Shown piece after piece: positions 1-64,000 of a stretch of DNA of 64,000 bases. How positions within the stretch are numbered: position 1 is the first letter of the stretch; each line of letters opens with the position of its first letter. Made by a program: the position numbers and the translations under genes. The stretch is from Scheffersomyces stipitis CBS 6054 (lineage: Eukaryota > Ascomycota > Pichiomycetes > Serinales > Debaryomycetaceae). A model generated the notes under the pieces. That model worked only from the letters and a program-made list of their open reading frames with translations. It made no database searches and had not been told where the DNA came from. The DNA lies in assembly GCF_000209165.1 (NCBI RefSeq), contig NC_009048.1:868001-932000 (forward strand), given 5' to 3'.

Positions 1-478
1 GAAGGCAGATTTCCTATCACAATAACGTCGGAGATCCGCAGCATAAAAATAATATTATTATACTATTGTACAATGTAACAGCATGGTAGAGCATCGCAGT
101 AAGCTTATATTATTGCCCCAGTTTCATGACGTCACAGGCTGCGAAAACTTGAAAATTTCGCGTTCTGGTGTTGATCTTTTCCCGAATCGGGGAATCGCAA
201 TAGTTACAGTTGCAAATTCACCGCCCGATTAGGAGCCAATGCTATCGGTTAGAAGCCAGTTCGGTGAGCAGACATCCCCTAATAGCTTTGGGATCCTGTC
301 ATCGGTACATTTTATATTTAACAGAAAAATATCTCACAATAAAAGTTGCCCAACCGCCGGATGTATGTAGCGAATATATAATAGTCATATTTTTCTTTTC
401 CAACACTCTTTTTGCCTATTTTCAGATAATATTTGCGTGGTGGTCTTTGGCATAAGTTGCCCTATAACTCACAACATC
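1..478. other. Upstream region of the first gene
   Basis: No supportable gene. The stretch is AT-rich with a CRE-like TGACGTCA around 127-134. The short frame at 210-455 has no protein-like features and overlaps the next gene in another frame. It most likely holds the promoter of the wall-protein gene that starts at 479. Confidence 0.5.
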
Positions 479-1153
479 ATGTCTCTTGTACCATCCATAT
501 ACTCTGCTCCAATGGCCCTCTTTTCCCTCTCGTTGGTTCTCCCTGCAATGGGAGCCAACCTAGGGGGCCTTGACTCTGTTCCAGACAGTAGCAACGACAG
601 CAGTGACGACAGCAGTGACGACGATAGTGACGACAGTAGTGACGACAATAGTAACGACAATAGTAACGACGACCTGAACGACAATAATGATAACAATAAC
701 GGACAAGCAGCAGCAAAGACAGCAGCACAAACAGCAGCACAAACAGCAGCACAAACAGCAGCACAAACACAAGCACAAACATTACAGAACACATTAAATA
801 CAAACACAAATGCTCAAACACAAGTAGGCACAACGACAGCAGGAACAGCGACAAATACTGGAACCACGGCCAAGACCGGATTGACAGATACTGCTGCTAG
901 TGGAGTCACATATAACCAATGGGGTTTCACCGGATCCCAGTCGAAATGGGAAGATACAACCCTCACAGAGTCTTCTGGCTCAGCATCGGAATCAACAAGC
1001 AATTCTCAAACTACTCACTCAATTCTGAAAAATAAAACTAATAGTGCTCATACTCTTAATAATATGTTGCAGATTCTGGAACGGCCTCAGTGGAAAAATG
1101 CAATAATGGTAGGAGGACTTCTCGTGTTCAGTGCAGTTCTTGGAGTCTTATAA
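479..1153 (+). CDS. Small GPI-anchor-type cell-wall protein, Asp/Ser/Asn-rich
   Basis: Predicted 224-residue secreted wall or membrane protein. I start at the ATG at 479 because it opens directly into a hydrophobic N-terminal signal (about residues 10-26, ending near PAMGAN); the longer frame from 437 would bury this signal. The mature part has an acidic tract of only Asp, Ser and Asn (about residues 37-75), then four tandem AAQT units and a Thr/Ser/Gln-rich stalk. A C-terminal hydrophobic tail follows NAIMVGG, as expected for GPI attachment or membrane insertion. There is no recognisable catalytic domain. The single CTG in the acidic tract (674-676) would be the only non-D/S/N residue if read as Leu, and fits if read as Ser. 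Low-complexity coding could vary in length between strains. The specific family is not recognised. Confidence 0.7.
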   Translation: MSLVPSIYSAPMALFSLSLVLPAMGANLGGLDSVPDSSNDSSDDSSDDDSDDSSDDNSNDNSNDDLNDNNDNNNGQAAAKTAAQTAAQTAAQTAAQTQAQTLQNTLNTNTNAQTQVGTTTAGTATNTGTTAKTGLTDTAASGVTYNQWGFTGSQSKWEDTTLTESSGSASESTSNSQTTHSILKNKTNSAHTLNNMLQILERPQWKNAIMVGGLLVFSAVLGVL

Positions 1154-1289
1154 GATTACCCTAAGTCAACCCAAACCCATGGATACTGCTAGGTAGCTAG
1201 TTTCTTGTATAGTCGAGCTCTCTATAGTATGCTACTTTGAATTAAAGAGAAGCACGTGACACACTTCGCAATTTGTATGGTAGTTGAAA

Positions 1290-2513
1290 ATGAGTAGTTG
1301 TAAGGTTAGAATAATCTATCACTGCTTTTCAGCAATTGCACTGGCGACAGCGCTTTTGTTACTGCTGAAGATGGAAAACGAAAGGCACAGATATTCGTCT
1401 TCGGAAAACAGAAACGGACCTCCGAAAGACATGAACAAAAAACCCAATCCGAATCACAATAGAAGAAGGGAGGTTGTAGCCAGACCTGGACCTCGCCCAT
1501 TGGAGCTTTCGTCTGGGTACTTGACGAAATTGAAGCACCATTTGGCAGCAATACCACATGTTCAACTTTTGGATGCGCTTGAACAACAGTCGAGTCCAAT
1601 TTTGGAAGCATATATAGACCAATATCTAGAGAGCAATAAAAACTTTGCCAGTCATCCTCGGTTACAGCACAAGCACCAGCTTTTCTACTTGAAAGATTGT
1701 ATGCAACAAGTTTTCGGTCGTAAAAGCGTTCTCTTTAGTGTGGATATGGAGGCCTGGGAAATCAATACTAATGTGATCACCGAAATCGGAATATCTATCT
1801 TTGACCCCAGAGGTCAGATGATGCTGATGCTTCCTTCAACTAACCAGATCCATATCCTTATCCAGGAAAACTATGAAAAGAGAAATGGCCGATTTGTTCC
1901 CGACCACTCCAGGAACTTTGTTGGCGGTACGTCGTTGATAATGACCAAATATGAAGCTGCCTGTTTCACCCAAACGTTGATTGACTACTATTTCCAACTA
2001 CCCAACGCTGGATTGAACTGTGCTCTAGTGGGCCACGATGTGAAAGGTGATGTGAAGTGGCTCAAGCAATTAGGAGTAAATTTTCCTGATAATATAAAAA
2101 CTGTAGATACGAGCACGTTGTTCTCAATTACCCAAGGGAAAAACGGCAATAGCTTGAAGAACGCATTGCTGGCTGTAGATATACCTTACTCGTTTCTCCA
2201 CAACGCAGGAAACGATGCCTACTACACTTTACTAGCGGCAATGAAACTCTGTGATCCCCTGTCTCGGTCTCTCTACGGTTTAGATATATTCACAGCAGAG
2301 GAATCGAGAGAGTCGTCGCCATTAACGCCTAATTCTACAGAGTTCGAAGAGTCTAGCGCACCTGCTACTCCAAAGCCAAATGAACCACAGTCTGGGGGGA
2401 GGAAGAATAAAAGGAAGGATGCCCTTCTCAACGCAAACGTCGCCACTCCTGTGGAAATAGAGTCTGCTCTTCATGCGGCATCAGTTGTCTTTCGCCGACC
2501 TCATAAAGCTTAG
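1290..2513 (+). CDS. Gfd2/YDR514C-like DEDD exonuclease-fold protein with N-terminal membrane anchor
   Basis: Predicted 407-residue protein. An in-frame TTG at 1284 precedes the first ATG at 1290, which I take as the start. Residues about 9-27 form a hydrophobic segment followed by a basic Asn/Lys/Arg-rich stretch, resembling a signal anchor. The RNase H-like domain follows: FSVDMEAWE (first Asp and Glu), the GGTS motif, GHDVKGDVKWL (Asp) and NAGNDAYYTLLAAM (last Asp). These are the acidic positions of a DEDD 3'-5' exonuclease fold, as in the fungal Gfd2/YDR514C C-terminal domain. The tail is Ser/Pro-rich and ends with a basic patch. It lies tail-to-tail with TEL2 (44 bp apart), and its paralogue lies on the other side of TEL2. 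Nuclease activity is inferred, not shown. Confidence 0.75.
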   Translation: MSSCKVRIIYHCFSAIALATALLLLLKMENERHRYSSSENRNGPPKDMNKKPNPNHNRRREVVARPGPRPLELSSGYLTKLKHHLAAIPHVQLLDALEQQSSPILEAYIDQYLESNKNFASHPRLQHKHQLFYLKDCMQQVFGRKSVLFSVDMEAWEINTNVITEIGISIFDPRGQMMLMLPSTNQIHILIQENYEKRNGRFVPDHSRNFVGGTSLIMTKYEAACFTQTLIDYYFQLPNAGLNCALVGHDVKGDVKWLKQLGVNFPDNIKTVDTSTLFSITQGKNGNSLKNALLAVDIPYSFLHNAGNDAYYTLLAAMKLCDPLSRSLYGLDIFTAEESRESSPLTPNSTEFEESSAPATPKPNEPQSGGRKNKRKDALLNANVATPVEIESALHAASVVFRRPHKA

Positions 2514-2557
2514 AATTTAATCATTGCATTATCATCGTCATTAGCATCTACATAATC

Positions 2558-5068
2558 TTAATATAAACCATTAGTTAGATCCATGAGCGATCTCTCGTAA
2601 GCTTCAGACACTGTCAGAATCCGCAAGAAAAGTCCAGCGCAAAGACTCTTGACTTTGTTATCAATTAAATGTTCCCAGTTGGCACCTAACCACATCTGGA
2701 CTTGCTGAATATCGTGGTGATGCGTCGTGATCAAATACTGCTCGTCCATAATGTCAAAAATGACAAGGAATCCTGTAACAGCACTTTCAACTATCTGAAG
2801 TTCTTCTACCTTGACCTTCCTCAACACTGGAACCACCAACTGAAAGTATTCCTTAACCATGTCCCTCAAGTTAACTGCAGAGGGATATGCACAATGTAAG
2901 AGTAATGCCAAGGTTCGAATATAGTGTCCTACAAAAATCGTAGAATAATGCCCAATGTCAATTTCTCCAGCTTCATACCATACCCCTACTAAGGGAAAGT
3001 AAAATTTTTGTCCTATTATTCTGTAGAAGTTGTTTATTTTGGGCTTGTCCACATGTTTGTCGCTGTTCTTCTTTCTTTTATACGATTCTGATATACGAAG
3101 AATCTTCCCTCCAGCTATCTTGTTTTTGGACTCATCAGAGGCTTCATCCATCAATTCATCCTGAATCGAAGCCTCTATGGCACGTAAAAACCCAGAGTTA
3201 TTATCAATGGCAACATACTTCTCGTGTAGGCCACTAGGAAGCTGCTTAGAGGGAAAGGAAGTTTCCCTAAATGACGACACAACATCCTCATCCTTGAACC
3301 CTCTAAGCTCTCGCGCTGCCAAAGTGGTTGCTGAAAGGATACTTAACCTCTGTTGAAGGGAATAGTCTCCCGTAAGCAAGAGCCTAAATGTATGTATTGT
3401 CACTTGAGGGTTTGTGACTAGCACTGCTATCATGCATTGTAACCTGGAAGATTCAAAGGTCTTGTCATCAAAAGTGTTACTCAAACCAACAATATTGGTC
3501 ATGAGATCTTCTGAATAAAACTGGATTTCATTTCCGAACGCAAACTTCTGACGTAACAAAGTAGGACCCACTGTAAGTGCTTTTTTTCTCATATCGTAAG
3601 CTAGGGGGTTCTTCTCGTCGATAGTAAGATATTCCAAGAGGTCTTTTATATACAATGGATCTCTTACATTGCCTCGAGATGTAATAGTTGGATCGTCGCT
3701 ATCTGAATCATCATCTGAGTCGTCGTCTGATTCTTTTGCTCCTGGTTGGATAGACGATACTTTCAAAGACGAAAGCTCTTCAACGGGAAGTTCAATTTCT
3801 GGTTGATTGATTACATTCCATGGATCTTCAAGCGGTGGGACTTTAAGGTCGATGAAATCGTCGCTTTTTGCTAGATTTAGGTATACCAGAGCTTCATCTA
3901 TACTGAAAATGGGGTCCTTGCCGTTGAATTCACAGACTTTATCAGCTAAAACAACACCTAGCGATTTGACGTTGCTCGAGTACGAATGAAGTCTGTTTGA
4001 AATCGCATCTAAGAAGACTTTGTCACTCAAGAGACCTTCCAAGAATGGCGTTCCCTTTTTCTGATAAAGCAAATACATGATAAAATGGGTGCGATTCTCC
4101 TGAAGAACGATTGATTCTGATTTGATTGTCAAGTCATCTGCCCATTTCTCCAACACTTTCATTATAAGGCCATTAAACCTCTCGTTCGGAAGCTTTGAGA
4201 GAATGAGAGAAATCAAGACGTTCAAGTTTCTATTCATGCACAAAAGTATTCTTTCCACCATATTATCATCAAAACATTCTGATGTAAAGAACAAGATGTT
4301 TCCGAATGAAACAAGAATCTCATTAGTCTGAGGTTTTAGAAAAACTCTTTTGTTAATATATAGTGTGTACAACTTGACGACAATCTCCCTTTTCTGAAAT
4401 TTTTTCATGACGTTGTAGGATTCTACAAAATAGGACCAATTCTCTGGTGTGAAAAGTAAATCAAAGTAGCCAAATACACTAGAATCGTCTAGCTTGAACA
4501 AGGAACTTGTAAACATGATTGTGTAATTATGATCTATACCACTTTTGAACAATTTGAGCAACGAAACATTCAAGAACGATGTATAGGCTTGGGTAGATTC
4601 GAAGGCTTTATTTTGCACCAGAATACCTGATTTCACGTAGATTTCATTTATGATCCCAAACAAGATTCCTTTAAATACCAATTTATCGATCTCCTTTGCT
4701 TCGAGAAAAGTAGTCTTGTTCTTCTGTAGCAATGTAGGAATCAATTCTAGATTGAAAACCATGGAAAGCAACTTCATGTGGAGTTCAAGCATCTTCTTCT
4801 GTTCTGGATCCTGCGGGTCTCGAAGTAGGGAGATACTATGAACAAGATTACTGAGTCCCACAAGAGACTGAAACACTTTCACTATCTCATTTTGTGTTGG
4901 AGCGGGCAATGATTCAAGGGTCTGAGGAATTGTATAATTTAGCAAGGTAGTTACAAATAGTAGAGCTGGAGGTTTTTCCAGCAGGAGATAGTCTGCAATT
5001 ATCGAGTCAATCTGTGCCAACAGAGGCTCTGATCTTAGAAGCCGGATCTTGCCATCCCAATCTGACAT
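2558..5068 (-). CDS. Tel2, TTT complex subunit (telomere length regulation, PIKK stability)
   Basis: Predicted 836-residue alpha-helical repeat protein. The family acts with Tti1 and Tti2 as an Hsp90 co-chaperone that matures PIK-related kinases (Tor, Tel1/ATM, Mec1/ATR). The C-terminal half is the best match: DPLYIKDLLEYL, then LTVGPTLLRQKF, FDDKTFESSRLQCMIAV and LSILSATTLAARELRGF are typical of the TEL2 conserved domain. An acidic Ser/Asp linker (about residues 443-458) separates the N- and C-terminal helical parts; its CK2-type sites are, in the family, where R2TP/Pih1 docks. The long frame begins at a TTG; the first ATG is at 5066-5068. It is divergent from the gene at 5248, with 179 bp between the start codons. 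Confidence 0.85.
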   Translation of the reverse strand: MSDWDGKIRLLRSEPLLAQIDSIIADYLLLEKPPALLFVTTLLNYTIPQTLESLPAPTQNEIVKVFQSLVGLSNLVHSISLLRDPQDPEQKKMLELHMKLLSMVFNLELIPTLLQKNKTTFLEAKEIDKLVFKGILFGIINEIYVKSGILVQNKAFESTQAYTSFLNVSLLKLFKSGIDHNYTIMFTSSLFKLDDSSVFGYFDLLFTPENWSYFVESYNVMKKFQKREIVVKLYTLYINKRVFLKPQTNEILVSFGNILFFTSECFDDNMVERILLCMNRNLNVLISLILSKLPNERFNGLIMKVLEKWADDLTIKSESIVLQENRTHFIMYLLYQKKGTPFLEGLLSDKVFLDAISNRLHSYSSNVKSLGVVLADKVCEFNGKDPIFSIDEALVYLNLAKSDDFIDLKVPPLEDPWNVINQPEIELPVEELSSLKVSSIQPGAKESDDDSDDDSDSDDPTITSRGNVRDPLYIKDLLEYLTIDEKNPLAYDMRKKALTVGPTLLRQKFAFGNEIQFYSEDLMTNIVGLSNTFDDKTFESSRLQCMIAVLVTNPQVTIHTFRLLLTGDYSLQQRLSILSATTLAARELRGFKDEDVVSSFRETSFPSKQLPSGLHEKYVAIDNNSGFLRAIEASIQDELMDEASDESKNKIAGGKILRISESYKRKKNSDKHVDKPKINNFYRIIGQKFYFPLVGVWYEAGEIDIGHYSTIFVGHYIRTLALLLHCAYPSAVNLRDMVKEYFQLVVPVLRKVKVEELQIVESAVTGFLVIFDIMDEQYLITTHHHDIQQVQMWLGANWEHLIDNKVKSLCAGLFLRILTVSEAYERSLMDLTNGLY

Positions 5069-5247
5069 CGGACTATGATTCAATAAACCGAAAGAGAATT
5101 ACACGACTGCTGACATTGAAATTTTCAAAGAGATAGTCTTGATCTAGATATTTTCGCTAATATTGTGCTTCGCGCAATATGAAAAATCAATAAAATTTCG
5201 CTTCGAGTACAATTTCTACTATTCTTCTTTTTGCTAATGAGCCAGAG
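5069..5247. promoter_or_regulatory. Short bidirectional promoter between TEL2 and the Gfd2-like gene
   Basis: Only 179 bp separate the two divergent ATGs, so both genes must use this segment. It is AT-rich. I see no clear consensus TATA box. Confidence 0.5.
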
Positions 5248-6285
5248 ATGTTTATAGCGAGCCCTATACGATCATGCCTAGCAACGAGATTTGCAACGAG
5301 GCGCTTTGCTTCTCAGACAATTTTGTATACCAAAAGTAAAAACTTGAATAAACCTATAGCGAGTATCGAAGAACATAAGGAAGGAAAGCTACTACCGAAT
5401 GCAGAAAATCTCCAGGAAACAGACCAATTTGACATGGAAGATGAGCTACTCAGAATCAAACAGCTTGATTTGATACGGCTGAAGATGCAGACTGTGAAAG
5501 ACCAGCTGCTGAGACGAGATAAAATGAACGAGTATTTAGAGAGCAGCCATTTCAGATTCCAACAAGAGAAACAGAGTATTCTGTTGAATAAATTAAAAGA
5601 AGCCATGCAGCTTGTTTATCCTCAAGAGCATCCATTAGTGTCAATAGACGTAGAAGCATACGAGAGAAGTTTGGGTAAAGTAACAGAAATAGGAGTAGTC
5701 ATCTACGATCCGCAGGTTCTGCCAGGGTCTGCGGTGCCACTACTAAAGCCTTACCATATCATTATTCAGGAGAATCTCAAATTGGTCAATGGCCGCTATG
5801 TTCCAGACAAGAAGGACCGGTTCATGGGCGGCACTTCTCATGTTCTTCGCAAGAAAGATGCAGAGATGTTTGTGCTGGCCGTCATAGAAAAGTATATAAA
5901 CGGTAGAAATGGAGTATTGGTAGGGCACCACATTGAAGGAGATGTCAAATGGCTCCGAAGCATAGGAGTTAACATTAAGAATGACACTGCTGTAGTTGAC
6001 ACGTTCAGGCTCTTTGCGATATCGAGATCAAGTGGCGGAACACTTCGTGGAGTGTTACGAGAGATCAATGTACCGCATGGAAATCTCCATAATGCTGCGA
6101 ACGATGCCTACTATACGTTAATCGCAGCCATGACGTACTGTGACCCACATCATCGACTTGAAAAGAACTTGGACCAATTTGTCCACATGGAGAAGAAGCT
6201 GGCTGTGGATAAGAAGATGGACTTGTTTTCAGACAGAGCGACGTTCAGAAAGACGACTGCAGAAGAATTGATCCAGCTGCTTTGA
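5248..6285 (+). CDS. Gfd2/YDR514C-like DEDD exonuclease-fold protein, probably mitochondrial
   Basis: Predicted 345-residue paralogue of the 1290-2513 product. The ATG at 5248 opens a basic, Ser/Thr-rich, acid-free N-terminus of about 25 residues with several Arg, typical of a mitochondrial targeting sequence. A Lys/Glu/Gln-rich, probably coiled segment (about 50-120) leads into the nuclease-like domain: VSIDVEAYE, TEIGVVIYDP, FMGGTSHVL, GHHIEGDVKWLRSIGVN, VVDTFRLF and LHNAANDAYYTLIAAM. The four acidic DEDD positions are present. The domain order matches the paralogue almost line for line, but the N-termini differ completely (membrane anchor versus presequence), suggesting different locations. 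Enzymatic activity and substrate are inferred from fold only. Confidence 0.75.
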   Translation: MFIASPIRSCLATRFATRRFASQTILYTKSKNLNKPIASIEEHKEGKLLPNAENLQETDQFDMEDELLRIKQLDLIRLKMQTVKDQLLRRDKMNEYLESSHFRFQQEKQSILLNKLKEAMQLVYPQEHPLVSIDVEAYERSLGKVTEIGVVIYDPQVLPGSAVPLLKPYHIIIQENLKLVNGRYVPDKKDRFMGGTSHVLRKKDAEMFVLAVIEKYINGRNGVLVGHHIEGDVKWLRSIGVNIKNDTAVVDTFRLFAISRSSGGTLRGVLREINVPHGNLHNAANDAYYTLIAAMTYCDPHHRLEKNLDQFVHMEKKLAVDKKMDLFSDRATFRKTTAEELIQLL

Positions 6286-7644
6286 AGGATCTGGGCTTGC
6301 ATATTTAAGGAATAGACATCATAGATAATATAGACCGAGCATAATAATAATAGTAATAGTAAGGTAGTGAATGAACGACGTGGACTGGGAGTTTTGTTCC
6401 AGAACTGAATTACTTTTATTTTTCAGAATAAATGTGAGCAATTCGACTCTTATGGCTAGTAGCTTGCTCTCAGACTATGAACAATGCTCTATTACTTTAA
6501 CGTAAAGTCTATCGGTGAAGACTACGGTTTCTGCACATTTGGAGAAGCCGTGCATCTCATCGCATTCCAAGTTCCCCTCCCCCACACACTAAGAGGTGTC
6601 GCCTAGGTCATCCAGCACTTCCCTGAGATGGTTACCCCAGATTTGTAGGTATGGAATTTTGGTCGAAATGGTAGAACACTAAGTCATCGTCCCCGGAAAA
6701 TAATATCTGCATCTCAAAGAAAAGGGCGAAAAATGTCGGGAGCCCCTCAGACACTAGATTTGGCTGAGGCTGGAAGGGCCGTTCATATTATGGAACTTGC
6801 CAATGTCGACGAGGTCACGACGATATGGAGGTGGCGTCTTTGAAAGGAGATGCAGTTGACCGGAAAAACTCAAGCAAAGTGGTGGAAAAATTAATATTAA
6901 TGTTCCTAATTTTGATAAGTGTGAAGTGTGAAGTAGGCAGAAAAATGAAGATCCAGCAGTTTCAGAAAGCAGACTGAGAACACACGATATAATAGGAACA
7001 AAAAGGTGTGATGGCACAATGGTAGAATAGACGAACACTGCTGTGCAGTTTGTTTCTAGATTCTACTGTCATTCCCTTGCAATCATAGTCAATTTTGTCA
7101 TACAGCAGACAGTTGTTCAAATAAGTGCGAGGAATCCTCATGAGGACAACACTCCATGAAACAAGGCCTGGTTCAAGATCGAGACAGATTCAAGCGAATA
7201 TAGAGAATTAAGATAGCAAGAAATATCAAAGTTTGCACCAATACAAAAGAGCTGCCACGGCATTCAAGTTGCAAAATTCAAGTCCCGTTACTCATTTTCA
7301 GCCGCGCTTTGTGTCTGCGGAAAATTCAAGCCAATTTGTTTATCTTTCGCTATCGGCGATGGATTATTTTTTGGCTGTTATTGTCCACTTGTTAGAGTTG
7401 ATTTTCAAACCTTGTTCATGCATCTGTAGATTTTGAACACTTTTGTTTTTCGTTTAACGATCTTTAGCATTTACTCCAGGACCAAAAGACCGCTTTCTAC
7501 TTCTGGGAAGGGCCGTTAGCTTTGTGTAGGCTGAACTTTTCTTGTTTCTCATTGATTTTGGCAATTTACAACTAGACTACTCTATCTTGTTCCCCATTTT
7601 TCACAGTTTATCTGCCCATTTTTCACATCTCATCCCCCAGTATT
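6286..7644. other. 1.36-kb intergenic region upstream of AVT1
   Basis: No gene that I can support. The frame at 6754-7038 (minus) lacks protein-like features. The DNA contains a C-rich patch (CCCCTCCCCCACAC near 6575) that resembles stress-element or zinc-finger binding sequence, and a long T-rich leader before the ATG at 7645. Confidence 0.5.
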
Positions 7645-9441
7645 ATGTCTGGTTCCGACGACGAAAACGCGGTCGATGAGTACACCTCGTTGATAGCCTC
7701 TAGACGGCCCTCGATCATGTTTCTCGATACGCCTCTTGGCTCATTCAAAGGCCCTAACTCTCTCCACAATTTTGCTTCGTCCTTCACCAGAGCCCAGTCG
7801 TTTGCTGTGTCTAAAATCGACAATGATATCCACAGAGCGAGATCGTTTTTTGTCGAGAATATTGACACTGACGCTGATGACGAGTTGTTTGATCCGGAAT
7901 TAATGATTCCATCACAAAAAGGTGAACGTCTTTCCGTAGTAATCCACGACATCTCGTCTAGAAACCAGCTTTTCATGAATAATGTCAACGAGTTGGACCA
8001 GAACATCTCGCCCAACAACGACGTCTTCTACCACGATGACATCTTGTCCGCCTTGAACGAGTCCAGGTCGAGGCACAACTCGACCTACAATACACCAGGT
8101 GCCATCCCCATTTCGAAAAAGCGTGTATTACCTTCTCCCTCGTTCTCTTCTATCCGTTCTGCGCTCTCATTGGCCACAACATCAGACCATATCAACTTGA
8201 AGAAAATAGAGGACAAAGATGGAAACGTCGTCACGGTATTGGCCGGTCAATCAACAGCACCCCAGACCATCTTCAATTCGATTAACGTTCTCATTGGAGT
8301 GGGCCTCTTGGCTCTTCCTGTAGGTATCTTAAAAGCAGGTTGGTACTTCGGAATTCCCATCTTGGTCATCTGTGGCTTGGCAACTTTCTGGACTGCTGGA
8401 TTATTGTCTAAATGTATGGACACTGATCCCACGATTATGACATATGCTGATTTGGGTTATGCTGCCTATGGTTCCACAGCCAAGTTGTTAATCTCGTTGT
8501 TGTTCTCTATCGATCTCTTGGGAGCCGGAGTTGCGCTTATAGTCTTGTTCAGCGATTCCTTGTACGCTCTTTTAGGCGACGAAGAGGTGTGGACAAGAAC
8601 GCGGTTCAAGTTCCTCAGTTTTGTCGTCTTGACTCCATTCACATTCGTCCCTTTACCAGTATTGTCAATCTTCTCGTTGTTTGGCATTCTCTCGACAATT
8701 TCCATCACTATTCTCGTAGCATTTTGTGGTATCTTGAAAACCGATTCTCCAGGCTCGTTGTTAGCGGTAATGCCCACCAACATCTGGCCGCAATCGTTAC
8801 CTGATCTTCTTTTGGCCATTGGAATCTTAATGGCTCCCTTTGGTGGTCACGCCATCTTCCCTAACTTGAAAACTGATATGAGACACCCATACAAGTTTGA
8901 AAAGACTTTAAGGTACACCTACAGCATTACCATGATCACAGATATGGCAATGGGTGTTTTGGGCTTCTTGATGTTTGGCCACAAATGTAGCAACGAAATA
9001 ACAAACACCTTGTTGTTAACTCTGGGATACCCCGCATGGTGCTATCCTTTGATCAGTGGGTTGATCTGTTTGATTCCCTTGGCCAAAACTCCGTTGAATG
9101 CCAAACCAATTATCTCTACCTTGGACGTCTTGTTCAACGTGCAAGTTCCCAGCGAGCATTTATCGTTGAACTTGCTTAAGGATGTCGGTAAGTTTTTCAT
9201 CAGAGTCGGAGTCAATGCCGTCTTCGTACTCTTGGCCATTTTGTTCCCTGAATTCGACAAGATCATTGGCATTCTTGGAGCTTCCATCTGCTTCGTTATC
9301 TGCATCGTCTTGCCATGCTTGTTCTATTTGAAGTTGTGTTCATCCAAGATGGGAGCTTTGGAAAGAGTACTCATTCAATTTGTTGTATTTTTCACCTCCA
9401 TCTTGGCCGTTGTCGCCACTTGGGCTGTCGTTCAGTTCTAG
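7645..9441 (+). CDS. AVT1-type vacuolar amino-acid transporter
   Basis: Predicted 598-residue member of the amino acid/auxin permease family. In yeast, Avt1 imports neutral amino acids into the vacuole using the proton gradient. The first ~200 residues are hydrophilic, Ser/Asp-rich and cytosolic, as is usual for Avt1. The transporter core starts at APQTIFNSINVLIGVGLLALP, the family's TM1 signature, followed by about ten further membrane segments. These include GILMAPFGGHAIFPNLKTDMRHP and the IPLAKTPLNAKPII loop characteristic of Avt1 homologues. The length is close to S. cerevisiae Avt1 (602). The start at 7645 is the first ATG after a T/C-rich leader. Confidence 0.85.
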   Translation: MSGSDDENAVDEYTSLIASRRPSIMFLDTPLGSFKGPNSLHNFASSFTRAQSFAVSKIDNDIHRARSFFVENIDTDADDELFDPELMIPSQKGERLSVVIHDISSRNQLFMNNVNELDQNISPNNDVFYHDDILSALNESRSRHNSTYNTPGAIPISKKRVLPSPSFSSIRSALSLATTSDHINLKKIEDKDGNVVTVLAGQSTAPQTIFNSINVLIGVGLLALPVGILKAGWYFGIPILVICGLATFWTAGLLSKCMDTDPTIMTYADLGYAAYGSTAKLLISLLFSIDLLGAGVALIVLFSDSLYALLGDEEVWTRTRFKFLSFVVLTPFTFVPLPVLSIFSLFGILSTISITILVAFCGILKTDSPGSLLAVMPTNIWPQSLPDLLLAIGILMAPFGGHAIFPNLKTDMRHPYKFEKTLRYTYSITMITDMAMGVLGFLMFGHKCSNEITNTLLLTLGYPAWCYPLISGLICLIPLAKTPLNAKPIISTLDVLFNVQVPSEHLSLNLLKDVGKFFIRVGVNAVFVLLAILFPEFDKIIGILGASICFVICIVLPCLFYLKLCSSKMGALERVLIQFVVFFTSILAVVATWAVVQF

Positions 9442-9654
9442 GCTGGCTAATCTTTTTGCATCTTTATCTACTTAGTTAATTTACAGTATAGACCATGGGA
9501 TCCGGGAAGCCAGGTCTTTAAACAATTAGAGTCTATAGAATAATATCAAAACTCGTGCTCTCTACATTTGTACTTACACTGTTTATGAATAGCACTACGA
9601 AGCTCAGTGTCTACTCTTTTATCTCGAAGTGATTACTGATACTTGCTCAGAGAG

Positions 9655-9846
9655 TCAGGAGGGTACCTTGAATACATCTCCATGATCTAAAGCTACATTA
9701 ACTCCAGTAGCGTTAATCCACTCGATCTCAAAAGCCAGTTGCTCACATTCCGGATAGGGAACAAACTCAGATTTCTTATCGGTGTCTTCCAGTTCGTGTT
9801 GCATGTGAACTAGCAAAGTGTTACGTATACGCTGGAGTCCACCCAT
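9655..9846 (-). CDS. Possible small protein, 63 residues, unrecognised
   Basis: An ATG-started frame (ATG at 9844-9846) of 63 residues with mixed, non-repetitive composition (MGGLQRIRNTLL at the start, ending DHGDVFKVPS). It has no signal, membrane segment or Cys motif. It is the only short frame in this intergenic region with balanced protein-like composition. I do not recognise a family; it could be a genuine microprotein or chance. An A-rich run lies just upstream of the start. Confidence 0.3.
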   Translation of the reverse strand: MGGLQRIRNTLLVHMQHELEDTDKKSEFVPYPECEQLAFEIEWINATGVNVALDHGDVFKVPS

Positions 9847-10464
9847 TGTTAACACAAAAAAAGAATAACAAAACTCTAGAAGAAAGGCACAGTCAGATAG
9901 TTGAAATCATTTTGAAACGATAATAGTTAAAGATTGATTGAAATGATGTAGAAAGTTGTTTCTGATTTTGCTTCGTTTTGAAGTCAAAAATAGCTGCGAA
10001 AAAAAATTAAAGGTTATCACTTCTAGAAAAAACAAAAAAATACATTTTTATGTTCCCATTCTGTCTGCTTTAGAGTCAGTAATCCATATACGGAGTGTCT
10101 TTTGTAGAAATTCTTCGTGTCTGAACTCAATTGAAGTCATTTAATGTCATATCTGACACATTTCAATCTCAGCAATTTGCAATCTGATCCACACACACAC
10201 CTGGCGGCACCAACTTCCAATTAGGGAACCTCCTTTTCTGATTAATAAGCCCTATAGCGATAACAACGCTAACAACCGCTGAGTCACAAGCGGATAGCCA
10301 AATCCTTTCATAAGAATTAACTCCGAATTGAACCAGATTTGTGCATACAAATTTAGTTGCGATTCTTCTCTCATATTTAATTAAAAGTATATAATGTATA
10401 AAATCCAGACTGTAGTATCCTCCTTCTAGCTTGAGAATCAGTCGTCAGTAACATTAGATATAGC
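9847..10464. other. Intergenic region with promoter of the FMN-binding protein gene
   Basis: No supportable gene. It contains a short CA run (10191-10200) and a TATA-like TATATAAT at 10388-10395, about 70 bp before the ATG at 10465. That is a plausible core promoter for the downstream gene. Confidence 0.5.
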
Positions 10465-11130
10465 ATGTATATCCCCAAGGCTTACAAAGAAGAAGACTGG
10501 CAACAGGTGGAGTTTCTCATCAAGAAGTACCCATTGGCTACCGTAGTTACATACACTGAAGACGAAGGAGTCATCGCCAACCATTTTCCATTCTTTTTGA
10601 AAGTAGACGAATCCACAGGTAAAAAGTATCTCCATGCTCATATTGCTAAGGTTAACCCACAGATTCCATCTTTAAAGAAAGCCGATTCCGTATTGGTGAT
10701 CTTCCAATCTGCCAACACTTACGTAACACCTAGCTACTATCCTACAAAGAAGGAAACTCACAAGTTTGTACCTACATGGGACTTTGCTAGTGTTCATATT
10801 AAGGGTCAGGCTGAGGTGTTAGACGACTTTGACTTTATCAGAACGCAAATCACCAACCTCACCAACCAGCAGGAAGACGGAAGAGAAGATCCCTGGAAGG
10901 TAGAAGATGCCCCAGAAAAGTACTTGTCTTTGAAACAGAAAGCTATCATTGGATTGAAAATAGAAATCACTGGCTATGACGCAAAGTACAAGTTTGAACA
11001 GGGTATGAGCAAGAAGGATATTGGTGGAGTTATTGATGGTTTGGCTAAGGATGGTTTGGATGAGCTTTCGGAGTTGACGAAGACTTCCAATGATAGATAC
11101 GATACTAAGAAAGCTGCTAAGTCTGGTTGA
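10465..11130 (+). CDS. PaiB-like FMN-binding split-barrel protein
   Basis: Predicted 221-residue protein with the layout of the FMN_bind_2 / PaiB family: an N-terminal split barrel (about residues 1-150) starting MYIPKAYKEED, with YPLATVVTYTEDEGVIANHFPFFL and LHAHIAKVNPQIPSL. It continues with VLVIFQSANTYVTPSYYPTK and VPTWDFASVHIKGQAEVLDD. The C-terminal LSLKQKAIIGLKIEITGYDAKYK segment is also typical. In Bacillus PaiB was described as a negative regulator, but fungal members are uncharacterised and more likely bind flavin or haem-type cofactors. The ~221-residue length fits the family. The C-terminal ~45 residues are Lys/Asp-rich. No targeting signal is seen. Confidence 0.8.
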   Translation: MYIPKAYKEEDWQQVEFLIKKYPLATVVTYTEDEGVIANHFPFFLKVDESTGKKYLHAHIAKVNPQIPSLKKADSVLVIFQSANTYVTPSYYPTKKETHKFVPTWDFASVHIKGQAEVLDDFDFIRTQITNLTNQQEDGREDPWKVEDAPEKYLSLKQKAIIGLKIEITGYDAKYKFEQGMSKKDIGGVIDGLAKDGLDELSELTKTSNDRYDTKKAAKSG

Positions 11131-11399
11131 TTCCGATGGAAGCATATAGATATTTAATTAAAGACGAAGTAGAGACTACATTCATTCAAATGGTACTGCT
11201 GTAGAAGATTATACCAGTATTCTACCAATGTACATTATTCTTCTATAGTTCATCCTATGCAATCATCAACTCTGGTAGACACAACTGTACCAGTTTGATA
11301 CTACTCAATACTCTACGAACTCAACCCTCAATTCAAACTTTCCTTTGCACTGTCTTTATTCTAATAGTGCTATATACTAATATACAACTAGCCTCATAA

Positions 11400-12053
11400 C
11401 TAGTATGGTGTAAATCTCTGGCCGCCGCCACCTCTTCCTCTAAAGCCACCTCTTCCTCTTCCACCTCTTCCACCTCTGAAGCCTCCGCCTCTTCCACCTC
11501 TGCCTCGGAAACCACCTCTTCCACGTTCAATAAAGCTCAAGCCAGGGATATTTGTTCTTTTAGCACTTACTTTCAACTCTCTGTCTCTGAAAACAGTTCC
11601 ATCCAACGTAGCCACAGCCTTGTTGACACCATCTACATCGTCAAATTCCAAATAAGCAAACCCTTTAGGTTGACCTGTGAACTTGTTGGTCAAAATCGTT
11701 ACTCTTTTGACAATACCAGCACTACTGAAATGTTGCTGTAACTCCAACGGCGTCGATCCATAGTCTACATTTCCAATATACACTGATCTGGAATCAATGT
11801 CTCTTTTTTCTTCGTCTGTCTGTGGGATTCCATCTCCACCCTTTTGTTGTTCATCCAATTGCGAATGAAGCTCTCGTAATCTGTCAGCTTCTCTTTCCAT
11901 TTCCTTCAATCTCTCTTCATCAGCATGGATCTGGAATGGACTTGTACTAGATGAGACTGTAGATTCCGAGCCATTCGTAGTTTGCGACCCTAAAAATGTC
12001 TGTCCCACTTCTTGTGGAACATCTTGGTCCTGAACAGGTACTTGGTCCGACAT
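11400..12053 (-). CDS. PABPN1/Sgn1-like RRM protein with RGG tail
   Basis: Predicted 217-residue nuclear-type poly(A)-binding protein. It has an acidic/Ser-rich N-terminus, then a short coiled coil (about residues 45-70, DEERLKEMEREADRLRELHSQL). One RRM follows (about 88-165) with RNP2 VYIGNVDY and RNP1 KGFAYLEF. From about residue 178 the tail is almost pure Arg/Gly (RGG box), ending QRFTPY. This coiled coil-RRM-RGG order is that of metazoan PABPN1 and fission yeast Pab2; the budding-yeast relative is Sgn1. Those proteins act in poly(A) tail and RNA-decay control. The purine/pyrimidine-biased RGG coding also gives spurious frames on both strands. Confidence 0.8.
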   Translation of the reverse strand: MSDQVPVQDQDVPQEVGQTFLGSQTTNGSESTVSSSTSPFQIHADEERLKEMEREADRLRELHSQLDEQQKGGDGIPQTDEEKRDIDSRSVYIGNVDYGSTPLELQQHFSSAGIVKRVTILTNKFTGQPKGFAYLEFDDVDGVNKAVATLDGTVFRDRELKVSAKRTNIPGLSFIERGRGGFRGRGGRGGGFRGGRGGRGRGGFRGRGGGGQRFTPY

Positions 12054-12288
12054 CTTCTCTTACTGGGTGCTTGTCTGGTTTTTATTAAATACAGCTGGTA
12101 AACTTTTAAACAATGCATGCTAGATTTTTCACTACCACCATAGTTAACGAATTCTGGAGTAGGTGTTACCCGGACAAAGTTATCACTACACCGCTTCTTA
12201 CTACTCAATATTTCTCTACAATTCTACAACCTTTAAATCCTATAATGGTCATTGCGTCGTATTATTGCTATTATTTATCTACACTGTA

Positions 12289-15200
12289 TCAGAACTGTGA
12301 CGCTCCAGGGAAATTCCGCTCGCGGAATGTCTTGGATACGTTAGCCTTCCTTATAGTTCGAGGAGCACTAACAGTACCAGTGGTATCGTTATTGGATACG
12401 CCATCAACACCACGAGTAGAATTGTTAGTGGCTCCGTATTCCTTTCGTTTAATTTTTCTCTTCTTCTTTCCGTAGAGCGGAAGTAAATGCTCTGTTTCTG
12501 TTCGGAGAATATCGATATCCGTTTCGTATCCTCTATCGTAGTATACAGTGTCATCATCTGTAAGCACTCTCATGAAACTGGATTCGCTTCTGGGGAAAAT
12601 TGAATCATCTAGACTATTCGATGGCTTCTCAAACTTCTTTTTGTTATTACCCAAGCAGAGTATTGCGCCAATCATCACTCCTCCGAAGATCGCCAACCCC
12701 AAAATAATGCCCACACCTACACTGACAAATCCAAGGTGAATATGTAAGAAGTTGTCTTTTCGCGAATGGTCGAGCCATTGAAGATTCAACGGCTTTTCAA
12801 TAAGGAAAACACACGAGATGTTATTTGTGGAGTTTTTCGAATAATGTAGCGATGTACAGCCATGCGAAATTAACTTGACTTCATGATCAAGATTGTATGA
12901 AAAGGTTCCGATTTCCAGTTTCTTCTTCTTTTGATCATTATCATCCTGAGATTCTGGAGGTGCTTTCAATCTCAAGAAAACCTTTCCTTTCTTCGAATTA
13001 TTACTACACGACAACTCAACACTCGAATAGTTCGTCTTGATAACGAATTCTTTACCTGAATGTGTCGAATTTCCATCATGAATAGGCAGTGGTTTTTTAT
13101 TGGTAACACAATCCAAAAGACTTCCAAGCTCTGAATTGGGAATCAAATGAAGTTCAAAGAAATCAAGCAACCTCAGGAAATCACTGGTGATGTTAAAGTC
13201 TTTCAATGATTCTGAGCTGGGTACCAACAAGGAAAACTCGTGGCTGAAAGTACCATCAACTGCCACTAAACCAAGTGCTTTCTTCAATTTTGGGAAATGG
13301 TCTAGCAAGTCGATTAGAGAATATTTTGGATAATTTGGATCAATTGTAGTTTTCAAAAGATCAGGCAATGACACTGAAAAGTTTTCAGGTAACAAAACTT
13401 GATCTACCAAATGTATCACACCTTGATTAAAGAGGATATCCGAATTGATAGGCAAGGTCAATTTTGTTTTGTTCAAATTAATGTAGTGATTACCGGCACT
13501 AACAAGGTCACTTTCAACTTTCACCGGGTCGCCTCGCAAATTGTCAGTTGATAACTTTTTCTTCCCACCTTCTAACCCAAAATCAGAATAGATTGTATCC
13601 TCTATGAAGAAACCTTTTAAAATACCTTGGAAGACCTTCGGATTGGCTTCCAAATAGTTAAGTATCAAACCTAGGTTTTTCCAGTTGCCCCTACTTTCAT
13701 TGGAAGCATAATATGTCAAGTCTTGATCAGCGATCAGAGCAGAATTAGCTGGAGCACATGGCAAGAATACAGAGTATCCCTTACTGTTATCCAGTAACGA
13801 GAATAAGTCAAATTGGTTCAAATATCCCAATGTACTGAGGCAGCTCTTCTTATCAATATCCAAATGATCCAAGTGTCTAGGTATTGAGCCGGAGGAGATC
13901 AACTCTCCTAAAGAATTCTTGAAATTAGAAGGAGGGTCTACATCCTTATCTGTCACATACACCAAACTATTATTTCCTACATTAACAGCAGGAGACAAGA
14001 TTTCAATTTCATCGTTGACTGTTACACGAACCTTCAGATTCGAATTGGAAGCAGACAACTTCAACTTGAAACATCCACCTACTCTTTTCTTCGAACAAAG
14101 TCTCGAATCAAGAAGTTTGTGAACTACTTTCCTCAGATCAAGAAACGTTGCAAGGTCTATGGCTTCATCAGCAAATTGGTACATAAGTCCCTGTTTGCTA
14201 CTGAAGGAACTGACCCGGAAATCAGCTGTGTCTTCTTCAGGTATATCATCACGCTGCTCGGATTCTACGAAGATTGTTTGGTTGCTCGTTGAGCCGTCAA
14301 CAAGATAATCCAAGGATCTGAACTTCAACTCCTTGACGAAGTTAGAGAAATGCATGGCGTAGAGTCCCTTTCGCGGGATCATTTCCACTGTAGGAATTTT
14401 CAAGGAATGAAAGAAATTGGTATCGTTATGCCTACTGAAAATGTGAATTGCACCGTCAGCTAATACCAGAGAAGTAGAACTTGTCAATTTGTCATTGACC
14501 ACTACTTTTCCAACAGTGTGGTTCAATTTCACCACGTACTTTATGTGTTTACTGTAACTCTTGTGAACTTGACTGCCAGTTCCGTTTTGTCCTGCTACCA
14601 CGCCTTTGATTACCAAGTCCAGCAAAAGTGTATAAATGTCCGTCCTCATCTCGAGGAATGCCTCAGTAGTGGTTGTGAACTTGGGGTTGTAAAGAGCATG
14701 ATAAGAAGACAAGTAGTAACGTAGCACTAGCTCCGGTAGAGATTGTTCCAACATGTCATCGTCTGGAATGAACACTGTTTTACTTCCTCCAAGGAATTCC
14801 TCACATGTTTCTGGAAGGATTATGGGTTCCTGTTTCTTCTTCTTTTTCTTCTTAGGCTTCTTCTTTTTGTGTTTCTTCTTTTTGTCGTTCTTGCCCTTTG
14901 TCTTGTGTTTGTTCTTTTGCTTTTGTTTCTTTCTTTTCTTTGCTAGGGGACCTATGGCGTTTTCTACGTCTACATTATCGTCGTCATCGTCGTCATCATC
15001 GTCATCATCATCGTCTTCGTCGTCACTTCGGGCAAACAACAGTTTGACAAGCTTCTTGAAGTGACCGATCTTGTGGTTGTTGAACTCCACTGTCTTCTCG
15101 TCCATGAGTAGCTGACAAAGAGTGGGTTTTCTAGGGATCAAACGCTCGATTCCCTGGACAAAAGAACGTTGATGTTTGGCATAGATATCTGGCTCTATGA

Positions 15201-15663
15201 TCGGGGACACGCCGTCAACTACATACTCGAAGTCGTCGAAGTTTGGAGTCACAGACACCGGATAGAACTCATTGGCCAGTGTATGGTAAAGAGTGTCAAA
15301 TACTACCTCTTCTCTTCCCAAGTAGCCCACACGGAATATCTGACCAACGATGTAACGCAACCAGTCGCTTTCTTCTAGGTTATCGATTCCGTTGTCGTTT
15401 TTCTTGTTCTTGTTGACGTTGTAGCCTGTAAATGCCAGATTTATTGGGGCTAGAATTGTGACATTTTCCATTGCATTGATACGTGGCACAAGTCCCAGAC
15501 GTTGCAAATGTCGCAAGAAGTACGAATACTGTGCCTGCGACGATAGTATGTCGATTATGGTGGAGGGGGTAGGAGCCGGAAGCTCGGAGGAAGTGGAAGT
15601 TTTCTCTGCCACAACTCCTAGTGTTAGCCAGAAAAGAAGCGATATCCAGGTGAGAAACTCCAT
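12289..15663 (-). CDS. FAS1 (fasciclin)-domain type I membrane protein, YLR001C-like
   Basis: Predicted 1124-residue protein. The frame extends upstream to 15903 but has no ATG there; the ATG at 15661-15663 opens directly into a signal peptide (MEFLTWISLLFWLTLGVVA), so I start there. It contains several FAS1-type repeats: an N-terminal one (STIIDILSSQAQYSYFL...NVTILAPINLAF) and a later one (SLIDLLDHFPKLKKAL...FSLLVPSSESL). Several loops end in typical GVIHLVDQVLLP wording. Near the C-terminus one membrane helix precedes a cytosolic tail with basic KKKRKIKRK. Between FAS1 units lies an Asp run (about residues 211-227), then a strongly Lys-rich block (about 239-276). The S. cerevisiae relative YLR001C is a vacuolar membrane protein of unknown role. 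Confidence 0.75.
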   Translation of the reverse strand: MEFLTWISLLFWLTLGVVAEKTSTSSELPAPTPSTIIDILSSQAQYSYFLRHLQRLGLVPRINAMENVTILAPINLAFTGYNVNKNKKNDNGIDNLEESDWLRYIVGQIFRVGYLGREEVVFDTLYHTLANEFYPVSVTPNFDDFEYVVDGVSPIIEPDIYAKHQRSFVQGIERLIPRKPTLCQLLMDEKTVEFNNHKIGHFKKLVKLLFARSDDEDDDDDDDDDDDDDNVDVENAIGPLAKKRKKQKQKNKHKTKGKNDKKKKHKKKKPKKKKKKKQEPIILPETCEEFLGGSKTVFIPDDDMLEQSLPELVLRYYLSSYHALYNPKFTTTTEAFLEMRTDIYTLLLDLVIKGVVAGQNGTGSQVHKSYSKHIKYVVKLNHTVGKVVVNDKLTSSTSLVLADGAIHIFSRHNDTNFFHSLKIPTVEMIPRKGLYAMHFSNFVKELKFRSLDYLVDGSTSNQTIFVESEQRDDIPEEDTADFRVSSFSSKQGLMYQFADEAIDLATFLDLRKVVHKLLDSRLCSKKRVGGCFKLKLSASNSNLKVRVTVNDEIEILSPAVNVGNNSLVYVTDKDVDPPSNFKNSLGELISSGSIPRHLDHLDIDKKSCLSTLGYLNQFDLFSLLDNSKGYSVFLPCAPANSALIADQDLTYYASNESRGNWKNLGLILNYLEANPKVFQGILKGFFIEDTIYSDFGLEGGKKKLSTDNLRGDPVKVESDLVSAGNHYINLNKTKLTLPINSDILFNQGVIHLVDQVLLPENFSVSLPDLLKTTIDPNYPKYSLIDLLDHFPKLKKALGLVAVDGTFSHEFSLLVPSSESLKDFNITSDFLRLLDFFELHLIPNSELGSLLDCVTNKKPLPIHDGNSTHSGKEFVIKTNYSSVELSCSNNSKKGKVFLRLKAPPESQDDNDQKKKKLEIGTFSYNLDHEVKLISHGCTSLHYSKNSTNNISCVFLIEKPLNLQWLDHSRKDNFLHIHLGFVSVGVGIILGLAIFGGVMIGAILCLGNNKKKFEKPSNSLDDSIFPRSESSFMRVLTDDDTVYYDRGYETDIDILRTETEHLLPLYGKKKRKIKRKEYGATNNSTRGVDGVSNNDTTGTVSAPRTIRKANVSKTFRERNFPGASQF

Positions 15664-16885
15664 TCTGCCGTTATGGTAGAAAGATATAGAGACAGAGAGT
15701 TGGACTACGGCAGATACACAGAATGTGAAATAAAGAAACGTAAACACCAAAAAACAAATAGAAACAGCACTTGGAAATAGTGAAACCAGCGAAAGGCAAG
15801 AAGAGCAGAAAACAAACAGGTTGTGAATTCTGGAGCAATAGTCAATACGAATAATATTAAGAAATACCGAGACTTGTGCAGGCGATAATATCTGGCGTCG
15901 CAAGGCACGTGCAGCTTACAGTAGTGTGATGAAAGTAAGTCTTCAATATTAAGACACTTGGCAGGGACTAAGTGTGAGTGGTGCCATTATATACACGGGA
16001 CCTTGTGAAAATCTTGGAGTCGTAAATCATAAACGACTACTGTGAGTTACTGGAGTGAGTTTCGAGAAAATTCAGTAATTTTGCATCCATTATTCAGCTT
16101 TTCATGGCTGCGAATTGAAATTTATCGGTGTAACTTCCTCAAACCAAAAAGGCTCGACACCACATTAATTTAAATAGAGAAAAGTTTTTGATTTCTAACT
16201 CACAGACCACGAATAGCTTCAAGTTATTCGTATTCCTACCTCTAGTAATCTCTTATTCTTAGCCAACTTGTTGACCATATTCCACTATAATCAGTCCCAC
16301 AATATGGAACATAGTCAAGTGTGAAAAACATTAATGGGCCTCGCACGTCCTTAGTATCAGAATGGGACTTGAGACCTCGTAAATGATTTCGAACAGATAT
16401 GCCTTTATTTTCCAAAGTTTTGAAGTTTATGGAATGTCAGTCAATATTCATGTTGCCCTGCTTTTCCCTTCTTTATACGACCCGCTTTGGCTCAAATAGT
16501 ACTGGAATACTGAGAGACTTCGTCTACGCTGATGAAAGTGCACCTTTTCCTGCTTTGATATACTTAAGCATGAAAATAAGAGTTGTACAAATAAGTGGGA
16601 CAAGTCACCTCTTTATCGTCACTTTCTTGTTATGTATTACTACAAGCTCACCTCTTAACTTGTTTCTTTATACTGAAGAGTTTGGTAAACGTATTCTCCT
16701 TCAACCTTCGTAGAATTTTACATAGTCGTGTCCTGGGTAAACATCTGTCAAATGCACCTGCCCAAACAGGACTATGTATCAATTTTTATGTAGAACAGAA
16801 TTACACTTCTTTCCAAACAGTTTACTAATGACACCATCTTTGCCAATAGCTTGAACCCTCTTGAACCATTCAAAGACACACTTAA
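15664..16885. other. 1.2-kb divergent intergenic region (FAS1 gene / FEX1)
   Basis: The region carries the divergent promoters of the FAS1 and fluoride-exporter genes. The 104-residue frame at 16399-16713 is Leu/Ser/Phe-rich and has no recognisable domain, so I do not call it. I see nothing else of note. Confidence 0.45.
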
Positions 16886-18091
16886 ATGTCAGAACGAGAG
16901 TCTTCTAGCAGCCAGGTGGAAGAATTCTCCGATCGTCACTCTTCTATAGTCAACAGAAGGCGGTCTGTTGAGCACCAGCTCCAAGAATTGGAAGCAATCT
17001 CGCTTCATAACTCGCTTCCTGAAGGATTCAATGCCGAAGAACAGGAGTATCCACAAGATGAGATACCATTCAACAAGCCCGACAACTTGTTTCTAGTAAA
17101 AACACATAAGTACTTTCCGATAATACTAAACATAACAAACGGTGCTATCTGGGGAGTGCTCGCAAGAAAAGGACTAATGCAATTAACCACCTATAACGGC
17201 TCGTACCTTAGTGGTGTGATATGGGCCAACTTTACTGCCTGTATTGCAATGGGGATGGCTGTAGATAGCTCTAAGGTATGGGATATCTTGTTAGACAAGC
17301 ATTCACTGGAATATCCTACCAAAGCTTCCATACCTCTATATACTGGTATAACCACAGGCTTCTGTGGAACGCTTTCGTCATTTTCCTCGGTGATGTTGGA
17401 AGCTTTTAACAAGTCTGCGGACACGGAAATCGGAGTGTTCTACCATTACCCCAACGCTGCCTATGGAATAATGGAGTTCTTTGCTGTGAACATTGCCCAG
17501 TTCGGTTTGTCGATCACGGGATTCCATATTGGTAGACATTTTGTGGAGACTTTTGACAAGGAAATGCCGTCGTTCTCCAGAAGAACCTACAAAACATTGG
17601 AAAAACTCTCCATGGCAGTAGGTGTGGCAGGATTAATTATTACTATTGTTTTATTAGGTGTACAAGATAAGGGTACCTGGAGGTCGTGGCTATTTGCCAT
17701 ATTCTTTGCTCCATTTGGAGCATTGCTCAGATTTTATCTCTCCAAGTACCTCAATGCCAAAGTGAAAGACTTCCCACTAGGAACTTTTTCGGCCAACTTC
17801 CTCGGAACGATTTTTCTTGCTATTTTCACACTATTAGGTAGAGGTAAGTTGCCTGGTGGTGGACAGATCCTGAAACATACTGTAGGGTGCCACGTCCTTA
17901 ATGGGCTCGATGATGGCTTCTGTGGCGCTTTGACTACAGTGAGTACATTTATTGTAGAGTTATTTGGTCTCAGAACTCTACACTCCTACAGATATGGGGT
18001 TGTATCAATTTTGGCCAGTTTTGCGCTCATGCTACTCATCTTGGGCTCCTACAATTGGGCCGTGGGGCTTGCAGATCCTATTTGCTCGTGA
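16886..18091 (+). CDS. Fluoride exporter (Fex/CrcB family, fused two-domain form)
   Basis: Predicted 401-residue membrane protein that expels F- across the plasma membrane, as shown for yeast Fex1/Fex2. After a ~75-residue Ser/Glu-rich cytosolic tail come two CrcB-like halves in one chain. Each half has the Asn-containing channel helix (IWANFTACIAMG; TFSANFLGTIFLAIF) and the Gly-Phe-x-Gly box with Ser/Thr/Phe (GFCGTLSSFSSVMLE; GFCGALTTVSTFIVE). A linker helix (about residues 230-260) lets the halves face opposite ways, as in eukaryotic FEX. The length is near S. cerevisiae Fex1 (375). Nothing looks broken. Confidence 0.92.
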   Translation: MSERESSSSQVEEFSDRHSSIVNRRRSVEHQLQELEAISLHNSLPEGFNAEEQEYPQDEIPFNKPDNLFLVKTHKYFPIILNITNGAIWGVLARKGLMQLTTYNGSYLSGVIWANFTACIAMGMAVDSSKVWDILLDKHSLEYPTKASIPLYTGITTGFCGTLSSFSSVMLEAFNKSADTEIGVFYHYPNAAYGIMEFFAVNIAQFGLSITGFHIGRHFVETFDKEMPSFSRRTYKTLEKLSMAVGVAGLIITIVLLGVQDKGTWRSWLFAIFFAPFGALLRFYLSKYLNAKVKDFPLGTFSANFLGTIFLAIFTLLGRGKLPGGGQILKHTVGCHVLNGLDDGFCGALTTVSTFIVELFGLRTLHSYRYGVVSILASFALMLLILGSYNWAVGLADPICS

Positions 18092-18201
18092 GCATATTAT
18101 GTACATATGAGATATTGAAATCTCCACAGAGCTCATATTAGGAAGTTTCTATTCACATACAAAAGACCATTGTCATTCAAGCCTTAGGGACATATTTGGA
18201 G

Positions 18202-18233
18202 CATTGATCCATTGATCCATTGATCCATTGATC
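18202..18233. repeat. Four tandem copies of an 8-bp unit (CATTGATC)
   Basis: CATTGATC is repeated four times head-to-tail with no change, just downstream of the fluoride-exporter gene. It is a short satellite likely to vary in copy number. I infer no function. Confidence 0.85.
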
Positions 18234-18704
18234 TATTTTCAAAGGACATACATTTGTCGATGTACATTTGCCAGAGTACTTTTTTCTAGTACTTGCGACT
18301 TGTGGTGCTCTGAGTCTTTACTGTCATAGAGCATATTTGATACCTAATTGAGATAAGTTTCCGCTCCTTTTAATTTTGAAGGTGTGTGAACCTCCAATTC
18401 ATAGATCTAGAATAATAATTTGTAATTGGCCTAAGAGGGATCTGTATTGGATCTACATCTATTCTAGATCGGCCAAATTTAGAACATATACAAATTTACT
18501 TTATAACTGCCGTTGTAGAATAGTTCAAAATTTCCAGTTTTGACTGAGCATGAAATAGCTCACTTTGGAAGTCCTCCTTATCTATAAAGCTTCATTTATG
18601 TGTTGCTCCATTAATAGGCCTAAATGTTTCTTAGTTACTTTTCACACCAAATTACGAGCTGCGAAATTAAATGGGCGCAAAAGCCTCTACAATTGAGCAA
18701 ATTT

Positions 18705-18713
18705 TTATCAGAT
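18705..18713 (-). promoter_or_regulatory. GATA-type iron-regulator motif (ATCTGATAA on the minus strand)
   Basis: The plus strand reads TTATCAGAT, the exact complement of ATCTGATAA. This matches the ATCWGATAA consensus of fungal iron-responsive GATA repressors (Urbs1, Sre/Fep1/Sfu1 class). It lies about 440 bp upstream of the ferric-reductase-like gene at 19154. Binding is inferred from the motif and the neighbouring gene. Confidence 0.45.
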
Positions 18714-18808
18714 CGCGCACGTGACACGAGCAAATATACTAGCCTAACCCAGCAAGTGCTTCCCCCATAATTTGCTCAGCAGGTTAGCCAATAGTCGAAA
18801 TGAGAAAG

Positions 18809-18816
18809 TATATAAT
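18809..18816 (+). promoter_or_regulatory. TATA-like box of the ferric-reductase-like gene
   Basis: TATATAAT lies in a promoter-like context 338 bp before the ATG at 19154. If used, the mRNA has a leader of roughly 250-300 nt. Confidence 0.35.
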
Positions 18817-19153
18817 GTAATGAGATCTTGGTAAAAGAGTCTGGGCATGCTTTGGCAGGAGACGAGATCAGAAAGCGTTCAAACTTGTGCGATTAACGAG
18901 CCTACAATTATTGGTACAATACAGTAATAGCCAATATAGCATCTATTAGGCACAACTAGTATACTTAGACAACAACCGTCAAGTATATATTGACTCTCGT
19001 ACTGAATTAGCAGATATTAGCGTATGAGCCTGCTGTTGCATTTAAAATCATAGAATTCATACACTTATACGCTTTGAGCAAAAGCTTTGACATCTTATCT
19101 ATTCATTGTTGAGTCCAACAAGATTGCAAATTTTCAGACACATATAGTTTTCA

Positions 19154-20992
19154 ATGGACGTGGTGAAAAGAACAACCTACCACGGTCTTGACTGTTTGGC
19201 CGATGCCAACACGCCTGAATATGCAATGCTCCACAAAGAGCTGTCCATGAAGATTGCCTGGGCAAGCCAGGCCAAGTACGGAAAGTATACTGTGTATTTT
19301 GGGGTGGTGATAATATTTGTTGCTTTGCTAAAGCATTTGTGGTACCGATTCAGAGACACAAGATACAAGAAAAACCAGTCTTCCAGATTTATAGTGCCAT
19401 TTATTGACGTTTTTGTAGCGTACTCGCGATTTTTGGGGTATAAACAGGTTCCCGAACGGTTGAGTTACTTTACTTCATTGCCGCATTCTATGGGATCTGC
19501 CATCTTTATGTTTGTTTCGTCGCTCTACTTGTTGTGCTACTGTTTGGTTCCTCACTTCTGGTATAGGCCCTGTTTGGGCTTTGGCTCGCCACCTTTGGGT
19601 GTGAGAGCTGGCATCATGGCCACAGCCTTGACTCCATTCGTGTACGTGTTGGCTGGTAAGGCTAATATGATCACCTTTCTTACTGGGATCAGCTACGAAA
19701 AGTTGAACCAACACCATCAGTATGTTGGATTGGCCGCTTTTGTACTTTCGATAATTCACACTGTTCCTTTCATCTACATGAATGTAAGAGAAGGCGGAAC
19801 TAGCAGAATCCGCGAGCAGTTCCAGACCTTCTCCTACTACAGTGGAATTCCACCTTTGATCTTGTTGGGGTTTTTGTGTATTTGTTCAAAAGCTTGGTTC
19901 AGAAAAGTTTGCTACGAAGGGTTCCTTCATCTTCACTGGGTCGCCGGTATTGGCTACTTTGGAACGCTTATCTGGCATATCGACAAAACATTGAACTGTG
20001 ATGACTACATGTGGGGTGCATTAGCATTCTGGGCTTCTCAAATACTCTACAGAATTCTAGTTAAAACTTGTTTCAAGCCAAATTCATTGTTTTTGAGACC
20101 TAGAGTTGCTAAGTTACAGAAGTTGTGTGATGGCGCTTACGAGGTTACTGTAGCCAACACTAAGGGTTACGAATGGGGCCCTGGACAACACTGTTTCTTG
20201 AGATTCACTGGTGCGAGATTTATGGATAATCATCCATTTTCTATTTCTTCCATGATCGACGAAGATTCAAAGGAAATGAAGTTCCTTATCATTCCAAAGA
20301 AGGGTTTGACCAAGGTGATTTACGACCAGTTGGACGATAACATAGCTAGTGAAAGGAAGGTGTTCCTTGACGGTCCATATGGTGGAACTCCAAGAGATTC
20401 AACTGCATTTGAGAGGGCAATTTTAATCAGCACTGGAAGTGGTGTCACCGCTACTTTACCATTCTTGTTGCACTTGTCCCAGGAAATCAAGAAAGCCAAG
20501 GAATCAGGTACCAGGATTGTCACAAAGCATATTAACTTCATCTGGGTCATCAGACACCAGGACAACATCAGTTGGATACGTGACGAGTTACTCAAATGCA
20601 AAGATATTGCTGGTGACTACATCTCCATTGATATCTACGTTAGCCAAAAAGATGAAGTCGAACTCAAAGAATACAGTGACTCGAAACTGTCTGAAGAGCC
20701 TCTCAAATTGTCGAATGAAGCAGACCTCGAAAACAACATCGAAGTCAACAATTCGGTGGACTCATTTGAGCAGTTCAATTTTCACTACCACAAACCTGCT
20801 ATTTCCAGAGTTATCCATAGTTTAGCTAACACACTCGACAGAAGGAATTTGATTGTGTCATCAGGAAGCGAATCCATGAAGTCTTCAGTCAGCTCTACCG
20901 TTTCCAACATGCAATCTTTAGTATTCAACAACGATGTGAACCAATCTTGTATTGAGGAAATCTACTTGCATACCGAGTCCTTCGGCTGGTAA
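19154..20992 (+). CDS. Ferric-reductase-family flavocytochrome (FRE/Frp-like), first copy
   Basis: Predicted 612-residue membrane oxidoreductase of the family that moves electrons from NADPH through FAD and two haems across a membrane to Fe(III) or Cu(II). It has a short N-terminus with no obvious cleaved signal and about six to seven membrane helices. The four haem ligands sit at the canonical spacing: His188/His202 (within QHHQYVGLAAFVLSIIHT) and His261/His275 (LHLHWVAGIGYFGTLIWH). FAD-binding HPFSISS, the FLDGPYGG loop and the NADPH-binding STGSGVTATLPFLLHL follow, then an acidic/Ser-rich insert and a C-terminal FGW. Similar Candida Frp1/Frp2 proteins take part in haem uptake, so haem rather than free iron is possible. 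A GATA iron motif lies upstream. Confidence 0.8.
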   Translation: MDVVKRTTYHGLDCLADANTPEYAMLHKELSMKIAWASQAKYGKYTVYFGVVIIFVALLKHLWYRFRDTRYKKNQSSRFIVPFIDVFVAYSRFLGYKQVPERLSYFTSLPHSMGSAIFMFVSSLYLLCYCLVPHFWYRPCLGFGSPPLGVRAGIMATALTPFVYVLAGKANMITFLTGISYEKLNQHHQYVGLAAFVLSIIHTVPFIYMNVREGGTSRIREQFQTFSYYSGIPPLILLGFLCICSKAWFRKVCYEGFLHLHWVAGIGYFGTLIWHIDKTLNCDDYMWGALAFWASQILYRILVKTCFKPNSLFLRPRVAKLQKLCDGAYEVTVANTKGYEWGPGQHCFLRFTGARFMDNHPFSISSMIDEDSKEMKFLIIPKKGLTKVIYDQLDDNIASERKVFLDGPYGGTPRDSTAFERAILISTGSGVTATLPFLLHLSQEIKKAKESGTRIVTKHINFIWVIRHQDNISWIRDELLKCKDIAGDYISIDIYVSQKDEVELKEYSDSKLSEEPLKLSNEADLENNIEVNNSVDSFEQFNFHYHKPAISRVIHSLANTLDRRNLIVSSGSESMKSSVSSTVSNMQSLVFNNDVNQSCIEEIYLHTESFGW

Positions 20993-20995
20993 ACT

Positions 20996-21013
20996 TATAT
21001 ATATATATATATT
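20996..21013. repeat. TA microsatellite
   Basis: An uninterrupted TATA run starts four bases after the reductase stop codon and will lie in its 3' UTR. The rest of the ~590-bp convergent gap to the SDR gene has no supportable gene. Confidence 0.8.
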
Positions 21014-21579
21014 AGTGCATAATGTACATAATAGAGGGAGTTCAGCAAGCCTGGATCCACGAGTTTAAGTTCACGTTCTTTAGTATGGTTGACAACCCGT
21101 TTTCATCCTTGTTTTTACAGTATTTGTTTACATTCACTAGCACGATAACTGAATCCCCTCTGGGATATTCCACGTGGAAAGTTGCCTTATTGGCTCCAAT
21201 AAAGATTTGCTATAATTCAAATTCATACTCCACACATTGTTCTTGAACTGAAAGATCAACCATATCCAAAAATTTTCCGTTATACCACCTCCATTCTTTA
21301 AACTTATTGGCATATCGTATGAATGAGCCTTGGATGATAGAAACTTGACAAATCAATAGCATTCTCTTGTGTCAAGCCAAGTCCGTTTTCATTCTCAAAA
21401 ACACCTATCGTTATCACAATCACATTTAGGCGAATTCAACTACACTAAATACACAACACTACCTTCAAAAATACTAATCTCTTACATTAGATTGTATTCA
21501 TTCTAATACAACGTAAAATGAAACAAACGACAAATCCATATTTCTTATATAAGTATGCTTTCTTTCTTTTATAGAGACC

Positions 21580-22635
21580 CTAGTTCCTCTTAACTAAGTA
21601 GTCAATGTCAGCATCGAAGGAATCAAAGAATTCCTTGTTGCTAGTGAACTTGGGTTTCCAGCCAATAGCATAGCCGTTGTCACCTCTGCTTCTGGAATAG
21701 GTTCCCCAGTAGAAAGGAGACCATTCACTGTCGTTGATCTTAGCGATTTCCTGTGGTTCAAGAGATACAACTTCCTTGGAGCCAATAAGTCCCTTAGTAA
21801 ACAACTTTTCAGCTACCACCTCTGAAACCTGTCTCCATCTGTGTTCAATGGAAGAAGGTTCATTGGAAATGGTTTCTTCACCTTCTATAGCTAAAGATCC
21901 AAAATAATAACCAGTACCATTAACTGGAATATCTTCACCAGACTGAAGCTTGGTCAAGATCAAGTAGTATAAGTCACCCAAGTCTTTGATATGAATGTGG
22001 TTCCAGATTTCATCGCCTTTGTAAACAGTGTAGCCCTTACCGTACTTAACGAAAGAGGTAATCAACAATGGAACCTGGGCAGAAACCAAGTTATCATAAC
22101 CATTACTGATACCATAGATGGTAGAAGGACAGATCACCACAACTTGGACGTTGGGGTTCTTGTTGTGAATGTCAAGAACAATTCTGTCCACGGGTCTATG
22201 TGGCTGTGTGTCTGGAAAAGAGTTGATCTCGTCAATGCTATATTTGTCGGAGTAAACCTTGTGAGAATCTCCCTTATCGGGAGATAATCCGTCACCAAGA
22301 ATAGAAGTACCCGAAGTATGAATATAGATCTTCTTGTCTTTTGAAGCTACCAAAGCATCAGAAACAGCCTGAGCACTTGGAACATGGTCCACATTTGCAG
22401 TGTTAATGATGATATCATTAGCTTCTACCTGTTGTTTAATAAAGTCCACATCATCAAGGCTTCCAATTACAGTAGAAATCTGGTTGTTTGTACCAATAAG
22501 CAACTTCTCGGCCTTTTGTTGAGATCTCACTAAGGCAGTAACATCATACTTCCTACCGTCTTTGTTGTTCAACAATTCGTACAACACCTGACCACCAATA
22601 TACCCTGTGGCTCCAGTGATAAAAACCTTAGACAT
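21580..22635 (-). CDS. NAD(P)-dependent epimerase/dehydratase-like protein (atypical SDR)
   Basis: Predicted 351-residue soluble oxidoreductase. The N-terminal Rossmann fold has GATGYIGGQV (nucleotide-binding glycines), then a VTALVRS stretch typical of NAD(P) cofactor choice in NmrA/epimerase-like SDRs. YIHTSGTSILGDG and VVVICPSTIYGISNG are typical of YLL056C-like fungal members, which are described as nucleoside-diphosphate-sugar-epimerase-like. I do not find a canonical YxxxK catalytic pair at the expected place (VYSDKYS is nearest), so the reaction is unknown. It may be a reductase or a redox sensor. It is convergent with the reductase gene. Confidence 0.75.
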   Translation of the reverse strand: MSKVFITGATGYIGGQVLYELLNNKDGRKYDVTALVRSQQKAEKLLIGTNNQISTVIGSLDDVDFIKQQVEANDIIINTANVDHVPSAQAVSDALVASKDKKIYIHTSGTSILGDGLSPDKGDSHKVYSDKYSIDEINSFPDTQPHRPVDRIVLDIHNKNPNVQVVVICPSTIYGISNGYDNLVSAQVPLLITSFVKYGKGYTVYKGDEIWNHIHIKDLGDLYYLILTKLQSGEDIPVNGTGYYFGSLAIEGEETISNEPSSIEHRWRQVSEVVAEKLFTKGLIGSKEVVSLEPQEIAKINDSEWSPFYWGTYSRSRGDNGYAIGWKPKFTSNKEFFDSFDADIDYLVKRN

Positions 22636-24125
22636 AATTAACGGATAAATTCAATGAGTTTAAGTCAATTACAGCTATCGAAGAAACTCAGCTTGCTTAC
22701 TTAGATCAACAATTGAAAGAAATCTGCCAGGTTTATATCCTCGATTGCAAAATCTAACAAACCACAGTAGCTTGTGCAAGTGTTTGTAAGCCTTCGGATT
22801 TATCGCTAATGCGCGCCATAGTTTAAAAATAGGCTTATTAATCCGAAGGGTTCAGCCTCATTATTCAGCAGTGGAAGAATACACGCAAAGGAGAAAGAAG
22901 TTTCTATTTGCGCTTTGGAATTGTAAGCTGGTTATGTTATTCAGCGATGTATTGCAGTTTGGTGGTTTGGCCAATTAAATGATATTCCGCTTGATGGATC
23001 TACTTAATTAGACCATTTTCTCATATAGCGATCTTCCGCACCAAAGATCAACATATAGTTGCAATCCTTTACTAGCAGATTTTCTTTCAAAATGGAACAT
23101 CTATCGTAGTGAAATATCTTTCATGGTACCTGGTCTATTCTATTTGAGTTTTTGTTTTGAAGTCTTCTTGGTAGATTTTTAATTATTATTGAAGTTGCCT
23201 TGTACTTGAATATTCTCTTTACTTGGGATGGAACAATTTAAAATCCCCTACTGGAAGATTTTCTTCTCAACAATCTTCATCTTCAGTACTTATACGTCAT
23301 CGAAATAATCTATAGGATAGTCTTTCATTCCTTCGTGGATAAAGGCATTGGTGGAGATGTACAATATTTCAAAAGTATCGTGATTAATACTATTTCTCAA
23401 CTGATACATTGACTTCTGAAGTAAGTTCAACTTAAAAAGTATATTTGAGCTGGCAATTTTCAAGAAAAAACTAGAACAAGATTTATACTATACCGAAAAA
23501 GATCACTGTAACAGCTCACTGTATCTGGTGACGTTTATGGTATTGAAACCAAAATGAGGAGATAATAGCGGGGCACGTAACTACAGAATATTTACCTACA
23601 AGTGCCACATATAGGCGAGGAATCACACTTTAGTTACATCATGATCTGCTTGTAAACCTTGTCAGCATCAAAAAGCCGAGGACAACAAGTTGCAATATGT
23701 TGGACAATAATTAGGTTCATCAGAATTTTCACAAAGCGTTGAGAAAACATCTTTAGTCGGTATCCGTTTCCAAGTGCATATACGCCTGAAACAAAATCAG
23801 AACTTTACAGTGGAGTAAGTGGGGAAACAAAAGGGGTTCGCTTAATGTAAATCTGCTATTAGGTAGTCAAAACCATCAGTTGCTGTGGAATAAGGAGGTG
23901 TCAACGGAGAATCGGATTATAGTTAAAGCGTAACACACGATGTGGCTAAAAAATACTAAGTATTATTTAAAAATTTTCCACTTTTAGCGTCCCACGTATG
24001 GGGGATCTTCTACCACTGAATTGAGTCCTATCCAGAAGGAGAAAATGTCCGCATGAATTTCTCCATTATTTCACAGGTGCATTGCAGCCGACAACAAATT
24101 GAGCATTTTTGCCGTGTGTTAACAC

Positions 24126-24311
24126 TTGGTTTCGTTTACACAGAGTAACTTGAGAGGGAAAACGAGATTCGAACTCATAACAGGTAGGACTCCTTCCAAA
24201 ACCTCCTTGTTTGGCTCGTTTAAAACCATAATTGAAGGATCTCGATTTGGATTGACTTTAATAAGAATTGTTGTCGGCTCAAAGTGGGGTTGTTTAGTGC
24301 CCAGAAGTTAG
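24126..24311 (+). pseudogene. Possible relic of a copia-type integrase segment
   Basis: The reading frame spells GKTRFELITGRTPSKTSLFG, which resembles the conserved C-terminal integrase wording of Ty1/copia elements (GKTPxE..TG..PS...LFG). The frame is closed by stops on both sides and no LTR is seen nearby. It could be an old retrotransposon fragment or chance. It is not close in sequence to the intact element at 31036-37165. Confidence 0.25.
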
Positions 24312-25697
24312 ATTTTCTATTGTTGGAAGATTTTAGAAAATTCCGACTTGCTGCCTAATTATCCGACACTACCACATGGAGTATGACTGTCCCCTAATTG
24401 CACACAAAAGATCTGACTGTTCAGAAACTTGCCCTCCTCATAGGCATTCATTGACAAACCAAAGAATACTTTCTAGAATTGGACCAACAAAAGTGGAGAG
24501 AACACCTACCAGAGTCAAATTCGCCTAAAAGAGGCTGAAATAAGTGCCACACGAAACGCACTAATTTTCACTAGGTCGATAGTTTGATATAGCCGATCAG
24601 ATTTCTTGAAAATGATGTAGTTGCTGTGGAATACGGAACAATTGCATGCAAGAGGAAAAATTTTCTGTGTGTTACGAGCGCGAAGTTGCCGCCTCGCCGC
24701 ATGTCTCCTGTTTTTTGTTTACGCAGAACATTTTAAGCCCTTACAAAATGATAATCAAGAACAAAGTTGAGCATTATGATGGCCATGAGCCGCCATGTGA
24801 CTCAAGATTATGTGATTGATCGTTGCAAAAGAAACAAGTGCATTTGTTCCAAACATTGTCCATGTGAGCGGATGAAGTCAGTCCAAGAAAAAATTGATCC
24901 GGTAACCCAAACAGGAGAAACTAAAAAAAAATAATTTCTGCAGTCTTGGCTAGTGGAGGACCAGCGGTACCAGAACTATTAGCATCGGAAGTAATTCTCG
25001 AACAAATTTTTGTGTCTGACTATGACTATTTCACAATATTTTTGTTTTAAGCATGTCCTCGGACTAATGCTGGGGAGGAAATGTAAAAGCGCACTACGTA
25101 GTCAGCCAGCTGGCAGACAAAAAGAAGGCGCAAGTAGGTACCTTTGGAATACAAGAATAAGGAATACAAGCATAACTGAAAATGCTAGCCAAGTATCATG
25201 GTTGGTGCCGTTCATTAACATCAGTCGAGCCAAGAATAGCCTTTAGCAAACCAAGTCAACTTAATCACATTCTGGATTACATAATCATGACACAAACATT
25301 TTGCCTTATTTCTTTTGGCAGTGTTTGGAGCCATAGCAGCGAAATACAGCTCTGCATGATCATTCTATCTTACTGTCTCTCCAGAAATATTTTCAAGTAC
25401 CCCGCATCCAATTTACCCGTACTATTGCTCGAGCGCCTTGCAGACATTTTTTTCCGCGCGACCAGCCACCACCAGATAGGTTCCTCCACGTACGGCTGAC
25501 AGAATCAGGAAAAAAACGCTTCGAGCAGGGACGTTGCCGTAGCCAGTAAATCGAATGCGACGAATCGCCTGCTGGGGGTAATAGTTGAATGTAGCCCAAT
25601 AAGGGTCTTATCCAGGTGAACTACTTGTTACACAGCCATTTTCGGAACTACTTTGCCAAGATTTTGGCGCAGACATTTCTGAGGCAAGGTGGTTTCT

Positions 25698-25748
25698 CCC
25701 CCATGCATATTTTTCCCCCATGCATATTTTTCCCCCATGCATATTTTT
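25698..25748. repeat. Three tandem copies of a 17-bp C5/ATGCATAT unit
   Basis: CCCCCATGCATATTTTT recurs with a period of 17 bp three times, and a weaker C5 copy (TTTTTCCCCCGCCG) lies near 25788. Each unit couples a C5 block with the palindrome ATGCAT. It lies about 250-300 bp upstream of the sugar-transporter ATG, where repeated activator or repressor sites would be plausible. Confidence 0.75.
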
Positions 25749-25911
25749 TAACCACAAAGTTCTTCCAATTAAATTATTTTCTGACATTTTTCCCCCGCCG
25801 TTCATCTTGCAGGTGCCTCTATTCTGGCTGCTAGAGCACAATTCCGTATTCCATACTTACATTATGATGGTCATAGTTCTTTGAAATAGAGATTTGGTGT
25901 CCATTTGGTAA

Positions 25912-25919
25912 TATAAATA
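25912..25919 (+). promoter_or_regulatory. TATA box of the Gxs1/Hgt-type transporter gene
   Basis: TATAAATA lies 84 bp before the ATG at 25996, at typical yeast spacing for a strong, regulated promoter. Confidence 0.5.
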
Positions 25920-25995
25920 GTCGTGAATACCCCGATGTTTGACCTAAGATTTTCTAGGCTGTTCACTTCATTAACCATTCAATAGCATCACAAAA

Positions 25996-27582
25996 ATGGG
26001 TTTAGAAGACAGTGCTCTCTTGCAAAAGTACATCAACTTCGGTGAAAAGAAGGCTGGTTCCACCACCATGGGTATCTGTGTTGGTTTGTTCGCAGCCTTC
26101 GGTGGTATCCTTTTCGGTTATGACACTGGTACCATCTCCGGTATCATGGCCATGGACTACGTCACTGCCAGATTCCCATCCAACCACCAATCTTTCAGTT
26201 CTTCTGAATCTTCCCTTATTGTTTCCATTTTGTCTGTTGGTACCTTCTTTGGTTCTCTTTCTGCATCTTTCATCTCCGACAGATTGGGTCGTAGATTGAC
26301 TTTAATGATCTCCACCTTGATCATCTTCAATGTCGGTATTATCTTGCAAACTGCCTCTACTAGCATTCCACTTTTGTGTGTTGGTAGAGTTCTTGCTGGT
26401 CTTGGTGTTGGTCTCATTTCCGCTGTTATTCCATTGTACCAAGCTGAAACAGTTCCAAAGTGGATCAGAGGTGCTGTTGTCTCCTGTTACCAATGGGCCA
26501 TTACCCTTGGTTTGTTGTTGGCTGCTGTTGTTAACCAAGGTACCCACAACAGAAATGACTCTGGTTCCTACAGAATCCCAATTGCTATCCAATTCTTGTG
26601 GGCTTTGATTTTGGGAGGTGGTATGTGTTTGTTGCCAGAAACCCCAAGATTCTGGGTTTCTAAAGGTGACAACGACAGAGCCAAGGACTCCTTGAGAAGA
26701 TTGAGAAAGTTGCCCCTCGACCATCCCGACTTGATTGAAGAATACGAAGAAATCAAGGCTAACTACGAATACGAAGCTCAATACGGTTCAGGTTCTTGGA
26801 GTCAAGTTTTTGCTAACAAGAACCACCAAAGAAAGAGATTGGCCATGGGTGTTGGTATCCAAGCCTTGCAACAATTGACCGGTATTAACTTTATCTTCTA
26901 CTATGGTACTAACTTCTTCAAGGGTTCTGGTATCAAAAACGAATTCCTTATCCAAATGGCCACTAACATTGTCAACTTCGGTTCTACTGTCCCAGGTATT
27001 CTTTTGGTTGAAATTATTGGTAGAAGAAAGTTGTTGTTGGGTGGTTCTGCAGTTATGTCCATTTCTCAATTGATTGTTGCTATTGTCGGTGTTGCCGCTG
27101 GTGAAGGTTCAACTTCTGCCAACAAGTGTTTGGTTGCCTTCGTTTGTATCTTCATTGCTGCTTTCGCAGCCACTTGGGGTCCTCTTTGTTGGGCTGTCAT
27201 TGCCGAATGTTACCCACTTACAGTTAGACAAAAGTCCATCTCCTTGTGTACAGCTTCCAACTGGTTGTGGAACTGGGGTATTGCCTACGCTACTCCTTAC
27301 ATGGTCAACTCCGGTCCAGGTAACGCCAACTTGGGTTCCAAGGTTTTCTTCATCTGGGGTGGTTGTAATATCATTGGTGGTCTTTTCGTGTGGTACCTTG
27401 TCTACGAAACTAAGGGCTTGACCTTAGAACAAATCGATGAAATGTACGAAAAGGTTCCAAAGGCTTGGCAATCTACCAGATTCATTCCATCCGAACATGC
27501 ATTCACTCAACCATCCGCAGCTGCCTCTGTCTCTTCTGGTAAGGCTGAAGGTGTTTCTGAAGTTGAAGAAGCTTCTGTATAG
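25996..27582 (+). CDS. High-affinity sugar transporter, Gxs1/Hgt-type MFS symporter
   Basis: Predicted 528-residue, 12-helix major-facilitator sugar porter. The N-terminus MGLED...GEKKAGSTTMGICVGLFAAFGG and core ILFGYDTGTISGIMAMDYV closely resemble Candida intermedia Gxs1 (glucose/xylose-H+ symporter) and Kluyveromyces/Candida Hgt proteins. Signature motifs are present: DRLGRR, LYQAE, PETPRFW, QQLTGINFIFYYG and YETKGLTLEQIDEMYE. The tail ends EEASV as in Gxs1. The gene avoids CTG codons and uses a narrow, TTG-rich Leu set, a sign of high expression and CUG reassignment. The substrate (glucose and/or xylose by proton symport) is inferred from the Gxs1 likeness. Confidence 0.85.
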   Translation: MGLEDSALLQKYINFGEKKAGSTTMGICVGLFAAFGGILFGYDTGTISGIMAMDYVTARFPSNHQSFSSSESSLIVSILSVGTFFGSLSASFISDRLGRRLTLMISTLIIFNVGIILQTASTSIPLLCVGRVLAGLGVGLISAVIPLYQAETVPKWIRGAVVSCYQWAITLGLLLAAVVNQGTHNRNDSGSYRIPIAIQFLWALILGGGMCLLPETPRFWVSKGDNDRAKDSLRRLRKLPLDHPDLIEEYEEIKANYEYEAQYGSGSWSQVFANKNHQRKRLAMGVGIQALQQLTGINFIFYYGTNFFKGSGIKNEFLIQMATNIVNFGSTVPGILLVEIIGRRKLLLGGSAVMSISQLIVAIVGVAAGEGSTSANKCLVAFVCIFIAAFAATWGPLCWAVIAECYPLTVRQKSISLCTASNWLWNWGIAYATPYMVNSGPGNANLGSKVFFIWGGCNIIGGLFVWYLVYETKGLTLEQIDEMYEKVPKAWQSTRFIPSEHAFTQPSAAASVSSGKAEGVSEVEEASV

Positions 27583-28962
27583 ATACCTCATGCACATTAA
27601 TCGACTTACGTCTTTATGAATTTTACTTTCTCCTAATATAATATTATGGCCAATTAACGTTGATCGCAAATATAATTGTAGAGGAATGCTTTATAGATTA
27701 TTACATCCGACGAAAATTGGACTGAGTTAACCTGAAAAGGCTGAAATACTTTTACATAGTGTAGAAATTAGATTCCTTCTAAAAAATAAGATTCCTTCTG
27801 AAGGTGGGTGAGTTTAGTATTGAAAACGGCTAAGCCACTGTCTTTTTTAGTTAGCTTTATTTGAATTATGAACAACCCCTTCTATTCCACCAGTACACAA
27901 AATCACATTTAAAGAGAATTTACGATTGACAAAAAGATCCAGAGCATGTAGCTAGAAACGCAGTCCAACCAATTTCGACAACGCTCTCCAAAATTGAAGA
28001 ATATATCACATGAAAGTCAGCCATCTGAAGATTTCACAAGATGCATACCTTAACTGCTGCTGGAGTTACAGAAATTGAACAATGCCAGGGAATAACTGCT
28101 TTGTGATGACCTTGCTATCCTCAAAATGTTCTGACAATGTCTAGCCATATATAAACAATCGCGAGAGTAACATAATGCAATCTTATTTACTTTTCTGGTT
28201 CTTATTTAGAGATTTACTTGAACGAATGTTGAATACCTTACAAACGCTGAAATCGAATTTAGGGAATTGCCATAAAAAATCCAATAATCAAAAGAAATGA
28301 AGCCGTATCTTTTTGAGTGGTCCACATTTCAGTTTGGGTCGCAACAGAGTGTATATCCGTACCTGTATACTATGGTGGGGCAAGGGCCCCCACTAAGGAC
28401 TTATCAAACAGTACAGGAATTTTTGGTGTAACCCTCTACTGGGGTCGATTTTGTTCAACTGTCAGAAGCACAGTACCTCTCTAACAATGATGTGCCCACG
28501 CAAAGCAAGACAAAGCTGCATTATTGTGGTATACCATGGGCAATCAATCTCTCTTCTGATTGGCAAATTTATTTCTAGCTGGAAAGCACAACATAACTGC
28601 TAAAATTCCAGGCATATACGAGGAAGTATTAAATTTTTATCCTTTACTAATTTTCAAGAAGACTTGCAAGGACCTCAAAATTCAGTAGGGCAATTGTATC
28701 ATCGTAGAAACTAGATGTTCAATAAAATCAAACTAAAATGAAAGTGGTAATGCAAAAATTCAAACTGCTGAACACAATTCAAAGATTCATTTTAGACCAT
28801 CTCTGATATTCTGAAAATGAATTTGAAACTTGGAATCATAGGCTCATCAATATTATTGCATGTATTGCACGGAAGATGACCAGAGCTGGTTTAAACCCAC
28901 TTCCCGTTACAGTGAGAGCTTTGAGGAAAACCCTCTTCTAGAACAACCAAAGAGATTAGAAA

Positions 28963-29399
28963 TCAAAGGAGGTCCAAGAAATACCAATATGGTGAGCCAT
29001 TCTTTGAATCAAATATAACGACAAGGGTTGGCAGATAAGCTTCATAGATCATTGTACTCAACGAAGGAATTGTCGGATTCTTACAAGAGTTCTTGCAAAA
29101 AGTCAGCAGGAATTGATTCCAAATCCACATGTGAAAGCAATACAGCACCTTGGAAAGCATCAAGTATTAATTGCAAAGAACTAACCGTCTGGTAAAAAAT
29201 GATAGAGAAATAAGGAGCAAACTGTACTATTAATCTGCATTTGAATAAGCTTCGTAAGTATCTGGTTTGTTTCAGTAGTCTCGACAATAAAGTCGTCACC
29301 CCCGACGTTTGATGAATTTTTTAAAGGTTCAAAATCGTTCAATAATATGTTTTGAATACTTCTAACATTCAAGGCCCTTATTTGAAAGGTTTTGGGTAT
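28963..29399 (-). pseudogene. Possible decayed coding relic, frames broken
   Basis: Three overlapping minus-strand frames of coding-like composition succeed each other: 29399 to about 29181, then to 29081, then to 28963. Each takes over where the previous stops, as if one frame had been cut by two indels. Helical, hydrophobic text such as ILTKLIQMQINSTVCSLFLY and LQLILDAFQGAVLL is suggestive, but I do not recognise a family. Confidence 0.25.
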
Positions 29400-30258
29400 T
29401 TACCTATGGCTGAATCCATGTGTATGAGTTGTGTGGTGATTTTCTGATAGCCTTCAAGAAATTCACCAGTTGTCCTTTGAGAAAATTCAATTAACCTGGA
29501 TCAGGCAATCCAACACTAAAGATAACAAAACGTCGAACAGGTTAATCCCAGATTGTTACTATTTGCAAAAATACAAAGTTCTTCTCCTCTCCTTTATTTC
29601 ATGGCATTGGAAGATAAATTATGAGAACCAAGCCTGTCCCATATTTCGTGAGGGTTGGAAATGCGCAGTTACTTAGACGTTCACACATGTTCAGTCCAGT
29701 ATTATAGAAGCTGGTCAAATTGATGACTCGAAGCAAAAGGAAGACCAAAATGAAACTTCAAGAATATGAAATGTCTTTACCCATATTTCAATTACGAAGC
29801 AAAACCCAGCTTCAAATTATAAGCAAAATAAAAAAAAAATGAACATAAAACTTTGGGTGGTTTAGCAGATGTTTGGACAAGATAAAGTTGTAGTCATTTT
29901 TTGGGGCTGAGCGAATGAACTCAAATAAACTGTCTTCGATTTCGGAAATTAAATCATTTTTCTAAAATTTGGTATTCCAGCTTATCTTCTCTAGCCCCTG
30001 AACCTGAATTCAACGCCGTAAGACATAGTCAGATCGATCGTGTAGATGTAGACCCCACAATATTTGTAATTAATTCATTATTAAAGCTGCAGCAACCTAA
30101 TTAATGCATCAAACAACTGATTCAATCGTAGATCTTCGAATCACAAAGAAAGACATTAAGTTCCAAGTTCCGATTAACATCCCAGGCTTCAATTGGGCTG
30201 GGATTTATCTGGACCATGTTCAAAGCTTTGGGGTTAGAGGGGGAGGGGATATATTGTG

Positions 30259-30336
30259 CGAGGGGCACTATTTGAGAGGGACAATAATTGAGAGGGACAC
30301 TATTGAGAGGGGCAATATGTGAGAGGGGCAATATTA
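30259..30336 (+). repeat. Degenerate 15-16-bp G-rich tandem array
   Basis: Five adjoining units aligned on GAGAGGG(G)CA(A/C)TAT occupy 30259-30336. A G-run cluster precedes them (GGGG, GGGGG and GGGG within 30230-30248) and a diverged unit follows. The plus strand is purine-rich with several G3-G5 runs, so a G-quadruplex or triplex is possible. The copies differ by single bases, showing drift after expansion. Confidence 0.7.
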
Positions 30337-30341
30337 GGGGA

Positions 30342-30374
30342 GCGGGACGGTGTTTGGATTGTTGGGTGTCCCGC
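30342..30374. repeat. Inverted repeat GCGGGAC / GTCCCGC
   Basis: A perfect 7-bp inverted repeat with a 19-base spacer directly follows the G-rich array. It could form a GC-rich hairpin on either strand. I can assign no element boundary or function. Confidence 0.5.
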
Positions 30375-31030
30375 AGTGGTGGAGTTCAAGACCATCAGAG
30401 TGCGGTTGCAAAAACCATGGGGCATTCTGGGAGTGCAGCCTCAGTCCACCAATCCGGTAGAGAAGTTTTTTCCGGAATGAATTTCGGATCTGAAGATGCA
30501 AATCTTCATCGTACAAAAATATGGAGATAAGCATGCTTTGGTAATGATAATCTGGGGATACAATACTGGAACCTGCATGGCTTGCATTGAAGCATACAAT
30601 AGACCCTCCACATTTGTAGTACAATTCGAAAGCAGCTTCTATTTTGAGGTAAAGCGCAAATAATATTGTCGTAGACCTGTACACAGTTCAATAGACCTCA
30701 CCCACCACTGGTATCAACGTATGTATGAATTGGGGGAGCCAGAAAATTTACTGCCCCTCGCCATATTATCTAGTCTCATAGTGGAGAAGTTACTTGAGGG
30801 GTTAGGGTCAGCGGGGGTTGGCTTATGATTTTGCTGCGTGCATCTTGTTGTTCTGGGGCATTTTGATTTCGGTTTTCGACACTATGTGATCAAGTCTTGT
30901 GATGCCAGCGGGACACATTTTCCCTCCTAAGGTTCTATGATATGTTCTTCACAATAGTTTAATAAGTAATATTAAAATGAAGCAAATTTTGCAATTCAGA
31001 GTCCGACAAAAAAAAGCTTGTATATATTCT

Positions 31031-31035
31031 AGAGG
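31031..31035. other. Target-site duplication, left copy (AGAGG)
   Basis: AGAGG directly abuts the first base of the 5' LTR. The same five bases abut the last base of the 3' LTR at 37166-37170. A 5-bp duplication is the normal footprint of Ty1/copia integrase. Confidence 0.85.
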
Positions 31036-31320
31036 TGATGGAAAATAAGATACAGGATCTCTAATAATGGTTTCCGAGGTGACCAACCTCGGATTGGATC
31101 CGATAAATATCCGAAACAGAAATTCTACATTTCTTTTGTTGAATAACGCAACAAACTACAGAGATGAGATGAGGATGAAGAATATATAAAGCCCAGAGGA
31201 TTCCCTCTAGTTTAAACAGATTTTAAATAGTTCTTCAGTGATTAATATAACTCCATATCCATTAATCCATTTCTAAGTCCAAAAGGAAAACCGGCCTACC
31301 CATATACAGGTTTCCCGTCA
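31036..31320 (+). repeat. 5' LTR (285 bp)
   Basis: Starts TGATGG and ends CCCGTCA. It contains a TATA box (TATATAAA, 31183-31190), expected to drive element transcription. No difference from the 3' LTR was seen. Confidence 0.93.
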
Positions 31321-31332
31321 GATTAGAAGTCA
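31321..31332 (+). other. Minus-strand primer-binding site matching the tRNA-Arg(UCU) anticodon arm
   Basis: The 12 bases directly after the 5' LTR, GATTAGAAGTCA, are the exact complement of TGACTTCTAATC, the anticodon stem-loop of yeast tRNA-Arg(UCU). Priming from an internal (half) tRNA fragment rather than the 3' end is established for copia and for Candida Tca2. The tRNA match is from my knowledge of the S. cerevisiae tRNA; the local tRNA gene is not in this window. Confidence 0.75.
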
Positions 31333-31363
31333 AAATTGCAACCATTTTTAAGCCAACCCAAAA

Positions 31364-32569
31364 ATGTCCTCCACTTTAGCTGCTGAAGTTTACGACAAGT
31401 TCGAAAATGAATTCGTTGATTGTCAATCTCCAACTGAACCCAAGGCCTTGACTGATGAATCATTAGTCCCTGTCCTGAAGGGTGAGTTTGATAAAAAATT
31501 CAACGAAATCGACGAAAGGTTCAATGAGGTAAACAAAAACCTTACGAACTTAATTAACAAGCTTAATCTCGGAGAAGTTCCAAACAAGGAACCAAAGGGT
31601 AAGGAAAAGGCTGATGCTACAAATGCTGGTAATGGATCAGAGTCCCAATCAGATTCGGAGTCATCGCTGGATTCTGACGAAGACCTGCTGGAAAATATTA
31701 ACACTCCTATATCCGAGACCCTTGAAAGAGGTAAGGGATATAGTACTTCGAATTCTAAAGAAGAAATTAGAAGGTCGGTATGGAGACTAATTGATAAATA
31801 TGAAGACCAACTTCAAAAGTTGCCAGAATTGGATACAAGCCCTGAGACTATAGCCAAGTATAAGACCACACTCAAACGCGTCTACACTCGGATTCCGCCA
31901 TTAAAGGAGATCGTATTGAATGACTTTAACCTCAAATCAACCTCAAAAGATACGGTTTTTCTTGACGGTCATAGTACAGCCAATAAGGTATACTTCTATA
32001 AATTAGTGGCCGAAAATATAGCAAGTATCCTAAGCGAAAACACAGCAACAGCTTTTGAAAACGAAGCTGGAAATGTTACATTGAAGAAAATCATCGGATA
32101 CATCGAAACTCACGATGGTAATGATTGTTCAGCACAGATCATTGAATATATCAAGAAGTTTAAAAAGATCGAAAGACTCACCAATACTTCAGATATTGAG
32201 AATCATCTTGTACGTATAACTTCCGTTACCGATCGTCAGATTACCCAGTTCTTAAAAACATTAAACTCCCGCGATGCTATTGCCTACTTCATATATGTCA
32301 ACAACAGTAACGAATCAAATGTCAAAGCTTTAGGTAGACAACTAAATGAACAATACCAAGCTTTTAAAAATGATTCATCAAAGGTTGCAGCTCCACTCAG
32401 ACATACATTTCTTAAAATGAGATCCGATTCAAATTTTATTGATATGCCTCTGAATTCGTCGGATAAACAACTTCAAAATAAGAAAAGTCATACACATGGA
32501 TACAAAAAGAACCAAAATTACACTGAATCACAAAAGAACAGTGGAAATAAGAACTTCGCCAACAATTAA
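31364..32569 (+). CDS. Retrotransposon Gag
   Basis: 401-residue capsid-type protein starting at the first ATG after the primer site. It is Lys/Glu/Ser-rich with an acidic Ser tract (about residues 90-110), a helical central capsid region and a basic, Asn/Lys-rich C-terminus (HGYKKNQNYTESQKN). There is no CCHC zinc knuckle, as in Ty1 and Tca2 Gag. It ends at TAA (32567-32569), after which the same frame stays open into pol. Three CTG codons in the acidic tract make a Ser-rich run if decoded as Ser. Confidence 0.88.
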   Translation: MSSTLAAEVYDKFENEFVDCQSPTEPKALTDESLVPVLKGEFDKKFNEIDERFNEVNKNLTNLINKLNLGEVPNKEPKGKEKADATNAGNGSESQSDSESSLDSDEDLLENINTPISETLERGKGYSTSNSKEEIRRSVWRLIDKYEDQLQKLPELDTSPETIAKYKTTLKRVYTRIPPLKEIVLNDFNLKSTSKDTVFLDGHSTANKVYFYKLVAENIASILSENTATAFENEAGNVTLKKIIGYIETHDGNDCSAQIIEYIKKFKKIERLTNTSDIENHLVRITSVTDRQITQFLKTLNSRDAIAYFIYVNNSNESNVKALGRQLNEQYQAFKNDSSKVAAPLRHTFLKMRSDSNFIDMPLNSSDKQLQNKKSHTHGYKKNQNYTESQKNSGNKNFANN

Positions 32570-32614
32570 TGGTTTGGTGGTCACCCAAATCGTCAAATCT
32601 TTTACTTAGGTGAC
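32567..32614 (+). promoter_or_regulatory. Gag-pol stop codon with candidate readthrough pseudoknot
   Basis: TAA at 32567-32569 is the only stop between gag and pol in their shared frame. Downstream, TTTGG (32573-32577) can pair with CCAAA (32585-32589). The enclosed loop GTCAC (32580-32584) can pair with GTGAC (32610-32614), giving an H-type pseudoknot: two 5-bp stems, a 2-nt first loop and a 20-nt last loop. An alternative hairpin uses GTCACC/GGTGAC. Stop-codon suppression aided by RNA structure is the known strategy of Tca2 and of some retroviruses. Here the fold is predicted by eye only. Confidence 0.5.
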
Positions 32615-35600
32615 GAACCACTGCTGTCAAATGTACTATTTCTATACGATTCAGGTTGTTCAAGAACGTGTGTTAATTCCACAAAATTATTGCATGATAT
32701 AACCTATGAGCCTAAAGGCCAAGGTACATCATTTCGTGTTGCTGACGGAAGAACCGTACGAGCTATTGCAAAAGGTACGCTTGACATACATCTAGACCCA
32801 AAGGTATCTATCTCCAACGTTATGGTCGTCCCTGAAATCTCTTGTAATCTCATATCAGTTGGCCAACTACTTGAACAAGGATGGACAACCGTGCTCACAG
32901 ACGACGGAGCCTATATTGCCAATAGTGAACACATGCTCAAAGTTGCTAATAGAAAGAATAATCTTTTCATTTCTAAACTTTCTGCCAAAAATAATATCGA
33001 ATCACTTCATTTTTTTGAAGAGGAATATTCCACAATACATAATATTCCTGCTGAAGTTGCCGAACTACACGGCCCCCAAGACTGGTTTTATCACCATCTA
33101 CAATGCAGTCATATGGCAATTTCAAATTTACAATCCCTTGCAAAAATGGGATTTATTAAGGTAGTTGATACGGAAGAGAGTATCCGTAGGGTGAAAGAAT
33201 GTCGCCTATGTCACGCCGTGAACATTAGACAAGCATCACATAACCACACCACCCAAAGACCTGCCACACGTCGGTTAGAAAGAGTTAGTAGTGACACGAT
33301 GGGACCCTTCCTCATCGGCCACAAAAAATACTTTATCACTACACTCATTGATCATTTCTCCCGATTTACCGAACTTATCTTTACATCTCATAAGCAAGTC
33401 ATGGATGATGTTCTCCTTCTCTTGCACATATGGAACAATAGATTTCCAGAAAGGATAGCGCATTTTAGAGCAGACAATGCCAAAGAACTACCTGACACCG
33501 AACTGCTTGCCAAACTTGGCATAAAACGAGATAAGATTGCTAGCTACTCTCCGGAATTGAATGGACTTGCTGAATCCCACAACCGTACGATCTTGCGAAA
33601 TATATACAAGATTATCCTTCAATTTCCGAATTACACAGACAAGGTTCTTTGTCTTTTTGACCACATCATTGAATATGTGCTGTACATTAAGAACCATACG
33701 CCCAACAAGGCTCTCAAAGGTAGGACTCCTTATGAAGTCTTTAATAAGCTCGATGCATACAGACCGACATATATTCAATTTGGCTTGGACGTGTCAGTTA
33801 AAGCATCTTCGCCAGAGGAATTTAAAAAATTGCATATTCCTCTACCCAATGCACCAGCTAATCCAAATAATAAGCAATACCCGATGACATTCTTTGGTAC
33901 TTTTATTGGTTTCTGCGAAGACAACTACACATATAAAATCCTCGTCAGTACGAAAAACTTCCCAGTTATTCAGACAGTAAATGTCAAGTTCATGAGTTCC
34001 ATGGCACATATTAACTCATACTTCAAATCGCTTGATTTCTCTCAAATTCAGGAGGCGAACGAAGTTAAAGCGACCTTGAATGCCCAAGTCGCTGCTGCTC
34101 AATTTAAACTTAATCAAGAAGCCCATGACTATGATACTTTTGAATCCGTTCGACAGGAAAATGTACCTTCCACATCAGCGGGCATCCACGAAAAATCAGC
34201 CGTGATGACCCGTGGTATTTCAGAAGCAAGGAGGGATCCGTCGCCCACGGATAATTGTTCAACTGATCCTCAACCCTCTTTCCTGATCTTAGCCAAGAAA
34301 CATCCCGAAGTGTACACGAACGTTACTAACAAATTTCCTTGGATGACAAATCCTGAACATCCAAAACCTATTACTACTACAGATAAGACTCATAGAGAGA
34401 GCACGAGCACTGCAATTAATTCGTCCACATTAGTGGGGGGGACAAACGTACGAATACCTACCCCAGTCAATAAACAGGTAGCTCCTGTATCCGGAGAGGA
34501 TATCCAGAGAGATACTCCACTGGGCTATAAATCCGACTCAGGCATAACTTCTACTCAAAGAGAGCAGAAGGCTGATGAAACCAAATATGAACTCATTAAT
34601 GAAGATGCACCCGTTGCAACATTAAAAGAATCTCAAAATCCTGCCTCAAAGCAAATTATTGTTAAAGATCATAACAATAAAAGCGATAATGCAAATGATA
34701 AGCACATCCCAGCTGCAATTGAAATTACCGAACTCAATTCAGATACGAAATCGTCTAAAGACACTGGTAACGTCAAGACGAAACATGGCATTGTTCAACC
34801 GATTGACAATCAAGGGGAGAGCACAACTATCAAGAATGAGCCAGAGATGATTCAAGCACCTTCAAACAGAGACGTCCGAGCTTTGAAACGTCAAAGAATG
34901 CAAGAGGGACTCACACCAGAACCATCAGTTAAATTAAAGCGGTCACCCAATTTTACTCCGGAAAGTAAGACACTTAAAACAAGGACAAAGACGCATCCGG
35001 GCCAAAAGAGCAGCGTCTATTCTGTATCAGCTAAAACTAAAACTGATACAGAAGGGGGCGACAATAAAAGACAGAGGAAAACATCACCAGACTTCCTGAG
35101 TATAAGCACAATCAACCTTATGGCCAGTTTGATTGAGTCTAGATCAACTGACGTATGTACAAATATCGAAGGTGCACATTGCTTATTCTCATTGATCGAT
35201 CAAATTGAAGAAGACTCGGATGATTTACCAATCAATGTTATAAATGCTGTTATCGAAAACATTGATTACAACGATAAAAATTGGATAGAATCCATGGATC
35301 GTGAAATAGACAAATTCATTAAATTGAACGTTTTTGAAGTCGTTGATATTCCGAAAGGCAGGAAAGCCATATCCACCAGATGGGTACATACATCTAAGGA
35401 TGGAGGAATAAAAGGCGTTAAATACAAAAGCAGATGTGTCGTTAGAGGTTTTCTACAACAACCCGGCCGGGATTTCGATCCATCAAAAATATCATCCCCC
35501 GTTGTAGACCTATTGACCATCAGATTACTAGTTTCTATTGCCACCACTAACAATTATATTATCCACCAGCTCGATATTGAATCTGCGTATCTAAACGCGC

Positions 35601-36874
35601 CATTATCGAACAATGAGCCAATCTACATCCGTCCACCGAAAGGATACGAATTGCCAAAGAATAAATGCTGGTTGGTTAAAAAGGCAATATATGGTATGCG
35701 ACAAAGTGGGTACGAATGGTACCACACATTACTCAAGGTTATTCAAAACTTCGGTTTTGAGGAATCATCATTCGCTTCAGGATTGTTCCACAAAAAGAAC
35801 AAAGGTGACATAATCATCATTGCTGTTTATGTTGATGACTTATTCATGGTGTCATCAAGCGAAAGGATGCTTAAAGAATTCAAACGAGACCTACAAAAGC
35901 ATTTCGACATGAAGTACCTTGAAGAAATCAAGGAATACCTTGGGGTAAAATTTCATAAGACCGAGAACGGTTACATTATGTCCCAGACAGAATACTTACA
36001 AAATATTGTAAAGCAATTCAAACTTGAAGAATCATATGGAAAGTATATTCCAATGATCAAAGACAAGTCGAAGTACAATAATGCATCCACCACTGTTAAA
36101 GATCACTTTATCGAGGACAATCCGATAAACAACCAAACATTATTGGATGCAAAGGGTAAAGAGCTATATCAAAAGGGAGTAGGATTATTGCTTTGGGCAA
36201 ATCGAAATACTCGTCCTGATATATCTTTTGCTGCCAATCAGTTGGGTAGCAAAGGTGCCAACCCAAATATAAATGATTTTCAGAAATTATTATACTGCAT
36301 TCGTTACCTCAAGCTGAACATAGATTATGAATTAAAATATGAGAGCAACCAATCATCAAACAAGAAATTAGATTTTAACATAGTTGCTTACACAGATGCT
36401 TCCTTCGCTCCAGAGAAGGATAGAAGATCAATTACTGGAAATGCCATTTATCTCAACGGACATTTGGTTAGCTGGACCACTAAACGTCAACATAACATTA
36501 CTACAAGTTCTGCTAGTTGCGAATTGGTCGCTTTAAAGCTGACTGCAGAGACGTCGATCCGTATAAAGAACATCTTAAGAGAACTTGGATTCATAGTGTC
36601 AAGCGTACAAATCTATGAAGATAATCAAGCTGTAATCGCCAATTGCAAAAACGAAAATATCTCCCATAGTAGGAGAATGGTGGACATCGATATCAAATTG
36701 TTGAGACAATTGATTAAGGATAAAGAAATCCTACTTGACTATGTCAAGACATCAGTAAACACGGCTGACATGTTTACTAAAGCGCTATCTAGAGCGCAAT
36801 TTATTACTCTTAGGGATCATCTAGTTTCCAATGTCAGAAACGCTTCTACATTTGATTCACGTACAAAGCGTTAA
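32570..36874 (+). CDS. Retrotransposon Pol (protease-integrase-RT-RNase H), made by readthrough
   Basis: 1434 open codons follow the gag stop in the same frame, with no internal stop. Order of domains: aspartic protease with DSG (Asp codon at 32648-32650); integrase with an HHCC finger (about 33080-33215) and a D,D,E core (SSDTMGPF; RADNAKEL; ELNGLAES); an integrase tail rich in Pro/Lys/Thr (about 34100-35100); reverse transcriptase (RWVHTSKD, HQLDIESAYLNA, YVDD at 35828-35839). RNase H follows (YTDASFA, CELVALK, YEDNQAV). Integrase before RT defines the Ty1/copia (Pseudoviridae) class. There is no good ATG near the start, consistent with expression only as a Gag-Pol fusion. It ends seven bases before the 3' LTR, overlapping the polypurine tract. 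Confidence 0.9.
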   Translation, partial: WFGGHPNRQIFYLGDEPLLSNVLFLYDSGCSRTCVNSTKLLHDITYEPKGQGTSFRVADGRTVRAIAKGTLDIHLDPKVSISNVMVVPEISCNLISVGQLLEQGWTTVLTDDGAYIANSEHMLKVANRKNNLFISKLSAKNNIESLHFFEEEYSTIHNIPAEVAELHGPQDWFYHHLQCSHMAISNLQSLAKMGFIKVVDTEESIRRVKECRLCHAVNIRQASHNHTTQRPATRRLERVSSDTMGPFLIGHKKYFITTLIDHFSRFTELIFTSHKQVMDDVLLLLHIWNNRFPERIAHFRADNAKELPDTELLAKLGIKRDKIASYSPELNGLAESHNRTILRNIYKIILQFPNYTDKVLCLFDHIIEYVLYIKNHTPNKALKGRTPYEVFNKLDAYRPTYIQFGLDVSVKASSPEEFKKLHIPLPNAPANPNNKQYPMTFFGTFIGFCEDNYTYKILVSTKNFPVIQTVNVKFMSSMAHINSYFKSLDFSQIQEANEVKATLNAQVAAAQFKLNQEAHDYDTFESVRQENVPSTSAGIHEKSAVMTRGISEARRDPSPTDNCSTDPQPSFLILAKKHPEVYTNVTNKFPWMTNPEHPKPITTTDKTHRESTSTAINSSTLVGGTNVRIPTPVNKQVAPVSGEDIQRDTPLGYKSDSGITSTQREQKADETKYELINEDAPVATLKESQNPASKQIIVKDHNNKSDNANDKHIPAAIEITELNSDTKSSKDTGNVKTKHGIVQPIDNQGESTTIKNEPEMIQAPSNRDVRALKRQRMQEGLTPEPSVKLKRSPNFTPESKTLKTRTKTHPGQKSSVYSVSAKTKTDTEGGDNKRQRKTSPDFLSISTINLMASLIESRSTDVCTNIEGAHCLFSLIDQIEEDSDDLPINVINAVIENIDYNDKNWIESMDREIDKFIKLNVFEVVDIPKGRKAISTRWVHTSKDGGIKGVKYKSRCVVRGFLQQPGRDFDPSKISSPVVDLLTIRLLVSIATTNNYIIHQLDIESAYLNAPLSNNEPIYIRPPKGYELPKNKCWLVKKAIYGMRQSGYEWYHTLLKVIQNFGFEESSFASGLFHKKNKGDIIIIAVYVDDLFMVSSSERMLKEFKRDLQKHFDMKYLEEIKEYLGVKFHKTENGYIMSQTEYLQNIVKQFKLEESYGKYIPMIKDKSKYNNASTTVKDHFIEDNPINNQTLLDAKGKELYQKGVGLLLWANRNTRPDISFAANQLGSKGANPNINDFQKLLYCIRYLKLNIDYELKYESNQSSNKKLDFNIVAYTDASFAPEKDRRSITGNAIYLNGHLVSWTTKRQHNITTSSASCELVALKLTAETSIRIKNILRELGFIVSSVQIYEDNQAVIANCKNENISHSRRMVDIDIKLLRQLIKDKEILLDYVKTSVNTADMFTKALSRAQFITLRDHLVSNVRNASTFDSRTKR

Positions 36875-36880
36875 GGGGAG
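36873..36880 (+). other. Polypurine tract
   Basis: AAGGGGAG lies immediately upstream of the 3' LTR and overlaps the pol stop codon. It is the expected plus-strand primer of the retroelement. Confidence 0.8.
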
Positions 36881-37165
36881 TGATGGAAAATAAGATACAG
36901 GATCTCTAATAATGGTTTCCGAGGTGACCAACCTCGGATTGGATCCGATAAATATCCGAAACAGAAATTCTACATTTCTTTTGTTGAATAACGCAACAAA
37001 CTACAGAGATGAGATGAGGATGAAGAATATATAAAGCCCAGAGGATTCCCTCTAGTTTAAACAGATTTTAAATAGTTCTTCAGTGATTAATATAACTCCA
37101 TATCCATTAATCCATTTCTAAGTCCAAAAGGAAAACCGGCCTACCCATATACAGGTTTCCCGTCA
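36881..37165 (+). repeat. 3' LTR (285 bp)
   Basis: Same length and, on reading, the same sequence as the 5' LTR. It ends CCCGTCA. Its own TATA box points towards the sugar-transporter gene 420 bp further on. Confidence 0.93.
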
Positions 37166-37170
37166 AGAGG
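37166..37170. other. Target-site duplication, right copy (AGAGG)
   Basis: Matches the five bases at 31031-31035 that precede the 5' LTR. Confidence 0.85.
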
Positions 37171-37584
37171 TCGACAACACTGGTCCTTGTTCAATGAATG
37201 CCCCACCCTGTAGTGGAGGAGGGGCAAGTGGGGTAAGAAAAAGCACATTTCCCCAACTTAAAAAACATCCGGAATTTGTCCCGTTGGGCAAAGTATGAGT
37301 GCTGGACAACCCCTCAAGGTGCTGTATTATTTTACTCCTCTTCCTGTCACTTTTTTATTCAACTTGGGATGTGCGGCTCGAAAAAGAAGTCCCACTTGCA
37401 GCACTATGACATAATAAGTTGGGTTAGCGAGATGTAAACTATGGAGAAGTAGGAATTAGGAAAGGAAGGAAAGGAACTATATAATGCGTGTCGTATCCCT
37501 CTAATTCTTGACCTCAGATTATTAATCTTAGTATCATTCTAGCACACTTTCTATATTCACCTAGTTAGAATCAAGAACGGCAAT
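37171..37584 (+). promoter_or_regulatory. Remaining promoter of the HXT2-type gene
   Basis: Only 414 bp separate the retroelement from the ATG at 37585. The segment has a cluster of GGGG/CCCC blocks (37200-37260, including GTGGGG), which resemble Mig1-type zinc-finger sites known in hexose-transporter promoters. A TATATAAT box lies at 37478-37485, 100 bp before the ATG. Mig1 binding is inferred. Confidence 0.5.
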
Positions 37585-39219
37585 ATGTCCAGTGTTGAAA
37601 AAAGTGCTGAAACTGCTTCCTATACGTCGCAGGTCAGCGCAAGCGGCTCTGCAAAGACCAACAGCTACCTTGGCCTCAGAGGCCACAAACTTAATTTTGC
37701 TGTCTCTTGTTTTGCTGGTGTTGGTTTCTTACTTTTCGGTTACGATCAAGGTGTCATGGGTTCATTGTTGACCTTGCCATCCTTCGAAAACACTTTCCCG
37801 GCCATGAAGGCTAGCAACAACGCTACCTTACAAGGCGCCGTTATTGCACTTTATGAAATCGGTTGTATGTCTTCTTCTTTAGCAACCATTTACCTTGGTG
37901 ACAGATTGGGTAGATTGAAGATCATGTTTATTGGCTGTGTAATTGTCTGTATTGGTGCTGCTTTGCAAGCTTCTGCTTTCACTATTGCTCACTTGACTGT
38001 TGCTAGAATTATCACTGGTTTAGGTACAGGTTTCATCACTTCTACTGTTCCAGTTTACCAATCGGAGTGCTCTCCAGCCAAGAAAAGAGGACAGTTGATC
38101 ATGATGGAAGGTTCTCTTATCGCCCTTGGCATTGCCATCTCATACTGGATTGACTTTGGATTTTACTTTTTGAGAAACGATGGTTTGCACTCCTCGGCTT
38201 CTTGGAGAGCACCTATCGCGCTTCAATGTGTCTTCGCTGTCTTGTTGATTTCCACAGTCTTCTTCTTCCCAGAATCTCCAAGATGGTTGCTCAACAAAGG
38301 TAGGACCGAAGAAGCTAGAGAAGTTTTTTCTGCTCTTTACGACTTGCCAGCCGACTCTGAAAAGATTTCTATTCAAATTGAAGAAATTCAAGCTGCTATA
38401 GATTTAGAAAGACAAGCCGGAGAAGGTTTCGTACTTAAGGAATTGTTCACTCAGGGCCCAGCCAGAAACTTGCAGCGTGTGGCCTTGTCATGTTGGTCTC
38501 AAATAATGCAACAAATCACTGGTATTAACATTATTACGTACTATGCTGGTACTATTTTTGAATCATACATTGGTATGAGTCCATTTATGTCAAGAATCTT
38601 GGCTGCCTTGAACGGTACTGAATATTTCCTTGTCTCTCTTATTGCTTTCTACACCGTCGAAAGATTAGGTAGAAGATTCCTTTTGTTCTGGGGTGCCATC
38701 GCCATGGCTCTTGTCATGGCTGGTTTAACTGTTACCGTTAAACTTGCCGGTGAAGGCAACACCCATGCTGGTGTCGGTGCTGCTGTTCTTTTGTTTGCAT
38801 TCAACTCATTCTTCGGCGTCTCCTGGTTAGGTGGATCCTGGTTGTTACCACCTGAATTGTTGTCTTTGAAATTGAGAGCTCCTGGTGCTGCTTTGTCGAC
38901 CGCTTCTAACTGGGCTTTTAACTTCATGGTTGTCATGATCACTCCTGTCGGTTTCCAAAGTATTGGTTCCTACACCTACCTTATCTTTGCTGCCATCAAT
39001 TTGTTGATGGCTCCGGTCATCTACTTCTTGTATCCCGAAACCAAGGGTAGATCGTTGGAAGAAATGGATATCATTTTCAACCAATGTCCTGTTTGGGAGC
39101 CATGGAAGGTTGTCCAAATTGCCAGAGACCTCCCTATTATGCACTCAGAAGTTCTTGACCACGAAAAGGATGTCATTATTGAAAAATCTAGAATAGAGCA
39201 TGTCGAAAACATCAGCTAA
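37585..39219 (+). CDS. HXT2: Hexose transporter, S. stipitis HXT2.x-type MFS carrier
   Basis: Predicted 544-residue, 12-helix sugar porter: FLLFGYDQGVMGSLLTLPSF (TM1), DRLGRLK, VYQSECSPAKKRGQ, PESPRWLL, QQITGINIITYYAGT, ERLGRRF, YPETKGRSLEEMD. The N-terminus MSSVEKSAETASYTSQVS and the TM1 wording are, as I recall, those of the S. stipitis HXT2.x group (HXT2.1-2.6), of which HXT2.4 is closest in my memory. Which member it is cannot be settled by eye. The role is glucose/fructose, perhaps xylose, uptake at the plasma membrane; substrate is inferred. Codon use is strongly biased, as for a highly expressed gene. Confidence 0.85.
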   Translation: MSSVEKSAETASYTSQVSASGSAKTNSYLGLRGHKLNFAVSCFAGVGFLLFGYDQGVMGSLLTLPSFENTFPAMKASNNATLQGAVIALYEIGCMSSSLATIYLGDRLGRLKIMFIGCVIVCIGAALQASAFTIAHLTVARIITGLGTGFITSTVPVYQSECSPAKKRGQLIMMEGSLIALGIAISYWIDFGFYFLRNDGLHSSASWRAPIALQCVFAVLLISTVFFFPESPRWLLNKGRTEEAREVFSALYDLPADSEKISIQIEEIQAAIDLERQAGEGFVLKELFTQGPARNLQRVALSCWSQIMQQITGINIITYYAGTIFESYIGMSPFMSRILAALNGTEYFLVSLIAFYTVERLGRRFLLFWGAIAMALVMAGLTVTVKLAGEGNTHAGVGAAVLLFAFNSFFGVSWLGGSWLLPPELLSLKLRAPGAALSTASNWAFNFMVVMITPVGFQSIGSYTYLIFAAINLLMAPVIYFLYPETKGRSLEEMDIIFNQCPVWEPWKVVQIARDLPIMHSEVLDHEKDVIIEKSRIEHVENIS

Positions 39220-40006
39220 GACTGAATCGCATTTTTGTATGTTAATCACCTTTATTTCAACCAAACTATTGAATAGTTTCTAGTCTTATCTTAAATACGT
39301 TCATTTCAACAACATATCACTTTGCCCGCATTCACTACAAATGTAGTTCGTTATTATAGTGCTGAAATCTAACGGTATGAAGATATATTTGCACTAGATA
39401 CTACAAAACTCAGATATGAGCAGAAAATAATAGTTGTAAATAAGTAGAAAAAAGGGCGAACATTTTTGGTGGTTCGAAAGGGTTTTATTGAAGAGAGTAA
39501 AGTTTACTTTCCCTTTAAATTCAAATTAATTGTAGACCCCAAAAGAGTTGCTCGTGATTCTTATTATAGACTACAGCCTAGCTCCATAATTATGGGACAG
39601 TAGTAAAAGCGCTGGCAAAAAATGTTAGTTCTTCAAGAAGGTTTTTTCTCCTTTCCGCCATTTTTGAGACTCATTTTTCTAATCACTGTGAGTCAAGGAT
39701 CAGGTGCACTCAATCCCACGAAATCTGTTTTAAAGGACCACGAAGATCTCCAAAATAGGGAGTTCGTATATTTCTTTACAGAACATTCTCTGAGTCGAAA
39801 ATATTATCTAATCGACCAGAGAACCCGTAAGTTCGTTGATTTCCCGGGTCTCGATTCCACTTCTCTGAATCTCTCGAACCCGGAGTTATTCTCCACTCAG
39901 ATGACTATTATCATCACGTGAAAAGTTCGATAACGAGGCGACGGTTGCAGAGGAAAAGTCGAATCATATATCATGTATTTTTCTTTCTTGATTGGTCAGT
40001 CACGCC
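39220..40006. other. Intergenic region upstream of BIO4
   Basis: No gene I would support. The 99-residue frame at 39622-39921 has no recognisable domain. It overlaps a CACGTG E-box (within ATCACGTGA at about 39912-39920), a Cbf1-type site, roughly 90 bp before the BIO4 start. Confidence 0.45.
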
Positions 40007-40660
40007 ATGAAGGGTTTACGTATATTCGTAGCTGGAACTGATACCGATGTGGGCAAGACCTTCGTGTCGTCGATATTGGCCAAACGATGGGGTTGCAATT
40101 ACTGGAAACCGATCCAAACTGGCTTGGAGTCGGAGGAAGGTGACCTTATGACCGTGAAACGGTTGACCAAGCTCAAAAGCGACCACTTCGCCTCACCACT
40201 GGTCCTGCTAAGAAAGCCATTATCTCCCTGGGTAGCGGCAATGCATGAAAATAAGGAAATTAGGGTGTCGGATTTCACAATTCCTAAGCGGTTCCAACAG
40301 AGTGAACGATGCTTGTTAGTAGAAGGAGCTGGGGGGTTGTATGTGCCGATCAACCGTAATGAGATAATGACCGATCTCATTACTCAATTGAACTGCAAGA
40401 CTCTTTTGGTATGTAGGAGTGAGCTAGGAACCATAAACCATACCTTGCTCAGTATCGAACACTTGAGAGCGCGGGGCATAGAAATTATGGCCCTAATCAT
40501 GAATGGCATTCCCAATGACGACAACGCCAAAGCCATCCATACTCTCAGTGGTGGAGTCCCCATCCTCTGTCAGATTCCACCTTCGACAAGCATCGATGAT
40601 TTGACTCTGTTAGTTCCCGATTTAGAATCGTTAGTGGGCGCAAATAGCCAATCTCCATAG
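40007..40660 (+). CDS. BIO4: Dethiobiotin synthetase (Bio4/BioD)
   Basis: Predicted 217-residue enzyme that closes the ureido ring of dethiobiotin from 7,8-diaminopelargonate, CO2 and ATP, the penultimate step of biotin synthesis. The frame extends to a TTG at 39992, but the first ATG is at 40007. P-loop AGTDTDVGKTFVSS (about residues 8-21), the KPIQTG substrate motif, the VEGAGGLYVPINRN motif (Mg/ATP site) and the nucleotide-selecting LIMNGIP are all present. The length fits the family (about 220-240). The enzyme is probably cytosolic. It is convergent with the superoxide dismutase gene (281 bp apart). No other biotin gene lies in the window. Confidence 0.9.
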   Translation: MKGLRIFVAGTDTDVGKTFVSSILAKRWGCNYWKPIQTGLESEEGDLMTVKRLTKLKSDHFASPLVLLRKPLSPWVAAMHENKEIRVSDFTIPKRFQQSERCLLVEGAGGLYVPINRNEIMTDLITQLNCKTLLVCRSELGTINHTLLSIEHLRARGIEIMALIMNGIPNDDNAKAIHTLSGGVPILCQIPPSTSIDDLTLLVPDLESLVGANSQSP

Positions 40661-40941
40661 ACTATGTATATAGCGATAAAATATATTCAAGCATATGTTT
40701 AATAACGAGCTAGCCGCTGTAAGTAGAGAAGTTGGATACAATGAAGTTTTGAAGACTGATATGTAAGGACAGATAATACCAAATTAGTACAACGAACCAG
40801 TCGCATAATTCTAGTTGAATCTAATCGCCATATCCACTGTAAAATAATAATAAACTAAAGGTCGGTCTAATCCACTCATGCATACTATAATAAAGAAAGT
40901 ACTATTCAGTTAACTAAATCTTCCAATCTCTATCCACGGTG

Positions 40942-41568
40942 TTACGCTTCTTGGAATCTTCTTTCGGCCTCTGCCCAGTTAATGACATTCCAGATGGCCT
41001 TGAAATAGTCAGCTTTGACATTCTGGTATTGTAAGTAGTAGGCATGTTCCCAGGCATCAATAGCAAGCAATGGGACCAAGGGATCCAAGAGGGTGTCTTG
41101 GTTGAAGGTAGTGACAACATCCAAAGTGTTTCCATTCTGAGTGTTCTTTGCGAGGAAGGCCCAGCCTGAACCTTGGATACCAGCAAGCTTAGCATTGGTG
41201 ATCGAAATCAAATTTTCAACCGAACCGTACTGTTCTTTGATCTGCTTACCCAAAGGAGAATCGGGAGATGGAATCTTTCCTCCCCCTTGAGATGGTGGGG
41301 CCAAAGTTTTCCAGAACAAGACATGGTTAGTATGACCACCACCATGGAACTTGATGTTTTGCTGAATCGCAATGGCAGCCTTAACATCACCTTTTGCCTC
41401 AGCTGCAAACAAAGATTCAATTGCCGCATTATAACCATTGACGTAAGTCTGGTGGTGCTTCTTGTGGTGAATCTCGTTGATCTTACCCGAAATGTGGGGT
41501 TCTAAGGCATCATAGGCCCAGTCCAACTTGGGCAACTCGATCTTGGTTCTGTTTTCTCCAGAAGACAT
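40942..41568 (-). CDS. SOD3: Manganese superoxide dismutase, cytosolic (Sod3-like)
   Basis: Predicted 208-residue Mn/Fe-SOD converting superoxide to O2 and H2O2. The long frame begins at a GTG; I use the ATG at 41566-41568, which gives MSSGENRTKIELPKLDWAYDALEP. The metal ligands are seen in order: His in HHKKHHQTYV, His in HTNHVLFW, Asp and His in IDAWEHAYYLQY. GIQGSGWAFL is the Mn-type signature. Unlike mitochondrial Sod2, no presequence is present, matching Candida Sod3, the cytosolic Mn-SOD that replaces Cu/Zn-SOD when copper is short. The 5' leader contains a GTAGTT-type repeat (minus strand, about 41590-41625). Confidence 0.88.
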   Translation of the reverse strand: MSSGENRTKIELPKLDWAYDALEPHISGKINEIHHKKHHQTYVNGYNAAIESLFAAEAKGDVKAAIAIQQNIKFHGGGHTNHVLFWKTLAPPSQGGGKIPSPDSPLGKQIKEQYGSVENLISITNAKLAGIQGSGWAFLAKNTQNGNTLDVVTTFNQDTLLDPLVPLLAIDAWEHAYYLQYQNVKADYFKAIWNVINWAEAERRFQEA

Positions 41569-42417
41569 ATTCACTAGTAAAATTAAATCTACAATTATAA
41601 CTACGACTACAACTACAACTAAAGACACATCCAGCGGCCACTTGCATGTATTTATAAGAATTCGGAAAAAGAGCCGTACTCCAAATCTTGCACTTCGAAG
41701 AGCAAATTTCCGGCTAGTTTTGGGACTCTAATGGTTATTGTGGTGCAAACTACCAAATTCAGCTGGTTTTTGAAACCGTGGCTATTACTAATTCATAGTT
41801 ACATTTGGTAATGTGAGCCCCTTAGATGTCTTCAGAGGCCCGTCATCTAAACAGGTGAACCACCACAATTCTTTTAATATTGTATGGCCCACAGTAACTG
41901 TGGATGCTCTTGTATATGGCTACAGTTGACCAGTGCAACACTATTTTCTGAAAGAAGCTATTTTCGTCTATCTTCCTCTAATAGAGATATATGTTATAAC
42001 AAATCTATATTCGTCATCATTCAATTGGCAGGATTAGTTCTTCGGTTCGTACGGTATCGATTGTCTTACTAGCTACTATTGAAATAGAATTCAATAGCTA
42101 CTGCGCTTTCAACTTTTAGAATTCATTTTCAAAGTTATTAAGTAGAAAACATCATCTGCATGATCTTTCGTTAGAACATAATTCCTTAAGAGAAACGATT
42201 ACACAGGTTCTTTTGACAGTATATGAGTAAATAACTGGAAAATAAGTATCAAAGCCCGTAGTTTCTTCGCCTCCGTATCAACTGCAATCTGTCTACGCAC
42301 GACCTTCGTTGTGCTACCGATTTTGCACCCATTTATTTGCGACCTCCTAAGATTGCCTTAATAATAATCCGTTTACATATATTAAATAGATAGCTCCGTT
42401 AAAGTAATAAATAAAAA
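41569..42417. other. 849-bp region between SOD and the second reductase gene
   Basis: Promoter of the superoxide dismutase gene plus the 3' region of the reductase gene. I see no supportable small gene. The GTAGTT-like leader repeat at 41590-41625 is the only feature. Confidence 0.45.
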
Positions 42418-44367
42418 TTAATCAAATGATTCGTCGTAAAAGTAAATATTAGGGCAATCCTTTGTCCATTTATGTTTCTGACATTCCAACTTAGCTGTAT
42501 AATTGAAAGAATGAGGTCCACAAGCAGCCACAGCCAAAGACTTGTAGAAATTTTCTTCTGGATACTTAAGACTATTGACGTGGTACTCAATAATCTGAGG
42601 GATGTTGGGACGAGTGTTATAGAAAACCTGACAGTTATTAGAGAAAACGGAGCTGGAACTTGAAGTTGCTGCCGTCAGCTTTGATTCCTTAACTATTGTT
42701 ACCTTCTCTGAACTCTTTTCCTTTGAGGTAACCTCTTCCTCAACTATTTGTGGCTCTTCAATAACTTCTTCAATAACTGTTGGTCCACTTACCTCCTGGG
42801 TTATGTAGATATCCAACATTAGCTTTCCACTATTAACATAAGGCATTAACATTTTCAATTGTGCGCTGTACCAATCAATATTCTTGAATTTCTTGATGGA
42901 CCAAGTCACACGAACGGTAGGGTTCAGCGGACGGTATAGGTAGTCTCTTTCAATCTCTCTACTTTCGATATTTTTTAGAAGGTCAAGACACACGGGGAAA
43001 ACGAACGAAGCTCCTGAGCCAGCAGCCATGAATACAATAGAGTCAAAAGTAATGAGAGGGTGAAACCTACCACCATAAGGTCCATAGAATGAAGCTTTGA
43101 GTTTCACTATTTCAGGGTTGTCCAGTTCAGTACTTGCGGTGTCTTCAACTATGGAAGAATTTTGCAGTGTCTCTTCTGTTGAATTGTTTGATTGGATAGA
43201 GGATGCTTCGCTGGCCGTATCTGCCTCCAATTGTTCTTCTTGTAGCTTTTTGACCTTTTTCATAAGCTTCTTAGTAAAGCCATTCTTAACTCTGATAATT
43301 AGCTGTATTTTTCCAGTCTCTGACAAACTAGCTATTGTGAATGGGTGTTGTTGGAATCTGCTAACTTTTCCGACTGTTAATAGGACATGTTGGCCAGCCT
43401 TCCAAGATCCGTACTTAGGAACAAATTGGTTGTACCAAACGTCGGCATTCTGACTGGATAGCTTGACTGGAATAGTGACACGGAGAGTTTTTTCGTCAAG
43501 AATTTCAAACTCTGACATACCTTTGGTTGGAGATTTAACTTTGTGAATAATACTAATAATTCTTCCGATAACCTTATCCAACACGAGTAAATGAACAGCA
43601 AGTATGACCATAGCCTTGGAACCTCCATTATGGAAGAAGGCAAGAAGCAACATTATAAATGAGAAAATACGATGCTGTACCATGAAGAAATCAAAGGCAT
43701 ATCTTCGGATGATCTTAATGTTGGCAAATGTCAACAAAAACAAACTACCATAGGACATAAACCCAAAGATCTGAGGAGGTATTTGCAACATAACAATGAA
43801 ATTCAGATCCAACCAATACTTGATGGTCATGATCATATGGACAGTAATCATAGTAAACAAAAGTCTTGCGAACCAAAAGTGCAAAAACACCAATCTTTCA
43901 GGTTTCAAGCCAGTGATAGAAGCAACAAGATCGTTTTTGGTAACCAAAAGATATATTATAGGAAGATTTCCCAAAGCGACCTTCCCAATTCTCTTGCCTA
44001 TGACGTACATTCTGGGTAAGTAGTCGATATCGATAGTATCGATATAGCAGAATCTGACGTTGACTATAATGAACATTAAAAACAAGAGTAAGACTGAAGG
44101 TTGATAATGGTAAGTCCAGCCAAAGAAGGGGATATCGAGCTTGAAGCAATGATTCAAAGAATCCCACATGTTGAAGAAGATGAATACAGGCTTGTATTTC
44201 ATAAACTTGACATCTCTCTTGCTTCTTAAAAATCTGGGAATCCAGTAGAATACAATTCCATGGAAGATAAAGACAAGGATGCAAAAGAGATAATTCAACC
44301 ACTGGTACCTAGTGCCTCTCTCCTTCTCAACAAAGAACTGTTGGTCAAAGGGAATTGACGAAGTCAT
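42418..44367 (-). CDS. Ferric-reductase-like flavocytochrome (Frp-like), second copy
   Basis: Predicted 649-residue membrane flavocytochrome. The frame reaches a TTG upstream; the first ATG is at 44365-44367. No cleaved signal is seen. Four haem-ligand His residues have the canonical 13-residue spacing: His163/His177 and His232/His246. FAD-site HPFTIAS, GPYGGRF and NADPH-site AAGSGASFVFPV follow, with two acidic, Ser-rich inserts. The C-terminus CGPHSFNYTAKLEC...YFYDESFD is typical of the family. It is divergent from a triple-CFEM gene with 1.8 kb between them. In Candida, Frp1/Frp2 ferric-reductase-like proteins are known to work with CFEM haemophores in haem uptake, so a haem-acquisition role is more likely than general iron reduction. 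This is an inference from context. Confidence 0.78.
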   Translation of the reverse strand: MTSSIPFDQQFFVEKERGTRYQWLNYLFCILVFIFHGIVFYWIPRFLRSKRDVKFMKYKPVFIFFNMWDSLNHCFKLDIPFFGWTYHYQPSVLLLFLMFIIVNVRFCYIDTIDIDYLPRMYVIGKRIGKVALGNLPIIYLLVTKNDLVASITGLKPERLVFLHFWFARLLFTMITVHMIMTIKYWLDLNFIVMLQIPPQIFGFMSYGSLFLLTFANIKIIRRYAFDFFMVQHRIFSFIMLLLAFFHNGGSKAMVILAVHLLVLDKVIGRIISIIHKVKSPTKGMSEFEILDEKTLRVTIPVKLSSQNADVWYNQFVPKYGSWKAGQHVLLTVGKVSRFQQHPFTIASLSETGKIQLIIRVKNGFTKKLMKKVKKLQEEQLEADTASEASSIQSNNSTEETLQNSSIVEDTASTELDNPEIVKLKASFYGPYGGRFHPLITFDSIVFMAAGSGASFVFPVCLDLLKNIESREIERDYLYRPLNPTVRVTWSIKKFKNIDWYSAQLKMLMPYVNSGKLMLDIYITQEVSGPTVIEEVIEEPQIVEEEVTSKEKSSEKVTIVKESKLTAATSSSSSVFSNNCQVFYNTRPNIPQIIEYHVNSLKYPEENFYKSLAVAACGPHSFNYTAKLECQKHKWTKDCPNIYFYDESFD

Positions 44368-46164
44368 AGAAAATGTCAATGAAAACTACTCTATTAAATC
44401 TACCACATTTACATCTACCTACTACACCCATGGGATGGAACCAGCCTTGCTAATAAACCATTTTGCACAAATAGGATCTACCAATCCAATGAGAAATTTT
44501 CAAATCCGCCGAGAAAAAATAGGAATGGCAACCATTGGTTGAAATCAGGTCCAATTCTTGATTTATAGTGAATGGCTATGCTGACTGCAGAAATAAAATC
44601 AACTGGGACAGTTCACCTTGGCAGAAATGTATACAAAAAATGATGACATCCAGACTGGAGTGAGACTAAATGAGCATCACAGCAGCATTCCCAGGACCAG
44701 AAACACCGCTCGAAATAAGACCAGATCTAAAGAACCATTCGATCCGTACGACATTCGCCATTTTTATCATGTCGGCAATTCAAGCCATTTTCTAAAATCA
44801 ATACCCCACTTGAACTAATGACTAGTCTAGAATGCTGGATTCCACTTGCGTCGAATAATAAAACTGGAGAGTCCCCATTAGGTTCTGGATGCAGATTTGC
44901 TCCCGATTTACGCAGCCAAATTCCTATTTACACTAGGCTCCAAATGAGCCGCAGAGGGAGAGATCAGAGCATCGATTCGTATACCTTGCAGCAAGAAAGT
45001 TCCAAACAGGTGGTTTAATGCCTCGTTTGAAATTTTTAAATTACATAATGTCGTGGAGAAATGGCTTTGAAGTTTTAATATTGTTCTTGTCGCTTAGGAG
45101 CCGCCATCTTATCTGATCAATCTACTGGCAACCTCCGAAAAGCGGAAATGAAAAGGCTTGGCACTGCTAAAAAATATTCGAGTGCAAAAAAATTGCACCA
45201 AGACTTCTATGAAAGATGAAAATACAACGTTTCTGCCCCTTAGGCTCGTTTGTACTTGGGCGACTGGAGAGCTGGTTTTAATTCCTTATAGCGTGGAATT
45301 TCATGTATTCAGTGATGCTACCCGATGTACGACACCTCCCAATACTCGAGACTTAGTTGACCGACTCCAAGATTTGCAGATCGCCAATAGTTAGCAAAAC
45401 GCTCTTGGATCGCATTCTCTGCGATTTCTCTTGGTTGCGCAGCTCGTTTCCAGTTGAACATCACCAGTTAGGAAACAACCCCTCCGTATGAAAAAGTGTA
45501 GCTACGTTCGCTATTCACCACTCCCAGTAGCCTCTCCGGCAAACCGATATGTCCGCTGCAGCCAGAGAGCCATTGTCTGGTCTGTAAATTGGAAGATGCA
45601 AAAATTAAAGTTGTAGATGCTGCAGCAGTCTTGGCTTTATCAGTCTTATACACCCAATCCGATATGTCCGTTCAAAAATAAAACCTAAACAGCGACACGA
45701 TCTCCACCTACGCTGCTCAAGTAGGCCAACTCGTATCCATATTTACCACCAGCACTTCCACTTTTGCAACCGAACTAATGCGATATTTTTTACATGCTTT
45801 CATGTAATGCACAACAACACGGCGGCATTTGTGTCCTTCTAGGACGAATTGATTGCCTTTTTAAATGAAGATGCCTGTTTTCAATAGGCTGCTTTGGACA
45901 TTGGCACATGTTGCCTAACAATAATGTCGCTGGCGACAAATTTGGGTCAGATCCATATTTAGTTTCGTGGGAGCTTGCTTTGCACCCAACGGTGATTGGA
46001 CTATTTCGAAGCGAACTTCGGAAATATATCAGTACCTGCTTGCAGCTAACGATACTGTTCTTGATCTTGATCTTGATATATATATGTGTAGGTGCGGTTG
46101 CATTTGTCAATTCGTAAAGTATAGTTCGACATAGCAAAGTAAGTGAAAAACAAGTTCTCTCGTT
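44368..46164. promoter_or_regulatory. Shared 1.8-kb divergent regulatory region (reductase / CFEM gene)
   Basis: No gene I can support; frames at 44618-44818, 44818-45018, 45158-45394 and 45908-46117 have no recognisable domains. Near its centre lies a perfect GATA-type iron motif at 45109-45117. Its length is unusual for a divergent yeast promoter and fits a pair of regulated genes. Confidence 0.5.
45109..45117 (-). promoter_or_regulatory. GATA-type iron-regulator motif (ATCAGATAA on the minus strand)
   Basis: The plus strand reads TTATCTGAT, the exact complement of ATCAGATAA. This matches the ATCWGATAA consensus of fungal iron repressors (Urbs1/Sre/Fep1 class). It lies 742 bp upstream of the reductase start and about 1050 bp upstream of the CFEM gene. 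Confidence 0.5.
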
Positions 46165-49100
46165 ATGAAGTCCTCAATAGTTTTGCTTGCAGGTGTTGCA
46201 GCCACCTTAGCAGCCGACATTACTGAAGCCCCAACCACCAGTACTGATAACCCATACACACAATACCCAAGTGTTCCTAAGACTGCATCCATCAATGGTT
46301 TTGCTGACAGAATCTATGATGATCTTCCAGCTTGTGCACAACCATGTATGTTCCAAAACACTGGTATCACCCCATGTCCATACTGGGACACTGGTTGTCT
46401 CTGTGTCATGCCTCAATTTAGTGGACTTATTGGACAGTGTATTGCCGATGCTTGTCGTGGTGAAGAGGTTCTGGTTGCTACAAGTTTGGCAATTTCTATC
46501 TGTTCTAGTGCCGGTGTATGGGAACCATACTGGATGATTCCAGCTTCTGTTTCTCAAGCTCTTGCTTCTGCTGCCGCAGAAGTTGCTACTGCCAGTGCTA
46601 CTCCTACTGACGATGCTAGTCCGACCGAAGAATCTTCCACTGTTGAAGAAACCTCTACTGCTGATGAAACATCATCCACTGAAGAAACTGAAGAGACATC
46701 CACTGAAGAAACATCTACTGATGAAGAAACATCTTCAACTGAAGAAACTACTGACGTTACTGAGACCTCTTCCGTTGAGGAAACACCTGAATCTACCACA
46801 CCAACTGTCACCGATGCTCCAACTGGATCTAGTAGCACTCCTGCTGCCCCCATCAGAACTGCTTCTATCAATGGATTTGCTGACCCAATCTACGATAAAC
46901 TTCCAGCTTGTGCCCAGCCATGTGTGTTCCAAGACACTGGTATCACTCCTTGTCCATACTGGGATGCTGGATGTCTATGCGTAATGCCTCAATTTGGCAG
47001 TCTTATTGGTGAATGTATTGCAGAAGCTTGTTGTGGTGAAGACGTTGCCTTTGCAACGAGCTTGGCTGTGTCCGTCTGTTCCAGCGCTGGTGTTAAATCC
47101 GAACCATACTGGAGAGTTGCTTCGTCTGTTTCTGATGAATTGGCTGCTGCCGCTACTGCTGAGTGTAGCGCCACTAGTTCTGCAGAAGAAACATCCTCCA
47201 CTGAAGAAACATCCTCAGTTGAAGAAACATCGTCTGCTGAAGAAACCTCATCTGCTGAAGAAACCTCTTCTGCTGATGAAACCTCTTCTGCTGATGAAAC
47301 CTCTTCTGCTGCTGAAACTTCTGCTGACGAAACATCTTCTGCTGCTGAAACTTCTGCTGACGAAACATCTTCTGCTGCAGAAACTTCTGCTGACGAAACT
47401 TCTTCTGCTGACGAAACTTCTTCTGCTGACGAAACTTCTTCTGCTGACGAAACTTCTTCTGAGGCTGAAACTTCTTCTGAGGCTGAAACTTCTGCTGAAG
47501 AAACTTCTGCTGACGAAACTTCTTCTGCTGAAGAAACTTCTTCTGCTGACGAAACACCTGAATCTACCACTCCTACTATTACCGATGCTCCTACCTCTTC
47601 TACTGATAACCCATACACGCAATATCCAAGTGTCGCTAAGACTGCATCCATCAATGGTTTTGCTGACAAAATCTATGATGATCTTCCACCTTGCGCTCAA
47701 CCATGTATGTTCCAAAACACTGGTATCACCCCATGTCCATACTGGGACACTGGTTGTCTCTGTGTCATGCCTCAATTTGGTGGACTCATTGGTGACTGTA
47801 TCGCCGATGCTTGTCGTGGTGAAGAGGTTCTGGTTGCTACAAGTTTGGCAATTTCTATCTGTTCTAGTGCCGGTGTATGGGAACCATACTGGATGATTCC
47901 AGCTTCTGTTTCCGAAGCTCTTGCTTCTGCTGCTGCAGATGTCGCTACTGCTAGTGCTACTCCAACTGACGATGCAAGCTCGGCTGAAGAATCATCTGGT
48001 GCTGAACAAACCTCTTCTGCCGATGAAACTTCGTCTGCTGCTGAAACTTCTGCTGAAGAAACTTCTTCTGCTGACGAAACTTCTTCTGCTGATGAAACTT
48101 CTGCTGAAGAAACCTCTTCTGCTGATGAATCCTCTTCTGCTGTTGAAACTTCTGCTGACGAAACATCTTCTGCTGCTGAAACATCTTCTGCTGCTGAAAC
48201 ATCTTCTGCTGCTGAAACATCTTCTGCCGATGAAACTTCTGCCGATGAATCTTCGGTTGAATCTGCCACTTCCGTCCCATTGAGTTCTGTTTCATCTAGC
48301 TCTGACGATGAAGATACCACCAGTGCTCCAGTTTCCTCTACCACACCAGAATCTTCCTACTCCTGGACTCACACTGAAACTACGACCTTCACTTTCCAAG
48401 TCACTGCTATTGCAGACGAACCAGAAACTTACTCTGCTTATGTCGATGCCAACAATGACTCGTTAACTTTGAACGAAAATAATGGTCCATTCTTTGAATT
48501 GAGACTTCCAGAAGGTTACCTTTACATAAACGGTTTGTTCGTGGATGCTCAAGACGAAACAGGTTTAACAGTTGGTACCTCCCCAGTCGGTGGATGGGAA
48601 TTCTTCGGTGATCCATTGTTGGAATTCGAAGGCAACCACAACTTCTTCATTTGTACAGATCAGGAAGTTCCAATCCAAGTTCAATCGATTGCGCCAGACT
48701 GTCTTCCTGGTGTTTTGCTTCTTACCACGGATGGAGAAAGTGCCACTTCCACCGCATCCAACGGTGAATCCTCTCAAACCGGTAATGGAGAAGGCGCTTC
48801 CACCACTGATACTGCTGGCGAAGGAGAACACTCTGACTCTACTGGATCTGTTCCTTCTGGTACCATCACCACCGTCATCACCTCTGAAGAAGTTGTTACT
48901 GTTACAAAGTGTCCCGCCACTGTGACTAACTGTCCTGCTGAATCCAAGGCTACTGTTACTATCTCTCACACTATCACCACCACGTACTGTCCAGAAGAGA
49001 CTATCTCTTCTAAGCCAACTGGTGCTGCTACTAAGGTTATCACATCTACTGATGTCTACACTGTGACCCAATGCCCAGTTACTGTCACCAACTGTCCAGC

Positions 49101-49626
49101 TGAGTCTGTATTGACCGTCACCATTCCTCGTACCGTCACTAGCTATGCTGCATCTCATGAAAAGCCTGGTGCTCCAGTGACTCACGTTTCTCTTATAACA
49201 AAGACCGTCGCTTCCGCTGGAAAGACATCTACAATAATTGTTTCCCATACAATTGTCAGCACTCCAATTGAAACTGTAGCTGCAAAAACTACACAAGTTG
49301 CTGGAGCTGACGTTCCTCATGCAATCGAGAACACTCCGGTTCAAACAGTAGTTGCTGGAACTCCTGGTGCCGACGTTCCCCATGCTGTTGACAACACTCC
49401 AGCTCAAGCCGTGGTTGCTGGAACTCCTGGCGCTGACCAAGCTGTCGACAACACTCCAGTCCAAACCGTAGCTGCTGCAACTCAAGTTGCCAGCATCTCA
49501 GGTCCTGGAGCTTCGGTTGAAAGTGTTTCTGCTTCAATTGAACAGGCCAACGAAGGTGCACTCGCCAAGGTCCCAACCACCTTGTTCGGAGGTTTGGTTG
49601 CGATTGCCGCTGGCTTAATGTTCTAA
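46165..49626 (+). CDS. Triple-CFEM, Ser/Thr/Glu-repeat GPI-type surface protein (Csa1/Rbt5-like)
   Basis: Predicted 1153-residue secreted, wall-anchored protein. It has a signal peptide (MKSSIVLLAGVAATLAA) and three CFEM modules from first to last Cys at residues 57-113, 249-305 and 510-566, each with the C..C..C..C.C..C..C..C pattern. Each has an Asp just before the GCLC pair (WDTGC, WDAGC, WDTGC), at the position of the haem-ligating Asp of Candida Csa2. Long acidic Ser/Glu/Thr repeat stalks follow modules 2 and 3. A non-repetitive globular part (about 730-850) follows, then two CPxTVTNCPAES repeats and VVAGTPGAD repeats. A hydrophobic C-terminus (LFGGLVAIAAGLMF) fits GPI anchoring. Haem binding at the surface is the likely role. 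Module 2 has a ninth Cys. Confidence 0.88.
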   Translation: MKSSIVLLAGVAATLAADITEAPTTSTDNPYTQYPSVPKTASINGFADRIYDDLPACAQPCMFQNTGITPCPYWDTGCLCVMPQFSGLIGQCIADACRGEEVLVATSLAISICSSAGVWEPYWMIPASVSQALASAAAEVATASATPTDDASPTEESSTVEETSTADETSSTEETEETSTEETSTDEETSSTEETTDVTETSSVEETPESTTPTVTDAPTGSSSTPAAPIRTASINGFADPIYDKLPACAQPCVFQDTGITPCPYWDAGCLCVMPQFGSLIGECIAEACCGEDVAFATSLAVSVCSSAGVKSEPYWRVASSVSDELAAAATAECSATSSAEETSSTEETSSVEETSSAEETSSAEETSSADETSSADETSSAAETSADETSSAAETSADETSSAAETSADETSSADETSSADETSSADETSSEAETSSEAETSAEETSADETSSAEETSSADETPESTTPTITDAPTSSTDNPYTQYPSVAKTASINGFADKIYDDLPPCAQPCMFQNTGITPCPYWDTGCLCVMPQFGGLIGDCIADACRGEEVLVATSLAISICSSAGVWEPYWMIPASVSEALASAAADVATASATPTDDASSAEESSGAEQTSSADETSSAAETSAEETSSADETSSADETSAEETSSADESSSAVETSADETSSAAETSSAAETSSAAETSSADETSADESSVESATSVPLSSVSSSSDDEDTTSAPVSSTTPESSYSWTHTETTTFTFQVTAIADEPETYSAYVDANNDSLTLNENNGPFFELRLPEGYLYINGLFVDAQDETGLTVGTSPVGGWEFFGDPLLEFEGNHNFFICTDQEVPIQVQSIAPDCLPGVLLLTTDGESATSTASNGESSQTGNGEGASTTDTAGEGEHSDSTGSVPSGTITTVITSEEVVTVTKCPATVTNCPAESKATVTISHTITTTYCPEETISSKPTGAATKVITSTDVYTVTQCPVTVTNCPAESVLTVTIPRTVTSYAASHEKPGAPVTHVSLITKTVASAGKTSTIIVSHTIVSTPIETVAAKTTQVAGADVPHAIENTPVQTVVAGTPGADVPHAVDNTPAQAVVAGTPGADQAVDNTPVQTVAAATQVASISGPGASVESVSASIEQANEGALAKVPTTLFGGLVAIAAGLMF
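47170..47560 (+). repeat. Coding tandem repeats (SSA-E/D-ET units), first block
   Basis: Tandem 15-18-nt units such as GAAACTTCTTCTGCTGAC, coding Ser/Ala/Glu/Asp/Thr, occupy the stalk after the second CFEM module. Several consecutive 18-nt units are identical, so copy number is likely to vary. A similar block follows the third module (about 47980-48250). Confidence 0.8.
47980..48250 (+). repeat. Coding tandem repeats (SSA-E/D-ET units), second block
   Basis: Same unit type as the block at 47170-47560, after the third CFEM module. The two blocks flank a near-duplicate CFEM module and could promote unequal recombination. Confidence 0.75.
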
Positions 49627-52600
49627 GTAAAAGTATCACTGTTACCCAAAAAGCTAAAAAGAATTTTCCCAAAAAGCATTAGATTATAGACCTTCTCCTT
49701 CCTTTCGGTTTCAACTTCCAAGTTACTGTAATATTTATTGAATTGAATATCAATTGCTGACTGCTATTGATGAGTTCTGGTATACATTTGTTAAGGAATT
49801 GGCCTCACTACCAAACACAAAACACACACTACCAGGGACACTTCCTCCTTTCGCTACCCTCACTTGTTTATCTGCCTTCGATGCTGATACCTCTGTATTG
49901 TTTTAGTTCGCTTACATAATTTTCGTCCAGGCATCTGATGCCCTATTTACCTTTCCACGAGTACATGAAACCTGATAACGCTTTCACCCGTAAGCTGGCT
50001 TCCTTTTTGGTACTACACTAACTACTTTTTACTCACTTCGCTATTCTAACTTTGCTTCCTACTTTACTGCTGAATAGCTTATCGCACACTATCCCAATCT
50101 AAATACTTCTTTGGAATACGATGCGAGACAGCGCTCTTCGTGGTCATGTCTATGCTTTTCTATGCGAAATATACAATTCCCGTTTTAATTCTGTTACCTC
50201 GCTCCTTACTTACTCCTTATGCATTGTTCTGTATTACTTCACGAGATGGCCCTTAAGATACACCAAAATTGCTTCTCTAATCAAATGTCTATTTTTACCT
50301 TTCCTACTTTATCTCTCACTGCTGTCTATTTTTACCCAGCCAGCTCCAGCTGTCACAATTACGGTCACAGCTTCGTTCCGCTAGCGTGAAGAAGCGTATG
50401 TACATGATTTCAACACGCGTCGCCTATTCTTGCTGGGTTCCCTAAATAGCGCTGAGTCTAGACCTGGCTGGACTCTGCACACGAGTTGACATTTCCTAAA
50501 ACAGATTAATTTCCAATAGCTCGGATATATGCTTACCAGATAACTGGGCCCATATTCTAGACACAGGCCTTTGTCGATCTGTCTTTGATGGCATCCATCG
50601 TGCAATCACTACATTGTAGATCGAATATGGCATCTTGTAGAAGGAAAAAGACCCGACCAAATGGACAAAGATTGGCTTTTCAAATCTAATAAAATGCTGC
50701 ACCTTTTGAAAATGTGCTGGTTGAACGAAAATGCTCTAGTTTTCCCTTTAGCATACCCATTTTAATAGAACTTGTATACATTATCAGTAGATTGAAACGT
50801 CGATACGGGGCTCAGGAAACTCTAATTCTTCGGCGGATCTACATCCGCGGACACAGTTGGCTAGAGACAATCAGAGAAAATTATTCTCAAGCCATGTTAT
50901 TGTGTGCTACAGTAGGTTGAAATACCACCAATTCTGAACTGCCAAATCCGTGAACAAAGATGCAAATTTGCGCCATTGTAGTGTTCAAAAACGCATCTAC
51001 TCTCGTCTCAACTCTTAGCCCTGCCCCAGTCCTCCTTCAGATACAGCCCTCTGCCATGTAGACTTTCCTAGTATTATTTTTTCTATTGACGTAAAGATAT
51101 GAGGGGATTGGTGCAAATCTCTCCTTGTAGGCTGCAGTGAGTCGAACACCACAGAGCCCATATCGGCGGCTGGAAGTGCTAATAATAGTAGCCGTGATAT
51201 TCGATAAAAAAAATTGAGCTTCGGTAGAGTCTTCTAGCTTGCACGCCACAACAGATTTCGGTAGCTCCTATTGTTATTTGCCCCAGATGTGAAATTCTAG
51301 TCGGCACCCGATCAGCCTCCACGTTACATCATCCGCTTTTATTTTTTAGGGCTCATACACGTATTGGCTAAAGTTACAAAAAGAATTTGTTCATTATAAG
51401 ATAGCCGCCGTCAACGTAAATGTACATCAACCGTGGAGATATTCACGAGTAAATATATATAGAAGACAAAAGCCGGGCATTGTTATAATAGGCTGTAGAA
51501 GTACGAATTGAGCTTGTTTTCAATTTTTTTCTCTATCTTTCTGATCCACCTTTGAGCTTCTCGTCACCAAAAAACTAGGGCCATAGTTCCTACCACTGGA
51601 CAAATCTAAAAATTTCACAAACACATATTGCGGTCATAAGCGTAGCTGCATTTTTACCCCGACATTAACGACTCTCATCAACCAGCTCAACCTACCCTTC
51701 GTATTTGAGTTTGACAAGAAAGTGAAGAAATTTTTCATCGTTAACTGCACAGAATAATTCCAATTATTTTTGCTTGCATTAATTAAGAAATCAGAACGTT
51801 CACCAGACAGAGTCTGAAGACTTTCCAATTTCAACACATAGCCAAGTTCTGACTTTTCATTTCTTGATTCTGTCACCTCGTTGACAGCAGTGATATTCCA
51901 ATTAAGCCTGGAACTGAAGGAATTTGCCCAAATCGTAGACTACCCCTCCTTCTCTCATTACCCCAGGTTTGTCAATTGACCAGAGCCACCCAGTCTTGTG
52001 CAGTTATACATAGTAACACAAACTGAACCTACAGCGATCATCAGCTAAGAATACCGCTTATCTGTAGGGTCAGATCGTGTGTCAATATCCCCAGAAGAGG
52101 AGAGCCCACAGCGAGAAATCTCTGTCGTGATCAGTTCAAACTGGCTAGTCTGCCTCCTGTTAGATAGACGCCATCAGGTTAATTGTAGATTTCCAATTCT
52201 ACATCCGCTGCACTGCTAGGTCCACCACTGTGCTAGAACAAAGTTCGCGAACAATAGTGGCACAATAGCGAAAAAATAGCGAGAGAATAGCGAGTCAGAT
52301 TTGTCGCGCCGTTGCTACCACGAGTTTGAGACCATCCTCGTAGTGGAAGAGCCGTTTTTTTTTTGCGAGGCGTGCTACAATAGGCAGGTGTTCAGTGATA
52401 TCAGCAGAAAGCTAAAAGCTAAAGCAAGGGCCACATTAGTGAAAGAAGTTGCAGAGTAAGCCAATAGCTGAGCAGCACGAAGACGACACTGTGTTAACTA
52501 CTGGATATCATCTACCTCATCATTGCCAGCACAAGGATTTTATCCCAGGGAGAGTGCCAACTAAAAATAGAACCCTGTCTATTTTTGGCACCACACACGA

Positions 52601-53436
52601 AGAAAGTTCCAGGACCTAGACCTAGACCTTGGTAACTCTCTTGAATAGTTCGCCCTGTTCCACTAAAAAGCGTCGTGGAATTGTTCGTTTTTGCGGGTCA
52701 TCGAAATCCAAAATTTTTTACCACCGCCAGAGCTAGCGACACAAGTTCTCACCGCAGCTAGCTACAGCCTCAGTACAGGAGCTAGCACGATTTCCAGGCT
52801 GAAACTGGTAAATAAAAAAGTCGCTTTTGCACCGTAATTCTTTTGGAACCAAGTGCCACGAAGCCAGGAGATCTCCAATACGCGTCTAGACATCCTGCTT
52901 GTCCTGGGCTAGTTACTGGTGAAGTATTGAGCTGCTGTATATTTGATACTCGTGAGCAGACAATTGCAAAGATAAGAATCTCCCCACCAACAGAAAAAAC
53001 ACCGTAACGAAGAGAAGAATTAGACACTAACAAGGGAAGAGTAACAGAAGAGAATATCAGACCCTCTCTACATCACCTACAATCGCAACAAAACACAATA
53101 ACAACGATATCTACCTCATAGTTCAATTCGCCTTCTTCCGTGTTCTTATCATATCTGATATCAGTTTCATACCATTTTCACTCTTCTACGCTAATATCTA
53201 CAACTGAAACACTCACCCTCACACATCCCAATTAACTACTTTATACCACACAAACATCTACTTATCCATACCCCTAATTATCTGGTTTATCGAATCGATT
53301 TCAATCTAATATCTGATTTATTACATCGATCTGCAGCATAACTACACATTGTTCGTATTGATCCATAACTCTGATTCAACACATCGATCTATCACATCCA
53401 ATTCATAGATCCAATCATAGATACTCGCACATCTCA
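49627..53436. other. 3.8-kb gene-free region between the CFEM gene and the RhoGAP gene
   Basis: I found no supportable gene or structural RNA. The 87-residue hydrophobic frame at 50121-50384 has no family likeness. Features seen: three AATAGCGA copies with an 11-bp period (52264-52293), a nine-T run (52354-52362) and a long A-poor, C/T-rich leader-like stretch (about 53080-53430) before the RhoGAP ATG. The size hints at a strongly regulated upstream region or a decayed gene. Confidence 0.45.
52264..52293. repeat. Three helically phased AATAGCGA copies
   Basis: AATAGCGA starts at 52264, 52275 and 52286, that is every 11 bp, about one DNA turn. This would put identical binding sites on the same DNA face. 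No factor is proposed. Confidence 0.5.
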
Positions 53437-55371
53437 ATGAGCCATTCGCTGCTGCCCAATAGCAAGCCATCGATATTTGGCTGGGTCAAGAACTTGAAGC
53501 GAGGGAATCTCTTGTCGAGTGACTCAGTCAACGACATAACCTCCGACAACGAGAACCTCCAGTCTGTAGATTCGCGTTCTCCCACAAAAGCTAAGAATAT
53601 TGCTCTACTGCTTTCGCAGCTGCAATCCTCATCGATTCTTCCAACCTCACAAGCTTCTCCACCCAATGCTGGCCACCAGGATTTCCTAAGACCGCTCCTC
53701 CACCAGAAATCGCGATCCACAAACAACGTTAATCGCGTCAGATCCAATTCACTCAATCAACTGGAGAAGTCGTCGTCGTTGAGACAACACAGAGACTCGT
53801 TTCTCCAACACAACCCTCTCGTAGACGAAAATAGCAAGTATTTCGGAGTCCCGCTTGAGGTCGCTATCAGAGAAGCTTCGGCCAAAATCTCCATCCTAAA
53901 CCCAGACCCTTCGGATCACGGTCTCCAGTATGGCGAGATCCCAATTGTCGTTGCTAAATGTGGAGTTTTCCTCAAGAACAATGGGCTCACAGTTGAAGGT
54001 ATTTTCAGAGTAGGAGGCTCGTCCAAACGTTTGAAAGAACTTCAGCATATCTTCAACACTCCGCCAATATATGGGAAAAAGTTGAAATGGGACGGTTACA
54101 CTGTTCATGACGCTGCCTCCATCTTAAGAAGATACCTCAATGCGTTGCCCGAGCCGTTGATCCCCTTGGGCCTTTACGAATCCTTCAGAGATCCTTTACG
54201 TAAGCGTACCAGAATCATCAATTACATGAAGTACAAGGCGGAAAACCCATCCAAGACATCCAAGTCGGCCTTGAGCTCTTCCACAGCCTTACCTGTAGAA
54301 ACTGAATCAACTTCTTCTCAGTTGACAGAAGCCAATATCGATCGTTTGAATGAGACAGGATCTACGGTTACTGCTGCTGCTGCCGCTTCTCATCCTACAA
54401 TTACTGTTGTTTCTGAATCTCAGCAACAGAATCCAGGAGAAGAACAATCTACCGGAGAAATAAACGCTGCTATTATGGAAGGATCTTCTCTGCAGCTCAC
54501 AGAAGAAGAACAAAGAAAATCGTTAAAGAAATCAAAGAACTACAAAAAATTAACCAGAGACGTCCATGAAGCTATTGAAGAATATAAACAGTTGCTTGAT
54601 GAATTGCCCACAGCTTCGAGACAGTTACTTTTCTATATTTTGGACTTGTTGGCAATGGTTCAGAATCATTCTGGGGAGAACTTGATGTCGTCGAGAAATT
54701 TGGCTGCAATCTTCCAACCATCCATACTATCGCATCCCAACCATGACTTGGATCCAGAAGAGTACGCCTTGTCGCAGCTGGTTGTTGAATTTTTGGTTCA
54801 GTATGCTTATAAGCTTCTTCCTCAGCAAAGTCCTCCATCTGGCAAGATAGTTCCTGCTGGAGAAGCTGCTGAACAAGCTACTGAAGACCCGAACGCTCAT
54901 ATAGATGCTAATTCCAACGGCAATACTGGTGTTGTAGCCCCTGCACCACTCAAGAGTGAAGATTCTCATAGCAGTGTAACGTCTACCAGCACCACTCCAA
55001 TAGAAGAAACGGGTTTGCTCAGTAAGCCTACCCTGGCCAAATTTAAAAGACAGCACAGTAAGTCGTTGCCTTCTGCTGACGATGTCGACAACGATTTGGT
55101 TGGTTACCACAACAGCGTCAAGTCTAAGAACTCAATACCCGTCATCGACTCAGATAACGATTTCGAAATCACCGACGATGAAATCGAAGGAGACAACTCC
55201 GAAGAAGACTTGCATCTCAGACTCAACAATGGGTCTGTACAGAGTCAAGATCAAGTTCAACATCATAATACGTTGCCTATAGAGACTTCACTGTCGTCTG
55301 TTGCCATCATAGTATCTACGCCTTCTTCGAAGGTGGTTCCTGTTTTGGTGAAGGACAGCTCGACACAGTAG
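53437..55371 (+). CDS. Rho GTPase-activating protein (Sac7/Bag7-type)
   Basis: Predicted 644-residue GAP for Rho1-type GTPases (cell-wall integrity and actin signalling). It has a Ser-rich N-terminus, then the RhoGAP domain from about residue 136: FGVPLEVAIREAS, YGEIPIVVAKCGVFLKNNGLTVEGIFRVGGSSKRLKEL with the arginine finger Arg191, and LRRYLNALPEPLIPLGLYESFRDP. It ends LFYILDLLAMVQNHSGENLMSSRNLAAIFQPSIL. The GAP domain is split by a Ser/Thr/Glu-rich insert of about 100 residues (270-370). Sac7-like proteins carry a variable insert here. The C-terminal third is acidic and Ser-rich. The wording before the finger (VAKCGVFLKxNGL) is Sac7/Bag7-specific. Confidence 0.85.
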   Translation: MSHSLLPNSKPSIFGWVKNLKRGNLLSSDSVNDITSDNENLQSVDSRSPTKAKNIALLLSQLQSSSILPTSQASPPNAGHQDFLRPLLHQKSRSTNNVNRVRSNSLNQLEKSSSLRQHRDSFLQHNPLVDENSKYFGVPLEVAIREASAKISILNPDPSDHGLQYGEIPIVVAKCGVFLKNNGLTVEGIFRVGGSSKRLKELQHIFNTPPIYGKKLKWDGYTVHDAASILRRYLNALPEPLIPLGLYESFRDPLRKRTRIINYMKYKAENPSKTSKSALSSSTALPVETESTSSQLTEANIDRLNETGSTVTAAAAASHPTITVVSESQQQNPGEEQSTGEINAAIMEGSSLQLTEEEQRKSLKKSKNYKKLTRDVHEAIEEYKQLLDELPTASRQLLFYILDLLAMVQNHSGENLMSSRNLAAIFQPSILSHPNHDLDPEEYALSQLVVEFLVQYAYKLLPQQSPPSGKIVPAGEAAEQATEDPNAHIDANSNGNTGVVAPAPLKSEDSHSSVTSTSTTPIEETGLLSKPTLAKFKRQHSKSLPSADDVDNDLVGYHNSVKSKNSIPVIDSDNDFEITDDEIEGDNSEEDLHLRLNNGSVQSQDQVQHHNTLPIETSLSSVAIIVSTPSSKVVPVLVKDSSTQ

Positions 55372-55939
55372 CTGCTGTGAATAGGGCTTATTTTGAAGTT
55401 AACGACGCAATGATAAATGAAGGTACTATGTTTCTCAACAAAGGTTTTGGTTCAGTTCTTGTAATAATGTGCAACTTTTCCGTGGGTTTCGATTGCGATA
55501 GTTTTGTCTGTTTTATGTGTGAATTTTCGTGTATAGGTTGTTCGCTTGGTGTATTTCTCTGGCTGGCTAAGTTATAGAAGTGTGTACAAGTAGAGCGGAT
55601 TTTGGCCAGAATAGCTGGAGTAAATGCTTTTGACTGTGTATGAGCTTTCTTTAAATGTAACAGTGTTTATAAATTAATGTATTGGGTGGTTTTGCTAAGG
55701 ATTTCTACACTTAGCATGGATCTTGTCTTAGTTAACTACTATGGTTCTTTACTGAGGCTTAATGCGACTCTTACTGTATGACGGTTCACTACAAGAATTT
55801 AGTATGCAACTCGAATTTGATTGAGAACATCCAAACGGCAGTCGTGCTGTGCCCAACATGTTTTTCAAGTATATTTCATCTCCAGAGCAAGATCTATATG
55901 AAACCCATAAATTAGGAACCGTAGCCAATCATATACAAA
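55372..55939. other. Intergenic region RhoGAP-LEO1
   Basis: 3' region of the RhoGAP gene and promoter of LEO1. I see no supportable gene; the short frame at 55377-55577 is Cys/Phe-rich with no domain. Confidence 0.45.
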
Positions 55940-57067
55940 ATGCTGGACGAGGAGAAAAGATTGAGCGAAGAAGAAGTCGACGACTTATTTGGAGACGACG
56001 AAGAAGAAGAAGAACAGGATTCTGTGAAAAAATCGGGAAGATATGGAGAAAATGAAGATGAAGACGAAGACGAAGATGACGGGGAAGACGAAGAAGAGCC
56101 AGAAGAGTTGAAGAACATCAGTATTTCACTTCCCAGGCATGCAATCTCTCAAAAACCTGAAGACGATACCTACTCGTTGAAGATGCCAGTTTTCTTGAAT
56201 GTTGAAGCACATCCGTTTGACCCCACGGAGTTCAAAGAACGAGTTCAGCAGACAGCAGCAGAAAGATCGACTAGAACGTCGTTGACAGACAAACAGAAAC
56301 AGAACGAATTGGTAGCAGAAAAGCTATTGAATGAAAACACTTTAAGGTGGAGATACTCCAACTCCGGAAACGATGAGATTATCAAGCAATCCAATTCCCA
56401 TTTTGTTCAATGGAACGATGGTTCGTTGTCTTTGAAGATCGGCAATGAACTTTTTGACGTTCGTGAATTGCCGTTGACAGACAACTTTCTCGTCAAGACC
56501 CATGATAGCTACGAGATTCTTCAGCATACATCCATCCTCAATAAGACCATCAACTTGTTGCCCTCTTCCACGTTGACATCGACACACAGAAAGCTTACCC
56601 AGGCCGTCAAGAGCATCCAGACCAAGGACAAGATTTTGAACACTATCACCAACGACGATCCCATGATGAAACAGAGGTTGGCAGACGAGAATGAGCGTAA
56701 GACGTTACGTTTGAGAAGACAGCTTGAATCTAAACGGAAACTCCAGGAAGAACGTTTGGAACGTAGTAACAGTCCTGCTCTTAGAGGCCACGAAAGAGAA
56801 AACGCATACGAACGTTTTGCCAGAACCTACGGCGAAGAGGAGTATGACGAAGAAGACGACTTTGTTGCTGGTGACGATGAAGAAGTCGAAGGCTATGATG
56901 ATGAGGATGATGAAGAAGAAGAAGAATACGAAAGAGGTGCCGAAAGATTGAAGAAGTTGAAGGATGAAGGAGCTTCAAAATATAGAGACAATGGCCGTGA
57001 AGAAGACGAAGACGAGAAGCTGGCCAGAAAGAAGAGAAGAATCATCGACTCGGACGACGACGAGTGA
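55940..57067 (+). CDS. LEO1: Leo1, Paf1 transcription-elongation complex subunit
   Basis: Predicted 375-residue nuclear protein. The Paf1 complex travels with RNA polymerase II and promotes histone marking and elongation. The N-terminus is highly acidic (DDLFGDDEEEEEQ, then Glu/Asp runs). The Leo1 core (about residues 55-225) reads ISLPRHAISQKPEDDTYSLKMPVFLNVEAHPFDP, NTLRWRYS, SHFVQWNDGSLSLKIGNELFDV and THDSYEILQHTSILNKTINLLP. The C-terminal part is charged and ends KLARKKRRIIDSDDDE, a typical Leo1/Paf1 acidic tail. The length is slightly below S. cerevisiae Leo1 (464). Confidence 0.9.
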   Translation: MLDEEKRLSEEEVDDLFGDDEEEEEQDSVKKSGRYGENEDEDEDEDDGEDEEEPEELKNISISLPRHAISQKPEDDTYSLKMPVFLNVEAHPFDPTEFKERVQQTAAERSTRTSLTDKQKQNELVAEKLLNENTLRWRYSNSGNDEIIKQSNSHFVQWNDGSLSLKIGNELFDVRELPLTDNFLVKTHDSYEILQHTSILNKTINLLPSSTLTSTHRKLTQAVKSIQTKDKILNTITNDDPMMKQRLADENERKTLRLRRQLESKRKLQEERLERSNSPALRGHERENAYERFARTYGEEEYDEEDDFVAGDDEEVEGYDDEDDEEEEEYERGAERLKKLKDEGASKYRDNGREEDEDEKLARKKRRIIDSDDDE

Positions 57068-57624
57068 GTGTATACTAGCGTCAATGTATAAATGTATGAG
57101 GTATAAATGAGATGTAGCGGAAGTTTGTGATTTCTATAAATGTGAACAATCTTACCATTGACTATTGCTAAGAAGAATCTGACTTTCTCAAAGACGTATT
57201 AATCATGAAATAACTTTCGAAGTTTGCCCTGAGCTGGATCTATATCTGATATTTCTTAGCAGCCATATCTCTCTGGTATATAATACAGTCGCTGTATACT
57301 CCACAATTTCTATTTCTCTTACTTTTCTTCGATTCACAAGCAACTGCCATTCAAAACTGTAACTCAGGTATATGCCTCCATATTGTACAGTGCTTGCTCG
57401 ATTCTTCTCTGCCACTGCGTCTTACTCTGTTGCTCTATACTTCTCTTTAATCTTATCTCACGCACTCCCTTCAGCCGAAAAGCACACTACATTGAAAAAT
57501 TCGCATGTCACCCCATAAGCCCGAGGCTAAAGTCAAGATCTATCTTTCTATATAAACTCAATACCTGCCTCGTCGTTTTTCACAACTTACAGCAACTTCC
57601 TAAGATCAATTTGTCCCATTTCTC
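57068..57624. other. Intergenic region LEO1-ADK2
   Basis: Promoter of the adenylate kinase gene with a C/T-rich leader. I see no supportable gene. Confidence 0.45.
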
Positions 57625-58314
57625 ATGACGCTCGCTCGTCCGATACGACTCTTGCTATTGGGAGCACCTGGTTCAGGCAAAGGGACCCAAACCTCGCGGC
57701 TTTTGAACCAGTTTCCGTCCATTAGAGCCATTTCCTCGGGCGATGTCTTACGTACGCAAATCGCTGCTGGAACTCCAGTGGGAAAGGAAGCTTCAACCTA
57801 TATTAAGAACGGTCAATTAGTTCCGGATTCTACCATGGTGGGACTTATTACATCTCAATTGAGCCAGAAGGGTTGGTTGAACCAACTGTCTACGTGGCTC
57901 TTGGATGGGTTTCCACGTACTGTAAACCAGGCCAAGTCACTCAGAGGAGTCCTTTCAAAGTCTAAGGCCAATTTGAACTTGGTTGTAGAACTCGACGTCG
58001 ACCAGCGAATTATACTCGATCGGATAGAGGCTCGTTGGGTCCACGTTCCGAGTGGAAGAGTGTATAATCTTGACTACAACCCTCCTAAAGTGCCTTTTAA
58101 AGACGACGTTACGGGAGAACCATTGCTGAAACGGGAGGATGACACAGCAGAAGTGTTTCAAAGACGTTTGGACAAGTACAATCAAGAAATCGGTCCTTTG
58201 AAGCTGTTCTACGCCGACATTGGTATCTTGAGCACAGTCAGTGGAAATACTTCTGATATCATCTACCCTAAGCTTTCAAAGTTGATCTTGGACAAATTTG
58301 GCACAACAGCATAG
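57625..58314 (+). CDS. ADK2: Mitochondrial adenylate kinase / GTP:AMP phosphotransferase (Adk2)
   Basis: Predicted 229-residue kinase phosphorylating AMP with GTP (or ATP) in the mitochondrial matrix. P-loop GAPGSGKGT (residues 13-21), SSGDVLR, WLLDGFPRT and the long LID domain WVHVPSGRVYNLDYNPPKVPFKDDVTGEPL...REDD are present. The LID lacks zinc-binding Cys, as in eukaryotic AK3-type enzymes. The N-terminus is short and basic (MTLARPIRLLLL), similar to Adk2, which is imported without cleavage. The length matches Adk2 (225). Confidence 0.9.
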   Translation: MTLARPIRLLLLGAPGSGKGTQTSRLLNQFPSIRAISSGDVLRTQIAAGTPVGKEASTYIKNGQLVPDSTMVGLITSQLSQKGWLNQLSTWLLDGFPRTVNQAKSLRGVLSKSKANLNLVVELDVDQRIILDRIEARWVHVPSGRVYNLDYNPPKVPFKDDVTGEPLLKREDDTAEVFQRRLDKYNQEIGPLKLFYADIGILSTVSGNTSDIIYPKLSKLILDKFGTTA

Positions 58315-58893
58315 AGAGCAATAGCTACGACTATTTGGACGCTGGGCATCATGTTCTTGAGACGGCTAGCACCATTAGATTAGATATACATAGAATGTAA
58401 TATTAAGTAGATATAATGACGATTGGATAGAATCGGAAAGAAGAGTATATTGCTGTGGAACTTATCAAGCAACCGTTCATAAATTTTGAGAGTCTGGGAG
58501 TTGTAATTATTCACGTTAGTGCCTCTTTAGATAGTGCTTCACTACATGGATTACAGATATTAAACGATGTAATTTTGGCAAAGCTATGGAATTATGAAAG
58601 AGGAATAAGCTGAGGTAAAAGAATACTTTTGCATTTATCCAGTTCTCTAATTTGCGATTAGTAATTCTTCGATTGATAAGTATACACTCTCGGTTCATCT
58701 GACGGTGGTAATAACTCTTCGATAACTCTGGTACCGTAATTCGTTATGTATTTTCGCACCCAAACATTTTTTCAGGAACACTTCGCACTCATAGTTAAGA
58801 GACTTACCTTTTTTCATTGTGAATAATTGAAGAAACTATCTCTGTTCTTTACAGATCGCTGTCATTTTTTCAAAGTCATTACCAGTGTCCTAG
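58315..58893. other. Intergenic region ADK2-RAD3
   Basis: 3' region of ADK2 and promoter of RAD3. I see no supportable gene or RNA. Confidence 0.45.
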
Positions 58894-61275
58894 ATGAAGT
58901 TCTTTATCGATGATCTTCCCGTGTTGTTCCCGTATCCCCGGATATACCCGGAACAGTATGCGTATATGTGTGATATCAAGAAGACTCTTGATGTAGGAGG
59001 AAATTGTATCCTTGAAATGCCTTCAGGAACTGGTAAGACTGTTTCGTTGTTGTCGCTAACAGTAGCCTATCAGATGCATTACCCGGAGCACCGTAAGATT
59101 GTATATTGTTCGCGTACAATGTCTGAAATCGAGAAAGCGCTAATTGAGTTGCACAAGTTGATGGAGTTCAGATCGACAGAGTTGGGGTATGTAGAAGAAT
59201 TCCGTGGATTGGGACTTACCTCCAGAAAAAACTTATGTGTCCATCCCACAATATCCCAAGAAAGAAAGGGAAATGTAGTTGATGAAAAGTGTCGTAGAAT
59301 CACGAACGGCCAGTTGAAAGAGAGAATCGCGAAAGGGCTTGTTACTCCAGATCAGGAGGTTAACCATGCTGAAGCCAACACCCTCTGTGATATGCACGAG
59401 AACATGAACGACATGGACCAGCACAATTTGATTCCCGCGGGCGTATACTCATTTGACGCGTTGATCAAGTATTGTAAGCAAGAAGGAACTTGTCCTTACT
59501 TCACAGTGAGAAGAATGATTCCCTTCTGTAATATCATTATTTACTCGTATCACTACTTGTTGGATCCCAAGATCGCAGAAAGAGTCTCTAAGGAGCTTTC
59601 TAAAGACAGTATCATCATCTTTGATGAAGCGCACAACATTGATAACGTCTGTATTGAGTCGTTGTCTCTAGACTTAACTGATGATACCTTGAAAAGAGCC
59701 ACCAGAGGAGCCAACAAGTTGGGAGACGCTGTGGACGAAATGAAAGCCCATGATAGTGAAAAGCTCCAGAACGAATACGAGAAGTTGGTAGAGGGCTTGC
59801 GGCAGGCAGAAATTGCGAGAGATGAAGAGCTTTTCATGAGCAACCCAACATTGCCGCAGGATTTGCTCGACGAAGCTATCCCCGGAAACATCCGCAAGGC
59901 TGAACATTTCATCTCGTTCTTGAAGCGGTTTATAGAATATTTGAAAACGAGAATGAAAGTGCTACACGTTATTAGTGAAACTCCCATTAGCTTCCTACAG
60001 CATTTGAAAGAATTAACGTTCATAGATAGGAAACCATTGAGATTCTGTTCTGAGCGGTTATCACTTTTGGTGAGAACGTTGGAATTGTCTGAAATTGAAG
60101 ATTTCCATGCCTTGAAGGATATCGCTACATTTGCTACACTAGTTTCCACATACGATACTGGATTCCAGCTTATCTTGGAACCATTTGAATCAGAAGGGTC
60201 TACGGTGCCTAATCCAATATTGCATTTCATCTGTTTGGATGCATCTATTGCAATCAAACCTGTGTTTGAGCGTTTCTCCTCAGTGATCATCACCTCAGGA
60301 ACCATTTCACCTTTGGACATGTATCCAAAGATGATGAACTTTCAGACTGTGATACAGGAATCTTATACCATGACATTGGCTAGGAGATCATTCTTGCCCA
60401 TGATCGTCACAAAGGGCTCGGATCAAGTGTCCATCTCATCCAGATTTGAAATCCGTAACGATCCATCGGTGGTGAGAAATTATGGGTCACTTTTGATTGA
60501 ATTCTCCAAGATAACACCAGACGGAATGGTGGTTTTCTTCCCCTCGTATCTATACATGGAGTCTATCATTTCTATGTGGCAGACTATGGGTGTTTTAGAT
60601 GAGGTGTGGAAATACAAGCTTATACTCGTAGAAACTCCCGATGCCCAAGAGACATCGTTGGCCTTGGAAACTTATAGAAAGGCCTGTTCTAATGGTAGAG
60701 GTGCCGTCTTGCTTTCTGTTGCTCGTGGGAAGGTATCTGAAGGGATCGATTTTGATCACCATTACGGAAGAACTGTACTAATGATTGGTATTCCATTCCA
60801 GTATACAGAGTCCAGAATCTTGAAAGCACGTTTAGAATTCATGAGAGACCACTTTCAGATCAGAGAAAACGATTTCTTATCTTTCGATGCCATGAGACAT
60901 GCCGCGCAATGTTTGGGAAGAGTCTTGAGAGGAAAAGATGACTACGGTATTATGGTTCTTGCAGATAGAAGATTTTCCAAGAAGAAGAACCAATTGCCTA
61001 AATGGATAGCCCAAGCCTTGAATGACTCCGATACCAATTTGTCTACAGATATGGCGCTTGCCACTGCCAGGAAATTTTTGCGGAGTCTTGCTCAGCCAGC
61101 AAATCCTAAGGATCAAGAAGGTGTTTCTGTGTGGAACATCGAGCAATTGCAACAGTTCCAGCAACAGCAGCAGATGAGAATGGAGGCATTGGGAGTTGCG
61201 AAAGAAAAAGGAAACGGCGATGCTGCCGAAGAGGATTTCATGGATATTGACGATGACGACCTTGACTTGTTATAG
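58894..61275 (+). CDS. RAD3: Rad3/XPD, TFIIH 5'-3' DNA helicase
   Basis: Predicted 793-residue helicase of TFIIH, needed for nucleotide excision repair and transcription initiation. Walker A PSGTGKT (residues 43-49), the iron-sulphur cysteines Cys115, Cys133, Cys165 and Cys200, and DEAH at 244-247 are seen. VYCSRTMSEIEK, VARGKVSEGIDF and QCLGRVLRGKDDYG are helicase motifs. Against S. cerevisiae Rad3 (778) the spacing from the second to the third Fe-S cysteine is nine residues longer (31 versus 22), around KGLVTPDQEVNH. The C-terminus is Gln-rich then acidic. All key residues are intact. Confidence 0.95.
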   Translation: MKFFIDDLPVLFPYPRIYPEQYAYMCDIKKTLDVGGNCILEMPSGTGKTVSLLSLTVAYQMHYPEHRKIVYCSRTMSEIEKALIELHKLMEFRSTELGYVEEFRGLGLTSRKNLCVHPTISQERKGNVVDEKCRRITNGQLKERIAKGLVTPDQEVNHAEANTLCDMHENMNDMDQHNLIPAGVYSFDALIKYCKQEGTCPYFTVRRMIPFCNIIIYSYHYLLDPKIAERVSKELSKDSIIIFDEAHNIDNVCIESLSLDLTDDTLKRATRGANKLGDAVDEMKAHDSEKLQNEYEKLVEGLRQAEIARDEELFMSNPTLPQDLLDEAIPGNIRKAEHFISFLKRFIEYLKTRMKVLHVISETPISFLQHLKELTFIDRKPLRFCSERLSLLVRTLELSEIEDFHALKDIATFATLVSTYDTGFQLILEPFESEGSTVPNPILHFICLDASIAIKPVFERFSSVIITSGTISPLDMYPKMMNFQTVIQESYTMTLARRSFLPMIVTKGSDQVSISSRFEIRNDPSVVRNYGSLLIEFSKITPDGMVVFFPSYLYMESIISMWQTMGVLDEVWKYKLILVETPDAQETSLALETYRKACSNGRGAVLLSVARGKVSEGIDFDHHYGRTVLMIGIPFQYTESRILKARLEFMRDHFQIRENDFLSFDAMRHAAQCLGRVLRGKDDYGIMVLADRRFSKKKNQLPKWIAQALNDSDTNLSTDMALATARKFLRSLAQPANPKDQEGVSVWNIEQLQQFQQQQQMRMEALGVAKEKGNGDAAEEDFMDIDDDDLDLL

Positions 61276-61654
61276 AAAACTTTCCAATACGTACACTATC
61301 TATTATTAATGATTATGAAAATATAAAGTATCCGTAGAAGACACTAATGTTTCACTCCTACAATGTATAGTGCTTAATTGTCACATGAGTTTCTTTGATT
61401 TTCCACCACTTCTTGTTACAGACATTTGAATAGAATAGAAGTAATAATAATCAAAAGAAGATCGATGGGGGACTATTTCAAGAAGTCAATATATAGTAGC
61501 TTTCTCCTTTCTGTTTCATTTTGCAACCTATAATCACGCCGATTCTACTAGGTTTTTATGGCTTGTATACAGGCTATATTTCTCTTTTGTATTACAAGTG
61601 TTGATCTTTAGTTTGTCCTCTCAACTGTAAGTTTGTATATCTAAATGTCTGTCA
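61276..61654. other. Intergenic region RAD3-ARP10
   Basis: Promoter of the actin-related gene, ending in an upstream start codon that overlaps the main start (see next entry). Nothing else seen. Confidence 0.45.
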
Positions 61655-61677
61655 ATGTATCAGCAGTCTGGACCTAA
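61645..61677 (+). promoter_or_regulatory. Overlapping upstream ORF at the ARP10-like start
   Basis: ATG at 61645 opens a 10-codon frame (MSVNVSAVWT) that ends at TAA 61675-61677, past the main ATG at 61655 and in another frame. If transcripts include it, scanning ribosomes must leak past this ATG (AAATG context), which would lower expression. Confidence 0.45.
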
Positions 61678-62890
61678 TGAGTATTCGGTAGTGATAGTAT
61701 CTTTGGAAGAACGTTCTGTAAGCGTCGAACGAGCGGGAGTTGTTTCTCCAATCACAGTCCGTTGGACGAATAGCAACCGTACAAATTCATCGGTGTTGCA
61801 ATTTCCTTCATTTTTGGAGTTGTCGGATGCCTCACTCAATAAAGAGGAGACTGAAGAACTTCTTAGAAATACCTTGGAAACGAAGCACAGTAAACTTGCA
61901 GAAATTTACACTTCGGAATTGTTCCGTTGGTGCGATTTCAATCGTAGAGGAGGTATCAATGAAGTCGAAGAAAGGCTAATCCATTCATTGCTTGTTGATG
62001 TTTGTATAGAACAATTGGGGGTTTCTCCTCGCGAATGCAAAGTTGTATTTATAGACGATGGATTTTCAGAAGTTTTCAAATTCCAAATGATCGATATTTT
62101 GCTTTCAAAGCTAAAGTTCAGATCGGTTATAGTACAGGCCCTGCCAGTTTTGGCGATTATAGGCTCAAATCGTGATAGTGGAATTGTGGTCGATATTGGA
62201 TGGAGCAATTGTAGAATTGTGCCAGTCATAGATCTTCGAGACCTCACTGTTAATGGACGGTACCAATACCCCCGAAAATGGAATGGTCTAACGCTTCATT
62301 ATACTATTGTTGAGAAGCTAATAGAGCTTGATGACAGAATGGTAAATGAGAAATTGCTATCAAGAAACGATTTATTTGATATAATCGCGAATTTTATTGA
62401 GAAATACATCTATGTCAGACCCATTGAGGCCCAGCCTCGAATTTTGGCAGAATCATTTGAGATTGTGGAAGGTGTCTTTCTACCCAACAAGTGGAGATAC
62501 GAGATCATAGAAGAGATGTTTTTTGGAAAGGAGTTGATTTCTCAGCAGATTTCTTCGCTTGTTAAGAGCGCGCATATTGACAACAGAAAAGTCTTGCTAA
62601 AGAATATTATACTTAAAGGGGTAATAGCGGAGATAGCAGGATTCAAGACCAGGTTGATTCAGGAATTGAACAAAGAAGTAAATGGTACTGCTTGCGGAAA
62701 AGTCACGCTTGGTTCGTGGAGTGGATGTTCCACATATGTCTCAAGTGTGTTGTCAAAACAAGACAAAGCTTCTTGGAAACATTTGGAGATCACCAGGGAA
62801 GCTTTTGCAGGTGTCTCTGGTCCAAATGGCTACAGGCTTACAGGCTTGTTAGGTAGCAGAAATGGTAATATAGTGAACATTGATATATAG
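61655..62890 (+). CDS. ARP10: Actin-related protein, Arp10-like (dynactin pointed end)
   Basis: Predicted 411-residue actin-fold protein, divergent from actin. VSLEERSVSVERAGV resembles the first nucleotide-binding strand, and SRECKVVFIDDGFSE with VVDIGWSNCRIVPVI resembles the second phosphate-binding loop. VTLGSWSGCSTYVSSVLSKQDKASWKHLEITREAF near the C-terminus is the typical actin-type ending (S-W-x-G-x-S...W). Arp10 caps the pointed end of the dynactin Arp1 filament, and its sequences diverge strongly between yeasts. Arp9 of the RSC/SWI-SNF complexes is the main alternative. It is convergent with the next gene, with 11 bp between the stop codons. Confidence 0.6.
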   Translation: MYQQSGPNEYSVVIVSLEERSVSVERAGVVSPITVRWTNSNRTNSSVLQFPSFLELSDASLNKEETEELLRNTLETKHSKLAEIYTSELFRWCDFNRRGGINEVEERLIHSLLVDVCIEQLGVSPRECKVVFIDDGFSEVFKFQMIDILLSKLKFRSVIVQALPVLAIIGSNRDSGIVVDIGWSNCRIVPVIDLRDLTVNGRYQYPRKWNGLTLHYTIVEKLIELDDRMVNEKLLSRNDLFDIIANFIEKYIYVRPIEAQPRILAESFEIVEGVFLPNKWRYEIIEEMFFGKELISQQISSLVKSAHIDNRKVLLKNIILKGVIAEIAGFKTRLIQELNKEVNGTACGKVTLGSWSGCSTYVSSVLSKQDKASWKHLEITREAFAGVSGPNGYRLTGLLGSRNGNIVNIDI

Positions 62891-62901
62891 TATAGATACT
62901 C

Positions 62902-63849
62902 TCACATGTAAATGAAGACATAGACGTCGTCCAAGTCCACTTCATGATTCTTTCCAATTGAAGGCACCGAGTGGTCTCGGATTGTATATTTTGCCCAAGG
63001 ATACATTTCGTAATAGTCTTCGGTTGAAAAGTGAAAAAAAGACATAAATCCTGTTACAAATTGTTTCCAGAAGTCTTTCTTCATGTTTCCACTTGGGCTG
63101 AGGTTCTCCATTTCGAACTCAAGAATATGTAACAACGCTTGCTCCTCATGCAATGCATTTGCTCTCTCGCATAGTGGAGCAGCAAAGCAATGATCATCCG
63201 CAAAACTGAAGGACAGACTGAGTTTTTTATAATCCAAAGGTGTTCTGTCTTTGGACAATTCTCTTCTCATTTGAGGCTGGATTTGGACAGATACTACTGG
63301 CGGGATTCTCTCCAGCAATAAAGTGGGATAGTACTTGGTAGGTAAGCTGTCTATGGCAGTATGAGTTTGAAAAAGAGATTTGGGGACCACAATTGAATTG
63401 TTTGAAGTCGGAGGTACAATTTCTTGCTGGAGAACAAGCGAAGCCTCGTAGTACACTTCGTCTGTAGTAGAAGAAGTTCCGTACTCCTGCTGTGTGTTTG
63501 CCTTTTCCGGAAGGGGGAACCTGGGCGGCTTCTTAATTTCGATATCGTAGTTTGCTTGTTCCAATGAGATGCTCGAGTTGTTGCTGGTGATAGTAGCATT
63601 CTTCACTGTTGATAACAAAGCCGATGAATCGAAAGAAGCATTATTCTCGAGTGAGTTTGGATTGATCTGAATCAATGATTGACGAAGAAGAGAACCAGGT
63701 TTACTAACAAACATCAGTGGTCGTTTGCCGAACAGCAGCAACTCTATGGACTGATTTTCGTCGTCATATGATTGTCGGTGAGACGCCGTCTTCGACTGTT
63801 CTATGTTGGAACTCGAACCAATGCTGAAACCAACCAAGCGGGAAGACAT
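62902..63849 (-). CDS. Unrecognised 315-residue protein
   Basis: Continuous ATG-started frame with good coding composition. The N-terminal half is Ser/Asn/Gln-rich (disordered). A more globular C-terminal half follows from about residue 170 (SLPTKYYPTLLLERIPPVVSV), with LSFSFADDHCFAAPLCERANALHEEQALLHILEFEMENL. It ends in an aromatic, acidic stretch (FWKQFVTGFMSFFHFSTEDYYEMYPWAKYTI...DVYVFIYM). No membrane segment, signal or known motif is seen. The GKRPLMFV phrase does not form a P-loop. It is tail-to-tail with the ARP10-like gene. Confidence 0.7.
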   Translation of the reverse strand: MSSRLVGFSIGSSSNIEQSKTASHRQSYDDENQSIELLLFGKRPLMFVSKPGSLLRQSLIQINPNSLENNASFDSSALLSTVKNATITSNNSSISLEQANYDIEIKKPPRFPLPEKANTQQEYGTSSTTDEVYYEASLVLQQEIVPPTSNNSIVVPKSLFQTHTAIDSLPTKYYPTLLLERIPPVVSVQIQPQMRRELSKDRTPLDYKKLSLSFSFADDHCFAAPLCERANALHEEQALLHILEFEMENLSPSGNMKKDFWKQFVTGFMSFFHFSTEDYYEMYPWAKYTIRDHSVPSIGKNHEVDLDDVYVFIYM

Positions 63850-64000
63850 TGAGGAATGAAATGGAGAAAAGGTCGGCAGTTGAATTAAATCAAATAAGTT
63901 TTACAAGAATAAGGGAGATGCACTTGTGAGAGGTTGGAAAAGAATAAATGTCTAGACGCTGTCTTGGTGCATACTCTCGCTTGGGCCTCGCTGAAATATT
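63850..64000. other. Upstream edge of the window
   Basis: Promoter side of the unrecognised minus-strand gene, cut by the window end. Nothing else can be supported. Confidence 0.4.

What the first reader, a model, noticed from the sequence alone, without database searches (positions are those of the whole stretch)
42418..49626. Divergent haem/iron module: Frp-like flavocytochrome facing a triple-CFEM surface protein
The sequence shows a ferric-reductase-like gene with all four haem-ligand His and intact FAD/NADPH sites, head-to-head with a GPI-type protein carrying three CFEM modules. Each module has the haem-ligand Asp position. Established knowledge: Candida CFEM proteins (Rbt5/Pga7/Csa2) relay haem, and ferric-reductase-like Frp1/Frp2 act as partners in haem uptake. 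Pairing in one locus suggests a co-regulated haem-acquisition unit in a yeast studied mainly for xylose use.
Basis: partly seen in the sequence, partly recalled or inferred. Interest (0 to 1): 0.75.

Follow-up and report, generated by a model that had tools for sequence, protein, structure and literature searches.

The report
Yeast haem-uptake gene pair FRP2–CSA1
A wood-sugar yeast carries, back to back, a membrane electron-transfer gene and a haem-binding cell-wall gene that match a haem-scavenging pair already described in Candida; new here are a rare DNA switch word shared by its haem genes and a hint that the Candida version of the membrane protein has lost its electron-input site.

Summary
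Two head-to-head ORFs, 42418-44367(-), 649 aa, and 46165-49626(+), 1153 aa, lie in Scheffersomyces stipitis, and the haem-uptake reading holds. The reductase falls in the Frp2 clade (100/100), apart from this genome's Frp1 (contig C4) and its eight other Ferric_reduct proteins. The partner is a Csa1-type protein with three CFEM modules, each with its Asp. Head-to-head FRP2-CSA1 is published for Candida-clade yeasts (PMC9635878), and so is hemin and haemoglobin use by S. stipitis (PMC7175094). The core is a new member of a known kind.

Two results go further. (1) The shared promoter holds two perfect Hap1-consensus sites, CGGACATATCGG. CGGACATATCSS occurs seven times in the genome; six lie upstream of FRP2/CSA1, FRP1/PGA7, a CSA2-like gene or haem oxygenase. 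(2) The window's Frp2 keeps its FAD/NADPH motifs. Of 19 Candida/Lodderomyces-type Frp2 hits, 17 lost the first Gly of the NADPH loop, 17 the HPFT Thr, and none has CGP; 16 of 16 Frp2 representatives keep four haem-ligand His. Candida Frp2 may have lost NADPH-driven reduction while this one kept it.

The parts
42418..44367 (-). FRP2: flavocytochrome b without extracellular N-terminal domain, 649 aa; His 163/177/232/246, HPFT 341, GPYG 429, GSG 450, CGP 616
46165..49626 (+). CSA1-type cell-wall protein, 1153 aa, three CFEM modules in Ser/Thr-rich linkers
46273..46584 (+). CFEM module 1 (approximate limits), Asp75, 8 Cys
46852..47163 (+). CFEM module 2 (approximate limits), Asp267, 9 Cys
47629..47943 (+). 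CFEM module 3 (approximate limits), Asp528, 8 Cys; 264 of 276 bases identical to module 1
44368..46164 (.). shared promoter region, 1797 bp
45544..45555 (-). perfect Hap1-consensus site CGGACATATCGG
45659..45670 (-). perfect Hap1-consensus site CGGACATATCGG
48352..48735 (+). C-terminal domain of the CSA1-type protein (residues 730-857), also found in five other ORFs of this genome
40942..41568 (-). Fe/Mn superoxide dismutase gene downstream of FRP2 on the same strand; same order as in a joined Spathaspora gene model (neighbour, not part of the mechanism)

Best explanation
The locus is the S. stipitis FRP2-CSA1 pair of the CFEM/Frp haem-uptake system. Csa1, anchored in the cell wall, binds ferric haem through the Asp of each CFEM module. 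Haem passes along the CFEM relay to the plasma membrane. There Frp2, a flavocytochrome b without the extracellular substrate domain of Fre reductases, takes electrons from NADPH through FAD and two b haems to release haem from the CFEM site, and/or carries haem inward. Both genes are driven from one promoter by a Hap1-type haem-responsive regulator. Shown here: anatomy, orthology, head-to-head arrangement, intact cofactor motifs, shared promoter sites. Inferred from Candida work: haem binding, relay, reduction or carriage, and regulation.
For: Frp2 clade at 100/100; eight own non-FRP proteins outside the 87-row FRP group, 95. CFEM modules align to the solved haemophore Csa2 and to a protein named CSA1 of C. 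albicans, 72% over 97% of the query part. FRP1 on C4 likewise faces CFEM genes. Two perfect Hap1-consensus sites in the promoter, 0.017 expected at the genome rate; six of seven genome sites of CGGACATATCSS lie upstream of haem-uptake or haem-oxygenase genes. Published: Frp1/Frp2 act in haem uptake and the pair is syntenic (PMC9635878); Hap1 controls FRP2 and CSA1 in C. albicans (PMC9491583); S. stipitis uses hemin and haemoglobin (PMC7175094).
Against: No expression or phenotype data for this locus. C. albicans csa1 deletion showed no phenotype, and frp2 matters mainly at alkaline pH (PMC9635878). WGATAR sites are not enriched in the promoter (3 against 5.3). The seventh CGGACATATCSS site is not near a haem-uptake gene. 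Whether S. stipitis has a Hap1 (Zcf20) orthologue was not searched, and direct Hap1 binding is unproven even in C. albicans.
Confidence: 0.8

Rival explanations
1. Frp2 works only as a haem carrier or receptor; NADPH-driven reduction is dispensable and the intact motifs of the S. stipitis protein are an ancestral leftover.
For: Candida/Lodderomyces-type Frp2 lost NADPH/FAD motif residues (17 of 19 the loop Gly, 17 of 19 the HPFT Thr, 19 of 19 the CGP proline), yet C. albicans Frp2 acts in haem and haem-analogue uptake, and Frp1/2 take up analogues that are little or not redox-active (PMC9635878).
Against: The motifs are intact in S. stipitis and S. xylosifermentans Frp2, which suggests selection to keep them there; the Candida Frp2 NADPH domain is still well conserved between C. 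tropicalis and the presumed C. albicans protein (62.9%, as in Frp1 62.5%).
Confidence: 0.3
2. Csa1 is mainly a structural or adhesive wall protein and its pairing with Frp2 has little to do with haem in this yeast.
For: No csa1 phenotype in C. albicans (PMC9635878); long Ser/Thr-rich linkers (46-52% S+T in three stretches); a C-terminal domain shared with five other ORFs that look like wall proteins.
Against: All three modules keep the Asp and the eight Cys; modules 1 and 3 are 264 of 276 bases identical, as after recent duplication or conversion; Hap1-type sites in the promoter.
Confidence: 0.2
3. The 649-aa protein is a plain Fre-type ferric reductase for iron chelates and the CFEM neighbour is a coincidence.
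For: Same three Pfam domains as Fre proteins; database copies are named ferric reductase.
Against: 19-24% identity to the eight other Ferric_reduct proteins of this genome against 44-60% to the seven Frp2 orthologues compared; tree; no N-terminal extracellular domain; conserved head-to-head order.
Confidence: 0.04

Closest known systems
C. albicans FRP2-CSA1 pair (orf19.7112 and orf19.7114)
   Same: Same clade of reductase, CFEM partner 72% identical over the part searched, head-to-head order (PMC9635878), perfect Hap1-consensus site in the promoter (PMC9491583)
   Different: Three CFEM modules here against four in the listed C. albicans CSA1; FAD/NADPH motifs intact here, eroded in the presumed C. 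albicans Frp2, P0018; a C-terminal domain here that none of the 19 CSA1-type hits shows
FRP1-PGA7-RBT5 locus (in this genome C4:36131-40963)
   Same: Frp gene head-to-head with CFEM genes; Hap1-type site in the promoter
   Different: Frp1 clade; CFEM genes with one module each; C4 Frp1 is 43.5% identical to the window protein
Fre ferric reductases and NADPH oxidases (NOX2, NOX5)
   Same: Flavocytochrome b core with four His, FAD and NADPH domains; best PDB fold matches NOX2 and NOX5
   Different: No extracellular substrate domain as in Fre proteins; separate group in the tree
Csa2 (PDB 4y7s)
   Same: CFEM fold by sequence, E 3.4e-47, haem-ligand Asp aligned
   Different: One module, against three modules in a 1153-aa wall-type protein

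Membership tests
Frp (Frp1/Frp2) haem-uptake proteins | Groups with Frp proteins, apart from Fre homologues | tested here: met
   Frp2 clade 100/100; FRP group of 87 rows apart from eight own other proteins, 95
Frp (Frp1/Frp2) haem-uptake proteins | Lacks the extracellular N-terminal substrate domain | tested here: met
   First predicted helix at residues 7-49, no domain before it
Frp (Frp1/Frp2) haem-uptake proteins | Head-to-head with a CFEM gene (common, not universal) | tested here: met
Frp (Frp1/Frp2) haem-uptake proteins | Needed for haem uptake | not testable with these tools
   needs deletion strains
Fre-type ferric reductase | Has the N-terminal CFEM-like substrate domain and groups with Fre proteins | tested here: not met
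CFEM haemophore (Csa1/Rbt5/Csa2 type) | CFEM modules with eight Cys and the haem-ligand Asp | tested here: met
   Three modules; Cys 8, 9 and 8; Asp 75, 267, 528
CFEM haemophore (Csa1/Rbt5/Csa2 type) | Secreted and GPI-anchored or cell-wall bound | tested here: inconclusive
   Signal and tail judged by eye in the sequence; no predictor run
CFEM haemophore (Csa1/Rbt5/Csa2 type) | Binds ferric haem and passes it on | not testable with these tools
   needs purified protein
Hap1 haem regulon | Hap1-consensus sites in the promoter | tested here: met
   Two perfect sites, 0.017 expected
Hap1 haem regulon | Induced by hemin in a Hap1-dependent way | not testable with these tools
   needs expression data in S. 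stipitis

The most novel reading that the evidence does not exclude
Frp2 has split into two functional states: an NADPH-competent form kept in Scheffersomyces (this window) and a Candida/Lodderomyces form that keeps the transmembrane haem ligands but has lost NADPH input, so that Frp2-dependent haem entry there runs without NADPH-driven reduction by Frp2. The S. stipitis pair would then be the natural comparison for deciding whether Frp proteins reduce haem, carry it, or both.
Probability: 0.35. Interest if true: 0.7.

Novelty: new member of a known kind. Interest (0 to 1): 0.42.

Why it matters
It shows both FRP-CFEM pairs, a CSA2-like gene and haem oxygenase under what looks like one rare promoter word in a yeast studied mainly for xylose use, so the system can be taken apart outside Candida. 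The contrast between intact and eroded NADPH motifs within one orthologous group makes an open question raised in PMC9635878, whether Frp proteins act as haem reductases or as haem receptors, directly testable.

Tried and rejected
Plain Fre identity and chance neighbourhood: tested and rejected. Promoter words: WGATAR is not enriched (3 against 5.3); CCAAT (10 against 3.9) and GCCAAG (3 against 0.6) are above mononucleotide shuffles, but such short words are weak evidence and I do not lean on them. Hap1-type sites with up to one mismatch are at chance level in the window (15 found, 12.3 expected); only the perfect sites and the 12-letter word carry weight. Structure of the C-terminal CSA1 domain from one sequence failed (mean pLDDT 32). 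A protein search with that domain scored none of 413 candidates, but only proteins of similar total length can be candidates. The 595-aa database model of FRP2 (P0004) lacks two in-frame stretches of 84 and 78 bp with GT...AG ends and no CTAAC, CTGAC or CTAAT word; I keep the 649-aa reading. NADPH-loop Gly: a first count on representatives gave 0 of 10 Candida-type Frp2 with Gly; the 80% clustering had dropped rows, and the full set of 19 has two that keep it (P0024, P0079), so the figure used is 17 of 19 lost. Faster divergence of the Frp2 NADPH domain was looked for and is not consistent: same as Frp1 in the tropicalis/albicans-type pair, faster in the jiufengensis/pseudojiufengensis pair.
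Full report
What is there. The window is C8:868001-932000 of a 15.44 Mb genome in eight contigs. A 595-aa database model of the reductase, on a contig of the same length as C8, is named Scheffersomyces stipitis (P0004). Read with CTG=Ser, the two genes lie at 42418-44367 (minus, 649 aa) and 46165-49626 (plus, 1153 aa), head-to-head over 1797 bp. The first is a flavocytochrome b with four His at 163, 177, 232 and 246, HPFT at 341, GPYG at 429, GSG at 450 and CGP at 616. AlphaFold2 on 48 aligned sequences gives mean pLDDT 86.2 and pTM 0.84, with the first helix at residues 7-49 and no domain before it; the best PDB fold matches are NOX2 and NOX5. The second has three CFEM modules with Asp at 75, 267 and 528. 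Modules 1 and 3 match in 264 of 276 bases, module 2 matches them in 201 and 199, so 1 and 3 were recently duplicated or homogenised.

Which family. The genome has ten Ferric_reduct places: this gene, a paralogue at C4:39122-40963, and eight others. The window protein is 19-24% identical to the eight, 43.5% to the C4 paralogue and 44-60% to seven Frp2 orthologues. The protein search found 159 relatives, of which 120 are listed. A quick tree used 86 representatives of these (clustered at 80% identity; two alternative gene models and pieces under 500 aa left out), a trimmed P0007 and the eight own proteins: the 87 FRP rows stand apart from the eight, support 95. That tree warns of long branches among the eight, so their own order is not used. 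A careful tree of 51 FRP rows puts the window protein in a 16-row clade at 100/100, sister to S. xylosifermentans at 99/98. The clade holds P0018 (592 aa), which I take for C. albicans Frp2. The C4 paralogue groups with P0087 (554 aa), which I take for C. albicans Frp1, at 96/94. These two names are inferred from length (+1776 and +1662 in the GFP constructs of PMC9635878) and from 36.0% mutual identity against 36% in the paper; P0077, named FRP1 of C. metapsilosis, falls with P0087. Plain identity alone would not decide (44.7% to P0018, 42.0% to P0087); the trees do.

Partner and neighbours. A search with residues 20-145 returned 19 proteins, one named CSA1 [Candida albicans] at 72% over 97% of that part. 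The 19 carry one to six WDxGCxC motifs (some are partial records), so three is within the range. On C4 the FRP1 gene faces two CFEM genes, 36131-37156 and 37615-38286, both minus, the order known as RBT5-PGA7-FRP1. A superoxide dismutase gene follows FRP2 on the same strand, and a Spathaspora sp. JA1 gene model joins the two in that order (P0007). P0007 and the CFEM protein P0124 have the same longest-contig length (197783), as do P0025 and P0129 (99745), which suggests linkage there too.

What is in print. [quoted passage not shown] FRP1-PGA7 and FRP2-CSA1 are head-to-head with synteny conserved in 75% and 70% of the genomes; csa1 has no detected phenotype; reductase and receptor roles are both proposed. 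I could not see whether S. stipitis was among its genomes. PMC7175094 (one passage): S. stipitis uses hemin and haemoglobin. PMC9491583 (passages): Hap1-dependent expression of RBT5, PGA7, CSA1, FRP1, FRP2 and HMX1, a perfect CGGNNNTANCGG site at FRP2/CSA1, direct binding not shown. PMC3228736 (passages): HIS4-RBT5-PGA7-FRP1 order in Candida species. The pairing itself is therefore known.

Promoter word. The only two perfect CGGNNNTANCGG sites of the 64 kb window lie in this promoter, at 45544 and 45659, both reading CGGACATATCGG. The genome has 147 perfect sites, so 0.017 are expected in 1797 bp and the Poisson chance of two or more is 1.4e-4. The 12-letter word occurs three times in the genome, and CGGACATATCSS seven times: two here; C4:38693 in the FRP1/PGA7 promoter; C1:663115 and 663210 upstream of a CSA2-like CFEM ORF starting at 663675; C1:602440, 229 bp upstream of the one haem oxygenase gene found; and C3:979330, about 2 kb upstream of an ORF that looks by eye like a P450. 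The word was taken from the window, so the two window sites are given; of the other five, four lie upstream of haem genes, against about 0.001 expected in 2836 bp of such promoter. I had scanned these promoters with a looser pattern before fixing the word, so that figure is a guide only. A related word, CGGANATATCGC, has six sites: the three CGGACATATCGC sites above, a second one in the FRP1/PGA7 promoter, and two elsewhere, C7:993470 and C8:713801, the latter inside a long ORF. No paper on this in S. stipitis turned up in the searches.

NADPH and FAD motifs. Among the 120 listed hits, 19 are Candida/Lodderomyces-type Frp2 (ten placed by tree, nine by best BLAST match), four are Spathaspora/C. 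subhashii-type, three are Scheffersomyces Frp2 (one of them the alternative model of the window gene), and 94 are others. The Thr of HPFT is kept in 2 of 19, 4 of 4, 3 of 3 and 94 of 94. The first Gly of the NADPH loop is kept in 2 of 19, 4 of 4, 3 of 3 and 92 of 94 (one Ser; one fragment where the loop was not found). The Pro of CGP is kept in 0 of 19, in none of the three Spathaspora-type rows that have the site, in all Scheffersomyces rows, and in 82 of 94. The script misread P0005 by catching an earlier CG; its motif is CGP. The Pro alone is not diagnostic: Frp1 rows P0033 and P0087 have CGS. The four His are kept in 16 of 16 Frp2 representatives and in 71 of 71 others; in the full set one Candida-type row, P0024, did not fit my simple His pattern and was not resolved. 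Against a dead domain: the Frp2 NADPH region between C. tropicalis and P0018 is as conserved (62.9%) as in Frp1 (62.5%), so it keeps some role. That these motifs bind FAD and NADPH is recalled; GPYG and the Gly loop align with NOX5. The searches listed no paper on this; in PMC9635878 NADPH occurs once, in the reference list.

How it most likely works. Csa1 takes up ferric haem in the wall, Frp2 at the membrane reduces and/or carries it inward, and a Hap1-type factor raises both genes. Anatomy, orthology and promoter sites are shown here; each biochemical step is inferred from Candida. The open point is whether reduction is needed, and the contrast between this Frp2 and the Candida ones is the handle on it.

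Verdict. The added value is the promoter word and the motif contrast.

Noticed in passing
48352-48735 (+): The C-terminal domain of the CSA1-type protein recurs in five other ORFs of this genome (C1:2556105, C2:2203404, C1:19359, C7:14380, C3:102694), some with two copies; no Pfam match, and none of the 19 CSA1-type hits has it.
   Followed up: partly
42418-44367 (-): The database model of this gene (P0004, 595 aa) lacks two in-frame stretches of 84 and 78 bp that look like wrongly called introns.
   Followed up: partly
19154-20992 (+): A second Ferric_reduct / FAD_binding_8 / NAD_binding_6 protein in the same window, 612 aa, on a long branch outside the FRP group.
   Followed up: partly
31364-36874 (+): Two ORFs (401 and 1350 aa) that look by eye like the gag and pol genes of a copia-type retroelement; not searched.
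   Followed up: no
40007-40660 (+): A 217-aa AAA_26 protein that looks like a dethiobiotin synthetase, next to the superoxide dismutase gene.
   Followed up: no
L036:1501-1512 (C3:979330): The one CGGACATATCSS site not upstream of a haem-uptake or haem-oxygenase gene; it lies about 2 kb upstream of an ORF that looks like a P450, itself a haem enzyme.
   Followed up: partly
1290-2513 (+) and 5248-6285 (+): Two ORFs that look by eye like diverged copies of one gene, with one gene between them; not searched.
   Followed up: no
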